Below the pieces are notes generated by a model, which saw only the letters and a list, made by a program, of their open reading frames with translations, was not told where the DNA came from and made no database searches. Shown one piece after another: positions 1 through 64,000 of a DNA stretch of 64,000 bases. Position 1 is the first letter of the stretch. Every line of letters begins with the position of its first letter. Position numbers and translations under genes: made by a program. The stretch lies in NCBI RefSeq assembly GCF_022682305.1, contig NZ_CP093528.1:2369501-2433500 (forward strand), written 5' to 3'. This stretch comes from Shinella zoogloeoides. GTDB lineage: Bacteria > Pseudomonadota > Alphaproteobacteria > Rhizobiales > Rhizobiaceae.

Positions 1-480
1 CATCGCCTTGAGCAGGCTGGAAAACCGCGCCGCAAATTCCTCCGGGCCGATTTCATGGCGGGAGAACAGCCCCCCTTTCGGCCAGAGCGATTTCGCCGCC
101 TCGGTCAGCAGGTGTTCCACGATCAGCGCGTAGCCCCCGATATACCAGCGCGGCTCCAGTCCGATGCGGGCATGCACACGGCCGATCGTCTGCACCTTCG
201 CCGCATAATCGCCCGTGAAATCGCCGGCGGCGATGCTCTTCCAATGGCCGAGCTGCGCCTCCTTGGCGTGATTCATATGGGAATCGCTGGAGAAGAGGTG
301 GTTCACCTCCGGACTCTTGCGCACGATGGCGTAGAACTTGTCGAGCGCCGGCCCCATCTCCTTCTCGATGAAGGGCTTCAGGCTGCGCAGCCGCTTCAGC
401 GCGGCCTCGTCAAGACCGAGATAGTCCAGGCGGCGCGCGATATCGGGGTTCTGGCTGGCAGTCTGCGGGGCTGGCTTCAT
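1..480 (-). CDS. Globin-coupled methyl-accepting chemotaxis protein, N-terminal part (runs off window)
   Basis: The visible 160 residues are a protoglobin-type sensor domain of the kind that sits at the N-terminus of HemAT-like chemoreceptors. The segment around residues 101-115 has the hallmark H-x-R-I-G-L-x-P-x-W-Y-I-G-G-Y pattern, and His103 is the probable proximal haem ligand. The fold starts after about 18 residues (IARRLDYLGLDE) and continues past a helix ending in HLL near residue 124. Known family members bind haem and sense oxygen, then signal through a C-terminal coiled-coil MCP domain. That domain would lie to the left of base 1 and is not visible, so a fusion to another output such as a cyclase cannot be excluded. 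The start is the ATG complementary to 478-480; no strong Shine-Dalgarno is visible. Confidence 0.85.
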   Translation of the reverse strand, partial: MKPAPQTASQNPDIARRLDYLGLDEAALKRLRSLKPFIEKEMGPALDKFYAIVRKSPEVNHLFSSDSHMNHAKEAQLGHWKSIAAGDFTGDYAAKVQTIGRVHARIGLEPRWYIGGYALIVEHLLTEAAKSLWPKGGLFSRHEIGPEEFAARFSSLLKAM

Positions 481-676
481 GGAGAGGGTATCCTGGAACG
501 CGAGAGACGGGAGGAAAACGCAATGCTCCCCGGGCAGGCGGCCCGCACGGCGCGCCCACCCCGCGACCCCTCATGGGTCCAGTTGAAGGCACATGCCTTC
601 AGGGAATAGCTTTCTGAGGCGATATCATTAGGTTAGGCATGGTAAATTGTTCATTACCAGACCTCGCGCCGATAGC

Positions 677-706
677 GGAAAACGGCTGCGCCTTTGGTCG
701 CAGCCG
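677..706 (-). terminator. Probable rho-independent terminator of the parA-like gene
   Basis: A perfect 8-bp stem (CGGCTGCG / CGCAGCCG, 683-706) with an 8-nt loop is followed on the minus strand by TTTTCC. It begins 27 bases past the stop codon of the ParA-like gene, as expected for its terminator. Confidence 0.6.
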
Positions 707-732
707 CTCCGACCGTTCATCAATTCGCGAGC

Positions 733-1449
733 TCAGGCTGCCTGCCGGAGCGTGCGGAACAGGCCACGACCGGTCGCGCAGCGCTTGCGCGAGGGCAAAA
801 GGGCCAGAACCTCCCCGGCAAAGAGCCGCGCGTTCTCCCGCGCCTTGTCGAGATTGCTCACCCTGGCCGGGTCCATCGAATAGAGCGTGCCGCCGCAATC
901 GAAGATATCGCGGAAGGCCGTGCGTTCGCCGATCGGCGTATCGAGCACCGCGACGCCGCGCGCCGAAAGCAGCATCTTGACCGCCGCCATGGCGCGGGTC
1001 GTGACCATGGAGTTCATGCGCGTCAGCACGACCGAATGGCCGATGCGGATGCCGGCCTTCTCGTCGAGCTGCTTGAGAAGTTCGAGGATCTGCGCGGCGC
1101 CCCGCGCATCCATCGCACAGCCCTGCACGGGGATCATCACATGGTCGGAGAGGCCGATGGCCGTGGCGACCAGCGCATCGCGCGCGCCGGCAAGGTCGAT
1201 GATGAAATAGTCGGTCGTATCGCGGTTCTCGCGGATATGCCCCTGGATGGAGGCCATGGAGACTTCCGAGATGACGGCGATGTTGCGCTGGCGGCCGGAG
1301 ATTTCGTGCCAATGGCTGATCCAGCGCTGCGGATCGGCGTCGAGGATGGTGATACGGTGGCCCTGGCTGGCAAGCTCGGTGGCGAGAATGAGGGCCGCGG
1401 TGGTCTTGCCGGCGCCGCCCTTGGCATTGGCAAATGTGATGACGGGCAT
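733..1449 (-). CDS. Orphan ParA/MinD-family ATPase
   Basis: This 238-residue P-loop ATPase opens almost directly with the deviant Walker A motif KGGAGKTT (residues 10-17). It also has the DAD of Walker A' near residue 38 and a Walker B region FIIDLAG near residue 87. There is no N-terminal DNA-binding extension of the plasmid ParA type, and no parB or parS is next to it. It is therefore better read as an orphan positioning-type ParA, such as those that place chemoreceptor arrays or other cargo, than as a replicon partition gene. The neighbouring chemoreceptor gene on the same strand makes a link to chemosensory complexes conceivable, but this is inference. A terminator-like hairpin follows it. 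Confidence 0.85.
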   Translation of the reverse strand: MPVITFANAKGGAGKTTAALILATELASQGHRITILDADPQRWISHWHEISGRQRNIAVISEVSMASIQGHIRENRDTTDYFIIDLAGARDALVATAIGLSDHVMIPVQGCAMDARGAAQILELLKQLDEKAGIRIGHSVVLTRMNSMVTTRAMAAVKMLLSARGVAVLDTPIGERTAFRDIFDCGGTLYSMDPARVSNLDKARENARLFAGEVLALLPSRKRCATGRGLFRTLRQAA

Positions 1450-1610
1450 GTCTTTCCTCTTGAAGGCTGCGAGCTGCTCATCGCTCTCGTCAGACGACCC
1501 GGTGGAAATGGCGCCCGCTTAACCGAACCTTTCAAAACATGGTTAACAAAGAGGAAATTTCCGTATCGCGAGGATTAATGAGATCGCGCGCCAAATTTGC
1601 GCTTTGCAAG

Positions 1611-1644
1611 AAAAAAGCCCGGAAAACCAATATTTTCCGGGCTT
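1611..1644 (-). terminator. Rho-independent terminator ending the gamma-glutamylation operon
   Basis: A 12-bp perfect stem (AAGCCCGGAAAA with TTTTCCGGGCTT, 1615-1644) has a 6-nt loop. On the minus strand it runs into a tract of T's (complement of the A-run 1611-1616). It lies 24 bases after the stop of the iron alcohol dehydrogenase gene, the last gene of the minus-strand operon that starts at 9663. Confidence 0.85.
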
Positions 1645-1668
1645 CTGTCATTTATTAACGGTGAGAAT

Positions 1669-2814
1669 TCAGATGCACTCTACGAAGAGGCGCTTGGCCG
1701 CGTCGAGCGTCAGTTCCACCGGGTTGCCGCCGGCCGTCGGGTCGACGATGGCCATGGCGGACATCTCGTCGATACGGTCAGTGCCGACGCCGAGCGCCGA
1801 GAGCTTGTCCGGCACGCCAAGTTCCTCGCGCAGGCGCAGTACATAATCGAAGAAGCCGTCGAAGCCGCCGGCTATGCCGAGATAGGCGGCGGCGCTGGCG
1901 ATCTTCGCCTCGATGGCCGGGCGGTTGAAGGTCAGCACCGGCGGCATCACGACGGCATTGGTCATGCCGTGATGCGTGTTGTAGATCGCGCCGACCGGGT
2001 GCGACAGCGAGTGGATCGCGCCGAGGCCCTTCTGGAAGGCGACGGCGCCCATGGCGGCCGCCGACATCATGTGGGCGCGGGCCTCGATATCCGTACCGTC
2101 CTTGTAGGCGCGCGGCAGGTATTCCTTGACGAGGCGCATGCCCTCGAGCGCGATGCCCTGGCTCATCGGATGGTAGAACGGCGAGCAATAGGCTTCGAGG
2201 CAATGGGCGAAGGCGTCCATGCCGGTGCCGGAGGTGATGACCTTCGGCATGCCGACCGTCAGTTCCGGGTCGCAGATCGTCACGGAAGGCAGGAACTTCG
2301 GATGGAAGATCACCTTCTTGGTGTGCGTCTCGGAATTGGTGATGACGGAGGCGCGGCCGACTTCCGAGCCGGTGCCGGCCGTCGTCGGCACGGCGACGAT
2401 CGGCGCGATGCCGTCGGAATTGGCGCGGGTCCACCAGTCGCCGATATCCTCGAAGTCCCAGACGGGGCGCGTCTGGCCGGACATGAAGGCGATGGCCTTG
2501 CCGAGATCGAGGCCCGAGCCGCCGCCGAAGGCGACGACGCCGTCATGGCCGCCGTCGCGGAACACCTTGACGCCGGCTTCGAGATTCTTGTCGGTCGGGT
2601 TGGGATCGACCTCCGCGAACATCGCCCGGCCGAGGCCCGCGGCCTCCAGAATGTCGAGCGCGTTCTTGGTGATCGGCATGGTGGAAAGGCCGCGGTCGGT
2701 GACGAGCAGCGGCTTCTTCATGCCGACCGCCTTGCAGTGGTCGGCGAGTTCCGAGATACGGCCCGCGCCGAACTTGATCGCGGTCGGGTAGCTCCAGTTG
2801 GCGGTGATGGTCAT
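1669..2814 (-). CDS. Iron-containing (group III) alcohol dehydrogenase
   Basis: A 381-residue NAD(P)-dependent alcohol dehydrogenase of the iron-activated family. The dinucleotide-binding loop is FGGGSGLDLGK (about 97-107). The metal site appears as G-M-D-A-F-A-H in the middle of the protein, plus later His residues in IHSLSHPVG and NTHHG. The start chosen is the ATG at 2814, five bases after the stop of the aldehyde dehydrogenase gene; a longer frame upstream would overlap that gene by about 200 bases. It is the last gene of the operon. With a glutamine-synthetase-like ligase and an aldehyde dehydrogenase beside it, it most likely oxidises a gamma-glutamylated amino alcohol to the aldehyde. 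The substrate is inferred, not seen. Confidence 0.88.
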   Translation of the reverse strand: MTITANWSYPTAIKFGAGRISELADHCKAVGMKKPLLVTDRGLSTMPITKNALDILEAAGLGRAMFAEVDPNPTDKNLEAGVKVFRDGGHDGVVAFGGGSGLDLGKAIAFMSGQTRPVWDFEDIGDWWTRANSDGIAPIVAVPTTAGTGSEVGRASVITNSETHTKKVIFHPKFLPSVTICDPELTVGMPKVITSGTGMDAFAHCLEAYCSPFYHPMSQGIALEGMRLVKEYLPRAYKDGTDIEARAHMMSAAAMGAVAFQKGLGAIHSLSHPVGAIYNTHHGMTNAVVMPPVLTFNRPAIEAKIASAAAYLGIAGGFDGFFDYVLRLREELGVPDKLSALGVGTDRIDEMSAMAIVDPTAGGNPVELTLDAAKRLFVECI

Positions 2815-2819
2815 GCTCT

Positions 2820-4199
2820 TCAAGCTTTCCTGAAATGGTAGGATTTCGGACGGGTAAGGTTGTGGAAGCCGATGACGGAAAGCGAGCCGCCACGGCCCGT
2901 CTCCTTCACGCCCGTCCAGCACAGCGCCGGGTCGAGATAGTCGGCGCGGTTCTGGAAGACGGTGCCGGTCTCGAGGTCGCGGGCGATGCGGGCTGCGCGT
3001 TCGCTGTCCTTCGTCCACAGCGAGACGGTGAGGCCGTATTTGCAGTCGTTCATCAGCGCGAGCGCTTCCTCGTCGCTCTTCACCTTCATGATGCCGACGG
3101 CCGGGCCGAAGGTCTCTTCCGTCATGAACTCCATCGAATGATCGACATCGACGAGGATCTGCGGGGCGACATAGGCGCCGCCGTCATCGGCCGGGAAGAG
3201 CTTGGGATCGACCAGAGCCTTCGCGCCCTTCGAGACCGCGTCGGCGATCTGCGAACGGACGGTGGCGGCGAAGCGCTTGTGCGCCATCGGGCCGAGCGTC
3301 GTTTCCGGATCGAGCGGGTTGCCGAGCTTGTAGTTGGAAACCCAGGCGACCGACTTCTCGACGAACGCGTCGTAGAGCTTCTCGTTGACATAGACGCGCT
3401 CGATACCGCAGCAGCACTGGCCCGAATTGTAGGTCGCACCATCCATCAGCGTGTCGACGGCCGCGTCGAGATCGGCGTCCTCCATGACATAGCCCGGATC
3501 CTTGCCGCCCAGTTCGAGGCCGACCGGCGTGAAGGTGCCGGCGGCGGCGCGCTCGATGGACCGGCCGCCTTCGACGGAACCCGTGAAGTTCACGAAATCG
3601 AAGCTGTTTCCGGCGATCAGCGCCGAGGTCGTGTCATGGTCGAGGAAGACGTTCTGGAAGACGTCTTCCGGCACCCCTGCCTCGTTGAAGGCGCGCACGA
3701 GCCGCTCGCCGACGAGCAGCGTCTGGGCGGCATGCTTGATGATAACGACATTGCCGGCCATCAGCGCCGGGGCGATCGTGTTGATCGCCGTCATGTAGGG
3801 ATAGTTCCACGGCGCGATGACGAAGACGACGCCGTGCGGTTCACGCTCGATGCGGCGCTCGAAACGGTCGCTGTTCTCGATGACTATGGGCGCGAGCGAG
3901 GAACCGGCGATCTCGGCGACATAGTTGGAGCGCTCGTTGAAGCCCTTGAACTCGCCGCCGTAGCGGACCGGGCGGCCCATCTGCCAGGCGATTTCCGGCA
4001 CGATCTCGTCGGCCATCTCGTTGACGCGGGCGACGCCCTTGAGGACGAGCTGGATACGGTCTTCCAGCGGGCGCTTGGCCCAGGCCTTCTGCGCCTTCTT
4101 CGCACGGGCGACGGCCTCTTGCGCGACGGCCAGCGGCATCGCCTCGCGCTCGGCATAGACCGAGCCGTCCACGGGGGATATGCATTTGATCACAGTCAT
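2820..4199 (-). CDS. NAD-dependent aldehyde dehydrogenase
   Basis: A 459-residue member of the aldehyde dehydrogenase superfamily. It has the cofactor-binding FVIAPWNYPY region (about 125-134), the general-base Glu in LELGGKDPG (about 236-244) and the nucleophilic Cys within NSGQCCCG (about 266-273). The three adjacent cysteines are unusual but the catalytic position is kept. It starts about 110 bases after the ligase gene and its stop lies 5 bases before the alcohol dehydrogenase start, so the genes are co-transcribed. In the gamma-glutamylation scheme it would turn the gamma-glutamyl aldehyde into the acid, as PuuC does in putrescine breakdown. The exact substrate is unknown. Confidence 0.9.
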   Translation of the reverse strand: MTVIKCISPVDGSVYAEREAMPLAVAQEAVARAKKAQKAWAKRPLEDRIQLVLKGVARVNEMADEIVPEIAWQMGRPVRYGGEFKGFNERSNYVAEIAGSSLAPIVIENSDRFERRIEREPHGVVFVIAPWNYPYMTAINTIAPALMAGNVVIIKHAAQTLLVGERLVRAFNEAGVPEDVFQNVFLDHDTTSALIAGNSFDFVNFTGSVEGGRSIERAAAGTFTPVGLELGGKDPGYVMEDADLDAAVDTLMDGATYNSGQCCCGIERVYVNEKLYDAFVEKSVAWVSNYKLGNPLDPETTLGPMAHKRFAATVRSQIADAVSKGAKALVDPKLFPADDGGAYVAPQILVDVDHSMEFMTEETFGPAVGIMKVKSDEEALALMNDCKYGLTVSLWTKDSERAARIARDLETGTVFQNRADYLDPALCWTGVKETGRGGSLSVIGFHNLTRPKSYHFRKA

Positions 4200-4310
4200 G
4201 ATCGACTTCCTGTTGGTTCTATCGGAATTTCAGTTTTGACAGGGACCTCGCCGCGCCTTCGCGCCCGCCGGAGAATCTCCGGGGGCCAAAGGGGCAGACC
4301 CGCGCCGTTC

Positions 4311-5681
4311 TTACGCTCTCTCGAAGCCGCGCGCCACCTCCCAGTCGGTGATGCGGCGGTCGTATTCCTCCTGCTCCCATTCGGCGGCGCGGACATAGTG
4401 GTCGACCACGTCGTCGCCGAAGGCCTCGCGCAGCATGTCGGAGGTCTTCAGGGCTTCGGCGGCGCCGCGGAGCGTTCGCGGAATCTCACGGATGTCCTTG
4501 CCGCCATAGGCATCGCCCTCGAAGGGCGCTTCCAGCTCGAACTTGCCCTCGATGCCGGCAATGCCGGCGGCCAGCAGCGCGGCCATGGCGAGATAGGGAT
4601 TGAGGTCCGAGCCGCCGACGCGGCATTCGATACGGATGCCCTTGGTGCCCTCCCCGCACAGGCGATAGCCGGCGGTGCGGTTGTCCTTGCTCCAGATCGC
4701 CTTGGTCGGCGCGAAGGTGCCGGCGACGAAGCGCTTGTAGGAATTGATGTAGGGCGCGAGGAAATAGGTGATCTCGCTGGCATGGGCGAGCAGGCCCGCC
4801 ACATACATGCGCATCATCTCCGACATGCCGTATTTGGCGTCCTTGTCGAAGAACTTCGCTTCCTTGCCGTCGAGGCTCCAGAGCGACTGGTGGATGTGCG
4901 AGGAGGAACCGGCCATGTTGTAGTTCCACTTGGCAAGGAACGTCACCGCCTTGCCGCGCTGCCAGGCGATCTCCTTGGTCGCGTTCTTGATGATCGAGTG
5001 CCGGTCCGCCATGGTCACCGCCTCGGCATAGCGCACGTTGATTTCCTCCTGGCCGGGCGAAGCCTCGCCCTTGGAGTTCTCGACCGGAATGCCGGCGCCC
5101 TGCAGGCCGTTGCGCAGCGCCCGCATTACATCCTCCTCCTTGGTGGTCTGGAAGATGTGGTAGTCCTCGTTGTAGCCGCTCGCGGGTTGCAGATCGCGGT
5201 AGCCGCTCTCGCGGGCGTGGTCGTAGGTCTGGTCGAAAAGATAGAATTCCAGCTCGCTCGCCATGAAGGGCTTGAGACCCATCGCCTCAAGGCGCTTGAC
5301 CTGCTTCTTGAGGATCGCGCGCGGCGAATGCGGCACTTCCGCATGGGTGTGGTGGTCGAGCACGTCGCAGAGCACCAGCGCCGTGCCTTCCAGCCAGGGC
5401 AGCTTGCGCAGCGTCGCGAGGTCCGGCTTCATCGTGTAGTCGCCATAACCGGAAGCCCAGCTCGTCGACTTGTAGCCGGGCACCGTCTCCATCTCGATGT
5501 CGGTGGCCAGCAGATAGTTGCAGCTATGCGTTTCCTCATAGGCGCTGTCGACGAAATACTGTGCGTGGAAGCGTTTGCCCATCAGGCGCCCCTGCATGTC
5601 GACAAGGCATGCGAGAACGGTGTCGATGCGGCCCTCGGCCACATCCTTCTTCAGGTCGTCAAATGTATAGGTCACGGTCAT
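4311..5681 (-). CDS. Glutamine-synthetase-family ligase, probable gamma-glutamylamine synthetase
   Basis: A 456-residue type-I glutamine synthetase homologue. Visible active-site elements are ELEFYLFD (143-150), the ATP/metal segment HIHQS (262-266) and NRTAGYR followed by ECRVGG, which replaces the R-x-P of true glutamine synthetases. The adenylylated-Tyr region of GlnA is absent, as in PuuA, IpuC and GlnA4 types, which condense glutamate with an amine rather than ammonia. The companions are an aldehyde dehydrogenase, an iron alcohol dehydrogenase, an amidohydrolase and a TRAP importer. A ligase acting on an imported amine or amino alcohol is therefore the best reading; which amine cannot be told from the sequence. 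Confidence 0.82.
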   Translation of the reverse strand: MTVTYTFDDLKKDVAEGRIDTVLACLVDMQGRLMGKRFHAQYFVDSAYEETHSCNYLLATDIEMETVPGYKSTSWASGYGDYTMKPDLATLRKLPWLEGTALVLCDVLDHHTHAEVPHSPRAILKKQVKRLEAMGLKPFMASELEFYLFDQTYDHARESGYRDLQPASGYNEDYHIFQTTKEEDVMRALRNGLQGAGIPVENSKGEASPGQEEINVRYAEAVTMADRHSIIKNATKEIAWQRGKAVTFLAKWNYNMAGSSSHIHQSLWSLDGKEAKFFDKDAKYGMSEMMRMYVAGLLAHASEITYFLAPYINSYKRFVAGTFAPTKAIWSKDNRTAGYRLCGEGTKGIRIECRVGGSDLNPYLAMAALLAAGIAGIEGKFELEAPFEGDAYGGKDIREIPRTLRGAAEALKTSDMLREAFGDDVVDHYVRAAEWEQEEYDRRITDWEVARGFERA

Positions 5682-5710
5682 CGGGGTGGTCCTGCGGGTT
5701 ATGGCGGCGT

Positions 5711-5741
5711 GCCGGACCGGGCCTTAACGGCCCGGTCCGGC
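5711..5741 (-). other. Strong intergenic hairpin after the TRAP binding-protein gene
   Basis: A perfect 13-bp stem (GCCGGACCGGGCC with its complement) with a 5-nt loop lies in the 73-base gap between dctP and the ligase gene. There is no T-run on the minus strand. It is therefore more likely to protect the 3' end of the upstream mRNA or reduce read-through than to be a full terminator. Confidence 0.7.
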
Positions 5742-5754
5742 GTTTCGGATGGCG

Positions 5755-6807
5755 TCAGCCGTTCACATAGGGCGGGCCGGCCTTGTTGATGACGGCGTTG
5801 TAGTCCTCGAAGATCTTGACGACCTTGGCGGCCGTCTCGCCCTGCTCGGCGATCTCCTTCCAGAAGACTTTCGCGGCGTCCTCGACGACCTTCCATTCCT
5901 CGGCCGGAATGCTGGTGAGCTTCAGCTTCGTGCCCTCGGCGCGCAGCTTCGCCTCGCCGCCCCAGTACCACTGGTCGCGATAGTTGTTGCCGGATTCGAT
6001 GGCCGTCATGACCAGCTTCTTCAAGTGATCCGGCAGTTCCGCCCACTTTTTCTCGTTGACGAAGAAGGAGCCGATCCAGGCGCCCGAGATGTTGTTGGTC
6101 AGGAAGTGGTCCGTCACGTCGGCCCAGCCGACCGTATAGTCCTCGGTGATGCCCGACCAGGCCATGCCGTCGAGTTCGCCCGTCTGCACGGCGACCTGCG
6201 CGTCCTCGTAGGGGATCGTGACGGGCACGACGCCGAACTGGCTGAGGAAGCGGCCGGCCGTCGGGAAGGTGTAAAGGCGAAGGCCTTCCAAATCCTTGAC
6301 CGAGGTGATGGCCTTCTTGGTGTTGAAGTGGCATGGGTCCTGGCCCGACGAGGAGAGCCAGACAACGCCGCCGACCTTCTCGTAGGAGGAGCGCCAGATA
6401 TCGGCGAGGCCGTACTGCTTGAACAGCACCGGCACGTCGAGGATCTGCTTGGTGGCGAGCGGGAAGTAGCCGCCGAAGGTGGCGACGTCGGCGGGCGAGG
6501 CCATGGAATCGTCGTCCGAATGCACGGCGTCGATGGTGCCGGCCTGCAGCGCGCGGAACAATTCGCCCGTCGGCACGATCTGGTCGGCGAAGTAGAGCTC
6601 GATCTCCAGTTCGCCCTTGGCGGCGGCATTGATCGCATCGACAATGGGCTTGGTGACATGCTCGCCGAGCGCAGCGCCCGCATAGGTCTGGAAACGCCAC
6701 TTGATCGGCTCCTGGGCCTTCACGATGGCGGGTGCGGAAAGCGTCGCTGCGCCGGCTCCGATCGTAACCGCCCCGGCCCGTGTCAGAAATTGCCTTCTAT
6801 TGGTCAT
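5755..6807 (-). CDS. dctP: TRAP transporter solute-binding protein (DctP family)
   Basis: A 350-residue periplasmic binding protein. The N-terminus MTNRRQFLTRAGAVTIG carries a Tat-like RRQFL motif and a hydrophobic core, with probable cleavage after IVKAQ near residue 32. The rest has the layout of the mannitol/chloroaromatic/2-oxoacid branch of TRAP binding proteins, including the LRLYTFPTAGRFLSQFG segment near residue 175 where the family keeps a ligand-binding Arg. It captures the substrate for the DctQ-DctM channel encoded just upstream. The gene is bracketed by palindromes at 5711-5741 and 6909-6930, which may set its mRNA level apart from its neighbours. The ligand is unknown; the operon suggests an amine, amino alcohol or related compound. 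Confidence 0.9.
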   Translation of the reverse strand: MTNRRQFLTRAGAVTIGAGAATLSAPAIVKAQEPIKWRFQTYAGAALGEHVTKPIVDAINAAAKGELEIELYFADQIVPTGELFRALQAGTIDAVHSDDDSMASPADVATFGGYFPLATKQILDVPVLFKQYGLADIWRSSYEKVGGVVWLSSSGQDPCHFNTKKAITSVKDLEGLRLYTFPTAGRFLSQFGVVPVTIPYEDAQVAVQTGELDGMAWSGITEDYTVGWADVTDHFLTNNISGAWIGSFFVNEKKWAELPDHLKKLVMTAIESGNNYRDQWYWGGEAKLRAEGTKLKLTSIPAEEWKVVEDAAKVFWKEIAEQGETAAKVVKIFEDYNAVINKAGPPYVNG

Positions 6808-6908
6808 ATCTCTTTCCCTCTGTTTATCGTCAGCCTCTGCCGGGAACGGCCGTTCATCCCGGTCGGTCGATGGTCTTTTCTTGTACCGGCCTCATTACTC
6901 CCTTGTGC

Positions 6909-6930
6909 GCCGGCGGCCCTGGCCGCCGGC
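6909..6930 (-). other. Intergenic hairpin between dctM and dctP
   Basis: The perfect inverted repeat GCCGGCGGCC-CT-GGCCGCCGGC lies 7 bases after the dctM stop. A second palindrome (GAACGGCCGTTC, flanked by CCGG...CCGG) lies at about 6840-6862, nearer dctP. There is no T-run, so mRNA stabilisation or segmental decay control is more likely than termination. Confidence 0.55.
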
Positions 6931-6937
6931 AAATCCG

Positions 6938-8260
6938 TCACTTGCTGTAATAGTTGTTCGGCAGCCACGTCGCGATCTCCGGGAAGCAACCGATGATGAT
7001 CAGGCTCGCCACCATGATACCGACGAACGGCCAGATCGACGCGTAGATGTCCCGCATGGTGATGCCGGGCGGCGCCATGGCGCGCATCATGAACAGGTTG
7101 TAGCCGAAGGGCGGCGTGATGTAGGCGATCTGGCAGGTGATCGTGTAGAGCACGCCGTACCAGACGAGATCGAAGCCCAGCTTCTGCACCAGCGGGATGT
7201 AGAGCGGCGCGACGATGACGAGCATCGCCGTGTCGTCGAGGAACATCCCCATGATCAGGAACGAGAGCTGCATCAGCACCAGCACCTGCCACGGCTCGAG
7301 GCCGAGGTCGCCGAGGAAGAAGCGCTCGATGGACTTGACCGCGCCGAGGCCGTCGAAGACCGCGCCGAAGCAGAGCGAGGCGATCAGGATCCACATGAAC
7401 ATGCAGGTGATGCCGAGCGTCTTCTGAAGCACGTCGTTCCACAGGGTACGCGTGAGACGGCCGCGCTGCCAGGCGACGAGCGCCGAGGAGATGGCCCCGA
7501 CGGCCGAGGCTTCCACGAGGCTGGCGATGCCCGACAGGAACAGCCACATCATCAGCGTGAAAATGCCGAGCGGCAGGATGCCGGCCGTGAGCAGCTTCAG
7601 CTTCTCGCCCGTCGGCACATGACGCTCTTGCGCGGGCAGCGCCGGCCCGAGCGACGGATTGATCCGGCAGCGCACATAGACGTAGATCGCCATCAGCACC
7701 GCCATCAGCAGGCCCGGGAATACGCCGGCAAGCCAGAGCTGGCCGACCGGGACGCGGGCGATCATGCCATAGAGCACGAGCACGATGCTGGGCGGGATCA
7801 GGATGCCGAGCGTCGAGCCGCCCTGCACCACGCCCGTCGTCATGACCTTGTCGTAGCCGCGGCGCAGCAGTTCCGGCAGCGCGATGGTCGCGCCGATCGC
7901 CATGCCGGCGACCGAAAGCCCGTTCATCGCCGAGATGATGACCATCAGGCCGATGGTGCCGAGCGCGAGGCCCCCGTTGATCGGCCCCATCCAGACGTGG
8001 AAAGCCTTGTAGAGATCTTCCGCGATGCCGGATTCGGAGAGCATGTAGCCCATGAACACGAACATCGGCACCGTCAGCATCGGATACCATTTGACGAGCT
8101 TCATGACGGAGGCGAAGCCCATTTCCGAGCCGCCCTCGCCCCACAGCAGGAAGGCCGCCACGACGCCGACGAAGCCGATCACGGCGAAGACGCGCTGCCC
8201 GGTGAGCAGCAGCACCATCATGCCGACGAACATCGTGATTGCGATGAATTCATAGCTCAT
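6938..8260 (-). CDS. dctM: TRAP transporter large permease (DctM)
   Basis: A 440-residue, very hydrophobic inner-membrane protein with the repeated helix-hairpin layout of DctM proteins. It contains family-typical loops such as the GGSTLGILIPPS segment near residue 150 and ITPPFGYN near residue 385. It drives sodium- or proton-coupled import of the ligand delivered by DctP. The start is the ATG at 8260, which overlaps the stop of the small permease gene in an ATGA. A longer frame upstream merely reads through the small permease gene and is not used. Confidence 0.92.
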   Translation of the reverse strand: MSYEFIAITMFVGMMVLLLTGQRVFAVIGFVGVVAAFLLWGEGGSEMGFASVMKLVKWYPMLTVPMFVFMGYMLSESGIAEDLYKAFHVWMGPINGGLALGTIGLMVIISAMNGLSVAGMAIGATIALPELLRRGYDKVMTTGVVQGGSTLGILIPPSIVLVLYGMIARVPVGQLWLAGVFPGLLMAVLMAIYVYVRCRINPSLGPALPAQERHVPTGEKLKLLTAGILPLGIFTLMMWLFLSGIASLVEASAVGAISSALVAWQRGRLTRTLWNDVLQKTLGITCMFMWILIASLCFGAVFDGLGAVKSIERFFLGDLGLEPWQVLVLMQLSFLIMGMFLDDTAMLVIVAPLYIPLVQKLGFDLVWYGVLYTITCQIAYITPPFGYNLFMMRAMAPPGITMRDIYASIWPFVGIMVASLIIIGCFPEIATWLPNNYYSK

Positions 8261-8766
8261 GCGATGGGCCTTCCCCGCAATTCGGCGATATCCTTGAAAA
8301 GCGACGAGGTGGCCTGCGCGAGCATCATCACGATGCCGAAGGTCATGATCATCTTGATCGGCGCCATGTAGGGCGCCCAGGCGGAGAAGCTCTTCTCCTT
8401 GAACTGGATGGCATAGGTCGTGCTGGTGATGCCGCCGAACAGCATGAAGCCGAGGAAGGTGATGAGCGCGACGGCGGTCACCACGTCGAAGGCCGCGCGA
8501 CGGCGCAAGGACCACTGGCTATAGAACAGGTCCATGCGCACATGGTCGCCCGTCTGCATGGCGAAGGCGCCGCCGAGCATGTAGTAGGCCGCCATGACGA
8601 ACTGGGCAGATTCGAGCGTCCAGTTCGCCGGCAGGTGAAACGCCTTCGAAACGGAGGAATAGAGCAGGATCGCGAACATCGCAAAGATCAGGTACATCGC
8701 AAAAAGGCCGACGCGCCGGTTGAACGTATCGACGAAGCGCACATAGCTCTTGATGAAATCAGGCAT
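8257..8766 (-). CDS. dctQ: TRAP transporter small permease (DctQ)
   Basis: A 169-residue membrane protein with four predicted helices. The MQTGDHVRMDLFYSQW loop after the second helix is the typical DctQ signature (G-x-H-x-R-x-D). The start is the ATG at 8766 (MPDFIKSYV). The 22 residues that could precede it are proline- and arginine-rich and not family-like. It partners the large permease, with which it shares an ATGA overlap. Confidence 0.88.
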   Translation of the reverse strand: MPDFIKSYVRFVDTFNRRVGLFAMYLIFAMFAILLYSSVSKAFHLPANWTLESAQFVMAAYYMLGGAFAMQTGDHVRMDLFYSQWSLRRRAAFDVVTAVALITFLGFMLFGGITSTTYAIQFKEKSFSAWAPYMAPIKMIMTFGIVMMLAQATSSLFKDIAELRGRPIA

Positions 8767-8901
8767 CGGCCCTGCCTCCCCAGGCAGCGGCGGCGTTCTC
8801 AGCCGGACCGGTCCTCCAAATTGACAACGCAAGCATTCGCCTGGCCTCTCCAGTTCGTGTTCTTTTCCGTTTCCACGGACATTCCGTTCCCGGGTCGTTT
8901 T

Positions 8902-9663
8902 CTAATTGATTGCGGAAAGGCTCTTGCCGAGCAGTCCCGTCAGGTAGCCGGCCACGACCTCCTGGCCGGCTTCATCTCGGATGAGGTCGTTGCGGACCTC
9001 GATCATCACATTGGCAAGGCCGTTGGAAAGGCCATGCTCCTTCAGGGTGTGCGTCACGCCGTCCTCGGGACCGTAAGGCTCGTTGCGGCGGGCGTCGTAG
9101 CGCCCGTCGATCGCGGCCTCGGCCAGCATGGCGTCGGCAAGGCGCGTATCGGCATCATGCAGAATACCGATCTCCACATCGCGCTGCTTGCCGAAATAGA
9201 TCGGCGTGAAGCTGTGCATGGTGACGATGACCGGCGGCCGGCCCTCGGCGATCCGGGCCTTCACCAGTCGGGAAAGTTTTTCACGGAACGGCAGGTAGAG
9301 CGCTTCGGTGCGGGCATCACGCGCCGCCTGATCAAGCCCCGCATTGCCCGGAACATCGAAGATCTCGCTCTTTTCCGGCATGGCGGCCGGCGATTCCGGC
9401 GGACGGTTGCAATCGTAGACGAGGCGCGAGAAGCGTTGGTGGAGCAGCGTCGCATCGAGTCTTCTCGCCACGAGGCGCGAGACGGCGAGCGCACCCGGAT
9501 CCCAGGCGATATGGCTGGCCAGCGCCTCCTCGGGAAGCCCGAGCGTGCCAAGCGACCTCGGCAGGACGCGCGATGCATGCTCGCAAACCAGGATCACCGG
9601 GCCGCGGGCAATAGCATTCTCCAGGGCGACCGGGTCGCCCTCCTCCACACTCAGAATTCCCAT
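8902..9663 (-). CDS. N-formylglutamate amidohydrolase family hydrolase
   Basis: A 253-residue member of the FGase family (the HutG-type zinc hydrolases). Recognisable segments are VILVCEHASR (about 24-33), SRLVYDCNRP (about 79-88), VTMHSFTPIY (about 146-155) and the C-terminal MIEVRNDL, which supply the His/Glu/Arg residues of the fold. It is the first gene of the TRAP/ligase operon and is divergent from an RpiR regulator. There are no other histidine-utilisation genes nearby. The operon partners suggest that it cleaves a gamma-glutamyl amide and regenerates glutamate, rather than acting on N-formylglutamate; this is inference. The ATG at 9663 is preceded by a GAGGGG element about 10 bases upstream. 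Confidence 0.85.
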   Translation of the reverse strand: MGILSVEEGDPVALENAIARGPVILVCEHASRVLPRSLGTLGLPEEALASHIAWDPGALAVSRLVARRLDATLLHQRFSRLVYDCNRPPESPAAMPEKSEIFDVPGNAGLDQAARDARTEALYLPFREKLSRLVKARIAEGRPPVIVTMHSFTPIYFGKQRDVEIGILHDADTRLADAMLAEAAIDGRYDARRNEPYGPEDGVTHTLKEHGLSNGLANVMIEVRNDLIRDEAGQEVVAGYLTGLLGKSLSAIN

Positions 9664-9697
9664 GAGCCTGATCCCCTCGACCGGCTTTTATCATTGA

Positions 9698-9713
9698 TGA
9701 AGAGAATTCTTCA
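9698..9713. promoter_or_regulatory. Candidate RpiR operator, copy 1
   Basis: The perfect inverted repeat TGAAGA-GAAT-TCTTCA lies in the divergent region between the amidohydrolase and RpiR genes. A near-identical second copy lies 42 bases away, which makes a dimeric-repressor site plausible. Confidence 0.6.
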
Positions 9714-9739
9714 CCATTCTGCCAGTGTCAACCGGCGAA

Positions 9740-9755
9740 TGAAAAAATCTCTTCA
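9740..9755. promoter_or_regulatory. Candidate RpiR operator, copy 2
   Basis: TGAAAA-AATC-TCTTCA has the same half-sites and the same 4-bp spacing as the copy at 9698, with one mismatch. It ends ten bases before the proposed -35 box of the regulator gene, consistent with autoregulation. Confidence 0.55.
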
Positions 9756-9764
9756 AAAAATCAT

Positions 9765-9794
9765 TTGACTCGAATTGTGACAGCGATGTTTAAT
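9765..9794 (+). promoter_or_regulatory. Probable sigma-70 promoter of the RpiR gene
   Basis: TTGACT (9765-9770) and TTTAAT (9789-9794) are spaced by 18 bases. Transcription starting near 9801 favours the TTG start at 9835 over an earlier in-frame TTG at 9796, which would lie upstream of the transcript. Confidence 0.5.
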
Positions 9795-9834
9795 TTTGAA
9801 AACTCCGGCAAAGACCGGAGCGCAGGGGAATAAC

Positions 9835-10734
9835 TTGACGCTCAACCAAGCATCCATGACGGTGTCGGATGTGATCCATGCCCATTTCGATGCGCTGACG
9901 CGCGCCGAGAGGCAGCTGGCCACATCGCTGCTCGACAACTACCCCGTCTCCGGCCTCGGCAGCATCACGACGGTGGCGGAAAACGCCGGCGTGTCGACGC
10001 CGACGGTCGCACGCATGGTGCAGAAGCTCGGCTTTCGCGGCTTTCCCGATTTCCAGGTCCGCCTGCACCACGAACTGGAGGCGACGCTTTCCAGCCCCAT
10101 CAGCAAGCACGACCGCCTGGCCGCCAACGCGCCCGGCACCCACATCCTCAACCGCTTCGCCGACGCGATCATGACGAACCTGCGCCAGACGCTCGCGCAG
10201 ATGGAGGCCGCCGAATTCGATGGCGCGGCCGCCCTGCTCGCCGACCGCCAGCGCAGCATCTACATCATCGGCGGGCGCATCACGAAGGCGCTGGCGGACT
10301 ATCTCTTCACCCACCTCCAGGTCATTCGCCCGAACGTCACGCAGATCGCCTCCAATCCGAGTTCCTGGCCGCATTACGTGCTGAACATGAAGGCGGGCGA
10401 CGTCCTCGTGATCTTCGACATCCGCCGCTACGAGCAGGAAATGGAGACGCTCGGCCGCGCCGCCCGCGAGCGCGGCGTGGAGATCGTGCTGTTCACCGAC
10501 CAGTGGGCCTCGCCGGTCGCCAAGGCGGCGGCAAGGGTCTTCCGCGTCCATATCGAGGCGCCGTCCGCATGGGATTCCTCCGTCGTGACGCTCTTCATCC
10601 TGGAAGCACTGATCGAAGCGGTGCAAAGTTCGGGCTGGGAGGAAACCAGCGACCGAATGAAGACGCTGGAGGGCCTGTTCGAGGCCAGCCGGCTTTTTCG
10701 CAAACCCCGGCCGGAGGTTCCTGGCAAATCCTGA
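9835..10734 (+). CDS. RpiR-family transcriptional regulator (HTH + SIS domains)
   Basis: A protein of about 299 residues with an N-terminal HTH of the RpiR type (NAGVSTPTVARMVQKLGFRGFPDFQ is the recognition region, about residues 50-74) and a C-terminal SIS sugar-isomerase fold. That fold contains YIIGGRITKALADY and DVLVIFDIRRYEQE, which normally bind a phosphosugar or other small effector. The start is taken as TTG at 9835, preceded by AGGGGAA; ATG at 9856 is an alternative. It is divergent from the amidohydrolase-TRAP-ligase operon, with two inverted repeats in between, so control of that operon is likely. It may also control the ABC operon that starts 100 bases downstream on the same strand. 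Confidence 0.85.
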   Translation: MTLNQASMTVSDVIHAHFDALTRAERQLATSLLDNYPVSGLGSITTVAENAGVSTPTVARMVQKLGFRGFPDFQVRLHHELEATLSSPISKHDRLAANAPGTHILNRFADAIMTNLRQTLAQMEAAEFDGAAALLADRQRSIYIIGGRITKALADYLFTHLQVIRPNVTQIASNPSSWPHYVLNMKAGDVLVIFDIRRYEQEMETLGRAARERGVEIVLFTDQWASPVAKAAARVFRVHIEAPSAWDSSVVTLFILEALIEAVQSSGWEETSDRMKTLEGLFEASRLFRKPRPEVPGKS

Positions 10735-10833
10735 TCGACATACGAAAAAAACGAAATAAAACTGTCACATAAGCTTCATACGCCGCAAGTAATCACCACG
10801 CCGAAATGCCTGACACACAAAAGGAGAACACCC

Positions 10834-11940
10834 GTGATGTCACATACGAAACGTCTGCTTTCGCTCTCCACCGCCCTGGTGATCGCCACCACGTCGCTCG
10901 CTTTCGCCGAGCCGAGCGCGGAGCTGATCGAAGCCGCCAAGAAGGAAGGCATGCTCACGACCATCGCACTGCCGCATGACTGGTGCGGCTACGGCGACGT
11001 CATCGCCTCCTTCAAGGCCAAGTATCCGGAAATCCAGGTCAACGAGCTGAACCCCGACGCCGGCTCGGCTGACGAGATCGAAGCCATCAAGGCCAACAAG
11101 GACAACAAGGGCCCGCAGTCGCCCGACGTGATCGACGTCGGTCTCGCCTTCGGCCCGTCCGCCAAGGCCGAAGGCCTGCTGCAGCCCTACAAGGTCTCGA
11201 CCTGGGACGAAATTCCGAACGAGATCAAGGACGCCGACGGCCACTGGTACGGCGACTATTACGGCGTGATGTCCTTCCTCGTGAACAAGGACCTCGTCGC
11301 CAATTCGCCGAAGGACTGGGCCGACCTCCTGAAGCCGGAATATGCCGGCCAGGTCGCGCTTGCCGGCGACCCGCGCGCCTCCAACCAGGCGATCCTCGCC
11401 GTTCTCGCCGCCGGTCTTTCCAAGGACGCCAAGTCCGGCAAGGAAGCCGGCGAGGCTGGCCTTGCCTACTTCGCCGAGATGAACAAGGCCGGCAACTTCG
11501 TTCCGGTCATCGGCAAGTCCGGCACGCTGGCGCAGGGCTCGACCCCGATCGTCGTCGCCTGGGACTACAACGCGCTCGGCTGGGCCAAGACCCTCAACGG
11601 CAACCCGCCGACCGAGGTCATCGTTCCGGAGAAGGGCGTCCTCGCCGGCGTCTACGTCCAGGGCATCTCGGCCTACGCGCCGCATCCGAACGCCGCCAAG
11701 CTGTGGATGGAGCACGTCTACTCCGACGAAGGCCAGCTCGGCTGGCTGAAGGGCTATTGCCATCCGGCGCGCTTCAACGCCATGGTCAAGGCCGGCAAGG
11801 TTCCGCAGGAACTGATCGACGCCCTGCCGCCGGCAGCGTCTTATGAGAAGGCCTACTTCCCGACGCTCGAGGAAGTCGATGCCAACAAGGCCGCCGTCAC
11901 CGGCGCGTGGGACAGCGTCGTCGGCGCGAACGTGCAGTAA
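10834..11940 (+). CDS. ABC transporter solute-binding protein (family 1, Pot/Phn-like)
   Basis: A 368-residue secreted binding protein. It has a Sec signal peptide (MMSHTKRLLSLSTALVIATT...AFA, about 24 residues), then the two-lobe layout of iron/polyamine/2-aminoethylphosphonate binding proteins. YYGVMSFLVNKDL and STPIVVAWDYNALG are the recognisable mid-domain strands. An AAAAGGAGAA ribosome site precedes the GTG-ATG start. It is the first gene of a binding protein-permease-permease-ATPase operon. The ligand is not evident; a small organic cation, a phosphonate or a compound tied to the preceding RpiR regulon are the open options. Confidence 0.88.
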   Translation: MMSHTKRLLSLSTALVIATTSLAFAEPSAELIEAAKKEGMLTTIALPHDWCGYGDVIASFKAKYPEIQVNELNPDAGSADEIEAIKANKDNKGPQSPDVIDVGLAFGPSAKAEGLLQPYKVSTWDEIPNEIKDADGHWYGDYYGVMSFLVNKDLVANSPKDWADLLKPEYAGQVALAGDPRASNQAILAVLAAGLSKDAKSGKEAGEAGLAYFAEMNKAGNFVPVIGKSGTLAQGSTPIVVAWDYNALGWAKTLNGNPPTEVIVPEKGVLAGVYVQGISAYAPHPNAAKLWMEHVYSDEGQLGWLKGYCHPARFNAMVKAGKVPQELIDALPPAASYEKAYFPTLEEVDANKAAVTGAWDSVVGANVQ

Positions 11941-11950
11941 GCGATAATCA

Positions 11951-11981
11951 TCGTCGCCCCGGTTTCGTGCCGGGGCGACGA
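11951..11981 (+). other. Hairpin directly after the binding-protein gene
   Basis: A perfect 12-bp stem (TCGTCGCCCCGG with CCGGGGCGACGA) with a 7-nt loop starts 10 bases after the stop of the binding-protein gene and 43 bases before the permease start. No T-run follows. It probably stabilises the upstream mRNA segment, giving more binding protein than permease. Confidence 0.7.
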
Positions 11982-12024
11982 CTGCGGTATGCCAATGAAG
12001 GCAACCCCATCCGAGGTTTTCTTG

Positions 12025-12915
12025 ATGTCACCAGACAGTTCAGCCGCCAACCGGCCGGCGCGGGAGCCTTTCCGCCTCCCGCTGCATTGGCTCGGCGCGG
12101 CGCCGTTCGCGATCTTCGTCCTGCTGTTCCTGATCATGCCGACGATGCGCATCGTCATCGGCGCCTTCCAGACGCCGGACGGCGGCTTCACGCTGGACAA
12201 TATCCGCGGGCTGTTCACCACGTCGATCATGTCGGCCTACTGGATCTCGATCAAGATCTCCATCGCCTCGGCCCTGCTCGGCTGCCTGATCGGCTTTGCG
12301 GTCGCCTCCGCCGCCGTGCTCGGCGGCCTGCCGAAATGGATCCGCGGCCCGCTGCTGACCTTCTCCGGCGTCGCCTCCAACTTCGCGGGCGTCCCGCTCG
12401 CCTTCGCCTTCCTCGCGACCCTCGGCCCGGTCGGCCTCGTCACCGTGTTCCTGCGCACCCAGTTCGGTTTCGACCTGCGCGCCCACGGCTTCAACATCCT
12501 GTCCTTCTGGGGCTTGACGGTCACGTACCTGTTCTTCCAGATCCCGCTGATGATCCTCATCATCACGCCCGCGCTCGACGGCCTGAAGCGCGAATGGCGC
12601 GAGGCGGCGCAGATCCTCGGCGCGACCAACGCGCAATACTGGCGAATGGTCGCTTTCCCGATCCTGCTGCCCTCCTTCCTCGGCACGCTGGCGCTGCTCT
12701 TCGCCAACGCCTTCGGCGCGGTCGCAACGGCCATCGCGCTCACCGGCTCCTCGCTCTCTATCGTGCCGATCCTGCTCTTCGCGCAGATTCGCGGCGACGT
12801 GCTCGGCAATCCCCATCTTGGCTATGCGCTGGCCTTCGGCATGATCGTCGTCACCGGCATCGCCAATACGATCTACATCTGGCTGCGCGCCCGCAGCGAA
12901 AGGTGGCTGAAATGA
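12025..12915 (+). CDS. ABC transporter permease (first)
   Basis: A 296-residue inner-membrane permease with about six helices and the EAA-type cytoplasmic loop (EWREAAQILGATNAQYW, about residues 193-209), which docks the ATPase. It is related to the PotB/PhnU branch. The start chosen is ATG 12025, with GAGG nine bases upstream; ATG 11989 would add 12 residues and is less well placed. It overlaps the second permease gene in an ATGA. Confidence 0.88.
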   Translation: MSPDSSAANRPAREPFRLPLHWLGAAPFAIFVLLFLIMPTMRIVIGAFQTPDGGFTLDNIRGLFTTSIMSAYWISIKISIASALLGCLIGFAVASAAVLGGLPKWIRGPLLTFSGVASNFAGVPLAFAFLATLGPVGLVTVFLRTQFGFDLRAHGFNILSFWGLTVTYLFFQIPLMILIITPALDGLKREWREAAQILGATNAQYWRMVAFPILLPSFLGTLALLFANAFGAVATAIALTGSSLSIVPILLFAQIRGDVLGNPHLGYALAFGMIVVTGIANTIYIWLRARSERWLK

Positions 12916-13694
12916 AAAAGCTCTGGGCCTGGGGCGCCCTCCTCTTCGGGCTGCTCTATTTCATCCTGCCGCTGCTCGGCATGACCAACTTCTCCCTGAA
13001 GATGCGCCGCGGCGTCTATTCGCTGGACGCCTACGCCGTCGTGCTCGGCGACCCGCGCTTCCAGGAAACCTTCACCTATTCCGTTATGATGGCGCTCGCC
13101 ACCATCGCCTTCGGCGTGCTGCTCGTGGTGCCCACCGCCTACTGGGTGCGCCTCAAGCTGCCGGGCCTTCGCCCCTATGTCGAGTTCATCACGCTCCTGC
13201 CGCTGGTCATCCCGGCCATCGTCATCGTGTTCGGCTATATCCGGCTCTACAACACCTCGAGCTGGCTGCCGCTGACCGGCTCGATCACCGGCACGAACAT
13301 CCTCCTGATGTTCGGCTATTCGATGCTGGCTTTGCCCTATATGTACCGCGCCGTCGACACGGGCCTGCGCTCCATCGATATCGCCACGCTGACGGAGGCC
13401 GCCCAGAGCCTCGGCGCAGGCTGGATGACCATCCTCGCCCGCATCATCCTGCCGAACGTGCTGGTCGCGGTGCTCTCCGGCGCGTTCCTGACCTTCGCCA
13501 TCGTCATCGGCGAGTTCACCATGGCCGCCCTTCTCAACCGTCCGGCCTTCGGCCCCTACATGCAGCTTCTCGGCGCCAATCGCGCCTATGAGCCGGCTGC
13601 GCTCGCGGTCATGTCCTTCGCCTTGACCTGGGGCTGCCTCGGCCTGATCCAGCTTGTCTCCCGCTTCCAGAAGGGCGCGCAAAGCCCCGTCTAA
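12912..13694 (+). CDS. ABC transporter permease (second)
   Basis: A 260-residue permease of the PotC/PhnV type with six hydrophobic segments. Its EAA loop is TEAAQSLGAGWMTILAR (about residues 161-177). The ATG at 12912 overlaps the preceding stop. It pairs with the first permease to form the translocation pore. A much longer open frame upstream is antisense-like read-through of GC-rich sequence and is ignored. Confidence 0.9.
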   Translation: MKKLWAWGALLFGLLYFILPLLGMTNFSLKMRRGVYSLDAYAVVLGDPRFQETFTYSVMMALATIAFGVLLVVPTAYWVRLKLPGLRPYVEFITLLPLVIPAIVIVFGYIRLYNTSSWLPLTGSITGTNILLMFGYSMLALPYMYRAVDTGLRSIDIATLTEAAQSLGAGWMTILARIILPNVLVAVLSGAFLTFAIVIGEFTMAALLNRPAFGPYMQLLGANRAYEPAALAVMSFALTWGCLGLIQLVSRFQKGAQSPV

Positions 13695-13703
13695 GGACCA
13701 TTC

Positions 13704-14765
13704 ATGAGCTTCCTGACCCTTACCAGTATCCAGAAGTCCTTCGGCCCCGTGCAGGTCGTCAAGGATTTCAACATGTCCATCGAAAAGGGCGAGTTCATCT
13801 CGTTCCTCGGCCCGTCCGGCTGCGGCAAGACGACCATCCTGCGCATGATCGCCGGCTTCGAGACGCCCTCGGGCGGCGCGATCGCCATCGACGGCAAGAG
13901 CCAGGCGAACCTTCGCCCCAACCAGCGCAATATCGGCATGGTCTTCCAGGCCTACGCGCTCTTCCCCAACATGAACGTCGCGGAGAACGTCGCCTTCGGC
14001 CTCAAGGTCGCCGGCCGGCCGAAGGCCGAGATCGACGCCCGCGTCAAGGAGATGCTCGGCCTCATCAAGCTCGACCATCTCGCCGACCGCTACCCCTACC
14101 AGATGTCCGGCGGCCAGCAGCAGCGCGTGGCCCTCGCCCGCGCGCTCGCCCCCAAGCCCCAGGTCCTCCTCCTCGACGAACCGCTCTCGGCCCTCGACGC
14201 CAAGATCCGCGTATCGCTGCGCGAGGAAATCCGCATGATCCAGCAGCAGCTCGGCATCACCACGGTCTTCGTCACCCATGACCAGGAAGAGGCCCTGTCG
14301 ATCTCCGACCGCATCGTCGTCATGAACGCCGGCAAGGCCGATCAGATCGGCACGCCCGCCGATATCTACAACCGCCCCGCGACGCGCTTCGTCGCGGGCT
14401 TCGTCGGCACGCTGAACCTCATCGAGGCCAAGGTGGTCGACGCAGCAACCAATCGCGTAACGATCGGCGACCAGGGCGTGACCCTGCGCGAATCGCTCGG
14501 CAACGCGAAGGCGGGCGACACGATCTCGCTGGCGCTGCGCCCCGAAGCCGGCTCCATCGCCGCCGACGCCAAGGGCGACACGGCGCTTTCCGGCGAGGTC
14601 GTCTCGTCGAACTTCCTCGGCTCGGTCATCCGCACGCGCATGAAGGTCGGCGGCAGCGTCATCTCCTTCGACATGTTCAACAGCCCCGGCCTCGTGCCGC
14701 CGGCCGTCGGCGAAACGGTCACGCTGCGCTTCACTGCCGGCGACCTTCTGGTCATCCACGACTGA
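13704..14765 (+). CDS. ABC transporter ATP-binding protein (PotA-like)
   Basis: A 353-residue ATPase. It has Walker A GPSGCGKTT (about 36-44), Q-loop VFQAYALFP (about 78-86), signature MSGGQQQRVALARAL (about 133-147), Walker B VLLLDEPLSALD and switch His in VTHDQEEA. The last 110 residues form the TOBE regulatory domain. It energises import by the two permeases encoded immediately upstream. It is the last gene of the operon; an 11-bp palindrome follows at 14828. Confidence 0.93.
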   Translation: MSFLTLTSIQKSFGPVQVVKDFNMSIEKGEFISFLGPSGCGKTTILRMIAGFETPSGGAIAIDGKSQANLRPNQRNIGMVFQAYALFPNMNVAENVAFGLKVAGRPKAEIDARVKEMLGLIKLDHLADRYPYQMSGGQQQRVALARALAPKPQVLLLDEPLSALDAKIRVSLREEIRMIQQQLGITTVFVTHDQEEALSISDRIVVMNAGKADQIGTPADIYNRPATRFVAGFVGTLNLIEAKVVDAATNRVTIGDQGVTLRESLGNAKAGDTISLALRPEAGSIAADAKGDTALSGEVVSSNFLGSVIRTRMKVGGSVISFDMFNSPGLVPPAVGETVTLRFTAGDLLVIHD

Positions 14766-14827
14766 ACCTGCATTCCAAGCCTTGCGAAAGGTTTGGAAAA
14801 ATCTGTCGTGAATCCTCGCTTTTGCGT

Positions 14828-14852
14828 CGCCCGCGGATTTGATCCGCGGGCG
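14828..14852 (+). terminator. Palindrome ending the ABC operon, weak terminator candidate
   Basis: A perfect 11-bp stem (CGCCCGCGGAT with ATCCGCGGGCG) with a 3-nt loop lies 63 bases after the ATPase stop and 22 bases before the riboswitch. The following ATTGCCGT is not T-rich, so termination is likely but inefficient or Rho-assisted. Confidence 0.5.
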
Positions 14853-14873
14853 ATTGCCGTCTAGTCTCCCTTC

Positions 14874-15578
<705 letters not shown>

Positions 15579-15682
15579 ATCAGTTCGTGAAGAACCGGAA
15601 TCGGCTGCTGAGAGCGAGCCGCTAAGCCATTGAAAGGACCACAGAAGTCTCCCGGCTCGTTAGGAGACCTCGCCCCACCCGC

Positions 15683-15776
15683 TTCCGTCATCCTCGGCCT
15701 TGTGCCGAGGATCTGCCGACGCATCGAAAAATCGCGACGCTTGCAGATGCTCGGGACAAGCCCGAGCATGACGGAA
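15683..15776. repeat. RIME-like rhizobial intergenic palindromic element
   Basis: The element is about 94 bp and is bounded by the inverted ends TTCCGTCAT and ATGACGGAA. It contains two inner hairpins (CCTCGG..CCGAGG and GCTCGGG..CCCGAGC) and matching ATCTGC/GCAGAT arms. This is the two-palindrome layout of the RIME elements described in Sinorhizobium. It sits between the convergent ends of ribH and the LuxR gene and may serve as a shared bidirectional stop. Confidence 0.75.
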
Positions 15777-15798
15777 GACAGGCTTGGCCGCCCGCCAC

Positions 15799-16596
15799 CT
15801 ACGCCTGCAAATTCTTCAGGTAGATCGACAGCAATTGTATCTGCGAGGAAATGCCGAGCTTGCGGTACACATTCCGCCGGTGCACCTTCACCGTGCCCGT
15901 CGAGATATCGAGCCTCAGCCCGATCGATTCCGACGAATGCCCCTGCAGCACCAGCTCGATGATCGAGGCCTCGCGGTCGGTGAGGTTCAGCTTGCGCCAG
16001 ACCTTGTCCGCCGCGCTCACCGGCTCGTTGCGCCGGCCGCGTCCCTGCCCCGTCTCGGCGAAGCGCTCGGCAAGGCCGCTCCAGGCGCGGCGCACGAAGG
16101 CGGCGACAAAAGGCTCCGCATCGGTGAGCAGGCCGAATTCGCTGGCCGGGAAGACGCCCGTCTTCTCCCGCCGCATCAGCGAGACCACCACCGTCACCCC
16201 GTCCTGCGTCGGCACGAAGAAGCCCAGCTCCTCGGCAAGCCGGGTCTGCGAGTAGTAGTTGCGGTAATATTCGCTGGAGAAGAAACGGTCCGGCGCAAGC
16301 TCGCGCATGCGCAGCACGCCCGAGCGTCCGGCCCGCGCCGTATGGTAGAACGGATCGAGCAGGTACGGTCCCGCCTGGTAGAGGCTGACAAAGACATTGT
16401 AGTCGTCCGCATCGAAGGTGCTGAAGAGGTCGATGGGCCGCGCCTTGTCGCGATAGGCGAAGACGACCATGCCGTCGAAGCGCACCAGCGCACGCATCAT
16501 CGCCAGCAGGGTCTCGCCGGTTTGCCGGTCGGAGCGCTCCGTTTCCCCGGTCCAATCGGCGAGCGTCCGGAAGAATGCCGTGAAATCGACCCGCAT
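15799..16596 (-). CDS. LuxR-family transcriptional regulator
   Basis: A protein of about 265 residues with a C-terminal GerE/LuxR HTH. That domain begins at LTDREASIIELVLQG and contains the recognition helix STGTVKVHRRNVYRKLG. The N-terminal 190 residues show no autoinducer-pocket signature and no receiver Asp motif, so the signal is unknown. The start at ATG 16596 has GGGGAG upstream; the frame extends further but without a good ribosome site. It is divergent from a Pot-type ABC operon, with two similar palindromes in the intergenic region, so it probably activates that operon. Confidence 0.85.
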   Translation of the reverse strand: MRVDFTAFFRTLADWTGETERSDRQTGETLLAMMRALVRFDGMVVFAYRDKARPIDLFSTFDADDYNVFVSLYQAGPYLLDPFYHTARAGRSGVLRMRELAPDRFFSSEYYRNYYSQTRLAEELGFFVPTQDGVTVVVSLMRREKTGVFPASEFGLLTDAEPFVAAFVRRAWSGLAERFAETGQGRGRRNEPVSAADKVWRKLNLTDREASIIELVLQGHSSESIGLRLDISTGTVKVHRRNVYRKLGISSQIQLLSIYLKNLQA

Positions 16597-16642
16597 GGCG
16601 CTTGCTCCCCGATTCCCGCGACGCCCCTCATGTGCCGCCGCC

Positions 16643-16654
16643 GGGATATACTCC
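16643..16654. promoter_or_regulatory. Candidate LuxR-type binding site, copy 1
   Basis: GGGATATACTCC resembles the perfect palindrome GGTATATACC located 48 bases further on. Both lie in the divergent region between the LuxR gene and the ABC operon. Confidence 0.4.
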
Positions 16655-16690
16655 TTCCACAGTCGATTTACGGATAAAATACCTCTCTCG

Positions 16691-16701
16691 GGGTATATAC
16701 C
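16691..16701. promoter_or_regulatory. Candidate LuxR-type binding site, copy 2
   Basis: The perfect 10-bp palindrome GGTATATACC (16692-16701) sits about 90 bases upstream of the ABC ATPase start. It overlaps a wider ATACC...GGTAT inverted repeat (about 16679-16696). The position suits an activator site. Confidence 0.45.
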
Positions 16702-16788
16702 AACCCGCCGGCGGCTGACTAGCATTCCGCTCGACGGTGGCTAAAGCGGCGCAAGATCGCTTCGACGCAACAACCGCAGGGAACAGAC

Positions 16789-17862
16789 GTGACATCCGCC
16801 TCAACGAACGACATCGAGTTCCGTTCGGTGACCAAGCGCTATGGCGCAGTCACCGCGGTCTCCGACATAAACCTGACCGTGCCGAAAGGCGCCTTCGTGG
16901 CCCTGCTCGGCCCTTCCGGCTGCGGCAAGACGACCTGCCTTCGCATGATCGGCGGCTTCGAGCAGCCGAGCGAGGGTGAGGTGCTGATCGCCGGCAAGGT
17001 TGCCAACGGCGTGCCGGCCTATCGCCGCCCGGTCAACATGGTCTTCCAGCAATATGCGCTCTTCCCGCATTTCGACGTGGAGAAGAACGTCGCCTACGGC
17101 CTGAAGCAGCTTCGCCCGAGGCTGCCGGCGGCGGAGATATCCCGCCGCGTCGGCGAGGCGCTGGAAATGGTGCGCCTTTCCGGCTTCGCCAAGCGCCGCA
17201 TCCATGAAATGTCCGGCGGCCAGCAGCAGCGCGTGGCGCTCGCCCGGGCGCTGGTCAACAAGCCCTCCGTGCTTCTCCTCGACGAGCCGCTGGCGGCCCT
17301 CGACAAGAAGCTGCGCACCGCCATGCAGATCGAGCTTCAGACGCTCCAGCGCGATCTCGGCATCACCTTCGTGCTCGTCACGCACGACCAGGAGGAGGCG
17401 CTGTCGATGAGCGACCTCGTCTGCGTGATGAGCGCCGGCCGCATCCGCCAGCTCGCCACGCCCCAGGAGGTCTACGATCGCCCCGCCGATCTCTTCGTCG
17501 CCGATTTCGTCGGAAAGACGAACCGCTTCGACGGCACGCTGGAGGCCGGCGGCACCGTGCGGCTCGGCAACGGCGCGGCCCTGCCCGCCTCGCGCGGCGA
17601 CCTTCCGCCGGGCGCCGTCACCGTGGCGCTGCGGCCCGAGGCGATCCGCCTTGCGCGGGGCGGCGCGGGAACGGCGACGCTCGAGGGCACCGTCACCCAT
17701 CGCATCTTCCTCGGCTCGGCGGCCGAATATTCCATCGCCGTCGACGGCCTCGGCGACCTGCTCGTCACGGCCGAACGCCAGACGCAGAACGACCTCGTCG
17801 CGCCGGGCGAACGGGTCGCCATCAGCTTCGATCCCGGTACAGCGCATATCTTTCCAGCCTGA
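16789..17862 (+). CDS. ABC transporter ATP-binding protein (PotA-like)
   Basis: A 357-residue ATPase with Walker A GPSGCGKTT (about 42-50), Q-loop VFQQYALFP, signature MSGGQQQRVALARAL, Walker B VLLLDEPLAALD and a C-terminal TOBE domain. The start is GTG at 16789, with AGGGA seven bases upstream. It is the first gene of an ATPase-binding protein-permease-permease-SDR operon, the order found in Pot-type systems of alphaproteobacteria. Substrates of this branch are polyamines or quaternary ammonium compounds; nothing here decides which. Confidence 0.93.
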   Translation: MTSASTNDIEFRSVTKRYGAVTAVSDINLTVPKGAFVALLGPSGCGKTTCLRMIGGFEQPSEGEVLIAGKVANGVPAYRRPVNMVFQQYALFPHFDVEKNVAYGLKQLRPRLPAAEISRRVGEALEMVRLSGFAKRRIHEMSGGQQQRVALARALVNKPSVLLLDEPLAALDKKLRTAMQIELQTLQRDLGITFVLVTHDQEEALSMSDLVCVMSAGRIRQLATPQEVYDRPADLFVADFVGKTNRFDGTLEAGGTVRLGNGAALPASRGDLPPGAVTVALRPEAIRLARGGAGTATLEGTVTHRIFLGSAAEYSIAVDGLGDLLVTAERQTQNDLVAPGERVAISFDPGTAHIFPA

Positions 17863-17901
17863 GGGGAAACAGGCCCCAAACAACAACAAGGGAACAGCGT
17901 C

Positions 17902-19065
17902 ATGTCGAAATGGTTCAGAGAGAATGCCCCGATCAGCGCCCGTGAGCTGACGGACGAATTCCAGCGGCTGAAGCGCGGCTCGGTCACCCGCCGTCACTTC
18001 CTCGGCGTCACCGGCCTCGGCCTTGCTGCCGCCGTCCTCGCGCGCCAGCCCGGTCTCTTCAATTCCGCAGCCTATGCGCAGGAAGACCTCGGCACGTCCA
18101 TGTCGCTCGCCACCTGGCCGAACTACCACGACCCTGCGACCTTCGAGGCCTTCACCGCCAAGACCGGCGTCGCCGTCGAGGTCAACGTCTTCGGCTCGAA
18201 CGAGGAGATGCTGGCCAAACTGCAGGCCGGCGGCACCGGCTGGGACCTCTTCGTTCCCACCAACTACACGATCTCCACCTATGCAGGCCTCGGCCTGATC
18301 GACCCGCTCGACCTCACCAAGGTGCCGAACTTCGACCCCAAGACGCAGAACACCCGCTTCACCAATGAAGGCACGGTCGACGGCAAGGTCTACGCGCTGC
18401 CCAAGAACTGGGGCACGACCGGCATCGCCGTCAATTCGGACAAGGTGAAGTCCAAGGTCACGAGCTGGAAGGAGTTCTTCGAGATCGCCATGACCGAGGC
18501 CGACGGCCGCACCATGGTGCACGACTACCAGCTCACCACCATCGGCAACGCCCTCGTCTCGCTCGGCTTCTCCTTCAACTCGATCAAGCCCGAGGAGCTT
18601 GCCAAGGCCGAGGAGCTGCTGATCAAGGTAAAGCCGCATCTCTACGCCATCAACAGCGACTACCAGCCCTCCATGCGCTCCACCGATGCCTGGATGACCA
18701 TGTGCTGGACGAACGACGGCGCACAGCTCAACCGCGACATGCCGGAAATCCAGTTCACGCTCGGCACCGACGGCGGCGAGATCTGGTCCGACTTCTACGC
18801 CGTGCCGACCAGCGCCACCAACAAGCCGGCCGGCTACGCGCTGCTGAACTTCCTGATGGATCCGCAGAACGCGGTGCGCGAGCACATCGCCAACGGCGCG
18901 CCGACCACCGACAGCCGCGTTATCGCCCTGCTGCCGGCCGAGATCACCGGCAACAGGATCGTCTATCCGGACGAAGCCGCGCTGACGCCGCTCGAATTCG
19001 GCGCGGCGGTGACGCTGACCGATCCGGCGCGCGCGGAACTGATGGCGCGGTTCAAGTCGGCCTGA
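17902..19065 (+). CDS. ABC transporter binding protein (PotD-like, Tat-exported)
   Basis: A 387-residue polyamine-type binding protein. A long N-terminal region ends in the twin-arginine motif TRRHFLGVTG (about 29-38) and a hydrophobic stretch, with probable cleavage near AYAQ (about residue 58). The mature part starts with SMSLATWPNYHDP, the usual first strand of PotD proteins. SMRSTDAWMTMCWTNDG contains the acidic/aromatic residues that bind the cationic ligand in PotD. A repeat element follows before the first permease gene. Confidence 0.9.
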   Translation: MSKWFRENAPISARELTDEFQRLKRGSVTRRHFLGVTGLGLAAAVLARQPGLFNSAAYAQEDLGTSMSLATWPNYHDPATFEAFTAKTGVAVEVNVFGSNEEMLAKLQAGGTGWDLFVPTNYTISTYAGLGLIDPLDLTKVPNFDPKTQNTRFTNEGTVDGKVYALPKNWGTTGIAVNSDKVKSKVTSWKEFFEIAMTEADGRTMVHDYQLTTIGNALVSLGFSFNSIKPEELAKAEELLIKVKPHLYAINSDYQPSMRSTDAWMTMCWTNDGAQLNRDMPEIQFTLGTDGGEIWSDFYAVPTSATNKPAGYALLNFLMDPQNAVREHIANGAPTTDSRVIALLPAEITGNRIVYPDEAALTPLEFGAAVTLTDPARAELMARFKSA

Positions 19066-19073
19066 CGGAACAG

Positions 19074-19224
19074 GCCCCTCATCCGGCTGCCGCCACCTTC
19101 TCCCCGCAAGCGGGGAGAAGGGACCTGGAGCACCCTATTGCCTCATCATGGGAATGGGGCGCCACCACACATTTCCTTCGCCCCGCTTGCGGGGAGAAGG
19201 TGGCCGGCAGGCCGGATGAGGGGC
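19074..19224. repeat. Rhizobial palindromic repeat element (copy A)
   Basis: The 151-bp element is bounded by GCCCCTCATCCGG and CCGGATGAGGGGC. Its inner hairpins are CTTCTCCCCGCAAGCGGGGAGAAG and the CCCCGCTTGCGGGG type. The same family recurs at 33521, 35199 and 44701. It lies inside the operon, between the binding-protein gene and the first permease gene. Confidence 0.85.
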
Positions 19225-19256
19225 AACCCTCGCATATTCGCAACAGGACCCACGAA

Positions 19257-20123
19257 ATGCCCCTGACGACGACGGCAAAGAAACGGCTGGTGACGGCGGC
19301 GCTGCTCGCGCCGGCCTCCATCTGGCTGTTCGTCTTCCTCGTGCTGCCCTTCATCGCCATGGTGGTCTTCTCCGTCGGCGAGCGCGGACCTGCGGGTGGC
19401 TATCAGGCGGCCTTCACCTTCGCGCAATACGCCAACCTGCCGGCCCGCGCCGCCGCCTACTGGAACACGCTGATGCTCGCGCCGGCCGGCGCCTTCCTCT
19501 GCCTGCTGGTGGCCTATCCGACGGCCTATTATCTCGCCGTCAAGGCCGCGCCGCGCCACCGGCTGATGCTGGTTTCGCTGGTCGTCGTGCCGTTCTGGAC
19601 GAGCCTTCTGGTGCGCACCTATGCCTGGATGTATATCCTGGGCTCGCGCGGCATCCCGAACCTCCTCGACATGATCGGCATCGAAGACGTGCGCCTGCTC
19701 AACACGCCGGGCGCGGTGCTGCTCGGCATCGTCTACGGCTACCTGCCGCTGATGATCATGCCGATCTATGTCAGCCTCGAAAAACTCGACCGCCGGCTGC
19801 TCGAAGCCTCGGCCGACCTCGGCGCGAAACCGGTCTCCACCTTCTTCTCCGTCACCCTGCCGCTCTCCCTGCCCGGCGTCATGACGGGCGTCGCGCTCGT
19901 CACGATCCTGCTGCTCGGCGAATATCTCATTCCGCAGCTCCTCGGCGGCGGCAAGGTCTTCTTCATCGGCAATGCGCTGGTCGACCTCTTCCTGCAATCG
20001 CGCAACTGGCCCTTCGGCTCGGCCATCGCCGTCACGCTGGTCGCCATCGTGGTCGTGGTGCTGACGGTCGCCATGCGCATCGCCTGGAAAGTCTCCGGCA
20101 CGAGACAGGTGGACCTCGTCTGA
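19257..20123 (+). CDS. ABC transporter permease (PotB-like)
   Basis: A 288-residue permease with six hydrophobic segments. Its EAA loop is LEASADLGAKPVSTFFS (about residues 189-205), which contacts the ATPase. The start is ATG 19257; the frame is open far upstream but that stretch is the binding-protein gene and the repeat in another phase. The stop overlaps the next start (TGATG). Confidence 0.9.
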   Translation: MPLTTTAKKRLVTAALLAPASIWLFVFLVLPFIAMVVFSVGERGPAGGYQAAFTFAQYANLPARAAAYWNTLMLAPAGAFLCLLVAYPTAYYLAVKAAPRHRLMLVSLVVVPFWTSLLVRTYAWMYILGSRGIPNLLDMIGIEDVRLLNTPGAVLLGIVYGYLPLMIMPIYVSLEKLDRRLLEASADLGAKPVSTFFSVTLPLSLPGVMTGVALVTILLLGEYLIPQLLGGGKVFFIGNALVDLFLQSRNWPFGSAIAVTLVAIVVVVLTVAMRIAWKVSGTRQVDLV

Positions 20124-20947
20124 TGCGCGCGCTGATAACCTCCGTCTACCTCTTCCTCTATACGCCGATCGCGCTGGTCGTGCTGTTCTCGTTCAATGCG
20201 GGGCGCAGCGCCAGCGAATTCACGGGCTTCTCGACGCAATGGTACGGCAAGGCGCTCGCCAATCCGTTCCTCGTCACCGCGTTGCAGAACAGCCTGATCA
20301 TCGCCCTGACCAGCGCCACGCTCGCCGCCGTCTTCGGCACCATGGCCGCGCTCGGCCTCGAACGCCTCGGCAGCCGCGCCCGCCTCCTCTTCGACGGCCT
20401 GCTCGCCGCCGCCATCGTCGTGCCGGGCGTCGTCATCGGCATCGCGACGCTGGTCGCGCTCGTCGCCGTCTTCGGCGCGGTCAATCCCGCCATCGCCGCG
20501 CTCTGGCCGGGCGAGAGGCCACCGCAGCTCGGCCTCGGCTACGGCTCGATCATCGCGGCGCACGGCCTTTTCACCATGGCGCTCGTCACCATGATCGTGA
20601 AGGCGCGCATCGCCACGCTCGGGCGCGATATAGTGGAAGCCTCGGCCGATCTCTACGCCACGCCCCTCACCACCTTCCGCGATATCGTGCTGCCGCAGAT
20701 ATTGCCCTCGGTGCTGGCCGGCTTCCTGCTCGCCTTCACCTTCTCCTTCGACGATTTCATCGTCGCCTTCTTCGTCGCCGGCTCCAAGACGACGCTGCCG
20801 ATCTACGTCTTCGCCTCCATCCGCCGCGGCGTGACGCCGGAGGTCAACGCCATCGCCACCATGGTGCTGGTCGCCTCGCTCTTCCTCATCCTCGTCGCCC
20901 GCCTGCTGATGCGGGAAAAGACGACGAAACCGCCTGCCGGAGAATGA
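20123..20947 (+). CDS. ABC transporter permease (PotC-like)
   Basis: A 274-residue permease with six hydrophobic segments. Its EAA loop is VEASADLYATPLTTFRD (about residues 172-188), and SFDDFIVAFFVAG follows, as in PotC proteins. It is translationally coupled to the preceding gene and ends one base before the SDR gene. Confidence 0.9.
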   Translation: MRALITSVYLFLYTPIALVVLFSFNAGRSASEFTGFSTQWYGKALANPFLVTALQNSLIIALTSATLAAVFGTMAALGLERLGSRARLLFDGLLAAAIVVPGVVIGIATLVALVAVFGAVNPAIAALWPGERPPQLGLGYGSIIAAHGLFTMALVTMIVKARIATLGRDIVEASADLYATPLTTFRDIVLPQILPSVLAGFLLAFTFSFDDFIVAFFVAGSKTTLPIYVFASIRRGVTPEVNAIATMVLVASLFLILVARLLMREKTTKPPAGE

Positions 20948-20948
20948 A

Positions 20949-21710
20949 ATGATCCTGAAGAACCGTGTCGCCATCGTCACCGGGGCGGGTTCCGGCATCG
21001 GCCGGGCCGGCGCGCGCATCATGGCGCGCGAGGGTGCGACCGTCTGCGTCGCCGACCGCGACGAGGCCCGGGCCGGCGAGACGGTCGATCTCATCCGCAC
21101 CGACGGCGGCACCGCCGAGGCCGTCATCCTCGACGTCACCGACGATATGGAGCTGAAGATGGCGATTGCCGGCGTGCTGTCCCGCCACGGCCGCATCGAC
21201 ATCCTGCACAATCACGCCGGCGCGCAGGTCGCCGGCGATCTCGAAGAGGTATCCCTCGACGGTCTCGACCTCTCCTGGAACCTCAACGTGCGTGCCCACC
21301 TGATGGCCGCGCGGCTCGTCATGCCCACCATGAAGGCGCAGGGAAAGGGCGTCATCCTCAACACCTCCTCCTCTTCCGGCGTGCTCTACGACCGCGAGAT
21401 GATCGCCTATACGACGACCAAGCACGCCGTCATCGCCATGACAAAGCAGATGGCCGGCGACTATGCCCGTCACGGCATCCGCGTCAACGCGCTCTGCCCG
21501 GGCTGGGTCGACACGCCCTTCAACGCCCCCTTCATCGACCAGATGGGCGGACGCGGCGCCATCGAGGGCTATATCAGTGAGAAGGTGCCGATGGGCCGAT
21601 GGGCCGATGTGGAGGAGATCGCCGAACCGATCCTCTTCCTCGTCTCCGACCGGTCAAGCTACATGACCGGCCAGATCCTGGTGGTCGACGGCGGCGAGAC
21701 CGTCGTCTGA
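20949..21710 (+). CDS. Short-chain dehydrogenase/reductase
   Basis: A 253-residue classical SDR. It has the cofactor loop TGAGSGIG (about 11-18), the Asp after the second strand (ADRDE) indicating NAD preference, the catalytic Ser in NTSSSSG and the YTTTK Tyr/Lys pair (about 157-161). The usual NNAG motif reads HNHAG. It starts one base after the last permease gene, so it likely oxidises the imported substrate or an early intermediate. The substrate is not known. Confidence 0.88.
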   Translation: MILKNRVAIVTGAGSGIGRAGARIMAREGATVCVADRDEARAGETVDLIRTDGGTAEAVILDVTDDMELKMAIAGVLSRHGRIDILHNHAGAQVAGDLEEVSLDGLDLSWNLNVRAHLMAARLVMPTMKAQGKGVILNTSSSSGVLYDREMIAYTTTKHAVIAMTKQMAGDYARHGIRVNALCPGWVDTPFNAPFIDQMGGRGAIEGYISEKVPMGRWADVEEIAEPILFLVSDRSSYMTGQILVVDGGETVV

Positions 21711-21711
21711 T

Positions 21712-22425
21712 TCAGACCGCTTCCAGCCCGCCCTGATGCACGACGATGCGCGCGTGATAGGGCACGCGCTTGTAGAGATCGAGCACATCCTGGTTGATGA
21801 GGCGCACGCAGCCCGACGACGTCGCCTTGCCGATCGACTTCCAGTCCGGCGAGCCGTGCAGGCGGTAGAGCGTATCCTGACCATTCTGGTGGATATAGAG
21901 CGCCCGCGCGCCGAGCGGGTTCTTGATGCCCGGCTCCATGCCGCCGTTCTCGACGGAATATTTCGCAAGGCTCGGCTGGCGCTTGATCATGTCGGCAGGC
22001 ACCTTCCAGCGCGGCCAGGGCTGACGCCACTGGATCACGCCCTCGCCTTCCCAGGCAAAGCCGTCACGGCCGATGCCGACGCCGTAGCGCATCGCCGTGC
22101 CGCCCGGTTCCACCACGTAGAGGAAGCGCGCGGCCGTATCGACGACCACCGTGCCGGCCGGCTCGCCGGTCGGGTCCTTCACACGCTGGCGGTAATATTT
22201 CGGATCGATCTCCTGGTAGGGGATGGCCGGGATGACATGGCCGCCATCCTCGACGGCGGCGTAGCGCGCCGCCAGTTCCTCGACCGTCGCCGGCACGATG
22301 GGATAGCTGACCTTCTGGGGGATCGGGGCATTCTTGACCGACGTTTCCGTGGTTGCGCATCCCGCAAGCGTCGCGGCGGCGCCCAGGAGGAAGGCTCTTC
22401 GCGACAATGTGCACACCGTAGGCAT
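21712..22425 (-). CDS. L,D-transpeptidase lipoprotein (YkuD domain)
   Basis: A 237-residue peptidoglycan cross-linking enzyme. The N-terminus is a lipoprotein signal with the lipobox LAGC, so the mature protein starts at Cys23. The YkuD core is in the C-terminal half, with the HGSPDW His and the nucleophile in SSGCVRL. The family forms 3-3 cross-links or anchors proteins in the periplasm. The start is ATG 22425; a longer frame would put 45 unrelated residues before the signal peptide. It converges on the SDR gene with one base between the stops. Confidence 0.9.
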   Translation of the reverse strand: MPTVCTLSRRAFLLGAAATLAGCATTETSVKNAPIPQKVSYPIVPATVEELAARYAAVEDGGHVIPAIPYQEIDPKYYRQRVKDPTGEPAGTVVVDTAARFLYVVEPGGTAMRYGVGIGRDGFAWEGEGVIQWRQPWPRWKVPADMIKRQPSLAKYSVENGGMEPGIKNPLGARALYIHQNGQDTLYRLHGSPDWKSIGKATSSGCVRLINQDVLDLYKRVPYHARIVVHQGGLEAV

Positions 22426-22589
22426 TCTCGAAACATACTCCAGTGAAAGAACGGACAGAGGCCGATGGCTAGCCAAAGCGGGAAGGGGCTGGCAAGAAGC
22501 GGGGGCATCACATCTTCGGCATCCACCGCTCGTTCCGAGGAGGCGATGCAAAGCGGCCACGCCCGGAACCCGTAGCGAGGAAGAACACG

Positions 22590-23189
22590 ATGGCGCCTGT
22601 GGAAGTCGACCCCGCCCATATCCGTGAATTTCCCGATCCGGAAAGCTTCCACCGCTGGCTCTCGGAGAATCACGACACGGTCCCGGAGGTCTGGATCAAG
22701 GTCCATAAGCGCGCCTCGGGCCTCAAGTCCATCAATCCCGAAGAGGCGATAGAAGCCGTGCTCTGCTGGGGCTGGATCGATGGCATCCGCAAGGGAATGG
22801 ATGAGAAGAGCTTCCTCCAGCGCTACAGCCCGCGCGGCCGCAGGAGCGTGTGGAGCAAGAAGAACGTCGAGACGGTCGGCCGGCTCATCGCGGATGGCCG
22901 CATGACAGAGCACGGCATGAAACAGGTGGAGGCCGCGAAGGCGGACGGTCGCTGGGACAAGGCCTATGGCAGCGGAAGGGACCTGCGGATACCGCCGGAC
23001 CTGCAAGCCGCCATCGACGCGGAACCGGCCGCCGCCGAAATGCTCGGCAAGCTGACGGAGCAGAACCGCTTCGCCCTCGCCTTCCGCGTTCACAATCTCA
23101 AGACCGAGGCGGCGCGCAAACGGAAGATCGACGCTTTCGTGGAGATGCTGAAGCGTGGAGAAACGATCTACCCGCAGAAGCGGAAATAG
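22590..23189 (+). CDS. YdeI/OmpD-associated family protein
   Basis: A 199-residue cytoplasmic protein of the YdeI family. Recognisable parts are the W-I-K-V-H-K segment, AVLCWGWIDGIRKG (about 57-70), QRYSPRGRRSVWSKKN and the C-terminal KRKIDAFVEML. Members are linked loosely to stress or bacteriocin tolerance; a molecular function is not established. A GAGGAAGAAC element precedes the ATG. It stands alone between the divergent transpeptidase and the convergent lysozyme gene. Confidence 0.85.
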   Translation: MAPVEVDPAHIREFPDPESFHRWLSENHDTVPEVWIKVHKRASGLKSINPEEAIEAVLCWGWIDGIRKGMDEKSFLQRYSPRGRRSVWSKKNVETVGRLIADGRMTEHGMKQVEAAKADGRWDKAYGSGRDLRIPPDLQAAIDAEPAAAEMLGKLTEQNRFALAFRVHNLKTEAARKRKIDAFVEMLKRGETIYPQKRK

Positions 23190-23205
23190 ACCGTCGCCTA
23201 TCCGC

Positions 23206-24228
23206 TCAGGACTGGCCGTTCAGCCAGTTGTGCCAGTCGTTCACGCTGCCCGAGAAGACGTTGAGGTCGATCCTACCCTCGACGCCGTGCGACAGGCCCG
23301 AGCCGGAATACTGCCAGAACAGCCAGCGGCGGTTCGGATAACGCTTGGAAGGATGCGCGGCGACCGAGCGCAGCCAGAAGGGATATTGCTTCAGCTCGCC
23401 GGAAAGGTTGTCCTCGTAGAAGTCCGGTGCGGTATAGATGATCGGCCGCTTGCCGTAGTGCCGTTCCAGCATCTCGGCGAAGACACGGATCTTCTCGACA
23501 TATTTCTCGCGCGACAGGCGCTTCTTGCAGGCGGAATCGCCATTGTATTCGGCATCGATGACCGGCGGCAGCGCATCCGGATCCTTCGGCACGTTGCGGA
23601 TGAACCATTCGGCCTGCGAGCTTGCGACACGGCACCAGTAGAAGAAGTGGTAGGCGCCGCGCCGGATGCCCGCCTCCTTGGCCCGGCGCCAGTTCTTCTG
23701 GAACATCGGATCGAGATGGTCGCCGCCGTCCGTCGCCTTGATGAAGGCGAAGTTGGCGCCCTGCGTGCGCAGCTTCATCCAGTCGATATCGCCCTGCCAG
23801 CGCGAGACGTCGACGCCGTGCACCTGATAGTGCTTCGGCGCACGCTTGCCGAAATTGATCGGATGGGCATCGCGGAACTGCTGGCTATAGACGCGCGAGC
23901 GCTTGCCGAGGCGCTGGGTCGGCATCTCGGCCATCGTCGCGGTATCGGCGGGGCGCTCGGCGGGAACCGCGGACTGCTTCGTCACCGTCTCGAAGACGTG
24001 GGTATCGGGCACCGGCCCGGCCCAGGCGAGCATTTCCTGCGCATCGTCGGCTTTCACCTGACTTTCGCCGACAGCCACTTCGGGCACCGGCCCGCCGCCC
24101 TTGGCGACGGAACTCGTGGTCTCGCGCGACGGCTTGACCGACAGCACCGTTTCCGGGGTCGCACTCGACGCGCAGCCGGCCAGGGAGGCGCAGCCGAGGA
24201 GGATCGCTGTAAGGACCGAAAGACGCAT
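23206..24228 (-). CDS. GH25 lysozyme-like lipoprotein
   Basis: A 340-residue lipoprotein (lipobox LAGC, Cys19) with a linker of about 110 residues followed by a glycoside hydrolase family 25 domain. The domain starts at GVDVSRWQGDIDW (about residue 133). The catalytic D-x-E pair is in VIDAEYN, and QYSGSG lies near the end. The family cleaves the beta-1,4 bond between N-acetylmuramic acid and N-acetylglucosamine. The start is ATG 24228; an upstream ATG 15 residues earlier would spoil the lipoprotein signal. Confidence 0.9.
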   Translation of the reverse strand: MRLSVLTAILLGCASLAGCASSATPETVLSVKPSRETTSSVAKGGGPVPEVAVGESQVKADDAQEMLAWAGPVPDTHVFETVTKQSAVPAERPADTATMAEMPTQRLGKRSRVYSQQFRDAHPINFGKRAPKHYQVHGVDVSRWQGDIDWMKLRTQGANFAFIKATDGGDHLDPMFQKNWRRAKEAGIRRGAYHFFYWCRVASSQAEWFIRNVPKDPDALPPVIDAEYNGDSACKKRLSREKYVEKIRVFAEMLERHYGKRPIIYTAPDFYEDNLSGELKQYPFWLRSVAAHPSKRYPNRRWLFWQYSGSGLSHGVEGRIDLNVFSGSVNDWHNWLNGQS

Positions 24229-24365
24229 AGGCACTCGCACGCAAAACAAACCGAAGCCCCGCCCTTTCGACACACGGACGGAATTACTAACGGAAGATTA
24301 CCGCGAAATGTTAAATACAATCTTTACGACCGACCGCGACATTTCAGGGACTTAGCCGAGGTCCT

Positions 24366-26033
24366 TCAAGCATCTCCGGTCCTGACATGCCCGATGCCCT
24401 TCTTTCCGATCTCCTCGAAGGACTCCTCGTAGCCCGCATCCGCATAGCGGATCACGCCAAGCGAGGTGTCGTTGGTCAGCGCATGCTCCAGCCGCTCCGC
24501 GCCCGCCGCCGTGCCGTCGGCCACCAGCGTCACGCCGCAGCTCGTCATGTAGCCTGCATAGCCGCCGCCGCCGGAATGGACGACGACGAGGTCGGCCATC
24601 GAGGAGCAGAGCAGCATGGCGTCGAGCAGCGGCCAGTCGGCGATGGCGTCTGAACCGTCCTTCATGCGCTCCGTCATGATGTTCGGGTGCGCCATGGCCC
24701 CGGCATCGAGATGGTCGCGCGAAAAGGCGACGGGGCCCTTCAGTTCTCCCGCCGCGACCAGCCGGTTGACGGCGAGCGCCAGTTCCGTGCGCTCGCCGTG
24801 GCCGAGCCAGGCGATACGGGCCGGGAGGCCCTCGAAGGGGATGTTTTCACGCGCAAGGCGGATCCAGTTGGTGACGATGCTGTTGTCCGGGAACATCTCC
24901 AGCACGAGATCGTCGATACGGGCGATGTCACTCTCCACGCCCGAAAGCGCCATCCAGCGGAACGGACCTATGGCCCGCGCGAAAAGCGGCCTGAGATAGG
25001 CTTCCGTGAAGATCGGGATGTCAAAGGCGTTGGCGACGCCCCCTTCCCGCGCCTGTGTGCGGATAAGATTGCCGTTGTCGAAGACCTCGGCCCCCATCTT
25101 CTGGAATTCCAGCATCGCCGAGACGTGCTCGACGATGGAGGCCCGGCTCGCCGCCATAAGCTGCCCTTGCCCGTCATCACGCAGGCCCTTCACCTGGTCG
25201 AGGCTCATGCCCTTCGGCACATAGCCGTAGACGAGGTCGTGCGCCGAGGTCTGGTCGGTGACGATATCCGGCACGATGCCGCGCCGGGCGATCTCCGGGT
25301 AGATTTCCGCCGCATTGCCGACGAGACCGATGGAGGTCGCGCGCTTCTCCTGCACGGCTGCGTCGATCATCGCCAGCGCCGTGTCCAGATCCGGCGCGAC
25401 ATGCTCCAGATAGCCCACGGCCTTGCGCTTGGCGGCCCGCTCCGGATCGATATCGACGCAAAGGATCGCCGCGCCCGCCATGCGGCCGGCTAGCGGCTGC
25501 GCGCCGCCCATGCCGCCGAGGCCGGCGGTGAGGATGAAACGACCGGCAAGGCTGCCGCCGAACCGCTTTTCCGCGATGCGCATGAAGATTTCATAGGTGC
25601 CCTGGATGACGCCCTGACTACCGATATATTGCCATGCGCCCGCCGTCAGTCCGCCCCAGCAGATCAGCCCCTTGCGCTGAAGCTCGTAGAACACCTCGGC
25701 CTTCGCCCATTGGCCGACGATATTGCAGTTCGCCATGATGACGAGCGGCGCCTTGGCATGGGTCTTGAGCAGGCCCACCGGCTTGCCGGACTGGATGACC
25801 AGCGTCTGGTCCTCGTCCATTTCCGTCAGCGCCTTGACGATGGCCCTGTGCGAGGCCCAGTTGCGCGCCGCCTTGCCGAGCGCGGCATAGACGATCAGGT
25901 TGTCCGGGTCCTCGCCGACCGAAAGGACGTTCTCCAACAGACGCAGCAGCGCCTCCTGCCGCCAGCCCTTGGCGCGCAGCGCGTCGCCGCTCGGGATCGG
26001 ATAGTTCGGATGGCGCGGATTGGGTTTGGGCAT
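24366..26033 (-). CDS. Urocanase-family hydratase, probable thiourocanate or S-methyl-thiourocanate hydratase
   Basis: A 555-residue homologue of urocanate hydratase, of full family length. The NAD-binding loop GLGGMGGAQP (171-180), the Tyr in LIVYAALGKAARNW (about 49) and SRDHLDAG (about 438) are kept. Two active-site regions differ from true HutU. The Cys of the PARICW segment is Ala (PARIAW, Ala408), and the usual HHGGGVGMGFSQHSG reads VHSGGGGYAGYMTSCG. The last-gene position behind a lyase without MIO, a DUF917 protein, a hydantoinase and a carbamoylase points to a sulfur-substituted urocanate from ergothioneine rather than urocanate. Plain hutU is the alternative, but no other hut genes are present. 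Confidence 0.8.
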   Translation of the reverse strand: MPKPNPRHPNYPIPSGDALRAKGWRQEALLRLLENVLSVGEDPDNLIVYAALGKAARNWASHRAIVKALTEMDEDQTLVIQSGKPVGLLKTHAKAPLVIMANCNIVGQWAKAEVFYELQRKGLICWGGLTAGAWQYIGSQGVIQGTYEIFMRIAEKRFGGSLAGRFILTAGLGGMGGAQPLAGRMAGAAILCVDIDPERAAKRKAVGYLEHVAPDLDTALAMIDAAVQEKRATSIGLVGNAAEIYPEIARRGIVPDIVTDQTSAHDLVYGYVPKGMSLDQVKGLRDDGQGQLMAASRASIVEHVSAMLEFQKMGAEVFDNGNLIRTQAREGGVANAFDIPIFTEAYLRPLFARAIGPFRWMALSGVESDIARIDDLVLEMFPDNSIVTNWIRLARENIPFEGLPARIAWLGHGERTELALAVNRLVAAGELKGPVAFSRDHLDAGAMAHPNIMTERMKDGSDAIADWPLLDAMLLCSSMADLVVVHSGGGGYAGYMTSCGVTLVADGTAAGAERLEHALTNDTSLGVIRYADAGYEESFEEIGKKGIGHVRTGDA

Positions 26034-26079
26034 AGTGGTCTCCTTAGATTGGTTTTCCGGGAGGCTTGCCCCCTTCCCC

Positions 26080-27174
26080 TCAGTCGCCCAGCGCATACCG
26101 CGCCAGCTCGATCCCCATCGCCTTCTCCACCGAGGGATAGACGGTCGGGTCGAGCACGCTGGAGGCCAGCGGGATGATCGTCTTCGGCACATGCAGCACG
26201 AAGATCCTCATGCCGACTTCGAGCTGGCCGACGCTGAGCGGCTCGCCCTCGGGCGAGAGCGTGGTGATGACGTCCGGGAACGTGGCGAGGCGTTTGCCGT
26301 CGGCCAATTCCACCGCCATGTACTCATTCATCACATGCAGCACCGCCGCGCTATCGCCCGTGCCGAGCGTCACCGTGCCGATATCGAAGGCTTCCCTGGT
26401 ATAGACCACCGACTTGTCGGTGATCGTACCCTCGGAAAGGATCGCGCCGCCCGTCGTCTTCACGATGGCGTCGATGATCGCCGAACCGCCCCGGCCCTCC
26501 GCCGCGATGATCGCCTCGCCGAGCTTCAGCGCCAGCGAGATGCCGCCGAGCGCCGCGTTCCTGCGCACATAGGAGGCGCGCAGCGGATTGCGGCAGGAGG
26601 CGATGAAGCCGCCGGACATGTCAGAGGCCGTGCGCAGGATGGGCGAGACCTTCGCCGTCGCGCCGCGCACGACGAGTTCGATATAGCGGTTCTCTTCGCG
26701 GTTGCCGCCGACCGCCGTCTGGATCATCTGCTCCGGCGAACCGGCCATGCCGATGGAGCCCATGTCGCCCGTCGGGTGCGCGCGCATGTCGCCGACGGCG
26801 TCCAGAACCTTCGTGCCGAGGATGGCGGAGGGCAACCAGCCGTTCAGCGTCGAGGACTTGCCGTTCTGCCCCACCATCAGCGCGGCGACCTTCTCGCCCA
26901 GCGCCTCCTGCAAAAGCTCCACCGCCTTGACGTAGTCGACGCCGCGCATTTCCCAGGGCGTGGTGGAGGCCGGCGCGCCGATGGCGGCGGCCGTCGCCAC
27001 CCAGTCGTCATCCGAAAGCTCGTCGATGGAGACCAGTTCCGGCTTGCCGATGGAGACCGCCGCATAGCCGAGCATGCGCCCGTGATCGGCCCAGCCGCCG
27101 CCGCCGGCCGCATAGACCGAGCCGCCCTTGACCGCCGCCTCGACGTCTTTTTCCTTTAAAATCCGGCCCATCAC
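26080..27174 (-). CDS. DUF917 / S-methyl-thiohydantoin desulfurase-like protein
   Basis: A 364-residue protein of the DUF917 family, full length. Characteristic stretches are AAGGGGWADHG (about 22-32), GAPASTTPWE, PTGDMGSIGMAG and a C-terminal beta-rich part. To my knowledge the family was renamed after an enzyme that removes methanethiol from an S-methyl-thiohydantoin in S-methyl-ergothioneine breakdown. The neighbours here (urocanase-like hydratase downstream, carbamoylase and hydantoinase upstream) are exactly those such a step needs. The start overlaps the carbamoylase stop (TGATG). Confidence 0.8.
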   Translation of the reverse strand: MMGRILKEKDVEAAVKGGSVYAAGGGGWADHGRMLGYAAVSIGKPELVSIDELSDDDWVATAAAIGAPASTTPWEMRGVDYVKAVELLQEALGEKVAALMVGQNGKSSTLNGWLPSAILGTKVLDAVGDMRAHPTGDMGSIGMAGSPEQMIQTAVGGNREENRYIELVVRGATAKVSPILRTASDMSGGFIASCRNPLRASYVRRNAALGGISLALKLGEAIIAAEGRGGSAIIDAIVKTTGGAILSEGTITDKSVVYTREAFDIGTVTLGTGDSAAVLHVMNEYMAVELADGKRLATFPDVITTLSPEGEPLSVGQLEVGMRIFVLHVPKTIIPLASSVLDPTVYPSVEKAMGIELARYALGD

Positions 27175-28448
27175 ACGCCCTCCTGAATCACATCCTGAAG
27201 TTTTTCGTCCAGTTGAATCACTGCATTAAGAAGCACCGCCGCGCCGAGCGCGATATCGTCGATCTCGGCGAATTCCTCCGGCGCATGGCTACGCCCGCCA
27301 CGGCACGGAACGAAGATCATCGCCGCCCGCGTCACCTTCGCCATGAAGGCCGTGTCGTGTCCCGCGCCCGAGGCCATGCGCCGGTGGCTCGCGCCAGCCG
27401 CACCGCAGGCCGCGTCGAGGACGTCCAGCACCAGCGGGTCGCCGGGCGTCGGCATGTTGTCGGAGATGCGGCGCGGCGTTGCGATATTGGTACCGGTCTC
27501 GCGCGAAATCTCCGCCGCAAGCCGCTCGACGGAAGCGGCGAAGACATCCATCGCCGTGCGCTCTTCCGCCCGCGCGTCGATCAGCAGGCGCGCCCGCGAC
27601 GGCACGACATTCGCCGCATTCGGCTCGATGGAGAACTCCCCCACCGTCGCCGTGAAATGCCCCGGCCCCGTCGCCAGCGACTTCGCCAGGGCCTCGACGC
27701 CGGTCACTAGCCGCGCGGCGGCGGCGAGCGCGTCGGCGCGGCTGCCCATCGGGGTCGTCCCGGCGTGGTCCGCCCTGCCCTCGACAACGATCTCGATGCG
27801 GGTGATCCCGGCAATCGCCGTCACGACGCCGATATTCAGCCGGTCCGTCTCCAGCACCGGCCCCTGCTCGATATGCAGCTCGAGGAAGGCCGCGATATCC
27901 CTGCGCGCCTCGACGGCGATCCGCGCCGGATCGCCTCCGGCGTCGCGAATGCCCTGTTCCAGGGTCAATCCGCCGCTCCGCCGCGCCAGCCAGTCCTCCG
28001 GCAACACGCCCGCCATGCCGCGACTGCCGATGCAGGAAACGCCGAAGATCGAGACTTCCTCGGCGAGAAAATCCACCACCTCCAGATCGTGGTCGAGCTC
28101 GATGCCCCGATCGGCCAGCGCCCGCGCCACCTCCAGAGCCACCGCGACACCGGCGATGCCGTCATAGCGCCCGCCGTCCGGCACGGTATCGGAGTGCGAG
28201 CCGAGCATGATCGTGCCGAGACCGGGCTTTTTGCCCGGCCGCCGGGCGACGAGATTGCCGGCGGCATCCACGCGCGCCTCCAGCCCCGCCGCCTTGAATT
28301 TCTCTTCCACAAACGTGCGGCCCGCCGGGAACAGGGCGGTGAAGGCGCGGCGCGTATAGGGTCGGCCGGGCTCGGTGATCCGGGCGAGACCGTCGATCAC
28401 ATCCGCAATGCGGGCGGGATCGACCGGCAGGTTGGTCGCGCCGGTCAT
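27171..28448 (-). CDS. M20-type hydrolase, probable N-carbamoyl-L-amino-acid (carbamoylglutamate) amidohydrolase
   Basis: A 425-residue zinc hydrolase of the allantoate amidohydrolase/L-carbamoylase group. Metal ligands are visible as SHSDTVPDGGRYDG (His85, Asp96), the EE pair of LAEEVSIFG (130-131), LELHIEQG (His192) and the C-terminal GRSHAPEEF. A dimerisation lid lies between about 215 and 330. In the proposed pathway it would release glutamate, CO2 and ammonia from N-carbamoylglutamate; allantoate or another ureido acid is the alternative. It overlaps the gene before it in an ATGA and the gene after it in a TGATG, so the operon is tightly coupled. Confidence 0.87.
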   Translation of the reverse strand: MTGATNLPVDPARIADVIDGLARITEPGRPYTRRAFTALFPAGRTFVEEKFKAAGLEARVDAAGNLVARRPGKKPGLGTIMLGSHSDTVPDGGRYDGIAGVAVALEVARALADRGIELDHDLEVVDFLAEEVSIFGVSCIGSRGMAGVLPEDWLARRSGGLTLEQGIRDAGGDPARIAVEARRDIAAFLELHIEQGPVLETDRLNIGVVTAIAGITRIEIVVEGRADHAGTTPMGSRADALAAAARLVTGVEALAKSLATGPGHFTATVGEFSIEPNAANVVPSRARLLIDARAEERTAMDVFAASVERLAAEISRETGTNIATPRRISDNMPTPGDPLVLDVLDAACGAAGASHRRMASGAGHDTAFMAKVTRAAMIFVPCRGGRSHAPEEFAEIDDIALGAAVLLNAVIQLDEKLQDVIQEGV

Positions 28449-29827
28449 CGGACCGCGCCCGCCACGACAAGCGTCGGCAGCGGCCGCACGAAGGCGCCCG
28501 CGCCCGGCGCGGCAAGCACCGTTTTGCCGTCGAAAGCGAGCCGGCCGCGCACATATGTGGCCGAGACACGCCATGGCAGGCGAATGCCGTTATAAGGCGA
28601 CCAGCCGACGACGTTGTGACCGCTCGCCGCCGCGTCGTAGGTATAGGGTTCAGGCGTCAGCACGGTGATATCGGCATCCTTGCCGGCTTCCAGCGCACCC
28701 TTCACATGGTCCAGCCGGAAATGCCGCGCCGGATTCAGCACCATCAGTTCGGCGGCGCGCGTCAGCGGGATACCTCGCTCCAGCACACCCTTGACGAAGA
28801 GCGCAACCATGACCTCCAGTCCCGGCACGCCGGAGGCGTTGGCCAGCATGTCGGGATTGGTCTTGCGGTCCTCCGACCAGCTCACATGGTCTGTGGAAAC
28901 CAGCGTGACATTGCCTGCCGCGACATGCCGCCAGAGTTTTTCCACCTCGGCGCGCGGGCGGATCGGCGGATTAATCTTCGCCTTGCCGCCAAGGCGGGCG
29001 ACATCGTTCTCCTCATCGAGCGTGAGATAGTGGATGCAGCACTCGATGGTCGCCCGATGCCCCTGCGCCCGGTAGGCGGCGGCGATCTCGTAGCCACGGC
29101 CGAGCGAGCAATGCACGACATGCGCCGGGCATCCGGTCTGAGCGCCGGTCTCGTAGATCTGGTTGGAGGCGAGCAGTTCGGTGAGCGTTGGACGCGACAG
29201 GCCATGCGCGCGGTAGTCCGTGATACCCGCCGCCTTTACCTTGGCAATCGCCGCCCGCACCGCTTCGTCATCCTCGTTGTGCACGCCGGCCGTCAGCCCC
29301 GTCGGCGCGATGGCGCGGAAGCAATCCTCCAGCAGCGCCGCCGGAATGCGCGGAAAGCGTTTCGGATCGGTGCCGAAAGTGGAAAACTTGAAGGCCGCGA
29401 CGCCGGCCCCGACCATCTCGCCGATGCGCGCCGGCCCCTCCTCTGGATCGACGGTGCCATAGAGCGCGAAATCCACGCGCGCCTGCGGCGAGGCGTGATC
29501 GACCTTGATCTTCACGGCCTCGGCCGATGAGACGAGGTTGCCCTCGTCATAAGGCATGTCGACGATGGTCGTGACGCCGCCGGCCGCCGCCGAGCGCGTC
29601 GACCAGATGAAATCCTCCTGGTTCTTCTGCGAGAGCGAATGGACCTGCGCATCGATAGCGCCGGGCAGGATCAGCGCGCCGGAGAGGTCGTGGCGTTCCC
29701 TCGCTGCGGGCATCGCGCCCTGGCCGACATGCGCCACCTTGCCGTCGCGCACCGCCACATGTCCACCCTCCACGATACGGTCGGCAAGAACCACGGTGCC
29801 TTTCAGAACGAGATCGAAATCGGCCAT
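28445..29827 (-). CDS. Dihydropyrimidinase/hydantoinase-like amidohydrolase
   Basis: A 460-residue cyclic amidohydrolase with the TIM-barrel layout of hydantoinases and allantoinases. Visible metal-site elements are the carbamylated-Lys candidate in AAFKFST (Lys147), GVHNEDDE (His183), HVVHC (His239) and STDHVSWS (Asp313). The first metal motif, usually H-x-H after PG-x-(I/V)-D, reads DAQVHS, so the first His is Gln61. This is a real change in the sequence and may mean a single-metal site. In context it should open the ring of hydantoin-5-propionate; allantoin or dihydropyrimidines are alternatives. It starts 11 bases after the lyase gene. Confidence 0.82.
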   Translation of the reverse strand: MADFDLVLKGTVVLADRIVEGGHVAVRDGKVAHVGQGAMPAARERHDLSGALILPGAIDAQVHSLSQKNQEDFIWSTRSAAAGGVTTIVDMPYDEGNLVSSAEAVKIKVDHASPQARVDFALYGTVDPEEGPARIGEMVGAGVAAFKFSTFGTDPKRFPRIPAALLEDCFRAIAPTGLTAGVHNEDDEAVRAAIAKVKAAGITDYRAHGLSRPTLTELLASNQIYETGAQTGCPAHVVHCSLGRGYEIAAAYRAQGHRATIECCIHYLTLDEENDVARLGGKAKINPPIRPRAEVEKLWRHVAAGNVTLVSTDHVSWSEDRKTNPDMLANASGVPGLEVMVALFVKGVLERGIPLTRAAELMVLNPARHFRLDHVKGALEAGKDADITVLTPEPYTYDAAASGHNVVGWSPYNGIRLPWRVSATYVRGRLAFDGKTVLAAPGAGAFVRPLPTLVVAGAVR

Positions 29828-29838
29828 TTGGGCCTCCG

Positions 29839-31377
29839 TCAGGGCTTGAGGGCGAAGAAGGCGTCGAAATCCGCCATGGGCGCGGCCTCGACGAAGGCGG
29901 CGAGCGCCTCGGGGCTGGCAAGGTCACGGTCGAGCGCCTCGATCTCGGCGGAAAGCGGCCGGTCCTTGCGGTAGAACGGGCTGATCGCCCGCGTGCGCTG
30001 GTAGGCGATGGCCGCCACGCCCTCGACATTGTCGCCAGCAAGATCGACAGCCTGGGCGGACAGCAGGGCTTCCAGCGCGGCCATCTGGCGAAGGTCGCGC
30101 ACCTGGCTTTCCATGCGCTCGACGATGAGCGGTAGGAAGGTCGCCTCCTCCTCCAGCCCGCCGGCAACCACGATGGACTGTGCCGAGATCGGCACCGCCA
30201 GCGACTGGATACGCATGTAGAGTTCGACGGCGAGTTTCAGAAGCGGCCCGAAGCCCGTCGCCGCCTCGCCGGGCGCGACGAGATTGACCGGCAGATTGCG
30301 CCGGACCCCGTTGGAAAGCAATACGCAGCGGTTCAGCACGTTGCGGGCGAGATGCGCGAAACCCGTCTGCGCCGCCTCGACATAAAGCGTGGTGGAGAGC
30401 GGCAGCGAACCGCCCGAGGCCATGACGTGATCGTCCATCACGACCGGATTGTCGTCCGACTGCGCCGTCGCCTCGACGATGCGCTCGGCGGCGTTCATCA
30501 GCGTATCGAGGCAGGCGCCGAAGACCTGCGCGGTCATGCGCAGGCTCAGCGGATCGTGGATCGCCGAGGGCGTCGGCCAATGGCCGGAGGCCGCCTGCGC
30601 CTCGAACCAGCAGCCGGCCATCGCCTCGCCATGGGCCGAAAGCCGCGCGGCCACCCGCCAGGGATCGGCGGACGCCCCGAGCGCCAGCGAGGAGAGAACG
30701 CCCGTCACCATCAGGTTGCGGATCGCCTTCGCCGCCTCGCGCACCACATTGGCGGCCGCCGCATGGGAGATGGCGTTGACGCTGAGCGCGGCCAGCGCAT
30801 CGCGCGGCTGCATGCGGTAGGGCGTCAGCCCCGCGCGCTTCAGCGCCTCCGTCGCCGGCAGGCGCTCGCCGCCGTACCAGGCTTCGCCCTCGCCCGTCAG
30901 CACCGCCGCGACCTGCCCCATGAGGCCGATATCGGCGCAGCCCATCGAGCCGTGCCGCCGCACGACGGGCACGACATCCCGCTCCAGCAGCGAAAGAAAG
31001 GCGTCGATCAGCTCCGGACTGCAACCGGAATAGCCGCCGAGCGCCGTGTTGACGCGGATCGCGATGGCCTTGCGCACGATGGGCAGGGCGAAGGGTTCGC
31101 CCGTGCCGAAGTGATGCGCCTTGACGAGACTGTTGTTGAACTCGACGAGATCGTCCGCCGTCCAGAGCTTGTCCTTCATCGAGCCGACGCCGGTATTGGC
31201 GCCATAGATCGGAAGACCCGTCGCCAGCCGGTCGGTGACGATGCGGCGCGCCGTGCCGATCCTGCCCATGCCCATCTCGCAGGCGACCGGCCGCCGCGCA
31301 CCGCTGCCAATGGCCTCCAGCGTCGCGAAATCCAGCGGCTGACCGGTGAGGTAGAGCGTATCGGCGGAAGCGAGCAT
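29839..31377 (-). CDS. Aromatic amino acid lyase homologue without the MIO triad, probable ergothionase
   Basis: A 512-residue protein of the histidine/phenylalanine ammonia-lyase fold. The first catalytic Tyr is kept (Tyr58 in IYGANTGVG), and the context GSMG...LTGEGEAW matches the MIO loop. However, the Ala-Ser-Gly that forms MIO is replaced: the loop reads GSMG-CAD-IGLMG (Cys147-Ala148-Asp149), with no Ser and about one residue shorter. The later catalytic Tyr of the QDxYSLR motif is Leu277 (HDPLSLR). Ergothionase, which eliminates trimethylamine from ergothioneine, is a relative of these lyases that works without MIO. With four pathway-matching genes downstream this is the best assignment; hutH is unlikely. 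Confidence 0.78.
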   Translation of the reverse strand: MLASADTLYLTGQPLDFATLEAIGSGARRPVACEMGMGRIGTARRIVTDRLATGLPIYGANTGVGSMKDKLWTADDLVEFNNSLVKAHHFGTGEPFALPIVRKAIAIRVNTALGGYSGCSPELIDAFLSLLERDVVPVVRRHGSMGCADIGLMGQVAAVLTGEGEAWYGGERLPATEALKRAGLTPYRMQPRDALAALSVNAISHAAAANVVREAAKAIRNLMVTGVLSSLALGASADPWRVAARLSAHGEAMAGCWFEAQAASGHWPTPSAIHDPLSLRMTAQVFGACLDTLMNAAERIVEATAQSDDNPVVMDDHVMASGGSLPLSTTLYVEAAQTGFAHLARNVLNRCVLLSNGVRRNLPVNLVAPGEAATGFGPLLKLAVELYMRIQSLAVPISAQSIVVAGGLEEEATFLPLIVERMESQVRDLRQMAALEALLSAQAVDLAGDNVEGVAAIAYQRTRAISPFYRKDRPLSAEIEALDRDLASPEALAAFVEAAPMADFDAFFALKP

Positions 31378-31407
31378 GTTTCAGAAGCCTGTACGGAAAC
31401 GGCTTCC

Positions 31408-31419
31408 CGTTCGCGAACG
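31408..31419. promoter_or_regulatory. Palindrome in the leader of the ergothionase-like operon
   Basis: The perfect 12-bp palindrome CGTTCGCGAACG lies about 30 bases upstream of the lyase start codon. A small-repressor operator or a leader hairpin is possible. Confidence 0.4.
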
Positions 31420-31465
31420 CATGAAGCCCTGGGTGAATGCCATGATCCGAACCTATACTCCAAAA

Positions 31466-31484
31466 TTCGCACGGTTCATGCGAA
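31466..31484. promoter_or_regulatory. Candidate operator upstream of the ergothionase-like operon
   Basis: The perfect inverted repeat TTCGCA-N7-TGCGAA lies between the AraC-type gene and the lyase gene, both on the minus strand. An A+T-rich stretch with a TATAGG-like -10 (minus strand, 31452-31457) lies just downstream of it in the direction of transcription. The operon therefore probably has its own regulated promoter here. Confidence 0.45.
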
Positions 31485-31504
31485 AAGCAGACCTATCCAC
31501 TCTC

Positions 31505-32479
31505 CTACCCCTTCGCCCCGGCCCGCAGCCGCCGCCGGGTCTCCGTCGGGCTTTCATGGTAATGCGCGCGGTAGCTGCGCGAGAAGGCCGAGGAGGAGTT
31601 GAAGCCGGTGAGCGCCGCGATGTCGGCAAATTCCGCCTTGGTCTCGATCACCTTGCGCCGGGCGGCATTGAGGCGCAGCGCGAGATAATGCTGGTGCGGG
31701 GCGACGCCCATTGATTCCTGGAAGAGGTCCTGGAGATGACGCGCGCTGATGCCGACGCGCCGCGCAAGCCTCGCCAGCGTCAGGGGCGCGTCCACCGTCT
31801 CCTCCATCAGCCGCACCGCCTGGCTGACGCGCTGGTCGGCGACGCGCATGTTGCCGAGCGCCGGCACCTGCAGCAGGCCGCCGGTGCGCTCGTGCTCGTA
31901 GATGAAGAGCCGCGAGACCTCCAGCGCCAGCGAATAGCCCTGCCGGCGGCGGATGATCTCCAGCATCAGGTCGAGCGTCGGCAGAGAGCCGCCGGTCGTG
32001 ATGCGCTTGCCGTCGATGACATAGCGCTCGCGCATCACCGTGATCTGCGGATAGCGGGAAGCGAACTCCTCCATGTCCTCCCAGTGGATCGTCACGGAAT
32101 GGCCGTCGAGCAGGCTCGCCTCGGCGAGCAGCCAGCTTCCCGATTCGATGCCGGCCATCATGCTGCGGTGGCGCGCCGTCTGCGAAAGCTGGCGCCGGAG
32201 CAGCGGCGTTGCGCTCGTCTGCCATTGATAGCTGGACAGCACGAAGAGCGGCGCCGTCTCCCGCTCCGGCCGGAACACGCCATCGACCGGCACGGGAATG
32301 CGGCTACGCGTCTCGACGGGCGCACCGTCAGGCGAGAATATCCGCCAGCGATAGATGTCCTGCCCGGAGATACGGTTGGCCGCGCGCAGCGGCTCGATGA
32401 CCGAGGCGACGAGGATGAGGTTCGTCTCGGGCAGCACCAGAATATCGATGTCAAGCGTGTCGGAGGAAGGATCGAGCAT
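31505..32479 (-). CDS. GlxA/CdhR-type AraC-family regulator
   Basis: A protein of about 324 residues with an N-terminal DJ-1/PfpI-like (class I amidotransferase) domain that lacks an obvious catalytic Cys (IESGSWLLAEA at the nucleophile-elbow position). The C-terminal double HTH of AraC proteins has VGISARHLQDLFQESMG and FNSSSAFSRSYRAHY. This is the architecture of the carnitine regulator CdhR and the betaine regulator GbdR. The gene is divergent from a carnitine operon, which supports that role. The start is taken at ATG 32479 (MLDPSSDTLDI); ATG 32545 would add 22 residues. It may also act on the lyase operon that follows it on the same strand. Confidence 0.88.
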   Translation of the reverse strand: MLDPSSDTLDIDILVLPETNLILVASVIEPLRAANRISGQDIYRWRIFSPDGAPVETRSRIPVPVDGVFRPERETAPLFVLSSYQWQTSATPLLRRQLSQTARHRSMMAGIESGSWLLAEASLLDGHSVTIHWEDMEEFASRYPQITVMRERYVIDGKRITTGGSLPTLDLMLEIIRRRQGYSLALEVSRLFIYEHERTGGLLQVPALGNMRVADQRVSQAVRLMEETVDAPLTLARLARRVGISARHLQDLFQESMGVAPHQHYLALRLNAARRKVIETKAEFADIAALTGFNSSSAFSRSYRAHYHESPTETRRRLRAGAKG

Positions 32480-32532
32480 ATCGGGAGCATGGTCGCCGGT
32501 CTCTCGAATTGTCAAGAATGGATCCGAAAAGT

Positions 32533-32551
32533 GAAAGCATTGCATCCTTTC
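32533..32551. promoter_or_regulatory. Inverted repeat in the regulator/BKACE divergent region
   Basis: GAAAG-N9-CTTTC lies about 43 bases upstream of the BKACE start and 54 bases upstream of the regulator start. It is a weak candidate for the CdhR-type binding site, chosen only on symmetry and position. Confidence 0.3.
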
Positions 32552-32593
32552 TTGGCTCGTAATGGCCCCAACGAGAATACTGGGAGAACGACA

Positions 32594-33508
32594 ATGCCTT
32601 TAGCGATGAACCGAGACGTCTTCATCACCTGCGCCGTCACCGGCTCCGGCGACACCGCCGGCAAATCCCCCCACGTGCCGCGCTCGCCGAAACAGATCGC
32701 CGAATCGGCCATCGAGGCTGCTAGGGCCGGCGCCGCCGTCGTGCACTGCCATGTCCGCGATCCGGAAACCGGCGCGCCGAGCCGCCGCAACGATCTCTAC
32801 CGCGAAGTGACCGAACGTATCCGCGACGCCGAGGTCGACGTCGTGCTCAACCTCACCGCCGGCATGGGCGGTGACATGATCTTCGGCAACACCGAGCAGC
32901 CCCTGCCGCTGAACCCCAACGGCACCGACATGGCCGGCGCCACCGAGCGCGTTTCGCACGTCGCCGAATGTCTGCCGGAAATCTGCACGCTCGATTGCGG
33001 CACGATGAACTTCTCGCTCGGCGACTACGTGATGACCAACACGCCGTCCATGCTGCGCGCCATGGGTAAGATGATGACCGATCTCGGCGTCCGCCCGGAG
33101 ATCGAGGCCTTCGATACCGGCCATCTCTGGTTCGCCAAGCAGCTCGTCGAGGAAGGCATCATCGAGGATCCGGTGCTCATCCAGCTCTGCATGGGCATTC
33201 CGTGGGGCGCGCCGGACGATCTCAATACCTTCATGGCAATGGTCAACAACGTGCCGTCCAACTGGACCTTCTCGGCCTTCTCCATCGGCCGCAATGCCAT
33301 GGCCTACCCGGCCGCAGTCGTGCTTGCCGGCGGCAACGTCCGCGTCGGCCTCGAGGACAACCTCTATGTCGGCAAGGGCCAGCTCGCCACCAATGCGCAG
33401 CTCGTCGACAAGGCCGTCAACATCATCGAGAGCATGGGCGCCCGCGTCATCGGCCCGGCCGAAGTGCGCGAGAAGCTGAAGCTGACGAAGCGCGCGCCGC
33501 GCGGCTGA
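32594..33508 (+). CDS. Beta-keto acid cleavage enzyme (BKACE), probable 3-dehydrocarnitine cleavage
   Basis: A 304-residue BKACE (formerly DUF849) enzyme with the zinc-binding H-x-H in AAVVHCHVRD (His51, His53) and the catalytic-region Glu in VGLEDNLY. Members transfer the acyl part of a beta-keto acid onto acetyl-CoA. Beside a carnitine dehydrogenase/thioesterase fusion, the expected reaction is 3-dehydrocarnitine + acetyl-CoA giving betainyl-CoA and acetoacetate. A GGGAGAACG element lies upstream of the ATG. It is the first gene of a nine-gene operon ending at 44659. Confidence 0.88.
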   Translation: MPLAMNRDVFITCAVTGSGDTAGKSPHVPRSPKQIAESAIEAARAGAAVVHCHVRDPETGAPSRRNDLYREVTERIRDAEVDVVLNLTAGMGGDMIFGNTEQPLPLNPNGTDMAGATERVSHVAECLPEICTLDCGTMNFSLGDYVMTNTPSMLRAMGKMMTDLGVRPEIEAFDTGHLWFAKQLVEEGIIEDPVLIQLCMGIPWGAPDDLNTFMAMVNNVPSNWTFSAFSIGRNAMAYPAAVVLAGGNVRVGLEDNLYVGKGQLATNAQLVDKAVNIIESMGARVIGPAEVREKLKLTKRAPRG

Positions 33509-33520
33509 CGATTTGGGGTT

Positions 33521-33657
33521 GCCCCTCACCCTAACCCTCTCCCCGTGAACGGGGAGAGGGAACCTGCCAAACGCAGGCTTGAAAATGAAGGAAACCGGCG
33601 CGGCATATCCCTTCTCCCCGCCTGCGGGGAGAAGGTGGCGGCAGCCGGATGAGGGGC
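33521..33657. repeat. Rhizobial palindromic repeat element (copy B)
   Basis: The 137-bp element is bounded by GCCCCTCACCC and GGATGAGGGGC. Its hairpins are CCTCTCCCCGTGAACGGGGA and CTTCTCCCCG...CGGGGAGAAG. It is closely similar to copy C at 35199, in the same orientation. It fills most of the gap between the BKACE and carnitine dehydrogenase genes. Confidence 0.87.
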
Positions 33658-33694
33658 AGCGACACCCGCACACAATAACGAATTGAGGGAACGC

Positions 33695-35197
33695 ATGAGC
33701 ACGACCATCATCAACAAGGCAGCCTGCGTCGGCGGCGGCGTCATCGGCGGGGCATGGGTCGCGCGCTTCGCGTTGGCCGGCATCGACGTGAAGGTCTTCG
33801 ACCCGCATCCGGAAGCCGAGCGTATCATCGGCGAAGTCATGGTCAATGCCGAGCGCGCCTATGGCATGCTCACCATGGCCCCCCTGCCGCCGAAGGGCAA
33901 AGTAACCTTCTGCAAGAGCATCGAAGACGCCGTGCAAGACGCTGACTGGATTCAGGAAAGCGTGCCCGAGCGCCTCGAACTGAAGCGGAGCGTCCTCACC
34001 CAGATCGATGCGGCCGCAAAGCCCGACGCCCTGATCGGCTCCTCCACGTCAGGCCTCATGCCAACCGATCTGCAGCGCGACATGAAGCATCCCGAACGCC
34101 TGTTCGTCGCGCATCCCTACAACCCCGTCTACCTGCTGCCGCTCGCCGAGCTCGTCGGCGGCCAGAGGACGTCGCGCGCCGTGCTCGAAGACGCCAAGGC
34201 CAAGCTCGCCCCCATCGGCATGAAGGGCGTGATCATCAACAAGGAAATCGAGGCCTTCGTCGGCGACCGCCTGCTCGAAGCCGTCTGGCGCGAAGGCCTC
34301 TGGCTGATCAAGGACGACATCTGCGACACGGAAACGCTGGATGACGTGATCCGCTATTCCTTCGGCATGCGCTGGGCGCAGATGGGCATGTTCGAGACCT
34401 ACCGCATCGCCGGCGGCGAAGCGGGCATGCGCCACTTCCTCGCCCAGTTCGGCCCCTGCCTCTCCTGGCCCTGGACGAAGCTCACCGACGTCGTCGACCT
34501 CGACGACGAGTTGGTGGAAAAGATCGCCAACCAGTCCGACGCCCAGTCCGGCGCGCGCGGTATTCGCGAACTGGAACGCATCCGCGACCAGAACCTCGTC
34601 GGCATCATGCATGCGCTGAAGGCCGGCGACGAAGGCCGCGGCTGGGGTTCGGGCAAGCTGCTCGCCGAATTCGAGGCGCACCTGTGGGCCAAGGCCGGCA
34701 AGGCGAAGGTCGAGGTCTCCTCGAGCGAACCGCTCCGCCTCGTCGACACCAAGGTCAATGCCGCCTGGGTCGATTACAACGGCCACATGACGGAGCACCG
34801 CTACCTCCAGCTCTTCGGCGATACGTCCGACGCACTGCTGCGCCTCATCGGCGTCGACTTCGCCTATGTCGAGGCCGGCCACAGCTACTACACGGTGGAA
34901 ACCCACATCCGCCATCTCGGCGAGGGCAAGCTCGGCCAGGCGCTCTACACGACGCTCCAGCTCCTCTCCTCGGACAAGAAGCGGCTGCACTTCTTCACCC
35001 GCATCCACGACGCCGCCACCGGCGACGTCATCGCGACCGCCGAGCAGATGATGGTCCATGTGGACTCGAAGGCCGGAAAGAGCGTCGATGCGCCCGAGGA
35101 CGTGCTGGCGAAGATCGCGCCGATTGCCGAAGCCCATGCCAAGCTGGCCGCGCCGGAAGGTGCAGGCCGCAGCGTCGGGCAGAGGAAAACGAACTAA
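33695..35197 (+). CDS. lcdH: L-carnitine 3-dehydrogenase fused to betainyl-CoA thioesterase
   Basis: A 500-residue two-domain protein. Residues 1 to about 320 are a 3-hydroxyacyl-CoA-dehydrogenase-like NAD enzyme (Rossmann loop CVGGGVIGGAW at 11-21, catalytic-region HPYNPVYLLPL near 135). From about 340 a hot-dog thioesterase follows (WVDYNGHMTEHRY near 357). The same fusion is known from rhizobial carnitine catabolism: the first part oxidises L-carnitine to 3-dehydrocarnitine, and the second frees glycine betaine from betainyl-CoA made by BKACE. The start is ATG 33695, with GAGGGA upstream; an ATG four codons earlier overlaps the ribosome site. Direct repeats B and C bracket the gene. Confidence 0.92.
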   Translation: MSTTIINKAACVGGGVIGGAWVARFALAGIDVKVFDPHPEAERIIGEVMVNAERAYGMLTMAPLPPKGKVTFCKSIEDAVQDADWIQESVPERLELKRSVLTQIDAAAKPDALIGSSTSGLMPTDLQRDMKHPERLFVAHPYNPVYLLPLAELVGGQRTSRAVLEDAKAKLAPIGMKGVIINKEIEAFVGDRLLEAVWREGLWLIKDDICDTETLDDVIRYSFGMRWAQMGMFETYRIAGGEAGMRHFLAQFGPCLSWPWTKLTDVVDLDDELVEKIANQSDAQSGARGIRELERIRDQNLVGIMHALKAGDEGRGWGSGKLLAEFEAHLWAKAGKAKVEVSSSEPLRLVDTKVNAAWVDYNGHMTEHRYLQLFGDTSDALLRLIGVDFAYVEAGHSYYTVETHIRHLGEGKLGQALYTTLQLLSSDKKRLHFFTRIHDAATGDVIATAEQMMVHVDSKAGKSVDAPEDVLAKIAPIAEAHAKLAAPEGAGRSVGQRKTN

Positions 35198-35198
35198 C

Positions 35199-35336
35199 TG
35201 CCCTTCACCCTACTCCTCTCCCCGTAAGCGGAGAGAGGGAACCTGCCCAGAGCAGGCTTGGGAATGGAGGAAACCGGCGCGGCATATCCCTTCTCCCCGT
35301 TCACGGGGAGAAGGTGGCAGCAGCCGGATGAGGGGC
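35199..35336. repeat. Rhizobial palindromic repeat element (copy C)
   Basis: The 138-bp element is highly similar to copy B in sequence and orientation. They share GAGGGAACCTGCC, GGAAACCGGCGCGGCATATC and the terminal AGCCGGATGAGGGGC. It starts two bases after the carnitine dehydrogenase stop and ends 22 bases before the acyl-CoA dehydrogenase start. Confidence 0.87.
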
Positions 35337-35358
35337 AAACCGAAACGAGGGGAATACA

Positions 35359-36519
35359 ATGAATTTCGCACTCACCGACGAACAGCAGATGATCGTGGAC
35401 ACGGTCCGCTCCTTCGTCGAAACGGAAATCTATCCGCATGAAAACGAGGTCGAGCGCACCGGCCATGTGCCGCCGGAACTCGGCCAGGAAATCGCGCGCA
35501 AGTGCAAGGAGATCGGTTTCTTCGGCTGCAACATGCCGGAAGAAGTCGGCGGCGCGGGTCTCGACCACACGTCCTTCACGCTGGTCGAGCGCGAGCTTGG
35601 CCGCGGCTCGATGGCGCTGACGGTCTTCTTCGGCCGCCCCTCCGGCATCCTGATGGCCTGCAACGACGAGCAGCGCGAACGCTATCTTCTGCCCGCCGTC
35701 AGCGGCGAGAAATTCGATGCGCTGGCCATGACCGAGCCGGACGCCGGCTCCGACGTGCGCGGCATGAAGTGCTTCGCCCGCAAGGACGGCGACGACTGGG
35801 TCGTCAACGGCACCAAGCACTTCATCAGCCACGCCAACATCGCCGATTTCGTCATCGTCTTCATCGCGACGGGCGAAGAAGACACGCCGCGCGGCAAGAA
35901 GAAGCTGATCACCTGCTTCCTCGTCGACCGCGGCACGCCCGGCTTCGAGATCCGCGAGGGCTACAATTCCGTCTCCCATCGCGGCTACAAGAACTGCATC
36001 CTCAATTTCGACGAATGCCGCCTGCCCTCCGCCCAGATCCTCGGCGAAGTGCACAAGGGCTTCGACATCGCCAACGACTGGCTCTACGCGACGCGCCTCA
36101 CCGTCGCCGCCACCTCCGTTGGCCGCGCCCGCCGCGCCTTCGATTACGCCCTCAATTACGCGGCCGAACGCAAGCAGTTCGGCAAGCCGATCGGCGCGAA
36201 CCAGGGCGTCTCCTTCAAGCTCGCCGACATGATCACCGAGATCGATGCCGCCGACCTCCTGACGCTGTCCGCAGCCTGGCGGCTCGACCAGGGCCTGCCA
36301 TCGAACCGCGAGATCGCCTCGGCCAAGGTCTACGCCACGGAAATGCTCGCCCGCGTCACCGACGAGGCGATCCAGATCTTCGGCGGCATGGGCCTGATGG
36401 ACGACCTGCCGCTCGCCCGCTTCTGGCGCGATGCCCGCGTCGAGCGCATCTGGGACGGCACATCGGAAATCCAGCGGCACATCATCAGCCGCGACCTGCT
36501 CAGGCCGCTGGGGGCGTAA
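35359..36519 (+). CDS. Acyl-CoA dehydrogenase, probable gamma-butyrobetainyl-CoA dehydrogenase
   Basis: A 386-residue FAD-dependent acyl-CoA dehydrogenase of normal length. The FAD/substrate signature is AMTEPDAGSDVRG (about 123-135). The second signature QIFGGMGLMDDLPLARFWRD is present. In the catalytic-base region IYEGTSEIQ of medium-chain enzymes this protein has IWDGTSEIQ, so Glu is replaced by Asp. In the operon it would convert gamma-butyrobetainyl-CoA to crotonobetainyl-CoA, feeding the CaiD-like hydratase. It is preceded by a GAGGGGAA element. Other short-chain acyl-CoA substrates remain possible. Confidence 0.85.
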   Translation: MNFALTDEQQMIVDTVRSFVETEIYPHENEVERTGHVPPELGQEIARKCKEIGFFGCNMPEEVGGAGLDHTSFTLVERELGRGSMALTVFFGRPSGILMACNDEQRERYLLPAVSGEKFDALAMTEPDAGSDVRGMKCFARKDGDDWVVNGTKHFISHANIADFVIVFIATGEEDTPRGKKKLITCFLVDRGTPGFEIREGYNSVSHRGYKNCILNFDECRLPSAQILGEVHKGFDIANDWLYATRLTVAATSVGRARRAFDYALNYAAERKQFGKPIGANQGVSFKLADMITEIDAADLLTLSAAWRLDQGLPSNREIASAKVYATEMLARVTDEAIQIFGGMGLMDDLPLARFWRDARVERIWDGTSEIQRHIISRDLLRPLGA

Positions 36520-36525
36520 CCGGAA

Positions 36526-38586
36526 ATGGTGCGTTCTCTCGACCGCCTCATCCGTCCGAAATCCATCGCCGTCTTCGGCGGCAAGGAAGCGCGGCGGGTC
36601 ATCTATCAATGCGACAAGATGGGCTTTTCCGGCGATATCTGGCCGGTGCATCCGCGCGAGGACGAAATCCTCGGCCGCAAATGCTATCGCTCGGTCGCCG
36701 ACCTTCCCGGTGCGCCGGACGCCTCCTTCGTCGGCGTCAACCGCGAGCTCACCATCGGCATCATCCGTGACCTCGCTGCGCGCGGCGCAGGCGGCGCGGT
36801 CTGCTACGCCTCCGGCTTCCGCGAAGCCGTCAGCGAGCTTGCCGATGGCGATGACCTGCAAAGGGCGCTGGTGGAAGCCGCCGGCGACATGCCGATCCTC
36901 GGCCCCAACTGCTACGGCTTCATCAACATGCTGGACGGCGCCCTGCTCTGGCCCGACCAGCACGGCATGCTGCGTATAGAAAAGGGCGTCGCCGTCCTCA
37001 CGCAGTCCTCAAACATCGCCTGCAACGTCTCGATGCAGCAGCGCGGCCTGCCGCTCGCCTATATCCTGACCGCCGGCAACCAGGCGCAGACCGGCCTTGC
37101 CGATCTCGCCTGCGCCGTGCTCGAAGACCCGCGCGTCACCGCCGTCGGCCTCCATATCGAGGGCTTCGACAGCCTCGCTTCGCTGGAGCGCCTGGGCCTT
37201 CGCGCCCGCGAGCTGAAGAAGCCGGTCGTCACGCTGAAGGTCGGCAAATCGGAACAGGCGCAGCTCGCCACCGTCTCGCACACCGCCTCGCTCGCCGGCA
37301 ACGACGCCGTCTCCTCGGCGCTGCTTTCCCGCCTCGGCATCGGCCGTGTCGAGACCCTGCCGGAACTGCTGGAAACCCTGAAGCTGCTGCATGTCGCCGG
37401 CCCCCTTTCGAGCCACGACATCTCCTCCATGTCCTGCTCGGGCGGCGAGGCCTCGCTGATGGCGGATGCCGGCGTGAAGCGGAAGGTCGTCTACCGCGAC
37501 CTGAAGCCGGAACAGCGCCAGCCGCTGCGCGAAACGCTCGGCCAGATGGTGACGATCTCCAACCCGCTCGACTACCACACCTTCGTCTGGGGCAACCGCG
37601 AGAAGCAGACCGCCGCCTTCACCACCATGATGCAGGGCGGCTATGCGCTGAACCTCGTCGTGCTCGATTTCCCCCGCCTCGACCGTTGCGACGCCGCCGA
37701 CTGGACCACCACCTGCGAGGCCCTGATCGACGCGGCACGGGCGACGGGCGAAAATGCCGGCATCGTCGCCAGCATGGGCGAGAACCTGCCGGAAGCAACA
37801 GCCGAAATGCTGGTGCGAAACGGCGTCGTGCCCTTCTACGGCATCGAGGAGGCGCTTGCCGCCGCCGATGCCGCCGCTGGCATAGGCGAAGCCTGGTCGA
37901 AGCCGCTTGCCGCCCCGCTGCTCAAGGCCCCGACCGGCGAAGGCGAGGCGATCACGCTCACCGAGCGCGAGGCCAAGCAGGCGCTCGGCGCCCATGGCCT
38001 TCCCGTCCCCAAGGGCCTCACCGCCGAAACGGCGGAAGCCGCGGCGCAGGCAGCCGAAACACTCGGTTTCCCCATCGTGCTCAAGGGCCTCGGCGTGGCG
38101 CACAAGACCGAAGCCGGCGCGGTCAAGCTCAACCTTGCCGGCCGGCAAGCCGTTCTCGATGCGGCAAAGGCCATGGCCGGCGTCGCCTCGGGCTTCCTCG
38201 TGGAAAAGATGGTGGGCAAACCGGTCGCCGAACTCATCGTCGGCGCGATGCGCGATCCCGTCGCCGGTCCGGTGCTGACCATCGGTGCCGGTGGCATCCT
38301 CGTCGAACTGCTTGAAGATTCGGCGATTTTGACCCTGCCGACCGACGAGAAGACGATCCGCGAGGCCATCTCCGGCCTCAAGATCGCCAAGCTGCTGAAC
38401 GGCTATCGCGGCGCGCCGAAGGGCGATATCGACGCCCTTGTCGCCGCCGTCGCATCAGCGGCATCCTATGTCGTTTCAAACGCCTCAATAATCGAAGAAC
38501 TGGACGTTAATCCCATAATGGTGCTCCCCGCCGGCGACGGTGTCGTGGCGGCCGATGCACTGATCCGTCTGAGGAAACAATCATGA
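36526..38586 (+). CDS. NDP-forming acyl-CoA synthetase, probable gamma-butyrobetaine/carnitine-CoA ligase
   Basis: A 686-residue acetate-CoA-ligase (ADP-forming) family protein. It has a CoA-binding domain (SIAVFGGKEARRV near 13), a succinyl-CoA-ligase-like part with the phospho-His segment VSHTASLAGND (about 247-257), and a C-terminal ATP-grasp domain (about 475-686, with FPIVLKGLGVAHKTEAG and GAGGILVEL). It starts 7 bases after the dehydrogenase gene and overlaps the hydratase start in an ATGA. In context it should activate gamma-butyrobetaine or crotonobetaine with CoA. This class is unrelated to the AMP-forming CaiC of enterobacteria, so the substrate is inferred from position. Confidence 0.83.
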   Translation: MVRSLDRLIRPKSIAVFGGKEARRVIYQCDKMGFSGDIWPVHPREDEILGRKCYRSVADLPGAPDASFVGVNRELTIGIIRDLAARGAGGAVCYASGFREAVSELADGDDLQRALVEAAGDMPILGPNCYGFINMLDGALLWPDQHGMLRIEKGVAVLTQSSNIACNVSMQQRGLPLAYILTAGNQAQTGLADLACAVLEDPRVTAVGLHIEGFDSLASLERLGLRARELKKPVVTLKVGKSEQAQLATVSHTASLAGNDAVSSALLSRLGIGRVETLPELLETLKLLHVAGPLSSHDISSMSCSGGEASLMADAGVKRKVVYRDLKPEQRQPLRETLGQMVTISNPLDYHTFVWGNREKQTAAFTTMMQGGYALNLVVLDFPRLDRCDAADWTTTCEALIDAARATGENAGIVASMGENLPEATAEMLVRNGVVPFYGIEEALAAADAAAGIGEAWSKPLAAPLLKAPTGEGEAITLTEREAKQALGAHGLPVPKGLTAETAEAAAQAAETLGFPIVLKGLGVAHKTEAGAVKLNLAGRQAVLDAAKAMAGVASGFLVEKMVGKPVAELIVGAMRDPVAGPVLTIGAGGILVELLEDSAILTLPTDEKTIREAISGLKIAKLLNGYRGAPKGDIDALVAAVASAASYVVSNASIIEELDVNPIMVLPAGDGVVAADALIRLRKQS

Positions 38587-39365
38587 CCGGACCGATACGC
38601 CAGCGCCGCGAAGGCGGCATCCTCGAAGTCACGATCGATCGCCCCAAGGCGAACGCCATCGATCTTGCGACCAGCCGCATCATGGGCGAGGTCTTCCGGG
38701 AATTCCGCGACGACGACACGCTGCGCGTCGCCATCATCACCGGCGCGGGGGAGAAATTCTTCTGTCCGGGATGGGACCTGAAAGCCGCGGCGGCAGGCGA
38801 TGCCGTCGATGGCGACTATGGCGTCGGCGGTTTCGGCGGCATGCAGGAGCTGCGCGACCTCAACAAACCGATCATCGCAGCCATCAACGGCATCTGCTGC
38901 GGCGGCGGCTTCGAGATCGCGCTGTCGACCGACCTCATCCTCGCCGCCGAGCACGCGACCTTCGCCCTCCCGGAAATCCGTTCCGGCACGGTGGCGGATG
39001 CCGCCTCGATCAAGCTGCCGAAGCGCATTCCCTATCACATCGCCATGGACATGCTGCTCACCGGCCGCTGGCTGGATGTTCAGGAGGCGCACCGCTGGGG
39101 CTTCGTCAACGAGATCCTGCCGGCCGACAAGCTCATGGACCGCGCCTGGGAGCTGGCGCGCCTGCTCGAAAGCGGCCCGCCGCTCGTCTACGCCGCCATC
39201 AAGGAAGTGGTGCGCGCCGCCGAGGGCGACACCTTCCAGGGAACCATGAACAAGATCACCAAGCGGCAGTTCCGCACGGTCGATATTCTTTATTCCAGCG
39301 AGGATCAGCTCGAGGGCGCCCGCGCCTTCGCGGAGAAGCGCGATCCCGTCTGGAAGGGGCGATGA
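38583..39365 (+). CDS. caiD: CaiD-like crotonobetainyl-CoA hydratase
   Basis: A 260-residue crotonase-fold enzyme that resembles E. coli CaiD from end to end. Shared stretches recalled from CaiD are DRPKANAID, RVAIITGAGEKFF, GWDLKAAA and the C-terminal FAEKRDPVWKGR. The two acidic positions of crotonases are kept (Glu in CCGGGFEIAL and in ALPEIRSG). It would hydrate crotonobetainyl-CoA to L-carnitinyl-CoA. Its start overlaps the ligase stop. This gene gives the strongest single-protein evidence that the operon is for gamma-butyrobetaine/carnitine. Confidence 0.9.
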   Translation: MTGPIRQRREGGILEVTIDRPKANAIDLATSRIMGEVFREFRDDDTLRVAIITGAGEKFFCPGWDLKAAAAGDAVDGDYGVGGFGGMQELRDLNKPIIAAINGICCGGGFEIALSTDLILAAEHATFALPEIRSGTVADAASIKLPKRIPYHIAMDMLLTGRWLDVQEAHRWGFVNEILPADKLMDRAWELARLLESGPPLVYAAIKEVVRAAEGDTFQGTMNKITKRQFRTVDILYSSEDQLEGARAFAEKRDPVWKGR

Positions 39366-39424
39366 CACGACGCTCCAAGACGGAACGGGAAGGAGAATAA
39401 TACGGCGCCGGCATAAAAACCGGT

Positions 39425-39441
39425 CGTAAGGTTGCCTTACG
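39425..39441. promoter_or_regulatory. Inverted repeat before the Dpp-type transporter genes
   Basis: CGTAAGG-TTG-CCTTACG, a perfect 7-bp stem with a 3-nt loop, lies in the 147-base gap between the hydratase and binding-protein genes. It may be an internal operator or an attenuating hairpin. No T-run follows it. Confidence 0.45.
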
Positions 39442-39512
39442 GGCGAAAAACAGAAATTCTGCCAATCATAATGACAAAAGCCCAGAACGGGTCAGCGAAA
39501 GGGAACAGGGGA

Positions 39513-41102
39513 ATGACTGATTACACCAAGTACCTCACCAGCCAGGTCACGCTCGGCAAGATGAACCGTCGTGAGTTCATGGGCCGCGCCGCCGCCTTCG
39601 GCATCACGCTCGCCGCCGCCGGCACGATGTTCGACACCGCCGCCAGGGCACAGGAGCCCAAGCGTGGCGGCCATCTGAAGCTCGGCCTCGAAGGCGCAGC
39701 CGCGACCGACTCGAAGGACCCGGCAAAGGCGCTCTCGCAGTTCATGTTCGTCGTCGGCCGCAACTGGGGCGACATGCTGGTGGAATCCGAGCCGCTGACC
39801 GGCAAGCCCGTCCCGGCGCTCGCCGAATCCTGGGAACCCTCCGCCGATGCCTCGACCTGGACCTTCAACATCCGCAAGGGCGTGAAATTCCACGACGGCA
39901 AGGAACTGACCGTCGACGACGTCATCAAGACCCTGCAGCGCCACACCGACGAGAAGTCGGAATCGGGCGCGCTCGGCGTCATGAAATCGATCAAGGAAAT
40001 CAAGGCCGATGGCGACAAGCTGGTGCTCGTCCTGACCGAAGGCAACGCCGATCTGCCGCTGCTGCTCACCGACTACCACCTCGTCATCCAGCCGAACGGC
40101 GGCCTCGACGATCCGAACGCGCAGATCGGCACCGGTCCCTACAAGGTCACCAGCTTCGAGGCCGGCGTACGCGCCACCTTCGAGCGCAACAAGGACGACT
40201 GGCGACAGGACCGCGGCTTCGTCGACACGATCGAGATGATCGCTATGAACGACGCGACCGCCCGCATCGCCGCCCTCTCCTCCGGCCAGGTGCACTACAT
40301 CAACCGCGTCGACCCGAAGACCGTCGATCTTCTGAAGCGCGCGCCGAACGTGGAAATCCTCTCCACCTCCGGCCGTGGCCATTACGTGTTCATCATGCAT
40401 TGCGACACCGCGCCGTTCGACAACAACGACCTGCGCATGGCGCTGAAATACTCCATGGACCGCGAGGCGATGCTGGAGAAGGTGCTGAACGGCTACGGCA
40501 AGGTCGGCAACGACTTCCCGATCAACGAGACCTATGCCCTCTTCCCGGAAGGCATCGAGCAGCGCACCTACGATCCCGACAAGGCCGCCTTCCACTACAA
40601 GAAGTCGGGCCATAGCGGCTCGGTGCTGCTGCGCACGTCCGACGTGGCCTTCCCGGGTGCCGTCGATGCCGCCGTCCTCTACCAGCAAAGCGCCAAGAAG
40701 GCCGGCATCGATATCGAGGTGAAGCGCGAGCCGGGCGACGGCTACTGGTCGAACGTCTGGAACGTCCAGCCCTTCTGCACCTCCTACTGGGGCGGCCGAC
40801 CGACGCAGGACCAGATGTATTCCACCGCCTATCTCTCGACGGCCGACTGGAACGACACGCGCTTCAAGCGCGAGGACTTCGACAAGCTGCTGCTCCAGGC
40901 CCGCTCCGAACTGGACGAGGCCAAGCGCAAGGACATGTACCGCACCATGGCCATGATGGTGCGTGACGAGGGCGGCCTGATCCTGCCGATGTTCAACGAC
41001 TTCGTGAACGCCGCCGGCAAGAACGTGAAGGGCTACGTCCACGACATCGGCAACGACATGTCGAACGGCTATGTCGCAACCCGCGTCTGGCTCGACGCCT
41101 GA
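39513..41102 (+). CDS. ABC transporter binding protein, peptide/nickel (Dpp/Opp) family
   Basis: A 529-residue cluster-C binding protein with a Tat-like N-terminus (NRREFMGRAAAFG near residues 16-28, cleavage after AARAQ near 46). Family strands GTGPYKVTSFEAG and FDNNDLRMALKYSMDREAM are present. The start ATG 39513 has AAGGGA eight bases upstream; ATG 39471 would add 14 residues. The location in the carnitine operon suggests it captures carnitine, gamma-butyrobetaine or a conjugate rather than peptides. Unlike the other binding-protein genes in this window it overlaps the next gene, with no palindrome between. Confidence 0.9.
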   Translation: MTDYTKYLTSQVTLGKMNRREFMGRAAAFGITLAAAGTMFDTAARAQEPKRGGHLKLGLEGAAATDSKDPAKALSQFMFVVGRNWGDMLVESEPLTGKPVPALAESWEPSADASTWTFNIRKGVKFHDGKELTVDDVIKTLQRHTDEKSESGALGVMKSIKEIKADGDKLVLVLTEGNADLPLLLTDYHLVIQPNGGLDDPNAQIGTGPYKVTSFEAGVRATFERNKDDWRQDRGFVDTIEMIAMNDATARIAALSSGQVHYINRVDPKTVDLLKRAPNVEILSTSGRGHYVFIMHCDTAPFDNNDLRMALKYSMDREAMLEKVLNGYGKVGNDFPINETYALFPEGIEQRTYDPDKAAFHYKKSGHSGSVLLRTSDVAFPGAVDAAVLYQQSAKKAGIDIEVKREPGDGYWSNVWNVQPFCTSYWGGRPTQDQMYSTAYLSTADWNDTRFKREDFDKLLLQARSELDEAKRKDMYRTMAMMVRDEGGLILPMFNDFVNAAGKNVKGYVHDIGNDMSNGYVATRVWLDA

Positions 41103-42211
41103 TGACCGGCAACGGACCGGCGCACGGTCCGGAGCTGACAGCGACGACGGCTGCGGGCGAAGCCCCGCAGTCGGCCGGAGCTGCCGGGTCGGTTGCGTCC
41201 ACGGGAACCCCAGCCATCGAGGGCACGCCCTCCTTCTGGGCGAAACTCAGCAAGAGCAGCCCGCTCGCTGCACTCATCCTGCAACGCCTCGCGCTCAGCG
41301 TGGCCTTGCTCTTCGCCGTGTCGCTGATGATCTTCGGCGGCGTGGAAGCCCTGCCCGGCGACTTCGCGACCACCTATCTCGGACAGTCCGCGACACCGCA
41401 GGCCGTGGAGAACATCCGCAAGGACCTCGGCCTCGACCAGCCGGCCACCACCCGCTACGTCAAATGGCTCGGCGGCGCTCTTCAGGGTGATTTCGGCGCC
41501 TCCTGGGCCTCCAAGCAATCGGTCAGCGAGCAGATCGGCAAGCGCCTCGGCAATTCGCTGTTCCTCGCCTTCTTCGCGGCGATCATATCGGTGCCATTGG
41601 CCGTCGGCCTCGGCATGCTGGCGGTGCAATACCGGAACCGCCTGCCAGACAAGATCATCAACGTCGTATCGCTGGCGGCGATCTCCCTGCCGGAGTTCTT
41701 CGTCGGCTACCTGCTGATCCTGTTCTTCGCGGTGAAGATGGGCATCGCCACCTTCCCGGCTACGGTCTACGACACGATGACGATCGGCGAGCGGCTGTCG
41801 GCCATCGCTTTGCCCACCGCCACGCTCGTCCTCGTCGTGCTCGCCCACATGATGCGCATGACGCGGGCGGCGATCCTCAACGTCATGTCGTCGGCCTATG
41901 TCGAGACGGCGGAGCTTAAGGGGCTTTCGAGCCTGCGCATCATCGCCAGGCATGCCGCGCCCAATGCGGTGGCCCCGGTCATCAACGTCATCGCGCTGAA
42001 CCTCGCCTATCTCGTGGTCGGCGTCGTCGTCGTGGAGGTGGTCTTCGTCTATCCCGGCATGGGCCAGTACATGGTCGACGCCGTGACGGTGCGCGACATG
42101 CCCGTCGTGCAGGCCTGCGGCCTGATCTTCGCCGCCTTCTACATCTTCCTCAACATGTTCGCCGATATCCTCGCGATTGTCGCGAACCCCAGATTGAGGC
42201 ATCCGCGATGA
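41102..42211 (+). CDS. ABC transporter permease, DppB type
   Basis: A 369-residue permease. About 55 Ala/Gly/Thr-rich, poorly ordered residues precede the first helix, an unusually long N-terminal extension for DppB. The core has the PGD motif after helix 1 (EALPGDFA), LGLDQPATTRYVKWL, and the EAA-like loop VETAELKGLSSLRIIAR. It is translationally coupled to the genes on both sides (TGATG before, ATGA after). Confidence 0.88.
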   Translation: MTGNGPAHGPELTATTAAGEAPQSAGAAGSVASTGTPAIEGTPSFWAKLSKSSPLAALILQRLALSVALLFAVSLMIFGGVEALPGDFATTYLGQSATPQAVENIRKDLGLDQPATTRYVKWLGGALQGDFGASWASKQSVSEQIGKRLGNSLFLAFFAAIISVPLAVGLGMLAVQYRNRLPDKIINVVSLAAISLPEFFVGYLLILFFAVKMGIATFPATVYDTMTIGERLSAIALPTATLVLVVLAHMMRMTRAAILNVMSSAYVETAELKGLSSLRIIARHAAPNAVAPVINVIALNLAYLVVGVVVVEVVFVYPGMGQYMVDAVTVRDMPVVQACGLIFAAFYIFLNMFADILAIVANPRLRHPR

Positions 42212-43035
42212 GACTTTCCTCCATTCCCGTCAGCGCATGGGTCGGCATCGCGGGCATCGCGCTTGCCCTCTTCTGCGCCCTCTTCGCCCCCTTCATCGCG
42301 CCGCACGGCGAAAGCGAGATCGTCGGCTCCGTCTGGCAGCCGATGGGCGGCGACTTCCTGCTCGGCACGGACAATCTCGGCCGCGACCTCTTCTCGCGGC
42401 TGATCTTCGGCGCCCGCACCACGGTCTTCGTGGCGCTGGCGGCAACCGTGCTCTCCTTCTCGCTCGGCATGCTGCTGTCCTTCACGGCAGCGGTGACGGG
42501 CGGGTTCATCGACCAGATCTTCTCGCGCTTCAACGACCTGATGATGGCGATCCCGACGCTGATCTTCGCCCTCGTCGTGCTGGCCGTGCTGCCGCAGCAG
42601 CTCTGGATCCTCATCCTCGTCATGGCGGTGCTCGACAGCACGCGCGTCTACCGCATCGGCCGGGCCGTGGCGCTCGACGTCGCGGTCATGGAATTCGTGG
42701 AGGCGGCACGGCTGCGCGGCGAAGGCACGGGCTGGATCATCTTCCGCGAGATTCTTCCCAACACGCTCTCGCCGCTGCTGGCCGAATTCGGCCTGCGCTT
42801 CGCCTTCTCGATCCTGTTCCTCTCCACCCTCTCCTTCCTCGGCCTCGGCATCCAGCCGCCGGCCGCCGACTGGGGCGGCATGGTCAAGGACAACAAGGAC
42901 GGCATCATCTTCGGCATTTCGGCCGCGCTTATTCCAGGCGGGGCGATCGCCGGGCTGGCCATCTGCGTCAACCTCGTCGTCGACTGGCTGATGAAACGCA
43001 CCTCGAGCCTGAAGGGGGGACGCGGCGATGCCTGA
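42208..43035 (+). CDS. ABC transporter permease, DppC type
   Basis: A 275-residue permease with the DppC signatures LLGTDNLGRDLFSRLIFG (about 50-67) and the EAA loop VEAARLRGEGTGWIIFRE (about 167-184). It pairs with the DppB-type permease. Its stop overlaps the ATPase start by eight bases. Confidence 0.9.
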   Translation: MRLSSIPVSAWVGIAGIALALFCALFAPFIAPHGESEIVGSVWQPMGGDFLLGTDNLGRDLFSRLIFGARTTVFVALAATVLSFSLGMLLSFTAAVTGGFIDQIFSRFNDLMMAIPTLIFALVVLAVLPQQLWILILVMAVLDSTRVYRIGRAVALDVAVMEFVEAARLRGEGTGWIIFREILPNTLSPLLAEFGLRFAFSILFLSTLSFLGLGIQPPAADWGGMVKDNKDGIIFGISAALIPGGAIAGLAICVNLVVDWLMKRTSSLKGGRGDA

Positions 43036-44659
43036 TCTTCTTTCCGTCCGCAATCTCAAGATCGAGGCGACGAGCTACCCGCCCGGCGAGCCGCCGAGGA
43101 ACGTTACTCTTGTCGAGGGCGTGAACTTCGATGTGCAGAAGGGCAAGGTGCTCGGTCTTATCGGCGAATCCGGGGCCGGCAAGTCCACCATCGGCCTTAC
43201 CGCCCTCGCCTACGGGCGCGGCGGAGTGCGCATCACCGGCGGCGAGGTAAAGCTGAACGGCGAGGATCTCCTGAAGCTCTCGCCGGCCGGCATCCGCAAG
43301 GTGCGCGGCTGCAAGGTCTGCTACGTCGCGCAGTCGGCGGCGGCAGCCTTCAATCCCGCCCATCGGCTCGGCGAGCAGGTGATCGAGGCATCGCTGAAGC
43401 ACGGTGTCATGAGCCGCGCGGACGCGGAAAAGCGCGCGCTCTACCTCTTCAAGGTGCTCGGCCTGCCCAACCCGGAAACCTTCGGCCAGCGCTATCCGCA
43501 CCAGGTCTCCGGCGGCCAGCTGCAGCGCGCCATGACCGCCATGGCGCTCTGCCCCAACCCGGAGCTGATCATCTTCGACGAGCCGACCACCGCGCTCGAC
43601 GTGACGACGCAGATCGACGTGCTCGCCGCCATCAAGCACGCCATCGAGGAAACCCACACGGCCGCGCTCTACATCACCCACGACCTTGCCGTCGTGGCAC
43701 AGATCACGGACGACATCCTCGTGCTCCGGCATGGCAAGATGGTGGAATACGGCTCGGTGCAGCAGATCATCGAAGAGCCGAGAGAGGACTACACCCGCGC
43801 CCTCGTCAACGTGCGCGGCACCGGCCGGGACGAAGCACCCGACCAGACGGACACGCTCCTGAAAGTGGAGAATGTCACCGCCGGCTATTCCAACGGCTTC
43901 AAGGTGCTGCAGAACGTGTCGCTGCACCTGCCGAAGGGCCAGACGCTGGCGGTGGTGGGCGAATCCGGCTCGGGCAAGTCCACCCTCGCCCGCGTCATCA
44001 CCGGCCTGCTCCCCCCACAGGAGGGCACGATCAGCTTCGACGGCAAGCCCTTGCCGCGGGCGCTGAAGGGCCGGTCGAACGACGAGCTTCGCCGCGTCCA
44101 GATGATCTACCAGATGGCCGACACCGCGATGAACCCGCGCCAGACGGTGCGCGACATCATCGGCCGCCCCCTCACCTTCTACTATGGCATGCGCGGCCGG
44201 GAGAAGACGGAGCGGGTGAAGGAACTGCTCGACCAGATCGAGATGGGCGGCCGCTTCGCCGACCGCTACCCGGCCGAGCTTTCCGGCGGCCAGAAGCAGC
44301 GCGTCGCCATCGCAAGGGCGCTCGCGGCCAAGCCCGAACTCATCCTGTGCGACGAGCCGACCTCCGCGCTCGACCCGCTGGTGGCCGAGGGCATCCTGAA
44401 GCTTCTCCTGAAGCTGCAGGAGGAAACGCATGTCTCCTACATGTTCATCACCCACGACATCGCCATCGTGCGCGCGATTGCCGACAGCGTGGCCGTGATG
44501 CACCGGGGGCGCCTCGTGCGCTTCGGCCCAAAATCGAAGGTGCTCACGCCGCCCTTCGACGACTATACGGACCTGCTGCTGAAATCCGTGCCCGAAATGG
44601 AGATCGGCTGGCTGGAGCGGGTGCTCAAGACGCGGCGCATGGAGAGCGCCGGGAACTGA
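43028..44659 (+). CDS. Fused dual ABC ATPase, DppD-DppF type
   Basis: A 543-residue protein with two complete nucleotide-binding domains. The first has Walker A GESGAGKST (near 47), signature VSGGQLQRAM and Walker B LIIFDEPTTALD. The second starts near residue 280, with GESGSGKST, signature LSGGQKQRVAIARAL and ILCDEPTSALD. Such fusions replace the separate DppD and DppF subunits. It is the last gene of the carnitine operon; a strong terminator starts 8 bases after the stop. Confidence 0.93.
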   Translation: MPDLLSVRNLKIEATSYPPGEPPRNVTLVEGVNFDVQKGKVLGLIGESGAGKSTIGLTALAYGRGGVRITGGEVKLNGEDLLKLSPAGIRKVRGCKVCYVAQSAAAAFNPAHRLGEQVIEASLKHGVMSRADAEKRALYLFKVLGLPNPETFGQRYPHQVSGGQLQRAMTAMALCPNPELIIFDEPTTALDVTTQIDVLAAIKHAIEETHTAALYITHDLAVVAQITDDILVLRHGKMVEYGSVQQIIEEPREDYTRALVNVRGTGRDEAPDQTDTLLKVENVTAGYSNGFKVLQNVSLHLPKGQTLAVVGESGSGKSTLARVITGLLPPQEGTISFDGKPLPRALKGRSNDELRRVQMIYQMADTAMNPRQTVRDIIGRPLTFYYGMRGREKTERVKELLDQIEMGGRFADRYPAELSGGQKQRVAIARALAAKPELILCDEPTSALDPLVAEGILKLLLKLQEETHVSYMFITHDIAIVRAIADSVAVMHRGRLVRFGPKSKVLTPPFDDYTDLLLKSVPEMEIGWLERVLKTRRMESAGN

Positions 44660-44666
44660 TGGAAGG

Positions 44667-44695
44667 CGGGCGGCTTGGGCCGCCCGTTCTTTTTT
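44667..44695 (+). terminator. Rho-independent terminator of the carnitine operon
   Basis: An 8-bp stem CGGGCGGC/GCCGCCCG with a TTGG loop is followed by TTCTTTTTT. It is placed directly after the dual ATPase stop codon, as a textbook terminator. Confidence 0.93.
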
Positions 44696-44700
44696 GCGTG

Positions 44701-44764
44701 GCCCCTCATCCGGCCTGGCAGCCTCCTTTTCCCCGCTTGCGGGGAGAGAGTTAGGGGAAGGGTC
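44701..44764. repeat. Partial rhizobial palindromic repeat (copy D)
   Basis: A half-length member of the 19074/33521/35199 family. It has the GCCCCTCATCCGG end and one hairpin (CCCCGCTTGCGGGG), but a degenerate other end (TTAGGGGAAGGGTC). It lies between convergent genes, next to the terminator. Confidence 0.65.
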
Positions 44765-44809
44765 AACGCCTCAAGCGCAGAGGCCAGCAACAGGCTCCAC
44801 GCCCACCTC

Positions 44810-45160
44810 TCAATTCTGCGTGCAGGTCACATCCCCGAGCCGGCTTGCCGATTCCCCCTCGACACTCACCGTCTCCTCGCCCCGCGCCGTGCAATTGCCC
44901 TTCTCGCCGACGCCGCTGCGGAATTTCACCATGGGCTGGCCCTCGATCATCACGCTCGGCACGATCTCGTAGAGTTCCGGCGGGCAGTTCACCACGTCGG
45001 AAAGCCGCAGCGCCGGCGCGCCGCCGATGAAGACGCTCTTGGAGCCGGACATGGCGCAGGAGGGAATGGGCGCGGGAGCGTCGTCGGCAAGGGAGGGCGA
45101 CGGCATGGCCGCCGCAATGCCGAGCATCAGGACGGCGGCCGAAAGCTGCTGGAATTTCAT
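44810..45160 (-). CDS. Exported PAAR-like small protein
   Basis: A 116-residue protein with a clear Sec signal peptide (MKFQQLSAAVLMLGIAAAM...SLA, about 25 residues). Two PAAR-type repeats follow: SVFIGGAPALRLSDVVNC and VSVEGESASRLGDVTC, with a similar middle strand (SVMIEGQPMVKF). PAAR proteins normally cap type VI secretion spikes and are not exported by Sec; no such genes are nearby. It is the last of three overlapping genes after an esterase and an ACT-domain protein. Its function is not known. Confidence 0.75.
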   Translation of the reverse strand: MKFQQLSAAVLMLGIAAAMPSPSLADDAPAPIPSCAMSGSKSVFIGGAPALRLSDVVNCPPELYEIVPSVMIEGQPMVKFRSGVGEKGNCTARGEETVSVEGESASRLGDVTCTQN

Positions 45161-45576
45161 CGTGCTTCTCCCTTGTCACATGCCGCGCGGGATAGCGCCC
45201 GCAGCGTTTCGAGCGCCCGTTCGGCATCCCGCTCCGGCACGAATATATGGTCGTGATGGAAGGCGGCAACCACATTGGCGCTGATGCCCGCCTTCGTCAA
45301 AGCCGTGGCGAAGGCCGCCGTCAGCCCCACGGCCTCCAGCGAGGAATGCACGGTGAGCGTGATCATGCGCATCGGCGCGCTGGCGGAAAGCCCTTCCGCG
45401 GCCTCGGCGGGCAGGATCAGCGTCACCCCCTCCTCCTCCCGAAAGAGGCCGATGGGGCCGCGCGCAAGATAAGTCGCGATCTCCGGGGCCGGCACGCTCG
45501 CGTAGACGAAACGGCCCACCGCCAGCGCCGGCTCCATGGTCGCCAGCAGTTCGTCGAGATCGGTGACGCCGCTCAT
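45157..45576 (-). CDS. ACT-domain protein
   Basis: A 139-residue protein with tandem ACT-like halves. The segment MITLTVHSSLEAVGLTAAFATAL matches the small stand-alone ACT proteins sometimes labelled DUF2241/ACT_7. Such proteins probably bind amino acids and regulate something, but no specific target is known. It overlaps the genes on both sides by four bases (ATGA), so it is in an operon with the esterase and the PAAR-like protein. Confidence 0.8.
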   Translation of the reverse strand: MSGVTDLDELLATMEPALAVGRFVYASVPAPEIATYLARGPIGLFREEEGVTLILPAEAAEGLSASAPMRMITLTVHSSLEAVGLTAAFATALTKAGISANVVAAFHHDHIFVPERDAERALETLRALSRAACDKGEAR

Positions 45577-46484
45577 GGATTGGCCATCCGGCGCACGGCG
45601 TCGCAGAGCGCCGCAAAACCGGCCTTCGCGCCCTCGCTCATGAAGCGGGCACGCAGCCAGGCGTGGATCATCTGCCTCTCCTCCCGATACTCCACCGGCA
45701 CGCCGGCAAGGATCAGCCGCGCCGCATAGGCGCGGGCGTCATCGCGCAACGGATCGAAAAAGGCGCCGGTGATGAAGGCCGGCGGCAGGCCGGCGAGATT
45801 TTCCGCACGCAGCGGAAAGGCATGGACCGCATCTTCCGGCGCCTTGTAGACCTCGCGATAATAGGCGACGTCGGCGGTCGAAAGCCCGGGCGCCTCGGCC
45901 ATCTCGACATAGGAACCGGACACGAGATCGCCGCCGAGGCCGGGATAGACCAGCGCCTGCCCCGCAACGCCCTTCAGCCCCTCGTCCCGCGCCTTCAGCA
46001 CGAGACCGGCCGCAAGGTTGCCGCCGGCGCTGTCGCCGATCATCACGACCGGATGGCGTTCCAGCAGAAGCTCCATCAGAACCGCCCAACAATCGTCGAA
46101 GGCGGCGGGCCAGGCATGTTCCGGCGAAAGCCGGTAATCGACCGAGACGAGTTCCGCCCCGGCCGCCTCGGCGATCTCGGCGCAGATCGCATCGTGGCTG
46201 TCCAGCGAGCCGACGACGAAGCCGCCGCCATGGATATAGAAGAGCCGCGTTTCGCTCGTCACCCGCGCCGGACAATAGCGGCGCACCGGAATGCGTCCCG
46301 CCACCAGTCCGTCCCGCTTGGCCATGCCGGCCGGCGGCGGCGCGTCGAAGGCGGCGCAGAGCGCGTCATACCAGGCGCGCTGCTGCACGATGTCGGCATC
46401 GACGGCGTCGGCGGGGTAGAAATCCTCGCAGCGCTTGTGGAAGGCAAGAATGCCCGGCTCGGTCGGCATGGGGCGTTCGGTCAT
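45573..46484 (-). CDS. Alpha/beta hydrolase (HSL-type esterase)
   Basis: A 303-residue hormone-sensitive-lipase-type esterase. It has the oxyanion motif YIHGGGFVVG (about 83-92), nucleophile GDSAGGN (about 149-155), the acid in FFDPLRDDA and the His in QMIHAW. The substrate is unknown. The start is ATG 46484; an alternative ATG five codons on is possible. It is divergent from the LysR gene, with 123 bases between. Confidence 0.88.
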   Translation of the reverse strand: MTERPMPTEPGILAFHKRCEDFYPADAVDADIVQQRAWYDALCAAFDAPPPAGMAKRDGLVAGRIPVRRYCPARVTSETRLFYIHGGGFVVGSLDSHDAICAEIAEAAGAELVSVDYRLSPEHAWPAAFDDCWAVLMELLLERHPVVMIGDSAGGNLAAGLVLKARDEGLKGVAGQALVYPGLGGDLVSGSYVEMAEAPGLSTADVAYYREVYKAPEDAVHAFPLRAENLAGLPPAFITGAFFDPLRDDARAYAARLILAGVPVEYREERQMIHAWLRARFMSEGAKAGFAALCDAVRRMANP

Positions 46485-46607
46485 GGCGGCTCCTTGTCGT
46501 TGGAGACATCATAGCAGGGCGGCGCGGGTCGGGTTTGCGGACCTACGCCTTTTCCCGGCCTTTTTCCACGACTTGCCTCCCCGCCGCCCGTCCTATTAAG
46601 TGCCGCC

Positions 46608-47516
46608 ATGGCTTTCACCTTCCGGCAATTGCAATATTTCGTCGCCGTCGCGGAACAGGGATCCGTGACGCGGGCTGCGCAAAACCTGTCGATCTCGCAA
46701 TCCTCGATCACCGAGGCGATCAAGGAACTCGAATCGGATCTCGGCGTCGAACTCTTCGAGCGCCACCCACGCGGGCTGACGACGACGCATAACGGCCACC
46801 AGTTCCTGCGCCATGCGACGAAAATCCTCGCCAATGTCTCCGATGCCCGCCGCTCCTTCTCCGACAACCGCGCACCGGAAAAAGGTCAGCTCAACCTCGG
46901 CGTCACCTCGCTCGTCGCCGGCTACGTGCTGTCGGACCTGCTCTCGCGCTACCGCCGCGCCTTCCCCGGCATCGATGTCAGCGCCATCGAGGACAACGGC
47001 TCCTATCTGGAGCATCTGCTGGTCGGCGGGGAGCTGGACGTCGCCGTCATGGTCATCTCCAACCTGCGCGACCGCATGGCACTGCAGGCGGAGATCATCG
47101 AGACCTCCCCCTACCGGCTTTGGCTGCCGATCGGGCATCCGCTCGTCTCGGCCGATATCATCTCCGTCAGCGATATCGCCAAGGAGCCGCTGATCATGCT
47201 GACGGTGGACGAAATCGAGGAGAATACCGGCAAGCTGCTGAGCGCGCTCGGCGCGCGCCCGCATGTCGCCTTCCGCACCCGCTCGGTGGAAGCGGTGCGC
47301 AGCCTCGTGGCGACGGGCGCGGGCATCGCGCTCCTGCCCGACCTCGTCTACCGCCCCTGGTCGCTGGAAGGCGACCGCATCGAAAGCCGCGACGTTTCCG
47401 GCGCGTTGCCGGTGGTGCAGATCGGCATGGTCTGGCGCAAAGGCTCCGGCCTGCCGCAGGCGGCGCGCGATTTCGTGGGGCTGGCGGAAGCGCTCAGAAG
47501 CGGCCGAGGCCGCTAA
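46608..47516 (+). CDS. LysR-family transcriptional regulator
   Basis: A 302-residue LysR protein with an N-terminal winged HTH (FRQLQYFVAVAEQGSVTRAAQNLSIS... region, residues 5-62) and a periplasmic-binding-like effector domain (about 92-300). It lies 172 bases upstream of a polyamine-type ABC operon on the same strand. A T-N11-A dyad lies in the gap, so it probably controls that operon. Divergent control of the esterase is also possible. Confidence 0.9.
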   Translation: MAFTFRQLQYFVAVAEQGSVTRAAQNLSISQSSITEAIKELESDLGVELFERHPRGLTTTHNGHQFLRHATKILANVSDARRSFSDNRAPEKGQLNLGVTSLVAGYVLSDLLSRYRRAFPGIDVSAIEDNGSYLEHLLVGGELDVAVMVISNLRDRMALQAEIIETSPYRLWLPIGHPLVSADIISVSDIAKEPLIMLTVDEIEENTGKLLSALGARPHVAFRTRSVEAVRSLVATGAGIALLPDLVYRPWSLEGDRIESRDVSGALPVVQIGMVWRKGSGLPQAARDFVGLAEALRSGRGR

Positions 47517-47538
47517 TTCCCACGCATGTCCGGGCGCA

Positions 47539-47570
47539 GAACCGCTCCGCACTTTTGCTGGTGCGCTTTA
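47539..47570. repeat. Fragment of a rhizobial short repeat
   Basis: GAACCGCTCCGCACTTTT followed by GCTGG...CTTTA matches a second fragment at 53381 (GAAACCGCTTCGCACTTTT, CCGG...CTTTA). Variants of this sequence are common between genes in rhizobia, to my knowledge. No function is clear. Confidence 0.5.
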
Positions 47571-47574
47571 GCTT

Positions 47575-47587
47575 TCGGAATTTCCGA
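47575..47587 (+). promoter_or_regulatory. Candidate LysR box upstream of the Ydc-like ABC operon
   Basis: TCGGAA-T-TTCCGA is a perfect dyad that fits the T-N11-A rule of LysR regulators. It lies 102 bases before the binding-protein start and 59 bases after the LysR gene. Confidence 0.55.
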
Positions 47588-47688
47588 TACCGGCATTCTG
47601 ATTAATGAATTTGCGAAAGCGGCAAAATCGCGGCACCTTTCCTTTCGGGAACAATACCGCTCAAAGCGGATCAAACCGGGAGACTGTC

Positions 47689-48849
47689 ATGAAGCGACTT
47701 CTGCATTCCTGCACCGCGCTTACCCTTTCGCTCGCCTTCGCCACCGCCGCCATCGCCCAGGAGCCGCTGAAGGAGCTTGGCCCCGGTGAGGGCGAGGTCT
47801 CCATCGTCGCCTGGGCCGGCTATATCGAGCGCGGCGAGACGGACAAGGCCTATGACTGGGTCACCGACTTCGAGAAGAAGACGAACTGCAAGGTGACGGT
47901 GAAGACCGCCGCGACCTCGGACGAAATGGTCGCGCTGATGAACGAAGGCGGTTTCGACCTCGTCACCGCCTCGGGCGACGCCTCGCTCCGCCTCGTCGCC
48001 GGCAAGCGCGTGCAGCCGATCAACACCGACCTCATCCCGAGCTGGAAGACCATCGACGAGCGCCTGCAGAACGCGCCCTGGCATACGGTGAACGGCGTTC
48101 ACTACGGCACGCCCTATCTCTGGGGCCCCAATATCCTGATGTACAACACGGAAGCCTTCAAGGGCGAGGCGCCGAAGAGCTGGAAGGTCGTCTTCGAGGA
48201 GATGACGTTGCCGGACGGCAAGTCCAACAAGGGCCGCGTGCAGGCCTATGACGGCCCGATCCACATCGCCGACGCTGCCCAGTACCTGATGGCGCACAAG
48301 CCGGAACTCGGCATCAAGAACCCCTACGAGCTCAACGAAGACCAGTACAAGGCCGCGCTCGACCTGCTGCGCGTCCAGCGCACGCTCGTCGGCCGCTACT
48401 GGCACGATGCCATGATCCAGATCGACGACTTCAAGAACGAAGGCGTCGTCGCCTCCGGCTCCTGGCCGTTCCAGGTCAACCTCATGCAGGCGGAAAAGCA
48501 GCCGATCGCCTCGACCTTCCCGGAAGAGGGCGTGACGGGCTGGTCGGACACGACCATGCTGCATGCCGAAAGCCAGCATCCGAACTGCGCTTATATGTGG
48601 ATGGAGCATTCGCTGTCCGCCAAGGTGCAGGGTGACGCCGCCGCCTGGTTCGGCGCGGTTCCGTCCGTTCCGGCCGCCTGCAAGGGCAATGCGCTGCTGA
48701 CCGACGAAGGCTGCAAGACCAACGGCTACGAGAACTTCGACAAGATCGCCTTCTGGCGCACGCCGACGACGAAGTGCGAAAGCCAGGGCGAATGCGTGCC
48801 CTACCACCGCTGGGTCTCCGACTATATCGGCGTGATCGGCGGGCGCTAA
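47689..48849 (+). CDS. ABC transporter binding protein (YdcS/PotD-like)
   Basis: A 386-residue secreted binding protein with a Sec signal (MKRLLHSCTALTLSLAFATAAIAQ, 24 residues). The mature part has PotD-family strands VSIVAWAGYIERG and GFDLVTASGDASLRLVAG. Several Cys residues (CKVTVK, CAYMWM, CKGNALL, CKTNGY, KCESQGEC) suggest one or more disulfides. The start is ATG 47689, with GGGAG upstream. It is followed by repeat E before the ATPase gene. The probable ligand is a polyamine, GABA-like compound or quaternary amine, judged by the adjacent PatD-like enzyme. Confidence 0.88.
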   Translation: MKRLLHSCTALTLSLAFATAAIAQEPLKELGPGEGEVSIVAWAGYIERGETDKAYDWVTDFEKKTNCKVTVKTAATSDEMVALMNEGGFDLVTASGDASLRLVAGKRVQPINTDLIPSWKTIDERLQNAPWHTVNGVHYGTPYLWGPNILMYNTEAFKGEAPKSWKVVFEEMTLPDGKSNKGRVQAYDGPIHIADAAQYLMAHKPELGIKNPYELNEDQYKAALDLLRVQRTLVGRYWHDAMIQIDDFKNEGVVASGSWPFQVNLMQAEKQPIASTFPEEGVTGWSDTTMLHAESQHPNCAYMWMEHSLSAKVQGDAAAWFGAVPSVPAACKGNALLTDEGCKTNGYENFDKIAFWRTPTTKCESQGECVPYHRWVSDYIGVIGGR

Positions 48850-48878
48850 GGCACCAATCGGCGCGGCATACTCCCGCT

Positions 48879-49012
48879 AATCTCCCACCTTGAGGGGGAG
48901 ATGTCATCGAAGGTGACAGAGGGGGTGGCCGCGGAGCGGCAACATTCGACAATGCGGGCGGGCTTCCCCCCCCTCTGCCCTGCCGGGCATCTCCCCCTCA
49001 AGGGGGGAGATT
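48879..49012. repeat. Palindromic intergenic repeat of a second family (copy E)
   Basis: The element is about 134 bp, with inverted ends AATCTCCCACCTTGAGGGGG and CCCCCTCAAGGGGGGAGATT enclosing ACAGAGGGGG/CCCCCCTCTG. It differs from the family at 19074. It fills the 253-base gap between the binding-protein and ATPase genes; apart from a ribosome site, nothing else is visible in that gap. Confidence 0.8.
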
Positions 49013-49102
49013 GGATAGACGCGCCGTTTTCCTGCCCATGAACCTTTTACGATTGGCGCTCATACAAACGCCCATCGCCCAAGACCAACACCGGGAGCCC
49101 CC

Positions 49103-50098
49103 ATGACCGCCGTCCTGTTCCAGCAAGTATCCCGCCACTTCGGCGCCGTGCGCGCCGTCGACAGCGTGGATCTCGCCATTGCCGAGGGCGAGTTCTTCGC
49201 CATGCTCGGCCCGTCCGGCTCCGGCAAGACGACCTGCCTGCGCCTGATGGCCGGCTTCGAGCAGCCGACCTCCGGCCATATCGAGATCTTCGGCGAAACG
49301 GCGGAGGGCGTGCCGCCCTACCGGCGCAACGTCAACACGGTGTTCCAGGACTACGCCCTCTTCCCGCATCTCTCGATCCTGGAAAACGTCGCCTATGGCC
49401 TGATGGTCAAGGGCGTCGGCAAGGCCGAGCGGCTGAAGGCGGCGGAAGAGGCGCTCGCCATGGTGAAGCTGCCCGGCTACGGCACGCGCCGGCCCGGCCA
49501 GCTCTCCGGCGGCCAGCGCCAGCGCGTGGCGCTCGCAAGAGCGCTCGTCAACCGCCCCCGCGTTCTCCTCCTCGACGAACCGCTCGGCGCGCTCGATCTC
49601 AAGCTGCGCGAGCAGATGCAGGAAGAGCTGAAATCGCTCCAGAAATCCCTCGGCATCACCTTCGTCTTCGTCACGCATGACCAGGGCGAGGCGCTGTCGA
49701 TGGCCGACCGCATCGCCGTCTTCAGCGACGGCAAGATTCAGCAGCTCGGCACGCCGGAAGAGGTCTACAAGCGGCCACAGACGCGCTTCGTCGCCGATTT
49801 CGTCGGCTCCTCCAACGTGCTGCCGCCGGACTTCGTGGATGGCCTCGGATATGGAAAACACTATGCCAGCCTGCGCCCGGAGGACATCGCGCTCGGCGAC
49901 GGTCCGGGCCGCAAGCAGTTTTCCGGCCGCGTCACGGCGGCAAGCTTCCTCGGCGCGGCGAACCGCGTCACGGTGGAGGCGAACGGCGCGCGCATCGCCG
50001 CCATGCTGCCGGCCTCCATCACAGTTCCGGCCGAGGGCGAGACCGTCACCCTCTCCTTCCTGCCGCAGGACCTGCACACCATGGACGGCGCCCAATGA
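49103..50098 (+). CDS. ABC transporter ATP-binding protein (YdcT/PotA-like)
   Basis: A 331-residue ATPase with Walker A GPSGSGKTT (about 36-44), signature LSGGQRQRVALARAL, Walker B VLLLDEPLGALD and a short TOBE tail. It is preceded by CGGGAGCC. It overlaps the first permease gene in an ATGA. It energises the importer fed by the binding protein encoded at 47689. Confidence 0.93.
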   Translation: MTAVLFQQVSRHFGAVRAVDSVDLAIAEGEFFAMLGPSGSGKTTCLRLMAGFEQPTSGHIEIFGETAEGVPPYRRNVNTVFQDYALFPHLSILENVAYGLMVKGVGKAERLKAAEEALAMVKLPGYGTRRPGQLSGGQRQRVALARALVNRPRVLLLDEPLGALDLKLREQMQEELKSLQKSLGITFVFVTHDQGEALSMADRIAVFSDGKIQQLGTPEEVYKRPQTRFVADFVGSSNVLPPDFVDGLGYGKHYASLRPEDIALGDGPGRKQFSGRVTAASFLGAANRVTVEANGARIAAMLPASITVPAEGETVTLSFLPQDLHTMDGAQ

Positions 50099-51045
50099 GC
50101 ACCGTCACCGACACCTCCATCCTCGCGCGCCGGCAGGGCGTCTTCGGACGGCTTTCGGATTTCTTCTGGCGCAATCCGGGCATCCTGCTGCTCCTGATGC
50201 TGACGCCGCCGCTCCTCTGGCTCGGCGTCATCTATCTTGGCTCGCTCTTCGCGCTGCTCCTGCAGAGCTTCTTCTCGATCGACGATTTTTCCGGGCTGAT
50301 CAATTACGAGTTCACGCTCGCCACCTACCGGCAGCTCCTCATCCCGTCGAACTTCGACATCATCCTGCGCACCGTGCTCATGGCCGTGCTGGTGACGCTC
50401 GCCTCGGCGATCATCGCGTTCCCCATCGCCTATTATGCGGCGCGCTACGCCAAGGGAAAATGGAAGGTCATCTTCTATCTCGGCGTCATGCTGCCGCTGT
50501 GGTCGAGCTACCTCGTGAAAATCTATGCGTGGAAACTGATCCTCGCCAAGGAAGGCATCCTCACCTGGTTCTTCGCCAAGCTGCACCTGCTGTGGCTGCT
50601 CGATGCGTGGCTTGCCCTTCCGGTCGTCGGCGGCTCCTCGCTCTCCATCAGCTACACCGGCACCTTCATCGTCTTCATCTATGTCTGGATGCCCTTCATG
50701 ATCCTGCCGATCCAGGCCTCGCTGGAGCGCGTGCCCGGTAACCTGATCGAGGCGTCCGCCGATCTCGGCGGCAATCCCGGCCAGACCTTCCGCTACGTGC
50801 TCTTCCCGCTGGCGCTGCCCGGCATCATCGCCGGCTCGATCTTCACCTTCTCGCTGACACTGGGCGACTACATCATTCCGCAGATCATCGGCTCGTCGCG
50901 GCTGTTCATCGGCCAGGCGGTCTATGCCCAGCAGGGCACGGCCGGCAACATCCCGCTGGCCGCCGCCTTCTCCGTCGTGCCGATCGTCATCATGGGCCTC
51001 TATCTCTGGATGGCCAAGCGACAGGGAGCCTTCGATGCGCTCTGA
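50095..51045 (+). CDS. ABC transporter permease (YdcU/PotB-like)
   Basis: A 316-residue permease with six helices. The EAA loop is [17 protein letters not shown] (about 218-234). A periplasmic insert between helices 3 and 4 (about 165-185) is longer than usual for PotB. Its end overlaps the start of the second permease by 11 bases. Confidence 0.9.
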
Positions 51046-51850
51046 CAAGAACACCTCCGCCCCGCTCGGCCTGAAGATCGCGGCCGGCGCCGGCCTTGCC
51101 TTCCTGCACCTGCCGATCCTGCTCATCTTCCTCTATGCCTTCACCACGGAGGAGAAGAGCTACCAGTTCCCGCCGCCGGGCTATACGCTGCAATGGTTCG
51201 CCGTTGCCTGGAACCGGCCGGATGTCTGGGAGGCGATGGGGCTTTCCGTCCGCGTCGCGTCGATCTCGACGGCCGTCGCGCTGGTGCTCGGCACGCTCTG
51301 CGCCGCCGCCGTCTCCCGCACGCGCTTCTTCGGCCGCGAGACGATCTCGCTGCTGGTGATCCTGCCCATCGCGCTTCCCGGCATCATCACCGGCATCGCG
51401 CTGCGCTCGGCCTTTTCCTTCGCGGAGATCCCCTTCTCGTTCTGGACCATCGTGCTCGGCCACGCGACCTTCTGCGTCGTAGTCGTCTACAACAACGCTG
51501 TCGCCCGCTTCCGCCGCATCTCCGGCTCGCTGATCGAAGCCTCCATGGACCTCGGCGCCGACAGCTTCCAGACGTTCCGCTACGTCATCCTGCCGAATAT
51601 CGGCACGGCGCTGCTCGCCGGCGGGATGCTCGCCTTCGCGCTGTCCTTCGACGAGGTGATCGTCACCACCTTCACCGCCGGCCAGCAATCCACCCTGCCG
51701 ATCTGGATGCTCGAGGAACTCGTGCGCCCCCGCCAGCGGCCGGTGACGAACGTCGTCGCCATGGTGGTCGTGCTCGTCACCTTCCTGCCGATCCTCGGCG
51801 CCTACTATCTCACCCGCGACGGCGACCAGGTCGCCGGCGGCGGCAAATGA
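51035..51850 (+). CDS. ABC transporter permease (YdcV/PotC-like)
   Basis: A 271-residue permease with the EAA loop [17 protein letters not shown] (about 168-184) and [13 protein letters not shown], as in PotC/YdcV. The start is ATG 51035, inside the previous gene. The PatD-like dehydrogenase gene begins 23 bases after its stop. Confidence 0.9.
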
Positions 51851-51873
51851 ACCAAACGACAAGGGAGAACATC

Positions 51874-53301
51874 ATGGACACCCAGATGCTGATCGGCTCG
51901 CGCTTCGAGGCCGGCACCGAGGCGGAAGAGCACATCCTGAACCCGAAGACCGGCGGCAAGATCGTCGACCTGCCCGAAGCGTCCCACGCGCAGATCGACG
52001 CCGCCGTCGACGCCGCCGAAAAGGCCTTCGTCTCCTGGGCGACCACCACGCCCGCCGAACGCTCCGGCTATCTCCTGCGCATCGCCGACGCCATCGAGAA
52101 GGACGCCGACGCCTTCGCCGCGCTCGAATCCCTCAACTGCGGCAAGCCGATCAACGCGGCCCGCAACGACGAACTGCCCGCCATCGTCGACTGCTGGCGC
52201 TTCTTCGCCGGCGCGATCCGCTCGCTGCATGCGCCCGTCGCTGCCGAATATCTCCCCGGCTTCACCTCCATGGTGCGCCGCGACCCGGTCGGCATCGTCG
52301 GCTCCATCGCGCCGTGGAACTATCCGCTGATGATGATGGCCTGGAAGCTCGCACCCGCCATCGCCGGCGGCAACACCGTCGTCTTCAAGCCCTCCGAGCA
52401 GACGCCGCTGACGGCGCTGAAGATGGCCAAGCTCCTGGCCGACATCCTGCCGGAAGGCGTCGTCAACATCGTGCTCGGTCGCGGGGAGACGGTCGGCAAT
52501 GCACTGATCAACCATCCGAAGATCAACATGGTCTCGATCACCGGCGACGTCGCTACCGGCAAGAAGGTGCTGGCCGCCGCCGCCAAGACCGTCAAGCGCA
52601 CCCATCTGGAACTCGGCGGCAAGGCCCCGGTCGTCGTCTTCGACGACGCCGACCTCGAAGCCGTCGTCTCCGGCATTCGCGCCTTCGGCTACTACAATGC
52701 CGGGCAGGACTGCACCGCCGCCTGCCGCATCTACGCGCAGGACGGCATCTACGAGAAGCTGGTCGCGGACCTCTCCGCCGCCGTCTCGACCATCAAGTAC
52801 AACGACCCGGACGACACCCAGAACGAGATCGGCCCGCTGATCTCCAAGCGCCAGCGCGACCGGGTGGCGAGCTTCGTCGAGCGCGCCGCCGAGGTGAAGC
52901 ATATCGAAATCACTGCGGGCGGGCGCCCCGGCAGCGACGACGGCTACTTCTTCCAGCCGACAGTCGTCGCCGGCGCGACACAGGACGACGAGATCGTGCG
53001 CCGCGAGGTCTTCGGCCCGGTCGTCTCCGTCACCCGCTTCTCCGATGCCGAACAGGCCATCGGCTGGGCGAACGACAGCGACTACGGCCTCGCCTCCTCC
53101 GTCTGGACGAAGGATATCGGCAAGGCGATGAAGGCCGCCTCCCGCCTGCAATATGGCTGCACCTGGATCAACACCCACTTCATGCTGACGACCGAAATGC
53201 CCCATGGCGGCGTCAAGCAGTCGGGCTACGGCAAGGACATGTCGATCTACGCGCTGGAGGACTACACCGCCGTCCGCCATGTGATGATCAATCACGGGTG
53301 A
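51874..53301 (+). CDS. patD: Gamma-aminobutyraldehyde dehydrogenase (PatD-like)
   Basis: A 475-residue aldehyde dehydrogenase that closely follows E. coli PatD/Ydc[46 protein letters not shown] with the catalytic Cys, [16 protein letters not shown] with the general base, and the C-terminal [16 protein letters not shown]. PatD oxidises 4-aminobutyraldehyde from putrescine to GABA with NAD. The gene order binding protein-ATPase-permease-permease-dehydrogenase equals that of ydcSTUV-patD. Because this is a betaine-rich neighbourhood, 4-trimethylaminobutyraldehyde is another possible substrate. Confidence 0.88.
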
Positions 53302-53380
53302 TCCTCCCCGCCGCCCTTGTGTGCGGCTACCTGCCGGGGCGTCTCCAGCGCCCCGGATTTTTTGTCTGCACTTTCCCGTT

Positions 53381-53414
53381 GAAACCGCTTCGCACTTTTC
53401 CGGTAACTGCTTTA
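53381..53414. repeat. Fragment of a rhizobial short repeat (second copy)
   Basis: GAAACCGCTTCGCACTTTT followed by CCGGTAACTGCTTTA resembles the fragment at 47539. It overlaps the probable promoter area of the next small gene. Confidence 0.5.
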
Positions 53415-53436
53415 TACCATGTCCAGGAGTATCTGA

Positions 53437-53952
53437 ATGATCTGGGCATTTGCGGTCGCGGCGGCGGCCACTCTCTATCTCGCATTGCGTTTCCGGCAAT
53501 TCCGAAGCTGGGTCGAACCCGTCCTCACCATCACGGTGGCCATCGGCCTTGCCATCGCGATTCTGCTCTGGTTCGTCGACGAGCGCTCCCCCTCTCCCGA
53601 GGCCGGGGACGAGACCGCCCCGGCGCCGGCCCTCACCGAGGAGACCGTCGCGCTTTCGGATATGCAGGCGAGCCTCGGCCAGACACGCACGAGCTACCGC
53701 ATCACGGGCACCGTCGCCAACAAGGGCGATGTGCCGATGCAGTCCTTCCGCCTCGATGTCGTGCTGTCCGATTGCCCGAATGGCACATGCCGGGAAGCCG
53801 GCCGCGACAGCGCGCTGATCGTGCTGCGCGTACTGCCGGGCGATAGCCTGCCCTTCAGCACCTTCGTCGTCTTCCCGGGCATAGACCTCAATCCCGTCGC
53901 GACGCCGAAATTCGACTTCGGCGCAAGGGACGTGCGCGCCGCGCGACGCTAG
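53437..53952 (+). CDS. Hypothetical membrane-anchored protein
   Basis: A 171-residue protein with two N-terminal hydrophobic segments (about 2-16 and 27-47), a proline/acid-rich linker and a C-terminal beta-rich domain of about 95 residues. The TSYRITGTVANKGDVPMQS region resembles FxLYD-like domains for periplasmic interactions. I do not recognise a specific family. It is monocistronic and converges on the PEP-mutase-family gene, with one base between the stops. Confidence 0.7.
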   Translation: MIWAFAVAAAATLYLALRFRQFRSWVEPVLTITVAIGLAIAILLWFVDERSPSPEAGDETAPAPALTEETVALSDMQASLGQTRTSYRITGTVANKGDVPMQSFRLDVVLSDCPNGTCREAGRDSALIVLRVLPGDSLPFSTFVVFPGIDLNPVATPKFDFGARDVRAARR

Positions 53953-53953
53953 A

Positions 53954-54790
53954 TCAGTCCGTGTCGCCTGCGCCGGCCGTCAGCATACGGTTGACGGTGT
54001 CGCCGGAGATGGCCGCTGAGAGTTTCGCAAAGCTGCCGTCCTTGAGGATGGCATCCATCTGCTCGGCGATGGCCGCGTGGGTGACGCGGGCGATCGTCGA
54101 GCCGAGCGAGATGCGGCGCACGCCGATATCGGCGAACTGCGGCACCGTGAGCTGGCGCAGCGGCCCGGCGGCAAGCGCGTTGACGGGCTTCGAGACGGAG
54201 GCGAGCACGCGCTTCAACTCCTCGACGCCGGGCGGCACCGGGACATAGAGCAGATCCGCCCCGGCCTTTTCGAAGGCCTGAATGCGGCGGATGGCTTCAT
54301 CCAGATCGTAGACGCCGTTCATCACGCCGTCGGCGCGGGCGCAGAGGATGAAGGGCCGGCCGAGCGAGCGGGCGGCGTCAGCGGCGGCGCGGATGCGCTC
54401 GACCGCGAGGTCGAAGGCATAGGCCGGGTTCCCGTCCACCATCTGCGTGTCTTCGATGGAGCAGCCGGAAAGGCCGACTTCGGCCGCAAGGCGGATCGTC
54501 TCGGCGACATCGTCGGGCGCATCGGCAAAGCCGTTCTCGAAATCGCCCGAGACGGGAAGCGGCGTGGCGCGCACGATGTCCTCGGCGTGTTTCAGCGATT
54601 CCTCGCGCGTCACCCGGCCCATATCGGGCCGGCCGAGCGTGAAGGCGAAGCCGGCGGAGGTGGTGGCGAGCGCGGCGGCTCCGGCCGACGCCATCATGCG
54701 GGCAGACCCCATGTCCCACGGATTGGGGATGACGAAGCAGCCCGACTGGTGCAGGTCATGGAACCGTTGATGGCGTTCGGCAAGGTTCAT
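53954..54790 (-). CDS. Isocitrate lyase/PEP mutase superfamily protein
   Basis: A 278-residue TIM-barrel protein of the PEP-mutase/isocitrate-lyase group. It has FVIPNPWDMGSARMM near residue 20, the metal-loop region SGDFENGFAD (about 80-89), SIEDTQ (about 112-117) and FILCARADG (about 146-154). The general carboligase/lyase chemistry on C-C or C-P bonds is known; the substrate is not. Its start overlaps the stop of the sarcosine-dehydrogenase-like gene, so it belongs to that operon. Confidence 0.83.
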   Translation of the reverse strand: MNLAERHQRFHDLHQSGCFVIPNPWDMGSARMMASAGAAALATTSAGFAFTLGRPDMGRVTREESLKHAEDIVRATPLPVSGDFENGFADAPDDVAETIRLAAEVGLSGCSIEDTQMVDGNPAYAFDLAVERIRAAADAARSLGRPFILCARADGVMNGVYDLDEAIRRIQAFEKAGADLLYVPVPPGVEELKRVLASVSKPVNALAAGPLRQLTVPQFADIGVRRISLGSTIARVTHAAIAEQMDAILKDGSFAKLSAAISGDTVNRMLTAGAGDTD

Positions 54791-57237
54791 CAGGCGCGCA
54801 CCCTTTCGGCTTTCGGATCGTACATCGGCACGAGCGAGGCTTCCGCCTTCACCCGCACGCCGGCGATCTCGATCTCGTATTGCGAGGCGAGGATATCCGC
54901 CTCGCTCTCGCCTTCCGAGGGAACGTAGCCCATGCCGATGGCCCCGCCAAGGGCATGGCCATAGTTGCCCGAGGTGACGGTGGAGACGATTTTCCCGTCG
55001 CGGACCAGCGCCTCGTTGTGGAAGAGCAGCGGTTCGGGATCGGTGAGGCGGAACTGCACCATGCGGCGCTTCAGCCCCTCCTCCTGCTTGCGCAGAACCG
55101 CGTCGCGGCCGATGAACTCGCCCTTCTTCGTGCGCACGGCAAAGCCGAGGCCGGCTTCCAGAACGTGGTCCTCGTCGGTGATGTCATGGCCGAAATGGCG
55201 GTAGGCCTTTTCGATGCGGCAGCTGTCGAGCGTGTGCAGGCCGCAGAGTTTCAGCCCCACATCGGCCCCGGCCTCTTCCAGCGCCTCGAAGACATGGGCG
55301 GTCTGGTCGGTGGAGACGTAGAGTTCCCAGCCGAGTTCGCCGACATAGGTGACGCGGTGGGCGCGGGCGAGGCCCATGCCGATCTCGATCTCGCGAGCCG
55401 TCGCGAAGGGATGGTGCGCGTTGGAGAAGTCGTTGGGGCTGACCTTCTGCATGAGGTCCCGTGTCTTCGGCCCCATGACGCAGAGCACGCTTTCGGCCGC
55501 CGTGACATCGGTGATGACGACGAACTCGTCGGCAAGGTGCTTGCGCAGCCAGGCGAGGTCGCGCTGGAGCGTCGCGCCGGGCACGACGAGGAAGAAGGCG
55601 GTTTCCGAAAGGCGCGTCACCGTCAGGTCGCTCTCGATGCCGCCGCGGGCATTGAGCATCTGGGTATAGACGATCTTGCCGGGGGCGACGTCCATCTGGT
55701 TGGCGCAAAGCTTTTGCAGGAAGGCCAGCGCATCGCGACCCTCAACACGGATCTTGCCGAAGGAGGTCATGTCGAAGAGGCCGACGCCGTTGCGGACGGC
55801 AAGGTGCTCCTCGCGCTGGTTCTCGAACCAGTTCTGCCGCTTCCACGAATAGCGGTATTCCCGCTCCTGCCCTTCCTTCGCGAACCAGTTGGCGCGCTCC
55901 CAGCCGGCTACTTCACCGAACACCGCGCCGCGCGCCTTCAGGTGCTCGTGCAGCGGCGAGCGCCGCACGCCGCGGGCCGTCGCCATCTGGCGATAGGGGA
56001 AATGGTCGGCATAGAGCAGGCCGAGCGTTTCGGAGACGCGATCCTTGAGATAGGCGCGGTTCCGCTGGAACGGCTGGGCGCGGCGGATATCGACTTCCCA
56101 GAGATCGAAGGGCGGCTCGCCGTCGTTCATCCACTGGGCGAGCGCCATGCCCGCGCCGCCGGAGGAGACGATGCCGATGGAATTGTAGCCGGCGGCGACC
56201 CAGTAGCCCTTCAGCTGCGGGGCCTCGCCGAGATAGTAGCGGTCATCGGGCGTGAAGCTCTCCGGGCCGTTGAAGAAGGTGTGGATGCCGGCGGTCTCCA
56301 GCATCGGCATGCGGTTGATGGCGTTTTCGAGGATCGGCTGGAAGTGGTCGAAATCCTCCGGCAGCTGGTCGAAGCAGAAGTCTTCCGAAATGCCGTCCAT
56401 GCCCCAGGGCTTGGCCTTCAGCTCGAAGGCGCCGATCAGCATCTTGCCGGCGTCCTCCTTGTAATAGGTGCACTCGTCCGGCACGCGCAGCACCGGCAGG
56501 CGCTGGAGGTTCGGGATCGGCTCGGTGACGATGTAGAAATGCTCGCAGGCATGCAGCGGCAGCGTGACGCCCGACATGTCGGCGAGCGTGCGCCCCCACA
56601 TGCCGGCGGCATTGACGACATTGTCGGTCTCAATGGTGAAGGTCTCGCCGTTCTGCTCGCAGGCAACGCCCGTCACCCGGCCGTCCTTCGTCAGCACCGA
56701 CGTCACCTTGACGTTCTCGATGACCCTCGCGCCGTTTTGCCGCGCGCCCTTGGCAAGCGCCATGGCGATGTTGGCGGGGTCGCACTGGCCGTCGAGCGGC
56801 AGATGCACGGCGGCCTTCACATCCGCCGTGTTGAGGTGCGGATAAAGCCCCTTCACCTCGTCCACGCTGATCTCGCGCACGTCGATATCGAAGGCGCGGG
56901 CGAGCGAGGCCTGGCGGTAGATCTCCTCCTTACGCTCCTCGGTGAGCGCCACGGTCATCGAGCCGCACTGGCGCATGCCGGTGCCGATGCCAGTCTCGGC
57001 CTCGAGCTTGACGTAGAGGTCGGCGGAATATTTGGCGAGGCGCGTCATGTTCTGCGAGGCGCGGAGCTGGCCGATGAGGCCGGCGGCGTGCCATGTCGTG
57101 CCTGACGTGAGCTGCTTGCGCTCCAGCAGCACCACATCCGTCCAGCCGAGCTTGGCGAGGTGATAGGCGACCGAGCAGCCGGAGACGCCGCCACCGATGA
57201 TGACGGCTCTCGCCTTGGAGGGAATGGGCTTCGTCAT
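54790..57237 (-). CDS. Sarcosine/dimethylglycine dehydrogenase-like flavoprotein
   Basis: An 815-residue protein with an N-terminal FAD domain (Rossmann loop VIIGGGVSGCSVAYHL near 13). The covalent-flavin motif TTWHAAG includes His50. C-terminal aminomethyltransferase (GcvT-like) domains start near residue 430; there VGELGWELYV binds the folate. Such enzymes oxidatively remove an N-methyl group and pass it to tetrahydrofolate. It resembles the sarcosine-dehydrogenase branch more than the preceding paralogue does, which is a soft judgement. It overlaps the genes on both sides. Confidence 0.87.
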   Translation of the reverse strand: MTKPIPSKARAVIIGGGVSGCSVAYHLAKLGWTDVVLLERKQLTSGTTWHAAGLIGQLRASQNMTRLAKYSADLYVKLEAETGIGTGMRQCGSMTVALTEERKEEIYRQASLARAFDIDVREISVDEVKGLYPHLNTADVKAAVHLPLDGQCDPANIAMALAKGARQNGARVIENVKVTSVLTKDGRVTGVACEQNGETFTIETDNVVNAAGMWGRTLADMSGVTLPLHACEHFYIVTEPIPNLQRLPVLRVPDECTYYKEDAGKMLIGAFELKAKPWGMDGISEDFCFDQLPEDFDHFQPILENAINRMPMLETAGIHTFFNGPESFTPDDRYYLGEAPQLKGYWVAAGYNSIGIVSSGGAGMALAQWMNDGEPPFDLWEVDIRRAQPFQRNRAYLKDRVSETLGLLYADHFPYRQMATARGVRRSPLHEHLKARGAVFGEVAGWERANWFAKEGQEREYRYSWKRQNWFENQREEHLAVRNGVGLFDMTSFGKIRVEGRDALAFLQKLCANQMDVAPGKIVYTQMLNARGGIESDLTVTRLSETAFFLVVPGATLQRDLAWLRKHLADEFVVITDVTAAESVLCVMGPKTRDLMQKVSPNDFSNAHHPFATAREIEIGMGLARAHRVTYVGELGWELYVSTDQTAHVFEALEEAGADVGLKLCGLHTLDSCRIEKAYRHFGHDITDEDHVLEAGLGFAVRTKKGEFIGRDAVLRKQEEGLKRRMVQFRLTDPEPLLFHNEALVRDGKIVSTVTSGNYGHALGGAIGMGYVPSEGESEADILASQYEIEIAGVRVKAEASLVPMYDPKAERVRA

Positions 57238-59684
57238 GCGCGCAGTCTTTCATTGTTGGGGTCGAAGAGCGGGCCGTCCGGCTGGACGGTCGCCTTGAAG
57301 CGGTCGCCGTAGATTTCCACCTCGACTTCCGTGCCGGGCACGGTAAGGTCGGCGCGCAGCATACCGAGCGCGATGGATTTTCCGGTGCGGTAGCCCCAGT
57401 TGCCAGAGGTCGTCTCGCCGACGACCTTGCCGCCGTGCCAGAGCGTCGACATGTAGGGCGCGTCGCATTCGCCGGCTTCCACCGTCAGCGTCACGAAGCG
57501 CTTGGTGACGCCCTGCTGCTTCTCGCGCTCTAGCGCCGGCTTGCCCTTGAAGTCGGGCTTGGTCCAGTCGACGAAACGGTCGAGGCCGCCCTGCAGGATC
57601 GTGTAGTCGGTCGAAAGGTCGCCCTTCCACGCGCGGTAGCCCTTCTCGATGCGCAAGCTGTCGAGCGCCTCCATGCCGAAAGGCTTCAGGCCATGCGTCT
57701 GCCCTGCTGCCCAGACGGCATCGAAGATGGCGGCGGTGTCCTCGATCTTCGTATGGATTTCCCAGCCGAGTTCGCCGGCGAAGGAGACGCGCACGAGCTG
57801 GCACCAGCGGCCGGCGATCTGGCAGCTCTGGTGCGTCAGCCAGCCCTTGGAAAGGTCAGCATCGGACACATCGGCGAGGATGGCGCGGGAATTCGGGCCG
57901 GAAAGAATCTGGCAGGAGAAGCCGTCCGTCACGTCGTCGATGGTGAAGGCGGCATTGTCAGGCAGATGCTTCGTCAGCCATTCGAAATCGTGCCACTGGG
58001 CGGTCGCGGCGGTGATGAGGAAGAAGAAGTCCTCGTCCAGCATCATGACGGACATTTCCGTGACGATGCGGCCCTTGTCGTCGGAGAAATAGGCAAGGCC
58101 GATACGGCCGGGCTTCGGCACCTTGCCGGTGATGAGCGAGGAGAGCCACGCCGTCGCGCCCTCACCCTTCACGCGGAAGCGGGAGAAGCCGGGAAGGTCG
58201 AGGATGCCGGCGGCCTCGGTGACGGCGCGGCACTCCTCTTCGATACGCGGGCGCCACGGCCCCTCACGGTTCCAGGTCTGGGTGGATTCTTCCGAAAGAT
58301 CGTCGCCGGGCTTCGCATACCAGTTGGCGCGCTCCCAGCCGTTGTAGGGCTTGAACTGGCCGCCGAGCGCCTTGATGCGGTCGTGGATCGGCGAGAGCTT
58401 CCTGTCCCGGCCCGCCGGCCATGCATGCTTGGGGAAGTGCATTGCATATTCGTGGCCGTAGATTTCCATGCCCTTGGCGATGCAATAGTCCTTGTCGGCG
58501 GCAAAGCTCGTGTAGCGGCGCGGATCGCAGGACCACATGTCCCACTCCGTCTCGCCTTCCGTGACCCATTCCGCCAGCACCTTGCCGGCCCCGCCCGCCT
58601 GACAGATGCCGAAGGTGAAGACGCAGGCCTCGAAGGCATTCGGCACGCCCGGCATCGGGCCGATCAGCGGGTTGCCGTCCGGCGCATAGGGGATGGGGCC
58701 GTTGATCATGCGCGACAGGCCGGCCGTTCCGAGGATCGGCACGCGCTCGACGGCGTCGTTGAGATACCATTCGAGGCGGTCAAGATCATCGGGGAAGAGC
58801 TGGAAGGAGAAATCGTCCGGCATCGGATCGTCAGGCGTCACCCAATGCGCCTTGCAGTTCCGCTCATAGGGGCCGAGATTCATGCCCGTCTTCTCCTGGC
58901 GGAGATAATAGGATGAATCCACGTCGCGCAGGAGCGGCAGCTTGTGCCCGGCCTCCCGCGACCATGCGGCAAGCTCGGGAATTTCCTCGAAGAGGATGTA
59001 CTGATGGCTCATCACCATCATCGGCACGTCGCGGCCGAACCATTTGCCCACCTCGCGGGCATAGTAGCCGGCGGCGTTGACCACTTTCTCGCAGCGGATT
59101 TCGCCCTGCGGCGTGGAGATAACCCACTCCTCCCCCTCGCGCCGCGCGCCGGTGGCGGGACAGAAGCGGAAGATCTTCGCGCCCATGTCGCGCGCGCCCT
59201 TGGCAAGCGCCTGCGTGAGCTGCGCGGGGTCGATGTCGCCGTCATTGGGATCGTAAAGCGCGCCGGTGAGGTCGTGCGTTTCGAGGAACGGATACCTGCC
59301 GCGCATCTCGTCGGGCGTCAGGATGTCGAGGTCCATGCCCTGATAGCGGCCCATGCCGACGACGCGCTTGAACTCCTGCAACCGTTCCTTCGAATGGCCG
59401 AGGCGGATCGAACCGGTGACGTGGTAGTTCATGGGATAGTCGACCAGCTCGCCAAGCTCCCGGTAGAGCGAGGCGGAGTAGCGCTGCATGTTCATGATCG
59501 ACCAGGAGGAGGAAAAGGTCGGCACGTTGCCGGCGGCATGCCATGTCGAGCCGGCGGTCAGCTCGTTCTTCTCGAGCAGCACGCAATCGGTCCATCCGGC
59601 CTTGGCCAGATGATAGAGGGCGGATGCGCCGACAGCGCCTCCACCGATGATGACGACACGGGCATGGCTTGGCAGTGCGGACAT
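57234..59684 (-). CDS. Dimethylglycine dehydrogenase-like flavoprotein
   Basis: An 816-residue paralogue of the downstream gene. It has VIIGGGAVGASALYHL near residue 11, TWHAAG with the probable covalent-FAD His49, and GcvT-type folate domains in the C-terminal half (FAGELGWEIHT). Segments such as GSIRLGHS, GALYDPNDGDIDP and VMSHQYILFE match mitochondrial dimethylglycine dehydrogenase. The start is ATG 59684; the frame extends 18 residues upstream without a good ribosome site. It is the first gene of a three-gene operon, divergent from a LysR regulator. Confidence 0.88.
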   Translation of the reverse strand: MSALPSHARVVIIGGGAVGASALYHLAKAGWTDCVLLEKNELTAGSTWHAAGNVPTFSSSWSIMNMQRYSASLYRELGELVDYPMNYHVTGSIRLGHSKERLQEFKRVVGMGRYQGMDLDILTPDEMRGRYPFLETHDLTGALYDPNDGDIDPAQLTQALAKGARDMGAKIFRFCPATGARREGEEWVISTPQGEIRCEKVVNAAGYYAREVGKWFGRDVPMMVMSHQYILFEEIPELAAWSREAGHKLPLLRDVDSSYYLRQEKTGMNLGPYERNCKAHWVTPDDPMPDDFSFQLFPDDLDRLEWYLNDAVERVPILGTAGLSRMINGPIPYAPDGNPLIGPMPGVPNAFEACVFTFGICQAGGAGKVLAEWVTEGETEWDMWSCDPRRYTSFAADKDYCIAKGMEIYGHEYAMHFPKHAWPAGRDRKLSPIHDRIKALGGQFKPYNGWERANWYAKPGDDLSEESTQTWNREGPWRPRIEEECRAVTEAAGILDLPGFSRFRVKGEGATAWLSSLITGKVPKPGRIGLAYFSDDKGRIVTEMSVMMLDEDFFFLITAATAQWHDFEWLTKHLPDNAAFTIDDVTDGFSCQILSGPNSRAILADVSDADLSKGWLTHQSCQIAGRWCQLVRVSFAGELGWEIHTKIEDTAAIFDAVWAAGQTHGLKPFGMEALDSLRIEKGYRAWKGDLSTDYTILQGGLDRFVDWTKPDFKGKPALEREKQQGVTKRFVTLTVEAGECDAPYMSTLWHGGKVVGETTSGNWGYRTGKSIALGMLRADLTVPGTEVEVEIYGDRFKATVQPDGPLFDPNNERLRA

Positions 59685-59757
59685 TCTTACTCCCCTTCTT
59701 CGACGGGGATTTGTGGCAACCAAAGCGCCGGGGGACAAGCGGAGGATTTCGCTTTAT

Positions 59758-59776
59758 TAATCGAGGATGCCGATTA
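59758..59776. promoter_or_regulatory. Candidate LysR box in the dehydrogenase/LysR divergent region
   Basis: TAATCG-N7-CGATTA is a perfect 6-bp dyad that also contains a T-N11-A core (59761-59773). It lies 74 bases upstream of the dehydrogenase start and 37 bases before the LysR start, so it suits joint control and autoregulation. Confidence 0.6.
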
Positions 59777-59812
59777 GACTATTGTCAAATATTGAGAAAA
59801 TACGGCGCGTTC

Positions 59813-60670
59813 ATGCAGATTGCCCTGATTGAGACATTCCTCGACCTGATGGAAACGCGCAATTTCAACCGCACGGCGGAGCGGCTGAACATCACGCAAT
59901 CGACGGTCACGCATCGCATCAACGCGCTGGAGGCGCTGTTCGCGCGAAAACTCTTTTCGCGCAACAAGGGCGGCACCCAGCCGACGGCTGCGGGCCTGCG
60001 CTTCCTCGACCATGCCAAGGCCCTGCAGCACCAATGGCACGAGGCCTCACGCGCGGTGGAAACGGCGGGCGCCTACGAGCGCTCCATGCGCCTCGGCCTG
60101 CAACACGACCTTGCCGCCCACTATGCCGGCGACTGGCTGGCGGAGGTGCGCAAGGAACTGCCGGGCACCTCGATCTATCTGGAGGTCGACTATTCCAACC
60201 AGATGAACCGAGACCTCGGGGCCGGCGACCTCGACCTTGCCATCCTCTTCACCCCGCACTACCTGCCCGATCTCTATTACGAGCGTATCGGCGAGGTGCG
60301 CTACGAGATGGTGAGCAACCGGGTGAGCCGCATCGAGGAAGTGAGGCCGGAAGACTATATCCAGGCAGTCTATTCCCCCGCCTTCGACCGGCTGCACCGG
60401 CAGGCCTATCCCGGCCTTTCCACCGCCCCCATCGCCAGCGGCGAGACGACCGCAATCCTCGCGCTGATGCAGAAACTCGGCGGCTCGGCCTTCGTGACGG
60501 CAGCGGATGCCGCGCGACTGGCGCAGAGCGGCGCGGCAAAACGCGTGGAAGGTGCGGAACCCATCGCCCAGCCGGTCTACGCAGCGGTCAACGTGCGCAC
60601 CCGCCACGCCCACCAGCACCGCCGCATCATCGCCGCCCTTCAGGCGCTGCTGGCCGCATCGAATCCTTGA
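59813..60670 (+). CDS. LysR-family transcriptional regulator
   Basis: A 285-residue LysR protein with HTH residues 1-60 (TRNFNRTAERLNITQSTVTHR) and an effector domain from about 88. The start is ATG 59813; the frame is open 48 residues upstream but that part overlaps the operator and is not LysR-like. Divergence from the dimethylglycine/sarcosine dehydrogenase operon makes it the likely regulator of methylglycine breakdown. Confidence 0.9.
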   Translation: MQIALIETFLDLMETRNFNRTAERLNITQSTVTHRINALEALFARKLFSRNKGGTQPTAAGLRFLDHAKALQHQWHEASRAVETAGAYERSMRLGLQHDLAAHYAGDWLAEVRKELPGTSIYLEVDYSNQMNRDLGAGDLDLAILFTPHYLPDLYYERIGEVRYEMVSNRVSRIEEVRPEDYIQAVYSPAFDRLHRQAYPGLSTAPIASGETTAILALMQKLGGSAFVTAADAARLAQSGAAKRVEGAEPIAQPVYAAVNVRTRHAHQHRRIIAALQALLAASNP

Positions 60671-60727
60671 AACCGGCCGGGCCGATGCCTATTAACGGCG
60701 AACCCGAATCCGATGAAGGAGTGCTCC

Positions 60728-60982
60728 ATGGCCGCCCGCGACCGCTACTCGCGCAAACTCGAATGCGCCATGTGCGGCAATGCCGGCTATGCGGAAGTCT
60801 CCGAGGACGACATGCCGACCCGCGCGCACCCGGATTTCAAGGTGGATTCCCTGCCGCACGGCTTCCTCACCGAACGGCCCTCCAAGTATCCCGACAAGCA
60901 TATGATCCGCTGCCGCTGCGGCCATGTCTTCAAGTTCCAGCAGAAGACGGTGTATGCCGAAGGCGGCGAGCCGCGCCGGTAA
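60728..60982 (+). CDS. Small zinc-ribbon-like hypothetical protein
   Basis: An 84-residue protein with two cysteine knuckles, CAMCGN (about 13-18) and CRCGH (near 64-68), compatible with one zinc site. I do not recognise a named family. The ATG at 60728 is preceded at six bases by a perfect AAGGAG, so an ATG five codons upstream, which contains that ribosome site, is not the start. Confidence 0.75.
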   Translation: MAARDRYSRKLECAMCGNAGYAEVSEDDMPTRAHPDFKVDSLPHGFLTERPSKYPDKHMIRCRCGHVFKFQQKTVYAEGGEPRR

Positions 60983-60985
60983 GGC

Positions 60986-61762
60986 CTATCCCCGACCGAC
61001 GAGCGGCATCGTCGTCGCCATCACCGTCATGGTGAGAACGTTGGCGTCGAGCGGCAGGCTGGCCATGTAGACCACCGCATCGGCAACATGGCTGACCGAC
61101 ATGGTCGGTTCCGGGGCGATCTCGCCATTGGCCTGCAAAACGCCACCATTCATCTTCGCCGTCATATCCGTCGCCGCGTTGCCGATATCGATCTGGCCGC
61201 AGGCGATGTCGTATTTGCGCCCGTCGAGCGCCGTCGACTTGGTAAGGCCGGTAATGGCGTGTTTCGTCGCGGTATAGGGTGCGGAGTTGGGACGCGGCGT
61301 CGTCGCGGAAATCGAGCCGTTGTTGATGATGCGCCCGCCGCGCGGGGTCTGGTCCTTCATGATGCGGAAGGCCTGCTGGGTGCAGAGGAACGCGCCGGTA
61401 AGGTTCGCCGCTAGGATGCTCGACCACTCCTCGAAGGGAATGTCCTCCAGCAGCGCCGGCGAGACATTGGAGCCGGCATTGTTGACGAGCACGTCGAGGC
61501 GGCCGAACTGCCGCTTCACCTCGGCGAAGGCCGCAGAAACCTGCGCCGGATCACCCACATCGCAGGCGATGCCCCGGACAGGATTGCTCGTCTCGGCTGA
61601 AATCTCGGCCGCCGCCTTTTCCAGGACGGCAAGCCGTCGCCCGGTGATGACGACGCCATAGCCTTCCGCGCTGAGGCCGCGGGCGACCGCAAGCCCGATG
61701 CCCGTTCCCCCGCCGGTCACCAGTGCGATCTTGCCTTTGCCGGTCCTGCCCCAGTCCGTCAT
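60986..61762 (-). CDS. Short-chain dehydrogenase/reductase
   Basis: A 258-residue SDR with TGGGTGIG (about 16-23), VNNAGSN (about 92-98), the catalytic Ser in NGSIS and Tyr/Lys in YTATKHA. The second-strand residues TGRRL suggest NADP preference. The start at ATG 61762 gives the usual short N-terminus. The substrate is unknown. It is convergent with the zinc-ribbon gene (4 bases apart). Confidence 0.88.
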
Positions 61763-61849
61763 GTCAGGTTCCTCCCAGAATCGATGCGATAGGCCCTGAC
61801 AGGACCTATCGCGCCACGCCGGCAAAGTCACCCGCAAGACAGGAATAGA

Positions 61850-61882
61850 CCGCCCGAAGCCAGGGTACGCGGCTTCGGGCGG
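61850..61882 (-). terminator. Long intergenic inverted repeat, possible terminator of the 61948 gene
   Basis: A perfect 12-bp stem (CCGCCCGAAGCC with GGCTTCGGGCGG) with a 9-nt loop is followed on the minus strand by TCTATTCCT. It lies about 65 bases past the stop of the small minus-strand gene. The rest of the 61763-61947 gap shows nothing recognisable. Confidence 0.5.
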
Positions 61883-61947
61883 CGGCTCCATGATCATGAC
61901 ATGTCGTTGACGCTAACGCAGTACAAACCCGCGCCACAAGCTTATGA

Positions 61948-62169
61948 TCAGGAATGCAGAAGGGTGAGTTCACGGCGCTCGTTCATCGCCGCAAGCTCCT
62001 GCTGGACATGAATTTTCCGGGCATCGGCCATCGCGATTGTCAAGGTCTCGGTGATCACGCGAAGGCTGTCGTCAGACACCAGCGGCGAAGCCCCCCGGAT
62101 CTCCGCCGAATGCAGCTTGCAAAGCGCGCTGGCCAAAAGCCGCGCGTATTCTTCTGGTTTGCGACCCAT
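61948..62169 (-). CDS. Small hypothetical protein
   Basis: A 73-residue, mostly helical protein that starts MGRKPEEYARLL. It has no recognised family, no membrane segment and no cysteine knuckle. The ATG at 62169 has GGTGGGGAAC just upstream, and a TATAAT box lies 18-23 bases upstream of it. A longer start at 62181 would fall at the predicted transcription start. Plausible as a real gene because of these signals, but not certain. Confidence 0.55.
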   Translation of the reverse strand: MGRKPEEYARLLASALCKLHSAEIRGASPLVSDDSLRVITETLTIAMADARKIHVQQELAAMNERRELTLLHS

Positions 62170-62186
62170 GTTCCCCACCATTTTTG

Positions 62187-62192
62187 ATTATA
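62187..62192 (-). promoter_or_regulatory. Perfect -10 box (TATAAT) for the small gene
   Basis: TATAAT on the minus strand, 18 bases before the ATG at 62169, gives a very short leader. The -35 region is weak (CGCATT at 17-bp spacing). Confidence 0.4.
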
Positions 62193-62248
62193 CTCACATA
62201 AAACCACAAAATGCGGCATAATGCCACACATTTCTCACATGAACGCCG

Positions 62249-62286
62249 AAAAATATGAGCCTCTCCCCGGCAAAAAGCCGGAGAGG
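62249..62286 (-). terminator. Probable terminator of the two-component operon
   Basis: On the minus strand CCTCTCCGGC-TTTTT-GCCGGGGAGAGG forms a stem with a small bulge, followed by CTCATATTTTT. It lies about 50 bases after the sensor kinase stop. Confidence 0.6.
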
Positions 62287-62335
62287 AATGCCGGAAAACC
62301 GGGCTGTTCAAGGAAAATGCAAGCGCTGCCGATAG

Positions 62336-63682
62336 TTAGCCGGCTGCGACCGGAAACACGATCTCCGCCTGGAAGCCATCGGCCTGCCCGGGCACGGGAG
62401 AAGTGAGGACGAGGCTCGCCCGCATCTGCGCCAGCAAGCGGTCGGCGATGGAAAGGCCAAGGCCCGAACCGGGCGCAGCCGTCCGCCCACGCGAGAAGCG
62501 CTTGCGCACCGCCGCCAGCTCCGCCTCGCTCATGGGCGACGCCGCATTGCGGATGGTGAGGTTGCCCGCAGGCGTGAGCACGATGTCCACCGGCTCGCCC
62601 GCCTGCCCGTGCAGAAGCGCGTTCTCGACCAGGTTGCGCAGCACGATGGCGAAGGCATCCGCGGTGCCTTCGCGCAGCGACGGACCGGCAAGCGCGTTGC
62701 GGAGGCGGATGCGCCCGGCATCGTCGGAGGCGCGCTGGAAATCGGTCACCACCACGCCGACGACATCGGCAAGGTCGAAGGTGGTTTCGGTCACGCCGAT
62801 GCCCGCCTCGGCGCGGGCGAGCTGAAGCAGCTTTTCCGTCAGCCGGGTCAATTTCTGCAGGGAGGCCTCGACCTGCTGGGCGCGGGCGCGCACCGGCGCC
62901 TCCTTCAATTCGGCCAGCAGGAGCTGGGTCTGCGCCAGCGCGCCAGCAATCGGCGTGCGCAGCTCGTGGGCGCTGTTGGAGGTGAACTCCCGCTCGGCGG
63001 CGAGCACGGCGCGCAGGCGCGCGAGCAGCAGGTTGACCGAGCGCAGGATCGGCCGCAGCTCCAGCGGCAGGCCTGCCGCATCGATGGCGGCAAGGTTGCC
63101 GCCGTCCTTCTCGCCGATCGCCGCGCGCAGCGTCTCGACCGGCGCAAGGACACGGCGCACGACGAACCAGACCGCCGCGATGGTGACCGGCACGATGAGC
63201 AAGACCGGCAGCAGCAGGGCGAGCGAGCCTTCCACCGTCGCCTCCCGGCGCTCGGCGGCGGAATCCTTCACCTGCACGAAGATCTCGCCGTCCTCCGTCG
63301 CGGCCGTATAGATGCGGCCGGTCGCGCTCTGCCAGAAGCCCACCTTCAGCGGCGCGTCGAAGGGGGCGGCAACCGCCGTATGCGAGTGCAGCAGCACCCG
63401 GCCCGTCGCATCGCGCACCTGATAGGTCAGGTATTCCTCTTCGGAGGGCGCCCGGATGGCTTCGACGCGGCGCGGGGTGGTGAGGTCGCTGCGCCGCAGG
63501 AGATCGTCGGCGACGAGCGGCACCAGGCGCTCGGCCGTTTCCTGCAGGGCACTGTCGAAGATCTCGCCGAATTCGTCATGCATGACGAAGGCACCGAAGG
63601 CGACCGCGAGCAGCCAGAGCAGCGTGATCGTCGCCGTGATCCACAGCATGAGCTGGCCGGCAAGGCTACGGAACACTCTCAT
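62336..63682 (-). CDS. Sensor histidine kinase (QseC/TctE-like)
   Basis: A 448-residue membrane kinase. Transmembrane helix 1 is at about 12-34. A periplasmic sensor of about 120 residues (DEFGEIFDSALQETAERL... start) follows, then helix 2 at about 157-180 and a HAMP-like linker. The phospho-acceptor is in SNSAHELRTPIAG (His near 240). ATP-binding boxes are LRNLVENALLHG and GSGLGLSIAD. The start ATG 63682 overlaps the response-regulator stop (ATGA). The stimulus is not evident; this class senses cations, organic acids or host signals. Confidence 0.9.
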   Translation of the reverse strand: MRVFRSLAGQLMLWITATITLLWLLAVAFGAFVMHDEFGEIFDSALQETAERLVPLVADDLLRRSDLTTPRRVEAIRAPSEEEYLTYQVRDATGRVLLHSHTAVAAPFDAPLKVGFWQSATGRIYTAATEDGEIFVQVKDSAAERREATVEGSLALLLPVLLIVPVTIAAVWFVVRRVLAPVETLRAAIGEKDGGNLAAIDAAGLPLELRPILRSVNLLLARLRAVLAAEREFTSNSAHELRTPIAGALAQTQLLLAELKEAPVRARAQQVEASLQKLTRLTEKLLQLARAEAGIGVTETTFDLADVVGVVVTDFQRASDDAGRIRLRNALAGPSLREGTADAFAIVLRNLVENALLHGQAGEPVDIVLTPAGNLTIRNAASPMSEAELAAVRKRFSRGRTAAPGSGLGLSIADRLLAQMRASLVLTSPVPGQADGFQAEIVFPVAAG

Positions 63683-64000
63683 CGGCCGAGCCTGTAGCCG
63701 ATGCCGCGCAGGGTCTCCACGCAGTCCTTGCCGAGCTTCTTGCGCAGCCGGCTGACATAGACCTCCACGGTGTTGCTCTCGATTTCCGAGCCAAAGGCGT
63801 AGAGCGCCTCCTCGATCTGCCCCTTGGAGACGATAGCGTCGGGCCGTGCCGCGAGCCGCGCCAGCACCGCCCATTCGCGGCTGGAAAGATCCACGGCCTC
63901 GCCCTCGCGCAGCACCCGCCGGTCGGCGAGCTGGATGGTCAGCGGCCCCGCCTCCAGAACGGGAAGCGCTGCGCCCGCATAGCGCCGGGCGACGGCCAGC
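63679..64000 (-). CDS. OmpR-family response regulator, C-terminal part (runs off window)
   Basis: The visible 106 residues are the winged-helix DNA-binding domain of an OmpR/QseB regulator: LSSREWAVLARLAARPDAIVS, then NTVEVYVSRLRKKLG with the recognition helix, and TLRGIGYRLGR at the end. The receiver domain lies beyond base 64000. It is co-transcribed with the sensor kinase, its probable cognate partner. Confidence 0.92.
   Translation of the reverse strand, partial: LAVARRYAGAALPVLEAGPLTIQLADRRVLREGEAVDLSSREWAVLARLAARPDAIVSKGQIEEALYAFGSEIESNTVEVYVSRLRKKLGKDCVETLRGIGYRLGR

Follow-up and report, generated by a model that had tools for sequence, protein, structure and literature searches.

A probable ergothioneine-utilisation operon in Shinella zoogloeoides that appears to have lost its LysR-type regulator gene

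Genes that look like those for histidine utilisation may serve the breakdown of a different compound, and a five-gene operon in the soil bacterium Shinella zoogloeoides raises this question: does it act on histidine, on the sulfur-containing antioxidant ergothioneine or on a derivative of ergothioneine, and what controls it? The window analysed here is a stretch of 64 000 nucleotides from contig NZ_CP093528.1, part of a 5.14 Mb genome in seven contigs. The operon consists of five minus-strand genes at 24366–31377, with gaps of 11, −4, −4 and 46 bp in order from the lyase to the hydratase gene, and each gene has a single, terminal stop codon and none internally. In the same order, Pfam places the products in Lyase_aromatic, Amidohydro_1, Peptidase_M20, S-Me-THD_N/C (formerly DUF917) and Urocanase. 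The gene order, the close spacing or overlap and the family assignments all agree with a preliminary description of this DNA. Scores for the following features refer to the equivalog cut-offs of NCBIfam 20.0, which we use as curated models throughout.

29839..31377, minus strand: lyase lacking the MIO residues, probable ergothionase, first gene of the operon (Pfam PF00221, PDB match, loop and tree)
28445..29827, minus strand: predicted ErtD, hydantoin-5-propionate amidohydrolase (NF058538, 793 bits against a cut-off of 600)
27171..28448, minus strand: predicted ErtE, N-carbamyl-L-glutamate amidohydrolase of the M20 type (NF058540, 591 bits against a cut-off of 520)
26080..27174, minus strand: predicted thiohydantoin desulfurase, former DUF917 (NF058529, 603 bits against a cut-off of 440)
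24366..26033, minus strand: predicted thiourocanate hydratase, a urocanase homologue (NF058530, 1049 bits against a cut-off of 930)

Judged from these sequences, the genes very probably form a complete ergothioneine-utilisation (ert) operon, with predicted activities as follows. The MIO-free lyase would split ergothioneine, its presumed substrate, into thiourocanate and trimethylamine; the NAD-dependent urocanase homologue would hydrate thiourocanate to thiohydantoin propionate; the DUF917-family enzyme would exchange sulfur for oxygen and release sulfide; the hydantoinase would open the ring to give N-carbamoyl-L-glutamate; and the M20 carbamoylase would convert this to L-glutamate, ammonia and CO2. 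The same five reaction types reportedly make up the pathway already described for bacteria. Ergothioneine could in this way be used as a nitrogen or sulfur source. A search for EgtD yielded no match in the genome, although the same search placed no control genome above the cut-off; any ergothioneine would therefore come from outside the cell.

Four of the five proteins (hydratase, desulfurase, ErtD and ErtE) exceed the cut-offs of models for the ergothioneine route, although for ErtE a broader Zn-hydrolase model, NF009531, gives a higher score than NF058540 (651 bits, cut-off 486). With phylogeny and a loop motif for the lyase (below), this bears out the earlier proposal of a complete route to glutamate. 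The preliminary description had left the substrate as ergothioneine or S-methyl-ergothioneine. In the S-methyl route the lyase would act on S-methyl-ergothioneine and the DUF917 enzyme would release methanethiol from an S-methyl thiohydantoin, and the Pfam family of the desulfurase does take its name from S-methyl thiohydantoin desulfurase. The hydratase, however, falls below the S-methyl model NF058531 (738 bits against 880) and the desulfurase below NF058532 (286 against 450), while both exceed the non-methyl models. Since both S-methyl models stay under their cut-offs, ergothioneine appears to be the likelier substrate; the first half of the earlier alternative is favoured and the S-methyl route is extremely unlikely.

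The hydratase also exceeds the cut-off of the hutU model (683 bits against 375) and is therefore prone to being named a urocanate hydratase, so that misannotation of the locus as histidine utilisation, anticipated at the outset, is a real risk. One annotated public record, from a related plasmid, still gives ert genes the names of enzymes that act on histidine or aromatic amino acids, with the labels ‘aromatic amino acid ammonia-lyase’, ‘DUF917 family protein’ and ‘urocanate hydratase’. Together with the fold and the family names, the hutU score is what would favour a second histidine-utilisation (hut) operon. The balance of scores points the other way: the window hydratase prefers the thiourocanate model to hutU (1049 and 683 bits), whereas the genome's own HutU reverses the order: it reaches 972 bits with hutU but 689 with the thiourocanate model, whose cut-off is 930. 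By these scores the hydratase differs from the strain's own HutU. That HutU belongs to a separate, full-length HutH/HutU pair elsewhere in the genome, and a thiohydantoin desulfurase, as we understand the pathway, has no role in hut.

The lyase is the one enzyme that no curated model in NCBIfam 20.0 names. It scores 211 bits on the hutH model TIGR01225 (cut-off 539), on which the genome's own HutH reaches 722. Its best sequence match in the PDB is 6s7j, the ergothionase of Treponema denticola (E = 1.1e-53), compared with 1e-39 for the best HutH. An AlphaFold2 (AF2) model (pLDDT 85) gave 6s7j as the top Foldseek match at approximately 28% identity, but the VIA-align Z-score ties with HutH, so that structure comparison does not separate the two. 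The Ala-Ser-Gly triad that forms MIO is absent, the loop reading GSMGCADIG rather than the GSVGASGDL of the strain's own HutH, and, together with the matches of the predicted structure to the HAL fold, this upholds the initial assignment to an ammonia-lyase fold without MIO residues. The triad was lost through a one-residue deletion common to the T. denticola, Burkholderia arboris and Deinococcus homologues. The position that replaces MIO is an invariant Cys in the window group, Cys146 in the window lyase, and Glu in those three. An S-x-N motif is found in the window lyase, T. denticola and B. arboris; HutH has N-G-T at this place and the Deinococcus protein S-A-Q; the roles of these active-site residues are presumed. 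The DPLSLR motif is non-specific, since a third group of paralogues also carries it, and our regular expression for MIO also flagged locus L115, though the loop there reads GSIGCADIG.

Phylogeny points in the same direction. In a maximum-likelihood tree of 39 rows, 22 window-type lyases split off together with the T. denticola, B. arboris and Deinococcus proteins (support 100/96), and a forced clade of lyase and HutH was rejected (p-AU 6.6e-4), with a warning from the tool of long branches. When two long rows were left out, the window type still grouped (100/99) with T. denticola and B. arboris, and lyase plus HutH was again disfavoured (p-AU 1.1e-3), with long branches still present. The lyase thus falls outside true HutH, as the preliminary description required, subject to that caution over branch length, and is probably an ergothionase. 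The absent triad, the tree, the model scores and the strain's own HutH/HutU pair together lead us to reject a second hut operon, to which we give almost no credence.

A further reading is that the lyase prefers ergothioneine sulfonate, an oxidised form, and that the operon deals with ergothioneine that has suffered extracellular damage. The divergent active-site loop of the lyase and its want of a curated model would suit this, as would the kinship of the window strain with Agrobacterium radiobacter, which presumably belongs to the same family. An ergothioneine sulfonate pathway is cited for A. radiobacter (Yan et al. 2022). Against this, the downstream genes exceed the cut-offs of models for thio-intermediates, not sulfonate intermediates, and no gene among the five is oxygenase-like by Pfam; we consider the sulfonate reading very unlikely and retain ergothioneine as the preferred substrate.

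All 16 of the same-genus loci that we examined have the complete five-gene block, as do 65 of 80 named loci; the 80 were chosen as the best desulfurase matches, and some genomes are common to both sets. No lyase was detected in 12 of the 15 incomplete loci. This recurrence shows that the arrangement is non-random. A thiohydantoin desulfurase above the cut-off is present in 17 of the 21 genomes of the genus (the strain's own included), which account for 17 of the 20 positives among 61 relatives. Elsewhere the proportions are lower: 2 of 16 sampled genomes from other genera of the family and 5 of 385 in a sample of the class, while the hydratase exceeds its cut-off in 6 of 398 genomes sampled from the phylum (the strain's own counted in the class and phylum samples). 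Ergothioneine breakdown genes are therefore regular within the genus and patchy outside it.

Control of the operon is where the window strain departs from its relatives, and the region upstream of the lyase gene contains the following features.

31378..31504, no strand assigned: intergenic remnant of the lyase–LysR interval, with the LysR gene apparently lost and the junction at approximately 31490–31506 (alignment with the closest relative, L069)
31505..32545, minus strand: AraC-family (GbdR-like) regulator, now immediately upstream of the ert genes and in the same orientation (PF12833; synteny)
32594..33508, plus strand: BKACE-type (beta-keto acid cleavage) enzyme, assigned to a carnitine module (NF052387, 233 bits, below the cut-off of 382; synteny)
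33695..35197, plus strand: predicted carnitine 3-dehydrogenase/thioesterase fusion, carnitine module (NF005716, 899 bits against a cut-off of 592)

A divergent LysR-type gene lies between the lyase and AraC genes in 16 of 16 same-genus relatives, and a LysR-type gene is present in all 48 named loci that have the AraC gene (in L107, L119, L124 and L129 other DNA separates LysR from AraC). Its presence is the rule but not universal, since an orthologue was found in 50 of the 65 complete named loci and none was detected in 15. In the L069 copy, Pfam recognises a LysR substrate domain as well as two HTH_1 stretches. At the window locus the orthologue is absent, and a search of the rest of the genome found none, the best match being 33% identical over a partial length. 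The gap between lyase and AraC is 127 bp, against 171 + 1155 + 2 bp (approx. 1.33 kb) in L069.

What remains of the interval has also changed. Of 38 columns that are invariant in the 16 relatives at a conserved intergenic site, 16 differ in the window in an ungapped comparison; in a leave-one-out control each relative was changed at 0 to 2 such columns. L082, from another genus and excluded from the invariant set, differs at 13 of 38, mostly upstream. In the upstream part the window is changed at 10 of 14 columns (7 if slid by nine bases) and L082 at 11 of 14, while of the 24 columns in the core and downstream part 6 are changed in the window and 2 in L082. On this comparative evidence, the LysR gene appears to have been deleted in the window strain and the intergenic site to have degraded. 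The enzymes seem to have been spared: synonymous and non-synonymous changes in the ert genes number 144/25 on the window branch and 134/31 on its sister, and in seven control genes 100/22 and 113/24. The ert enzymes thus look to be under purifying selection on the branch of the window strain, although a recent loss of LysR on that branch would leave no mark on these counts.

With LysR lost and the enzymes conserved, the operon probably depends on another mode of expression, which may be constitutive or may come from read-through of the AraC gene that precedes it on the same strand. A scan for promoters and terminators in the AraC–lyase gap gave no match, and about as few would be expected by chance. 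An earlier claim placed the regulator beside the operon. An AraC gene does adjoin it; however, that gene sits with the carnitine module and the LysR gene of the relatives is gone, so the claim holds for position only. The AraC protein falls below the GbdR model cut-off (208 bits against 480). AraC and BKACE genes accompany ert in 48 of the 80 named loci, 44 of these 48 with the carnitine dehydrogenase, and on the basis of this synteny we assign the AraC gene to the carnitine module, where the BKACE-type enzyme presumably takes part in carnitine breakdown. A bolder proposal, which we regard as unlikely, is that the alphaproteobacterial lyases form a distinct class of MIO-free trimethylamine lyases with the invariant Cys at the MIO site, and that in the window strain the ert operon, deprived of its own LysR switch, has been transferred to the carnitine AraC unit, coupling the breakdown of two trimethylammonium betaines.

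We also considered uptake and the fate of trimethylamine. In other families, ert loci include an OsmF-type betaine ABC transporter within the cluster (501 bits on the OsmF model, cut-off 400), and the Shinella genome encodes, away from the operon, an OsmF-type binding protein that shares 71% identity with one from those clusters. This transporter is, on similarity, a candidate importer. Genes for a permease and an ATPase, recognised by eye, lie beside the binding protein gene. The ABC transporter at 17902–20947 was not adopted as the ergothioneine importer: its binding protein matches PotD-like families but stays below their cut-offs, and other genes intervene before ert. In 4 of the 16 same-genus stretches (L067, L072, L075 and L077) the binding protein of this transporter was found but its permeases were not. 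For FMO-type oxidation of trimethylamine the genome gave one partial match of 28 bits (Pfam cut-off 22) covering a quarter of the model.

Among the matches listed from open-licence literature, no paper was found that deals with regulation of ert or with an ert operon in rhizobia. The route itself is already known and library models for it exist; the loss of the regulator in the window strain is the added finding, and it offers a natural comparison for studying control of the operon. Five-step bacterial catabolism of ergothioneine has been published (Beliaeva, Leisinger & Seebeck 2021, ACS Chem Biol), and the operon resembles that pathway in the four enzymes that exceed its NCBIfam models, while differing in the lost LysR regulator and in a lyase from a divergent alphaproteobacterial subgroup. 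From the S-methyl-ergothioneine route (NF058531/NF058532) it differs in that the hydratase and desulfurase are homologous yet stay under both cut-offs. Ergothionases cited as studied elsewhere include a characterised enzyme from Burkholderia sp. HME13 and one from A. radiobacter, the latter in a thesis cited in a review. A 2026 paper, in which the Burkholderia enzyme served as the BLAST query, describes ergothionase as rare and cautions that such a search may overlook divergent homologues; lyases as divergent as that of the window, 28% identical to the B. arboris protein, are a case in point. The B. arboris locus (L203) has a desulfurase above the same model (606 bits) and homologues of the hydantoinase, carbamoylase and hydratase, but its gene order differs and its lyase has an apparent signal peptide by eye. 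The T. denticola ergothionase (6s7j) is the top match by both PDB sequence search and Foldseek and shares the missing triad and the S-x-N motif; the window lyase is approximately 28% identical to it and has Cys at the loop position, in place of MIO, where that enzyme has Glu.

The thiohydantoin desulfurase and thiourocanate hydratase genes are also found beside a different type of lyase, in one cluster:
L083:7690-13597, cluster with a MIO-triad lyase, genome G146
The lyase adjoining the two genes carries the MIO triad (ASGDL). By profile score, the desulfurase lies above the thiohydantoin desulfurase cut-off and the hydratase scores 963 against a cut-off of 930 for thiourocanate hydratase; a neighbouring protein resembles sulfide:quinone reductase (178 bits, under the cut-off of 525). 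The cluster possibly represents a 2-thiohistidine ammonia-lyase variant of the ergothioneine route; a literature search on such terms found no paper.

Elsewhere, no lyase was detected in the desulfurase-hydratase clusters of two Rhizobium loci (L141 and L145). Both clusters are adjoined by a polar amino acid ABC transporter and a GntR-like regulator (recognized by eye), and that of L141, the tested locus, also by an NtaA/DmoA-type FMN monooxygenase. Nor was a lyase detected in the cluster on a Thalassospira plasmid, where the hydratase is followed by a decarboxylase:
L206:12797-14212, UbiD-family decarboxylase

Within the window itself lies a second region of note:
54790-59738, two large FAD-dependent-looking proteins
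One has a GcvT-like C-terminal part (230 bits, under the cut-off of 300), and we take both to resemble dimethylglycine/sarcosine dehydrogenases. Together with the carnitine genes that adjoin the ert operon, this looks like a stretch rich in betaine breakdown.

A search of 16 genomes of the genus turned up a third HutH-like paralogue (L194-L202) in 10 of them. This paralogue was not found in the window's own genome, and its MIO triad, too, is missing wherever the loop was inspected (e.g. GSVG-YLTHAAAIG). Two further lyase variants were observed:
L068:5140-6756, lyase reading frame split by a stop codon, genome G017 (same-genus relative)
L203:16118-17749, ergothionase-like lyase, Burkholderia arboris
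The B. arboris lyase has an apparent N-terminal signal peptide (judged by eye), whereas none is apparent in the window lyase.
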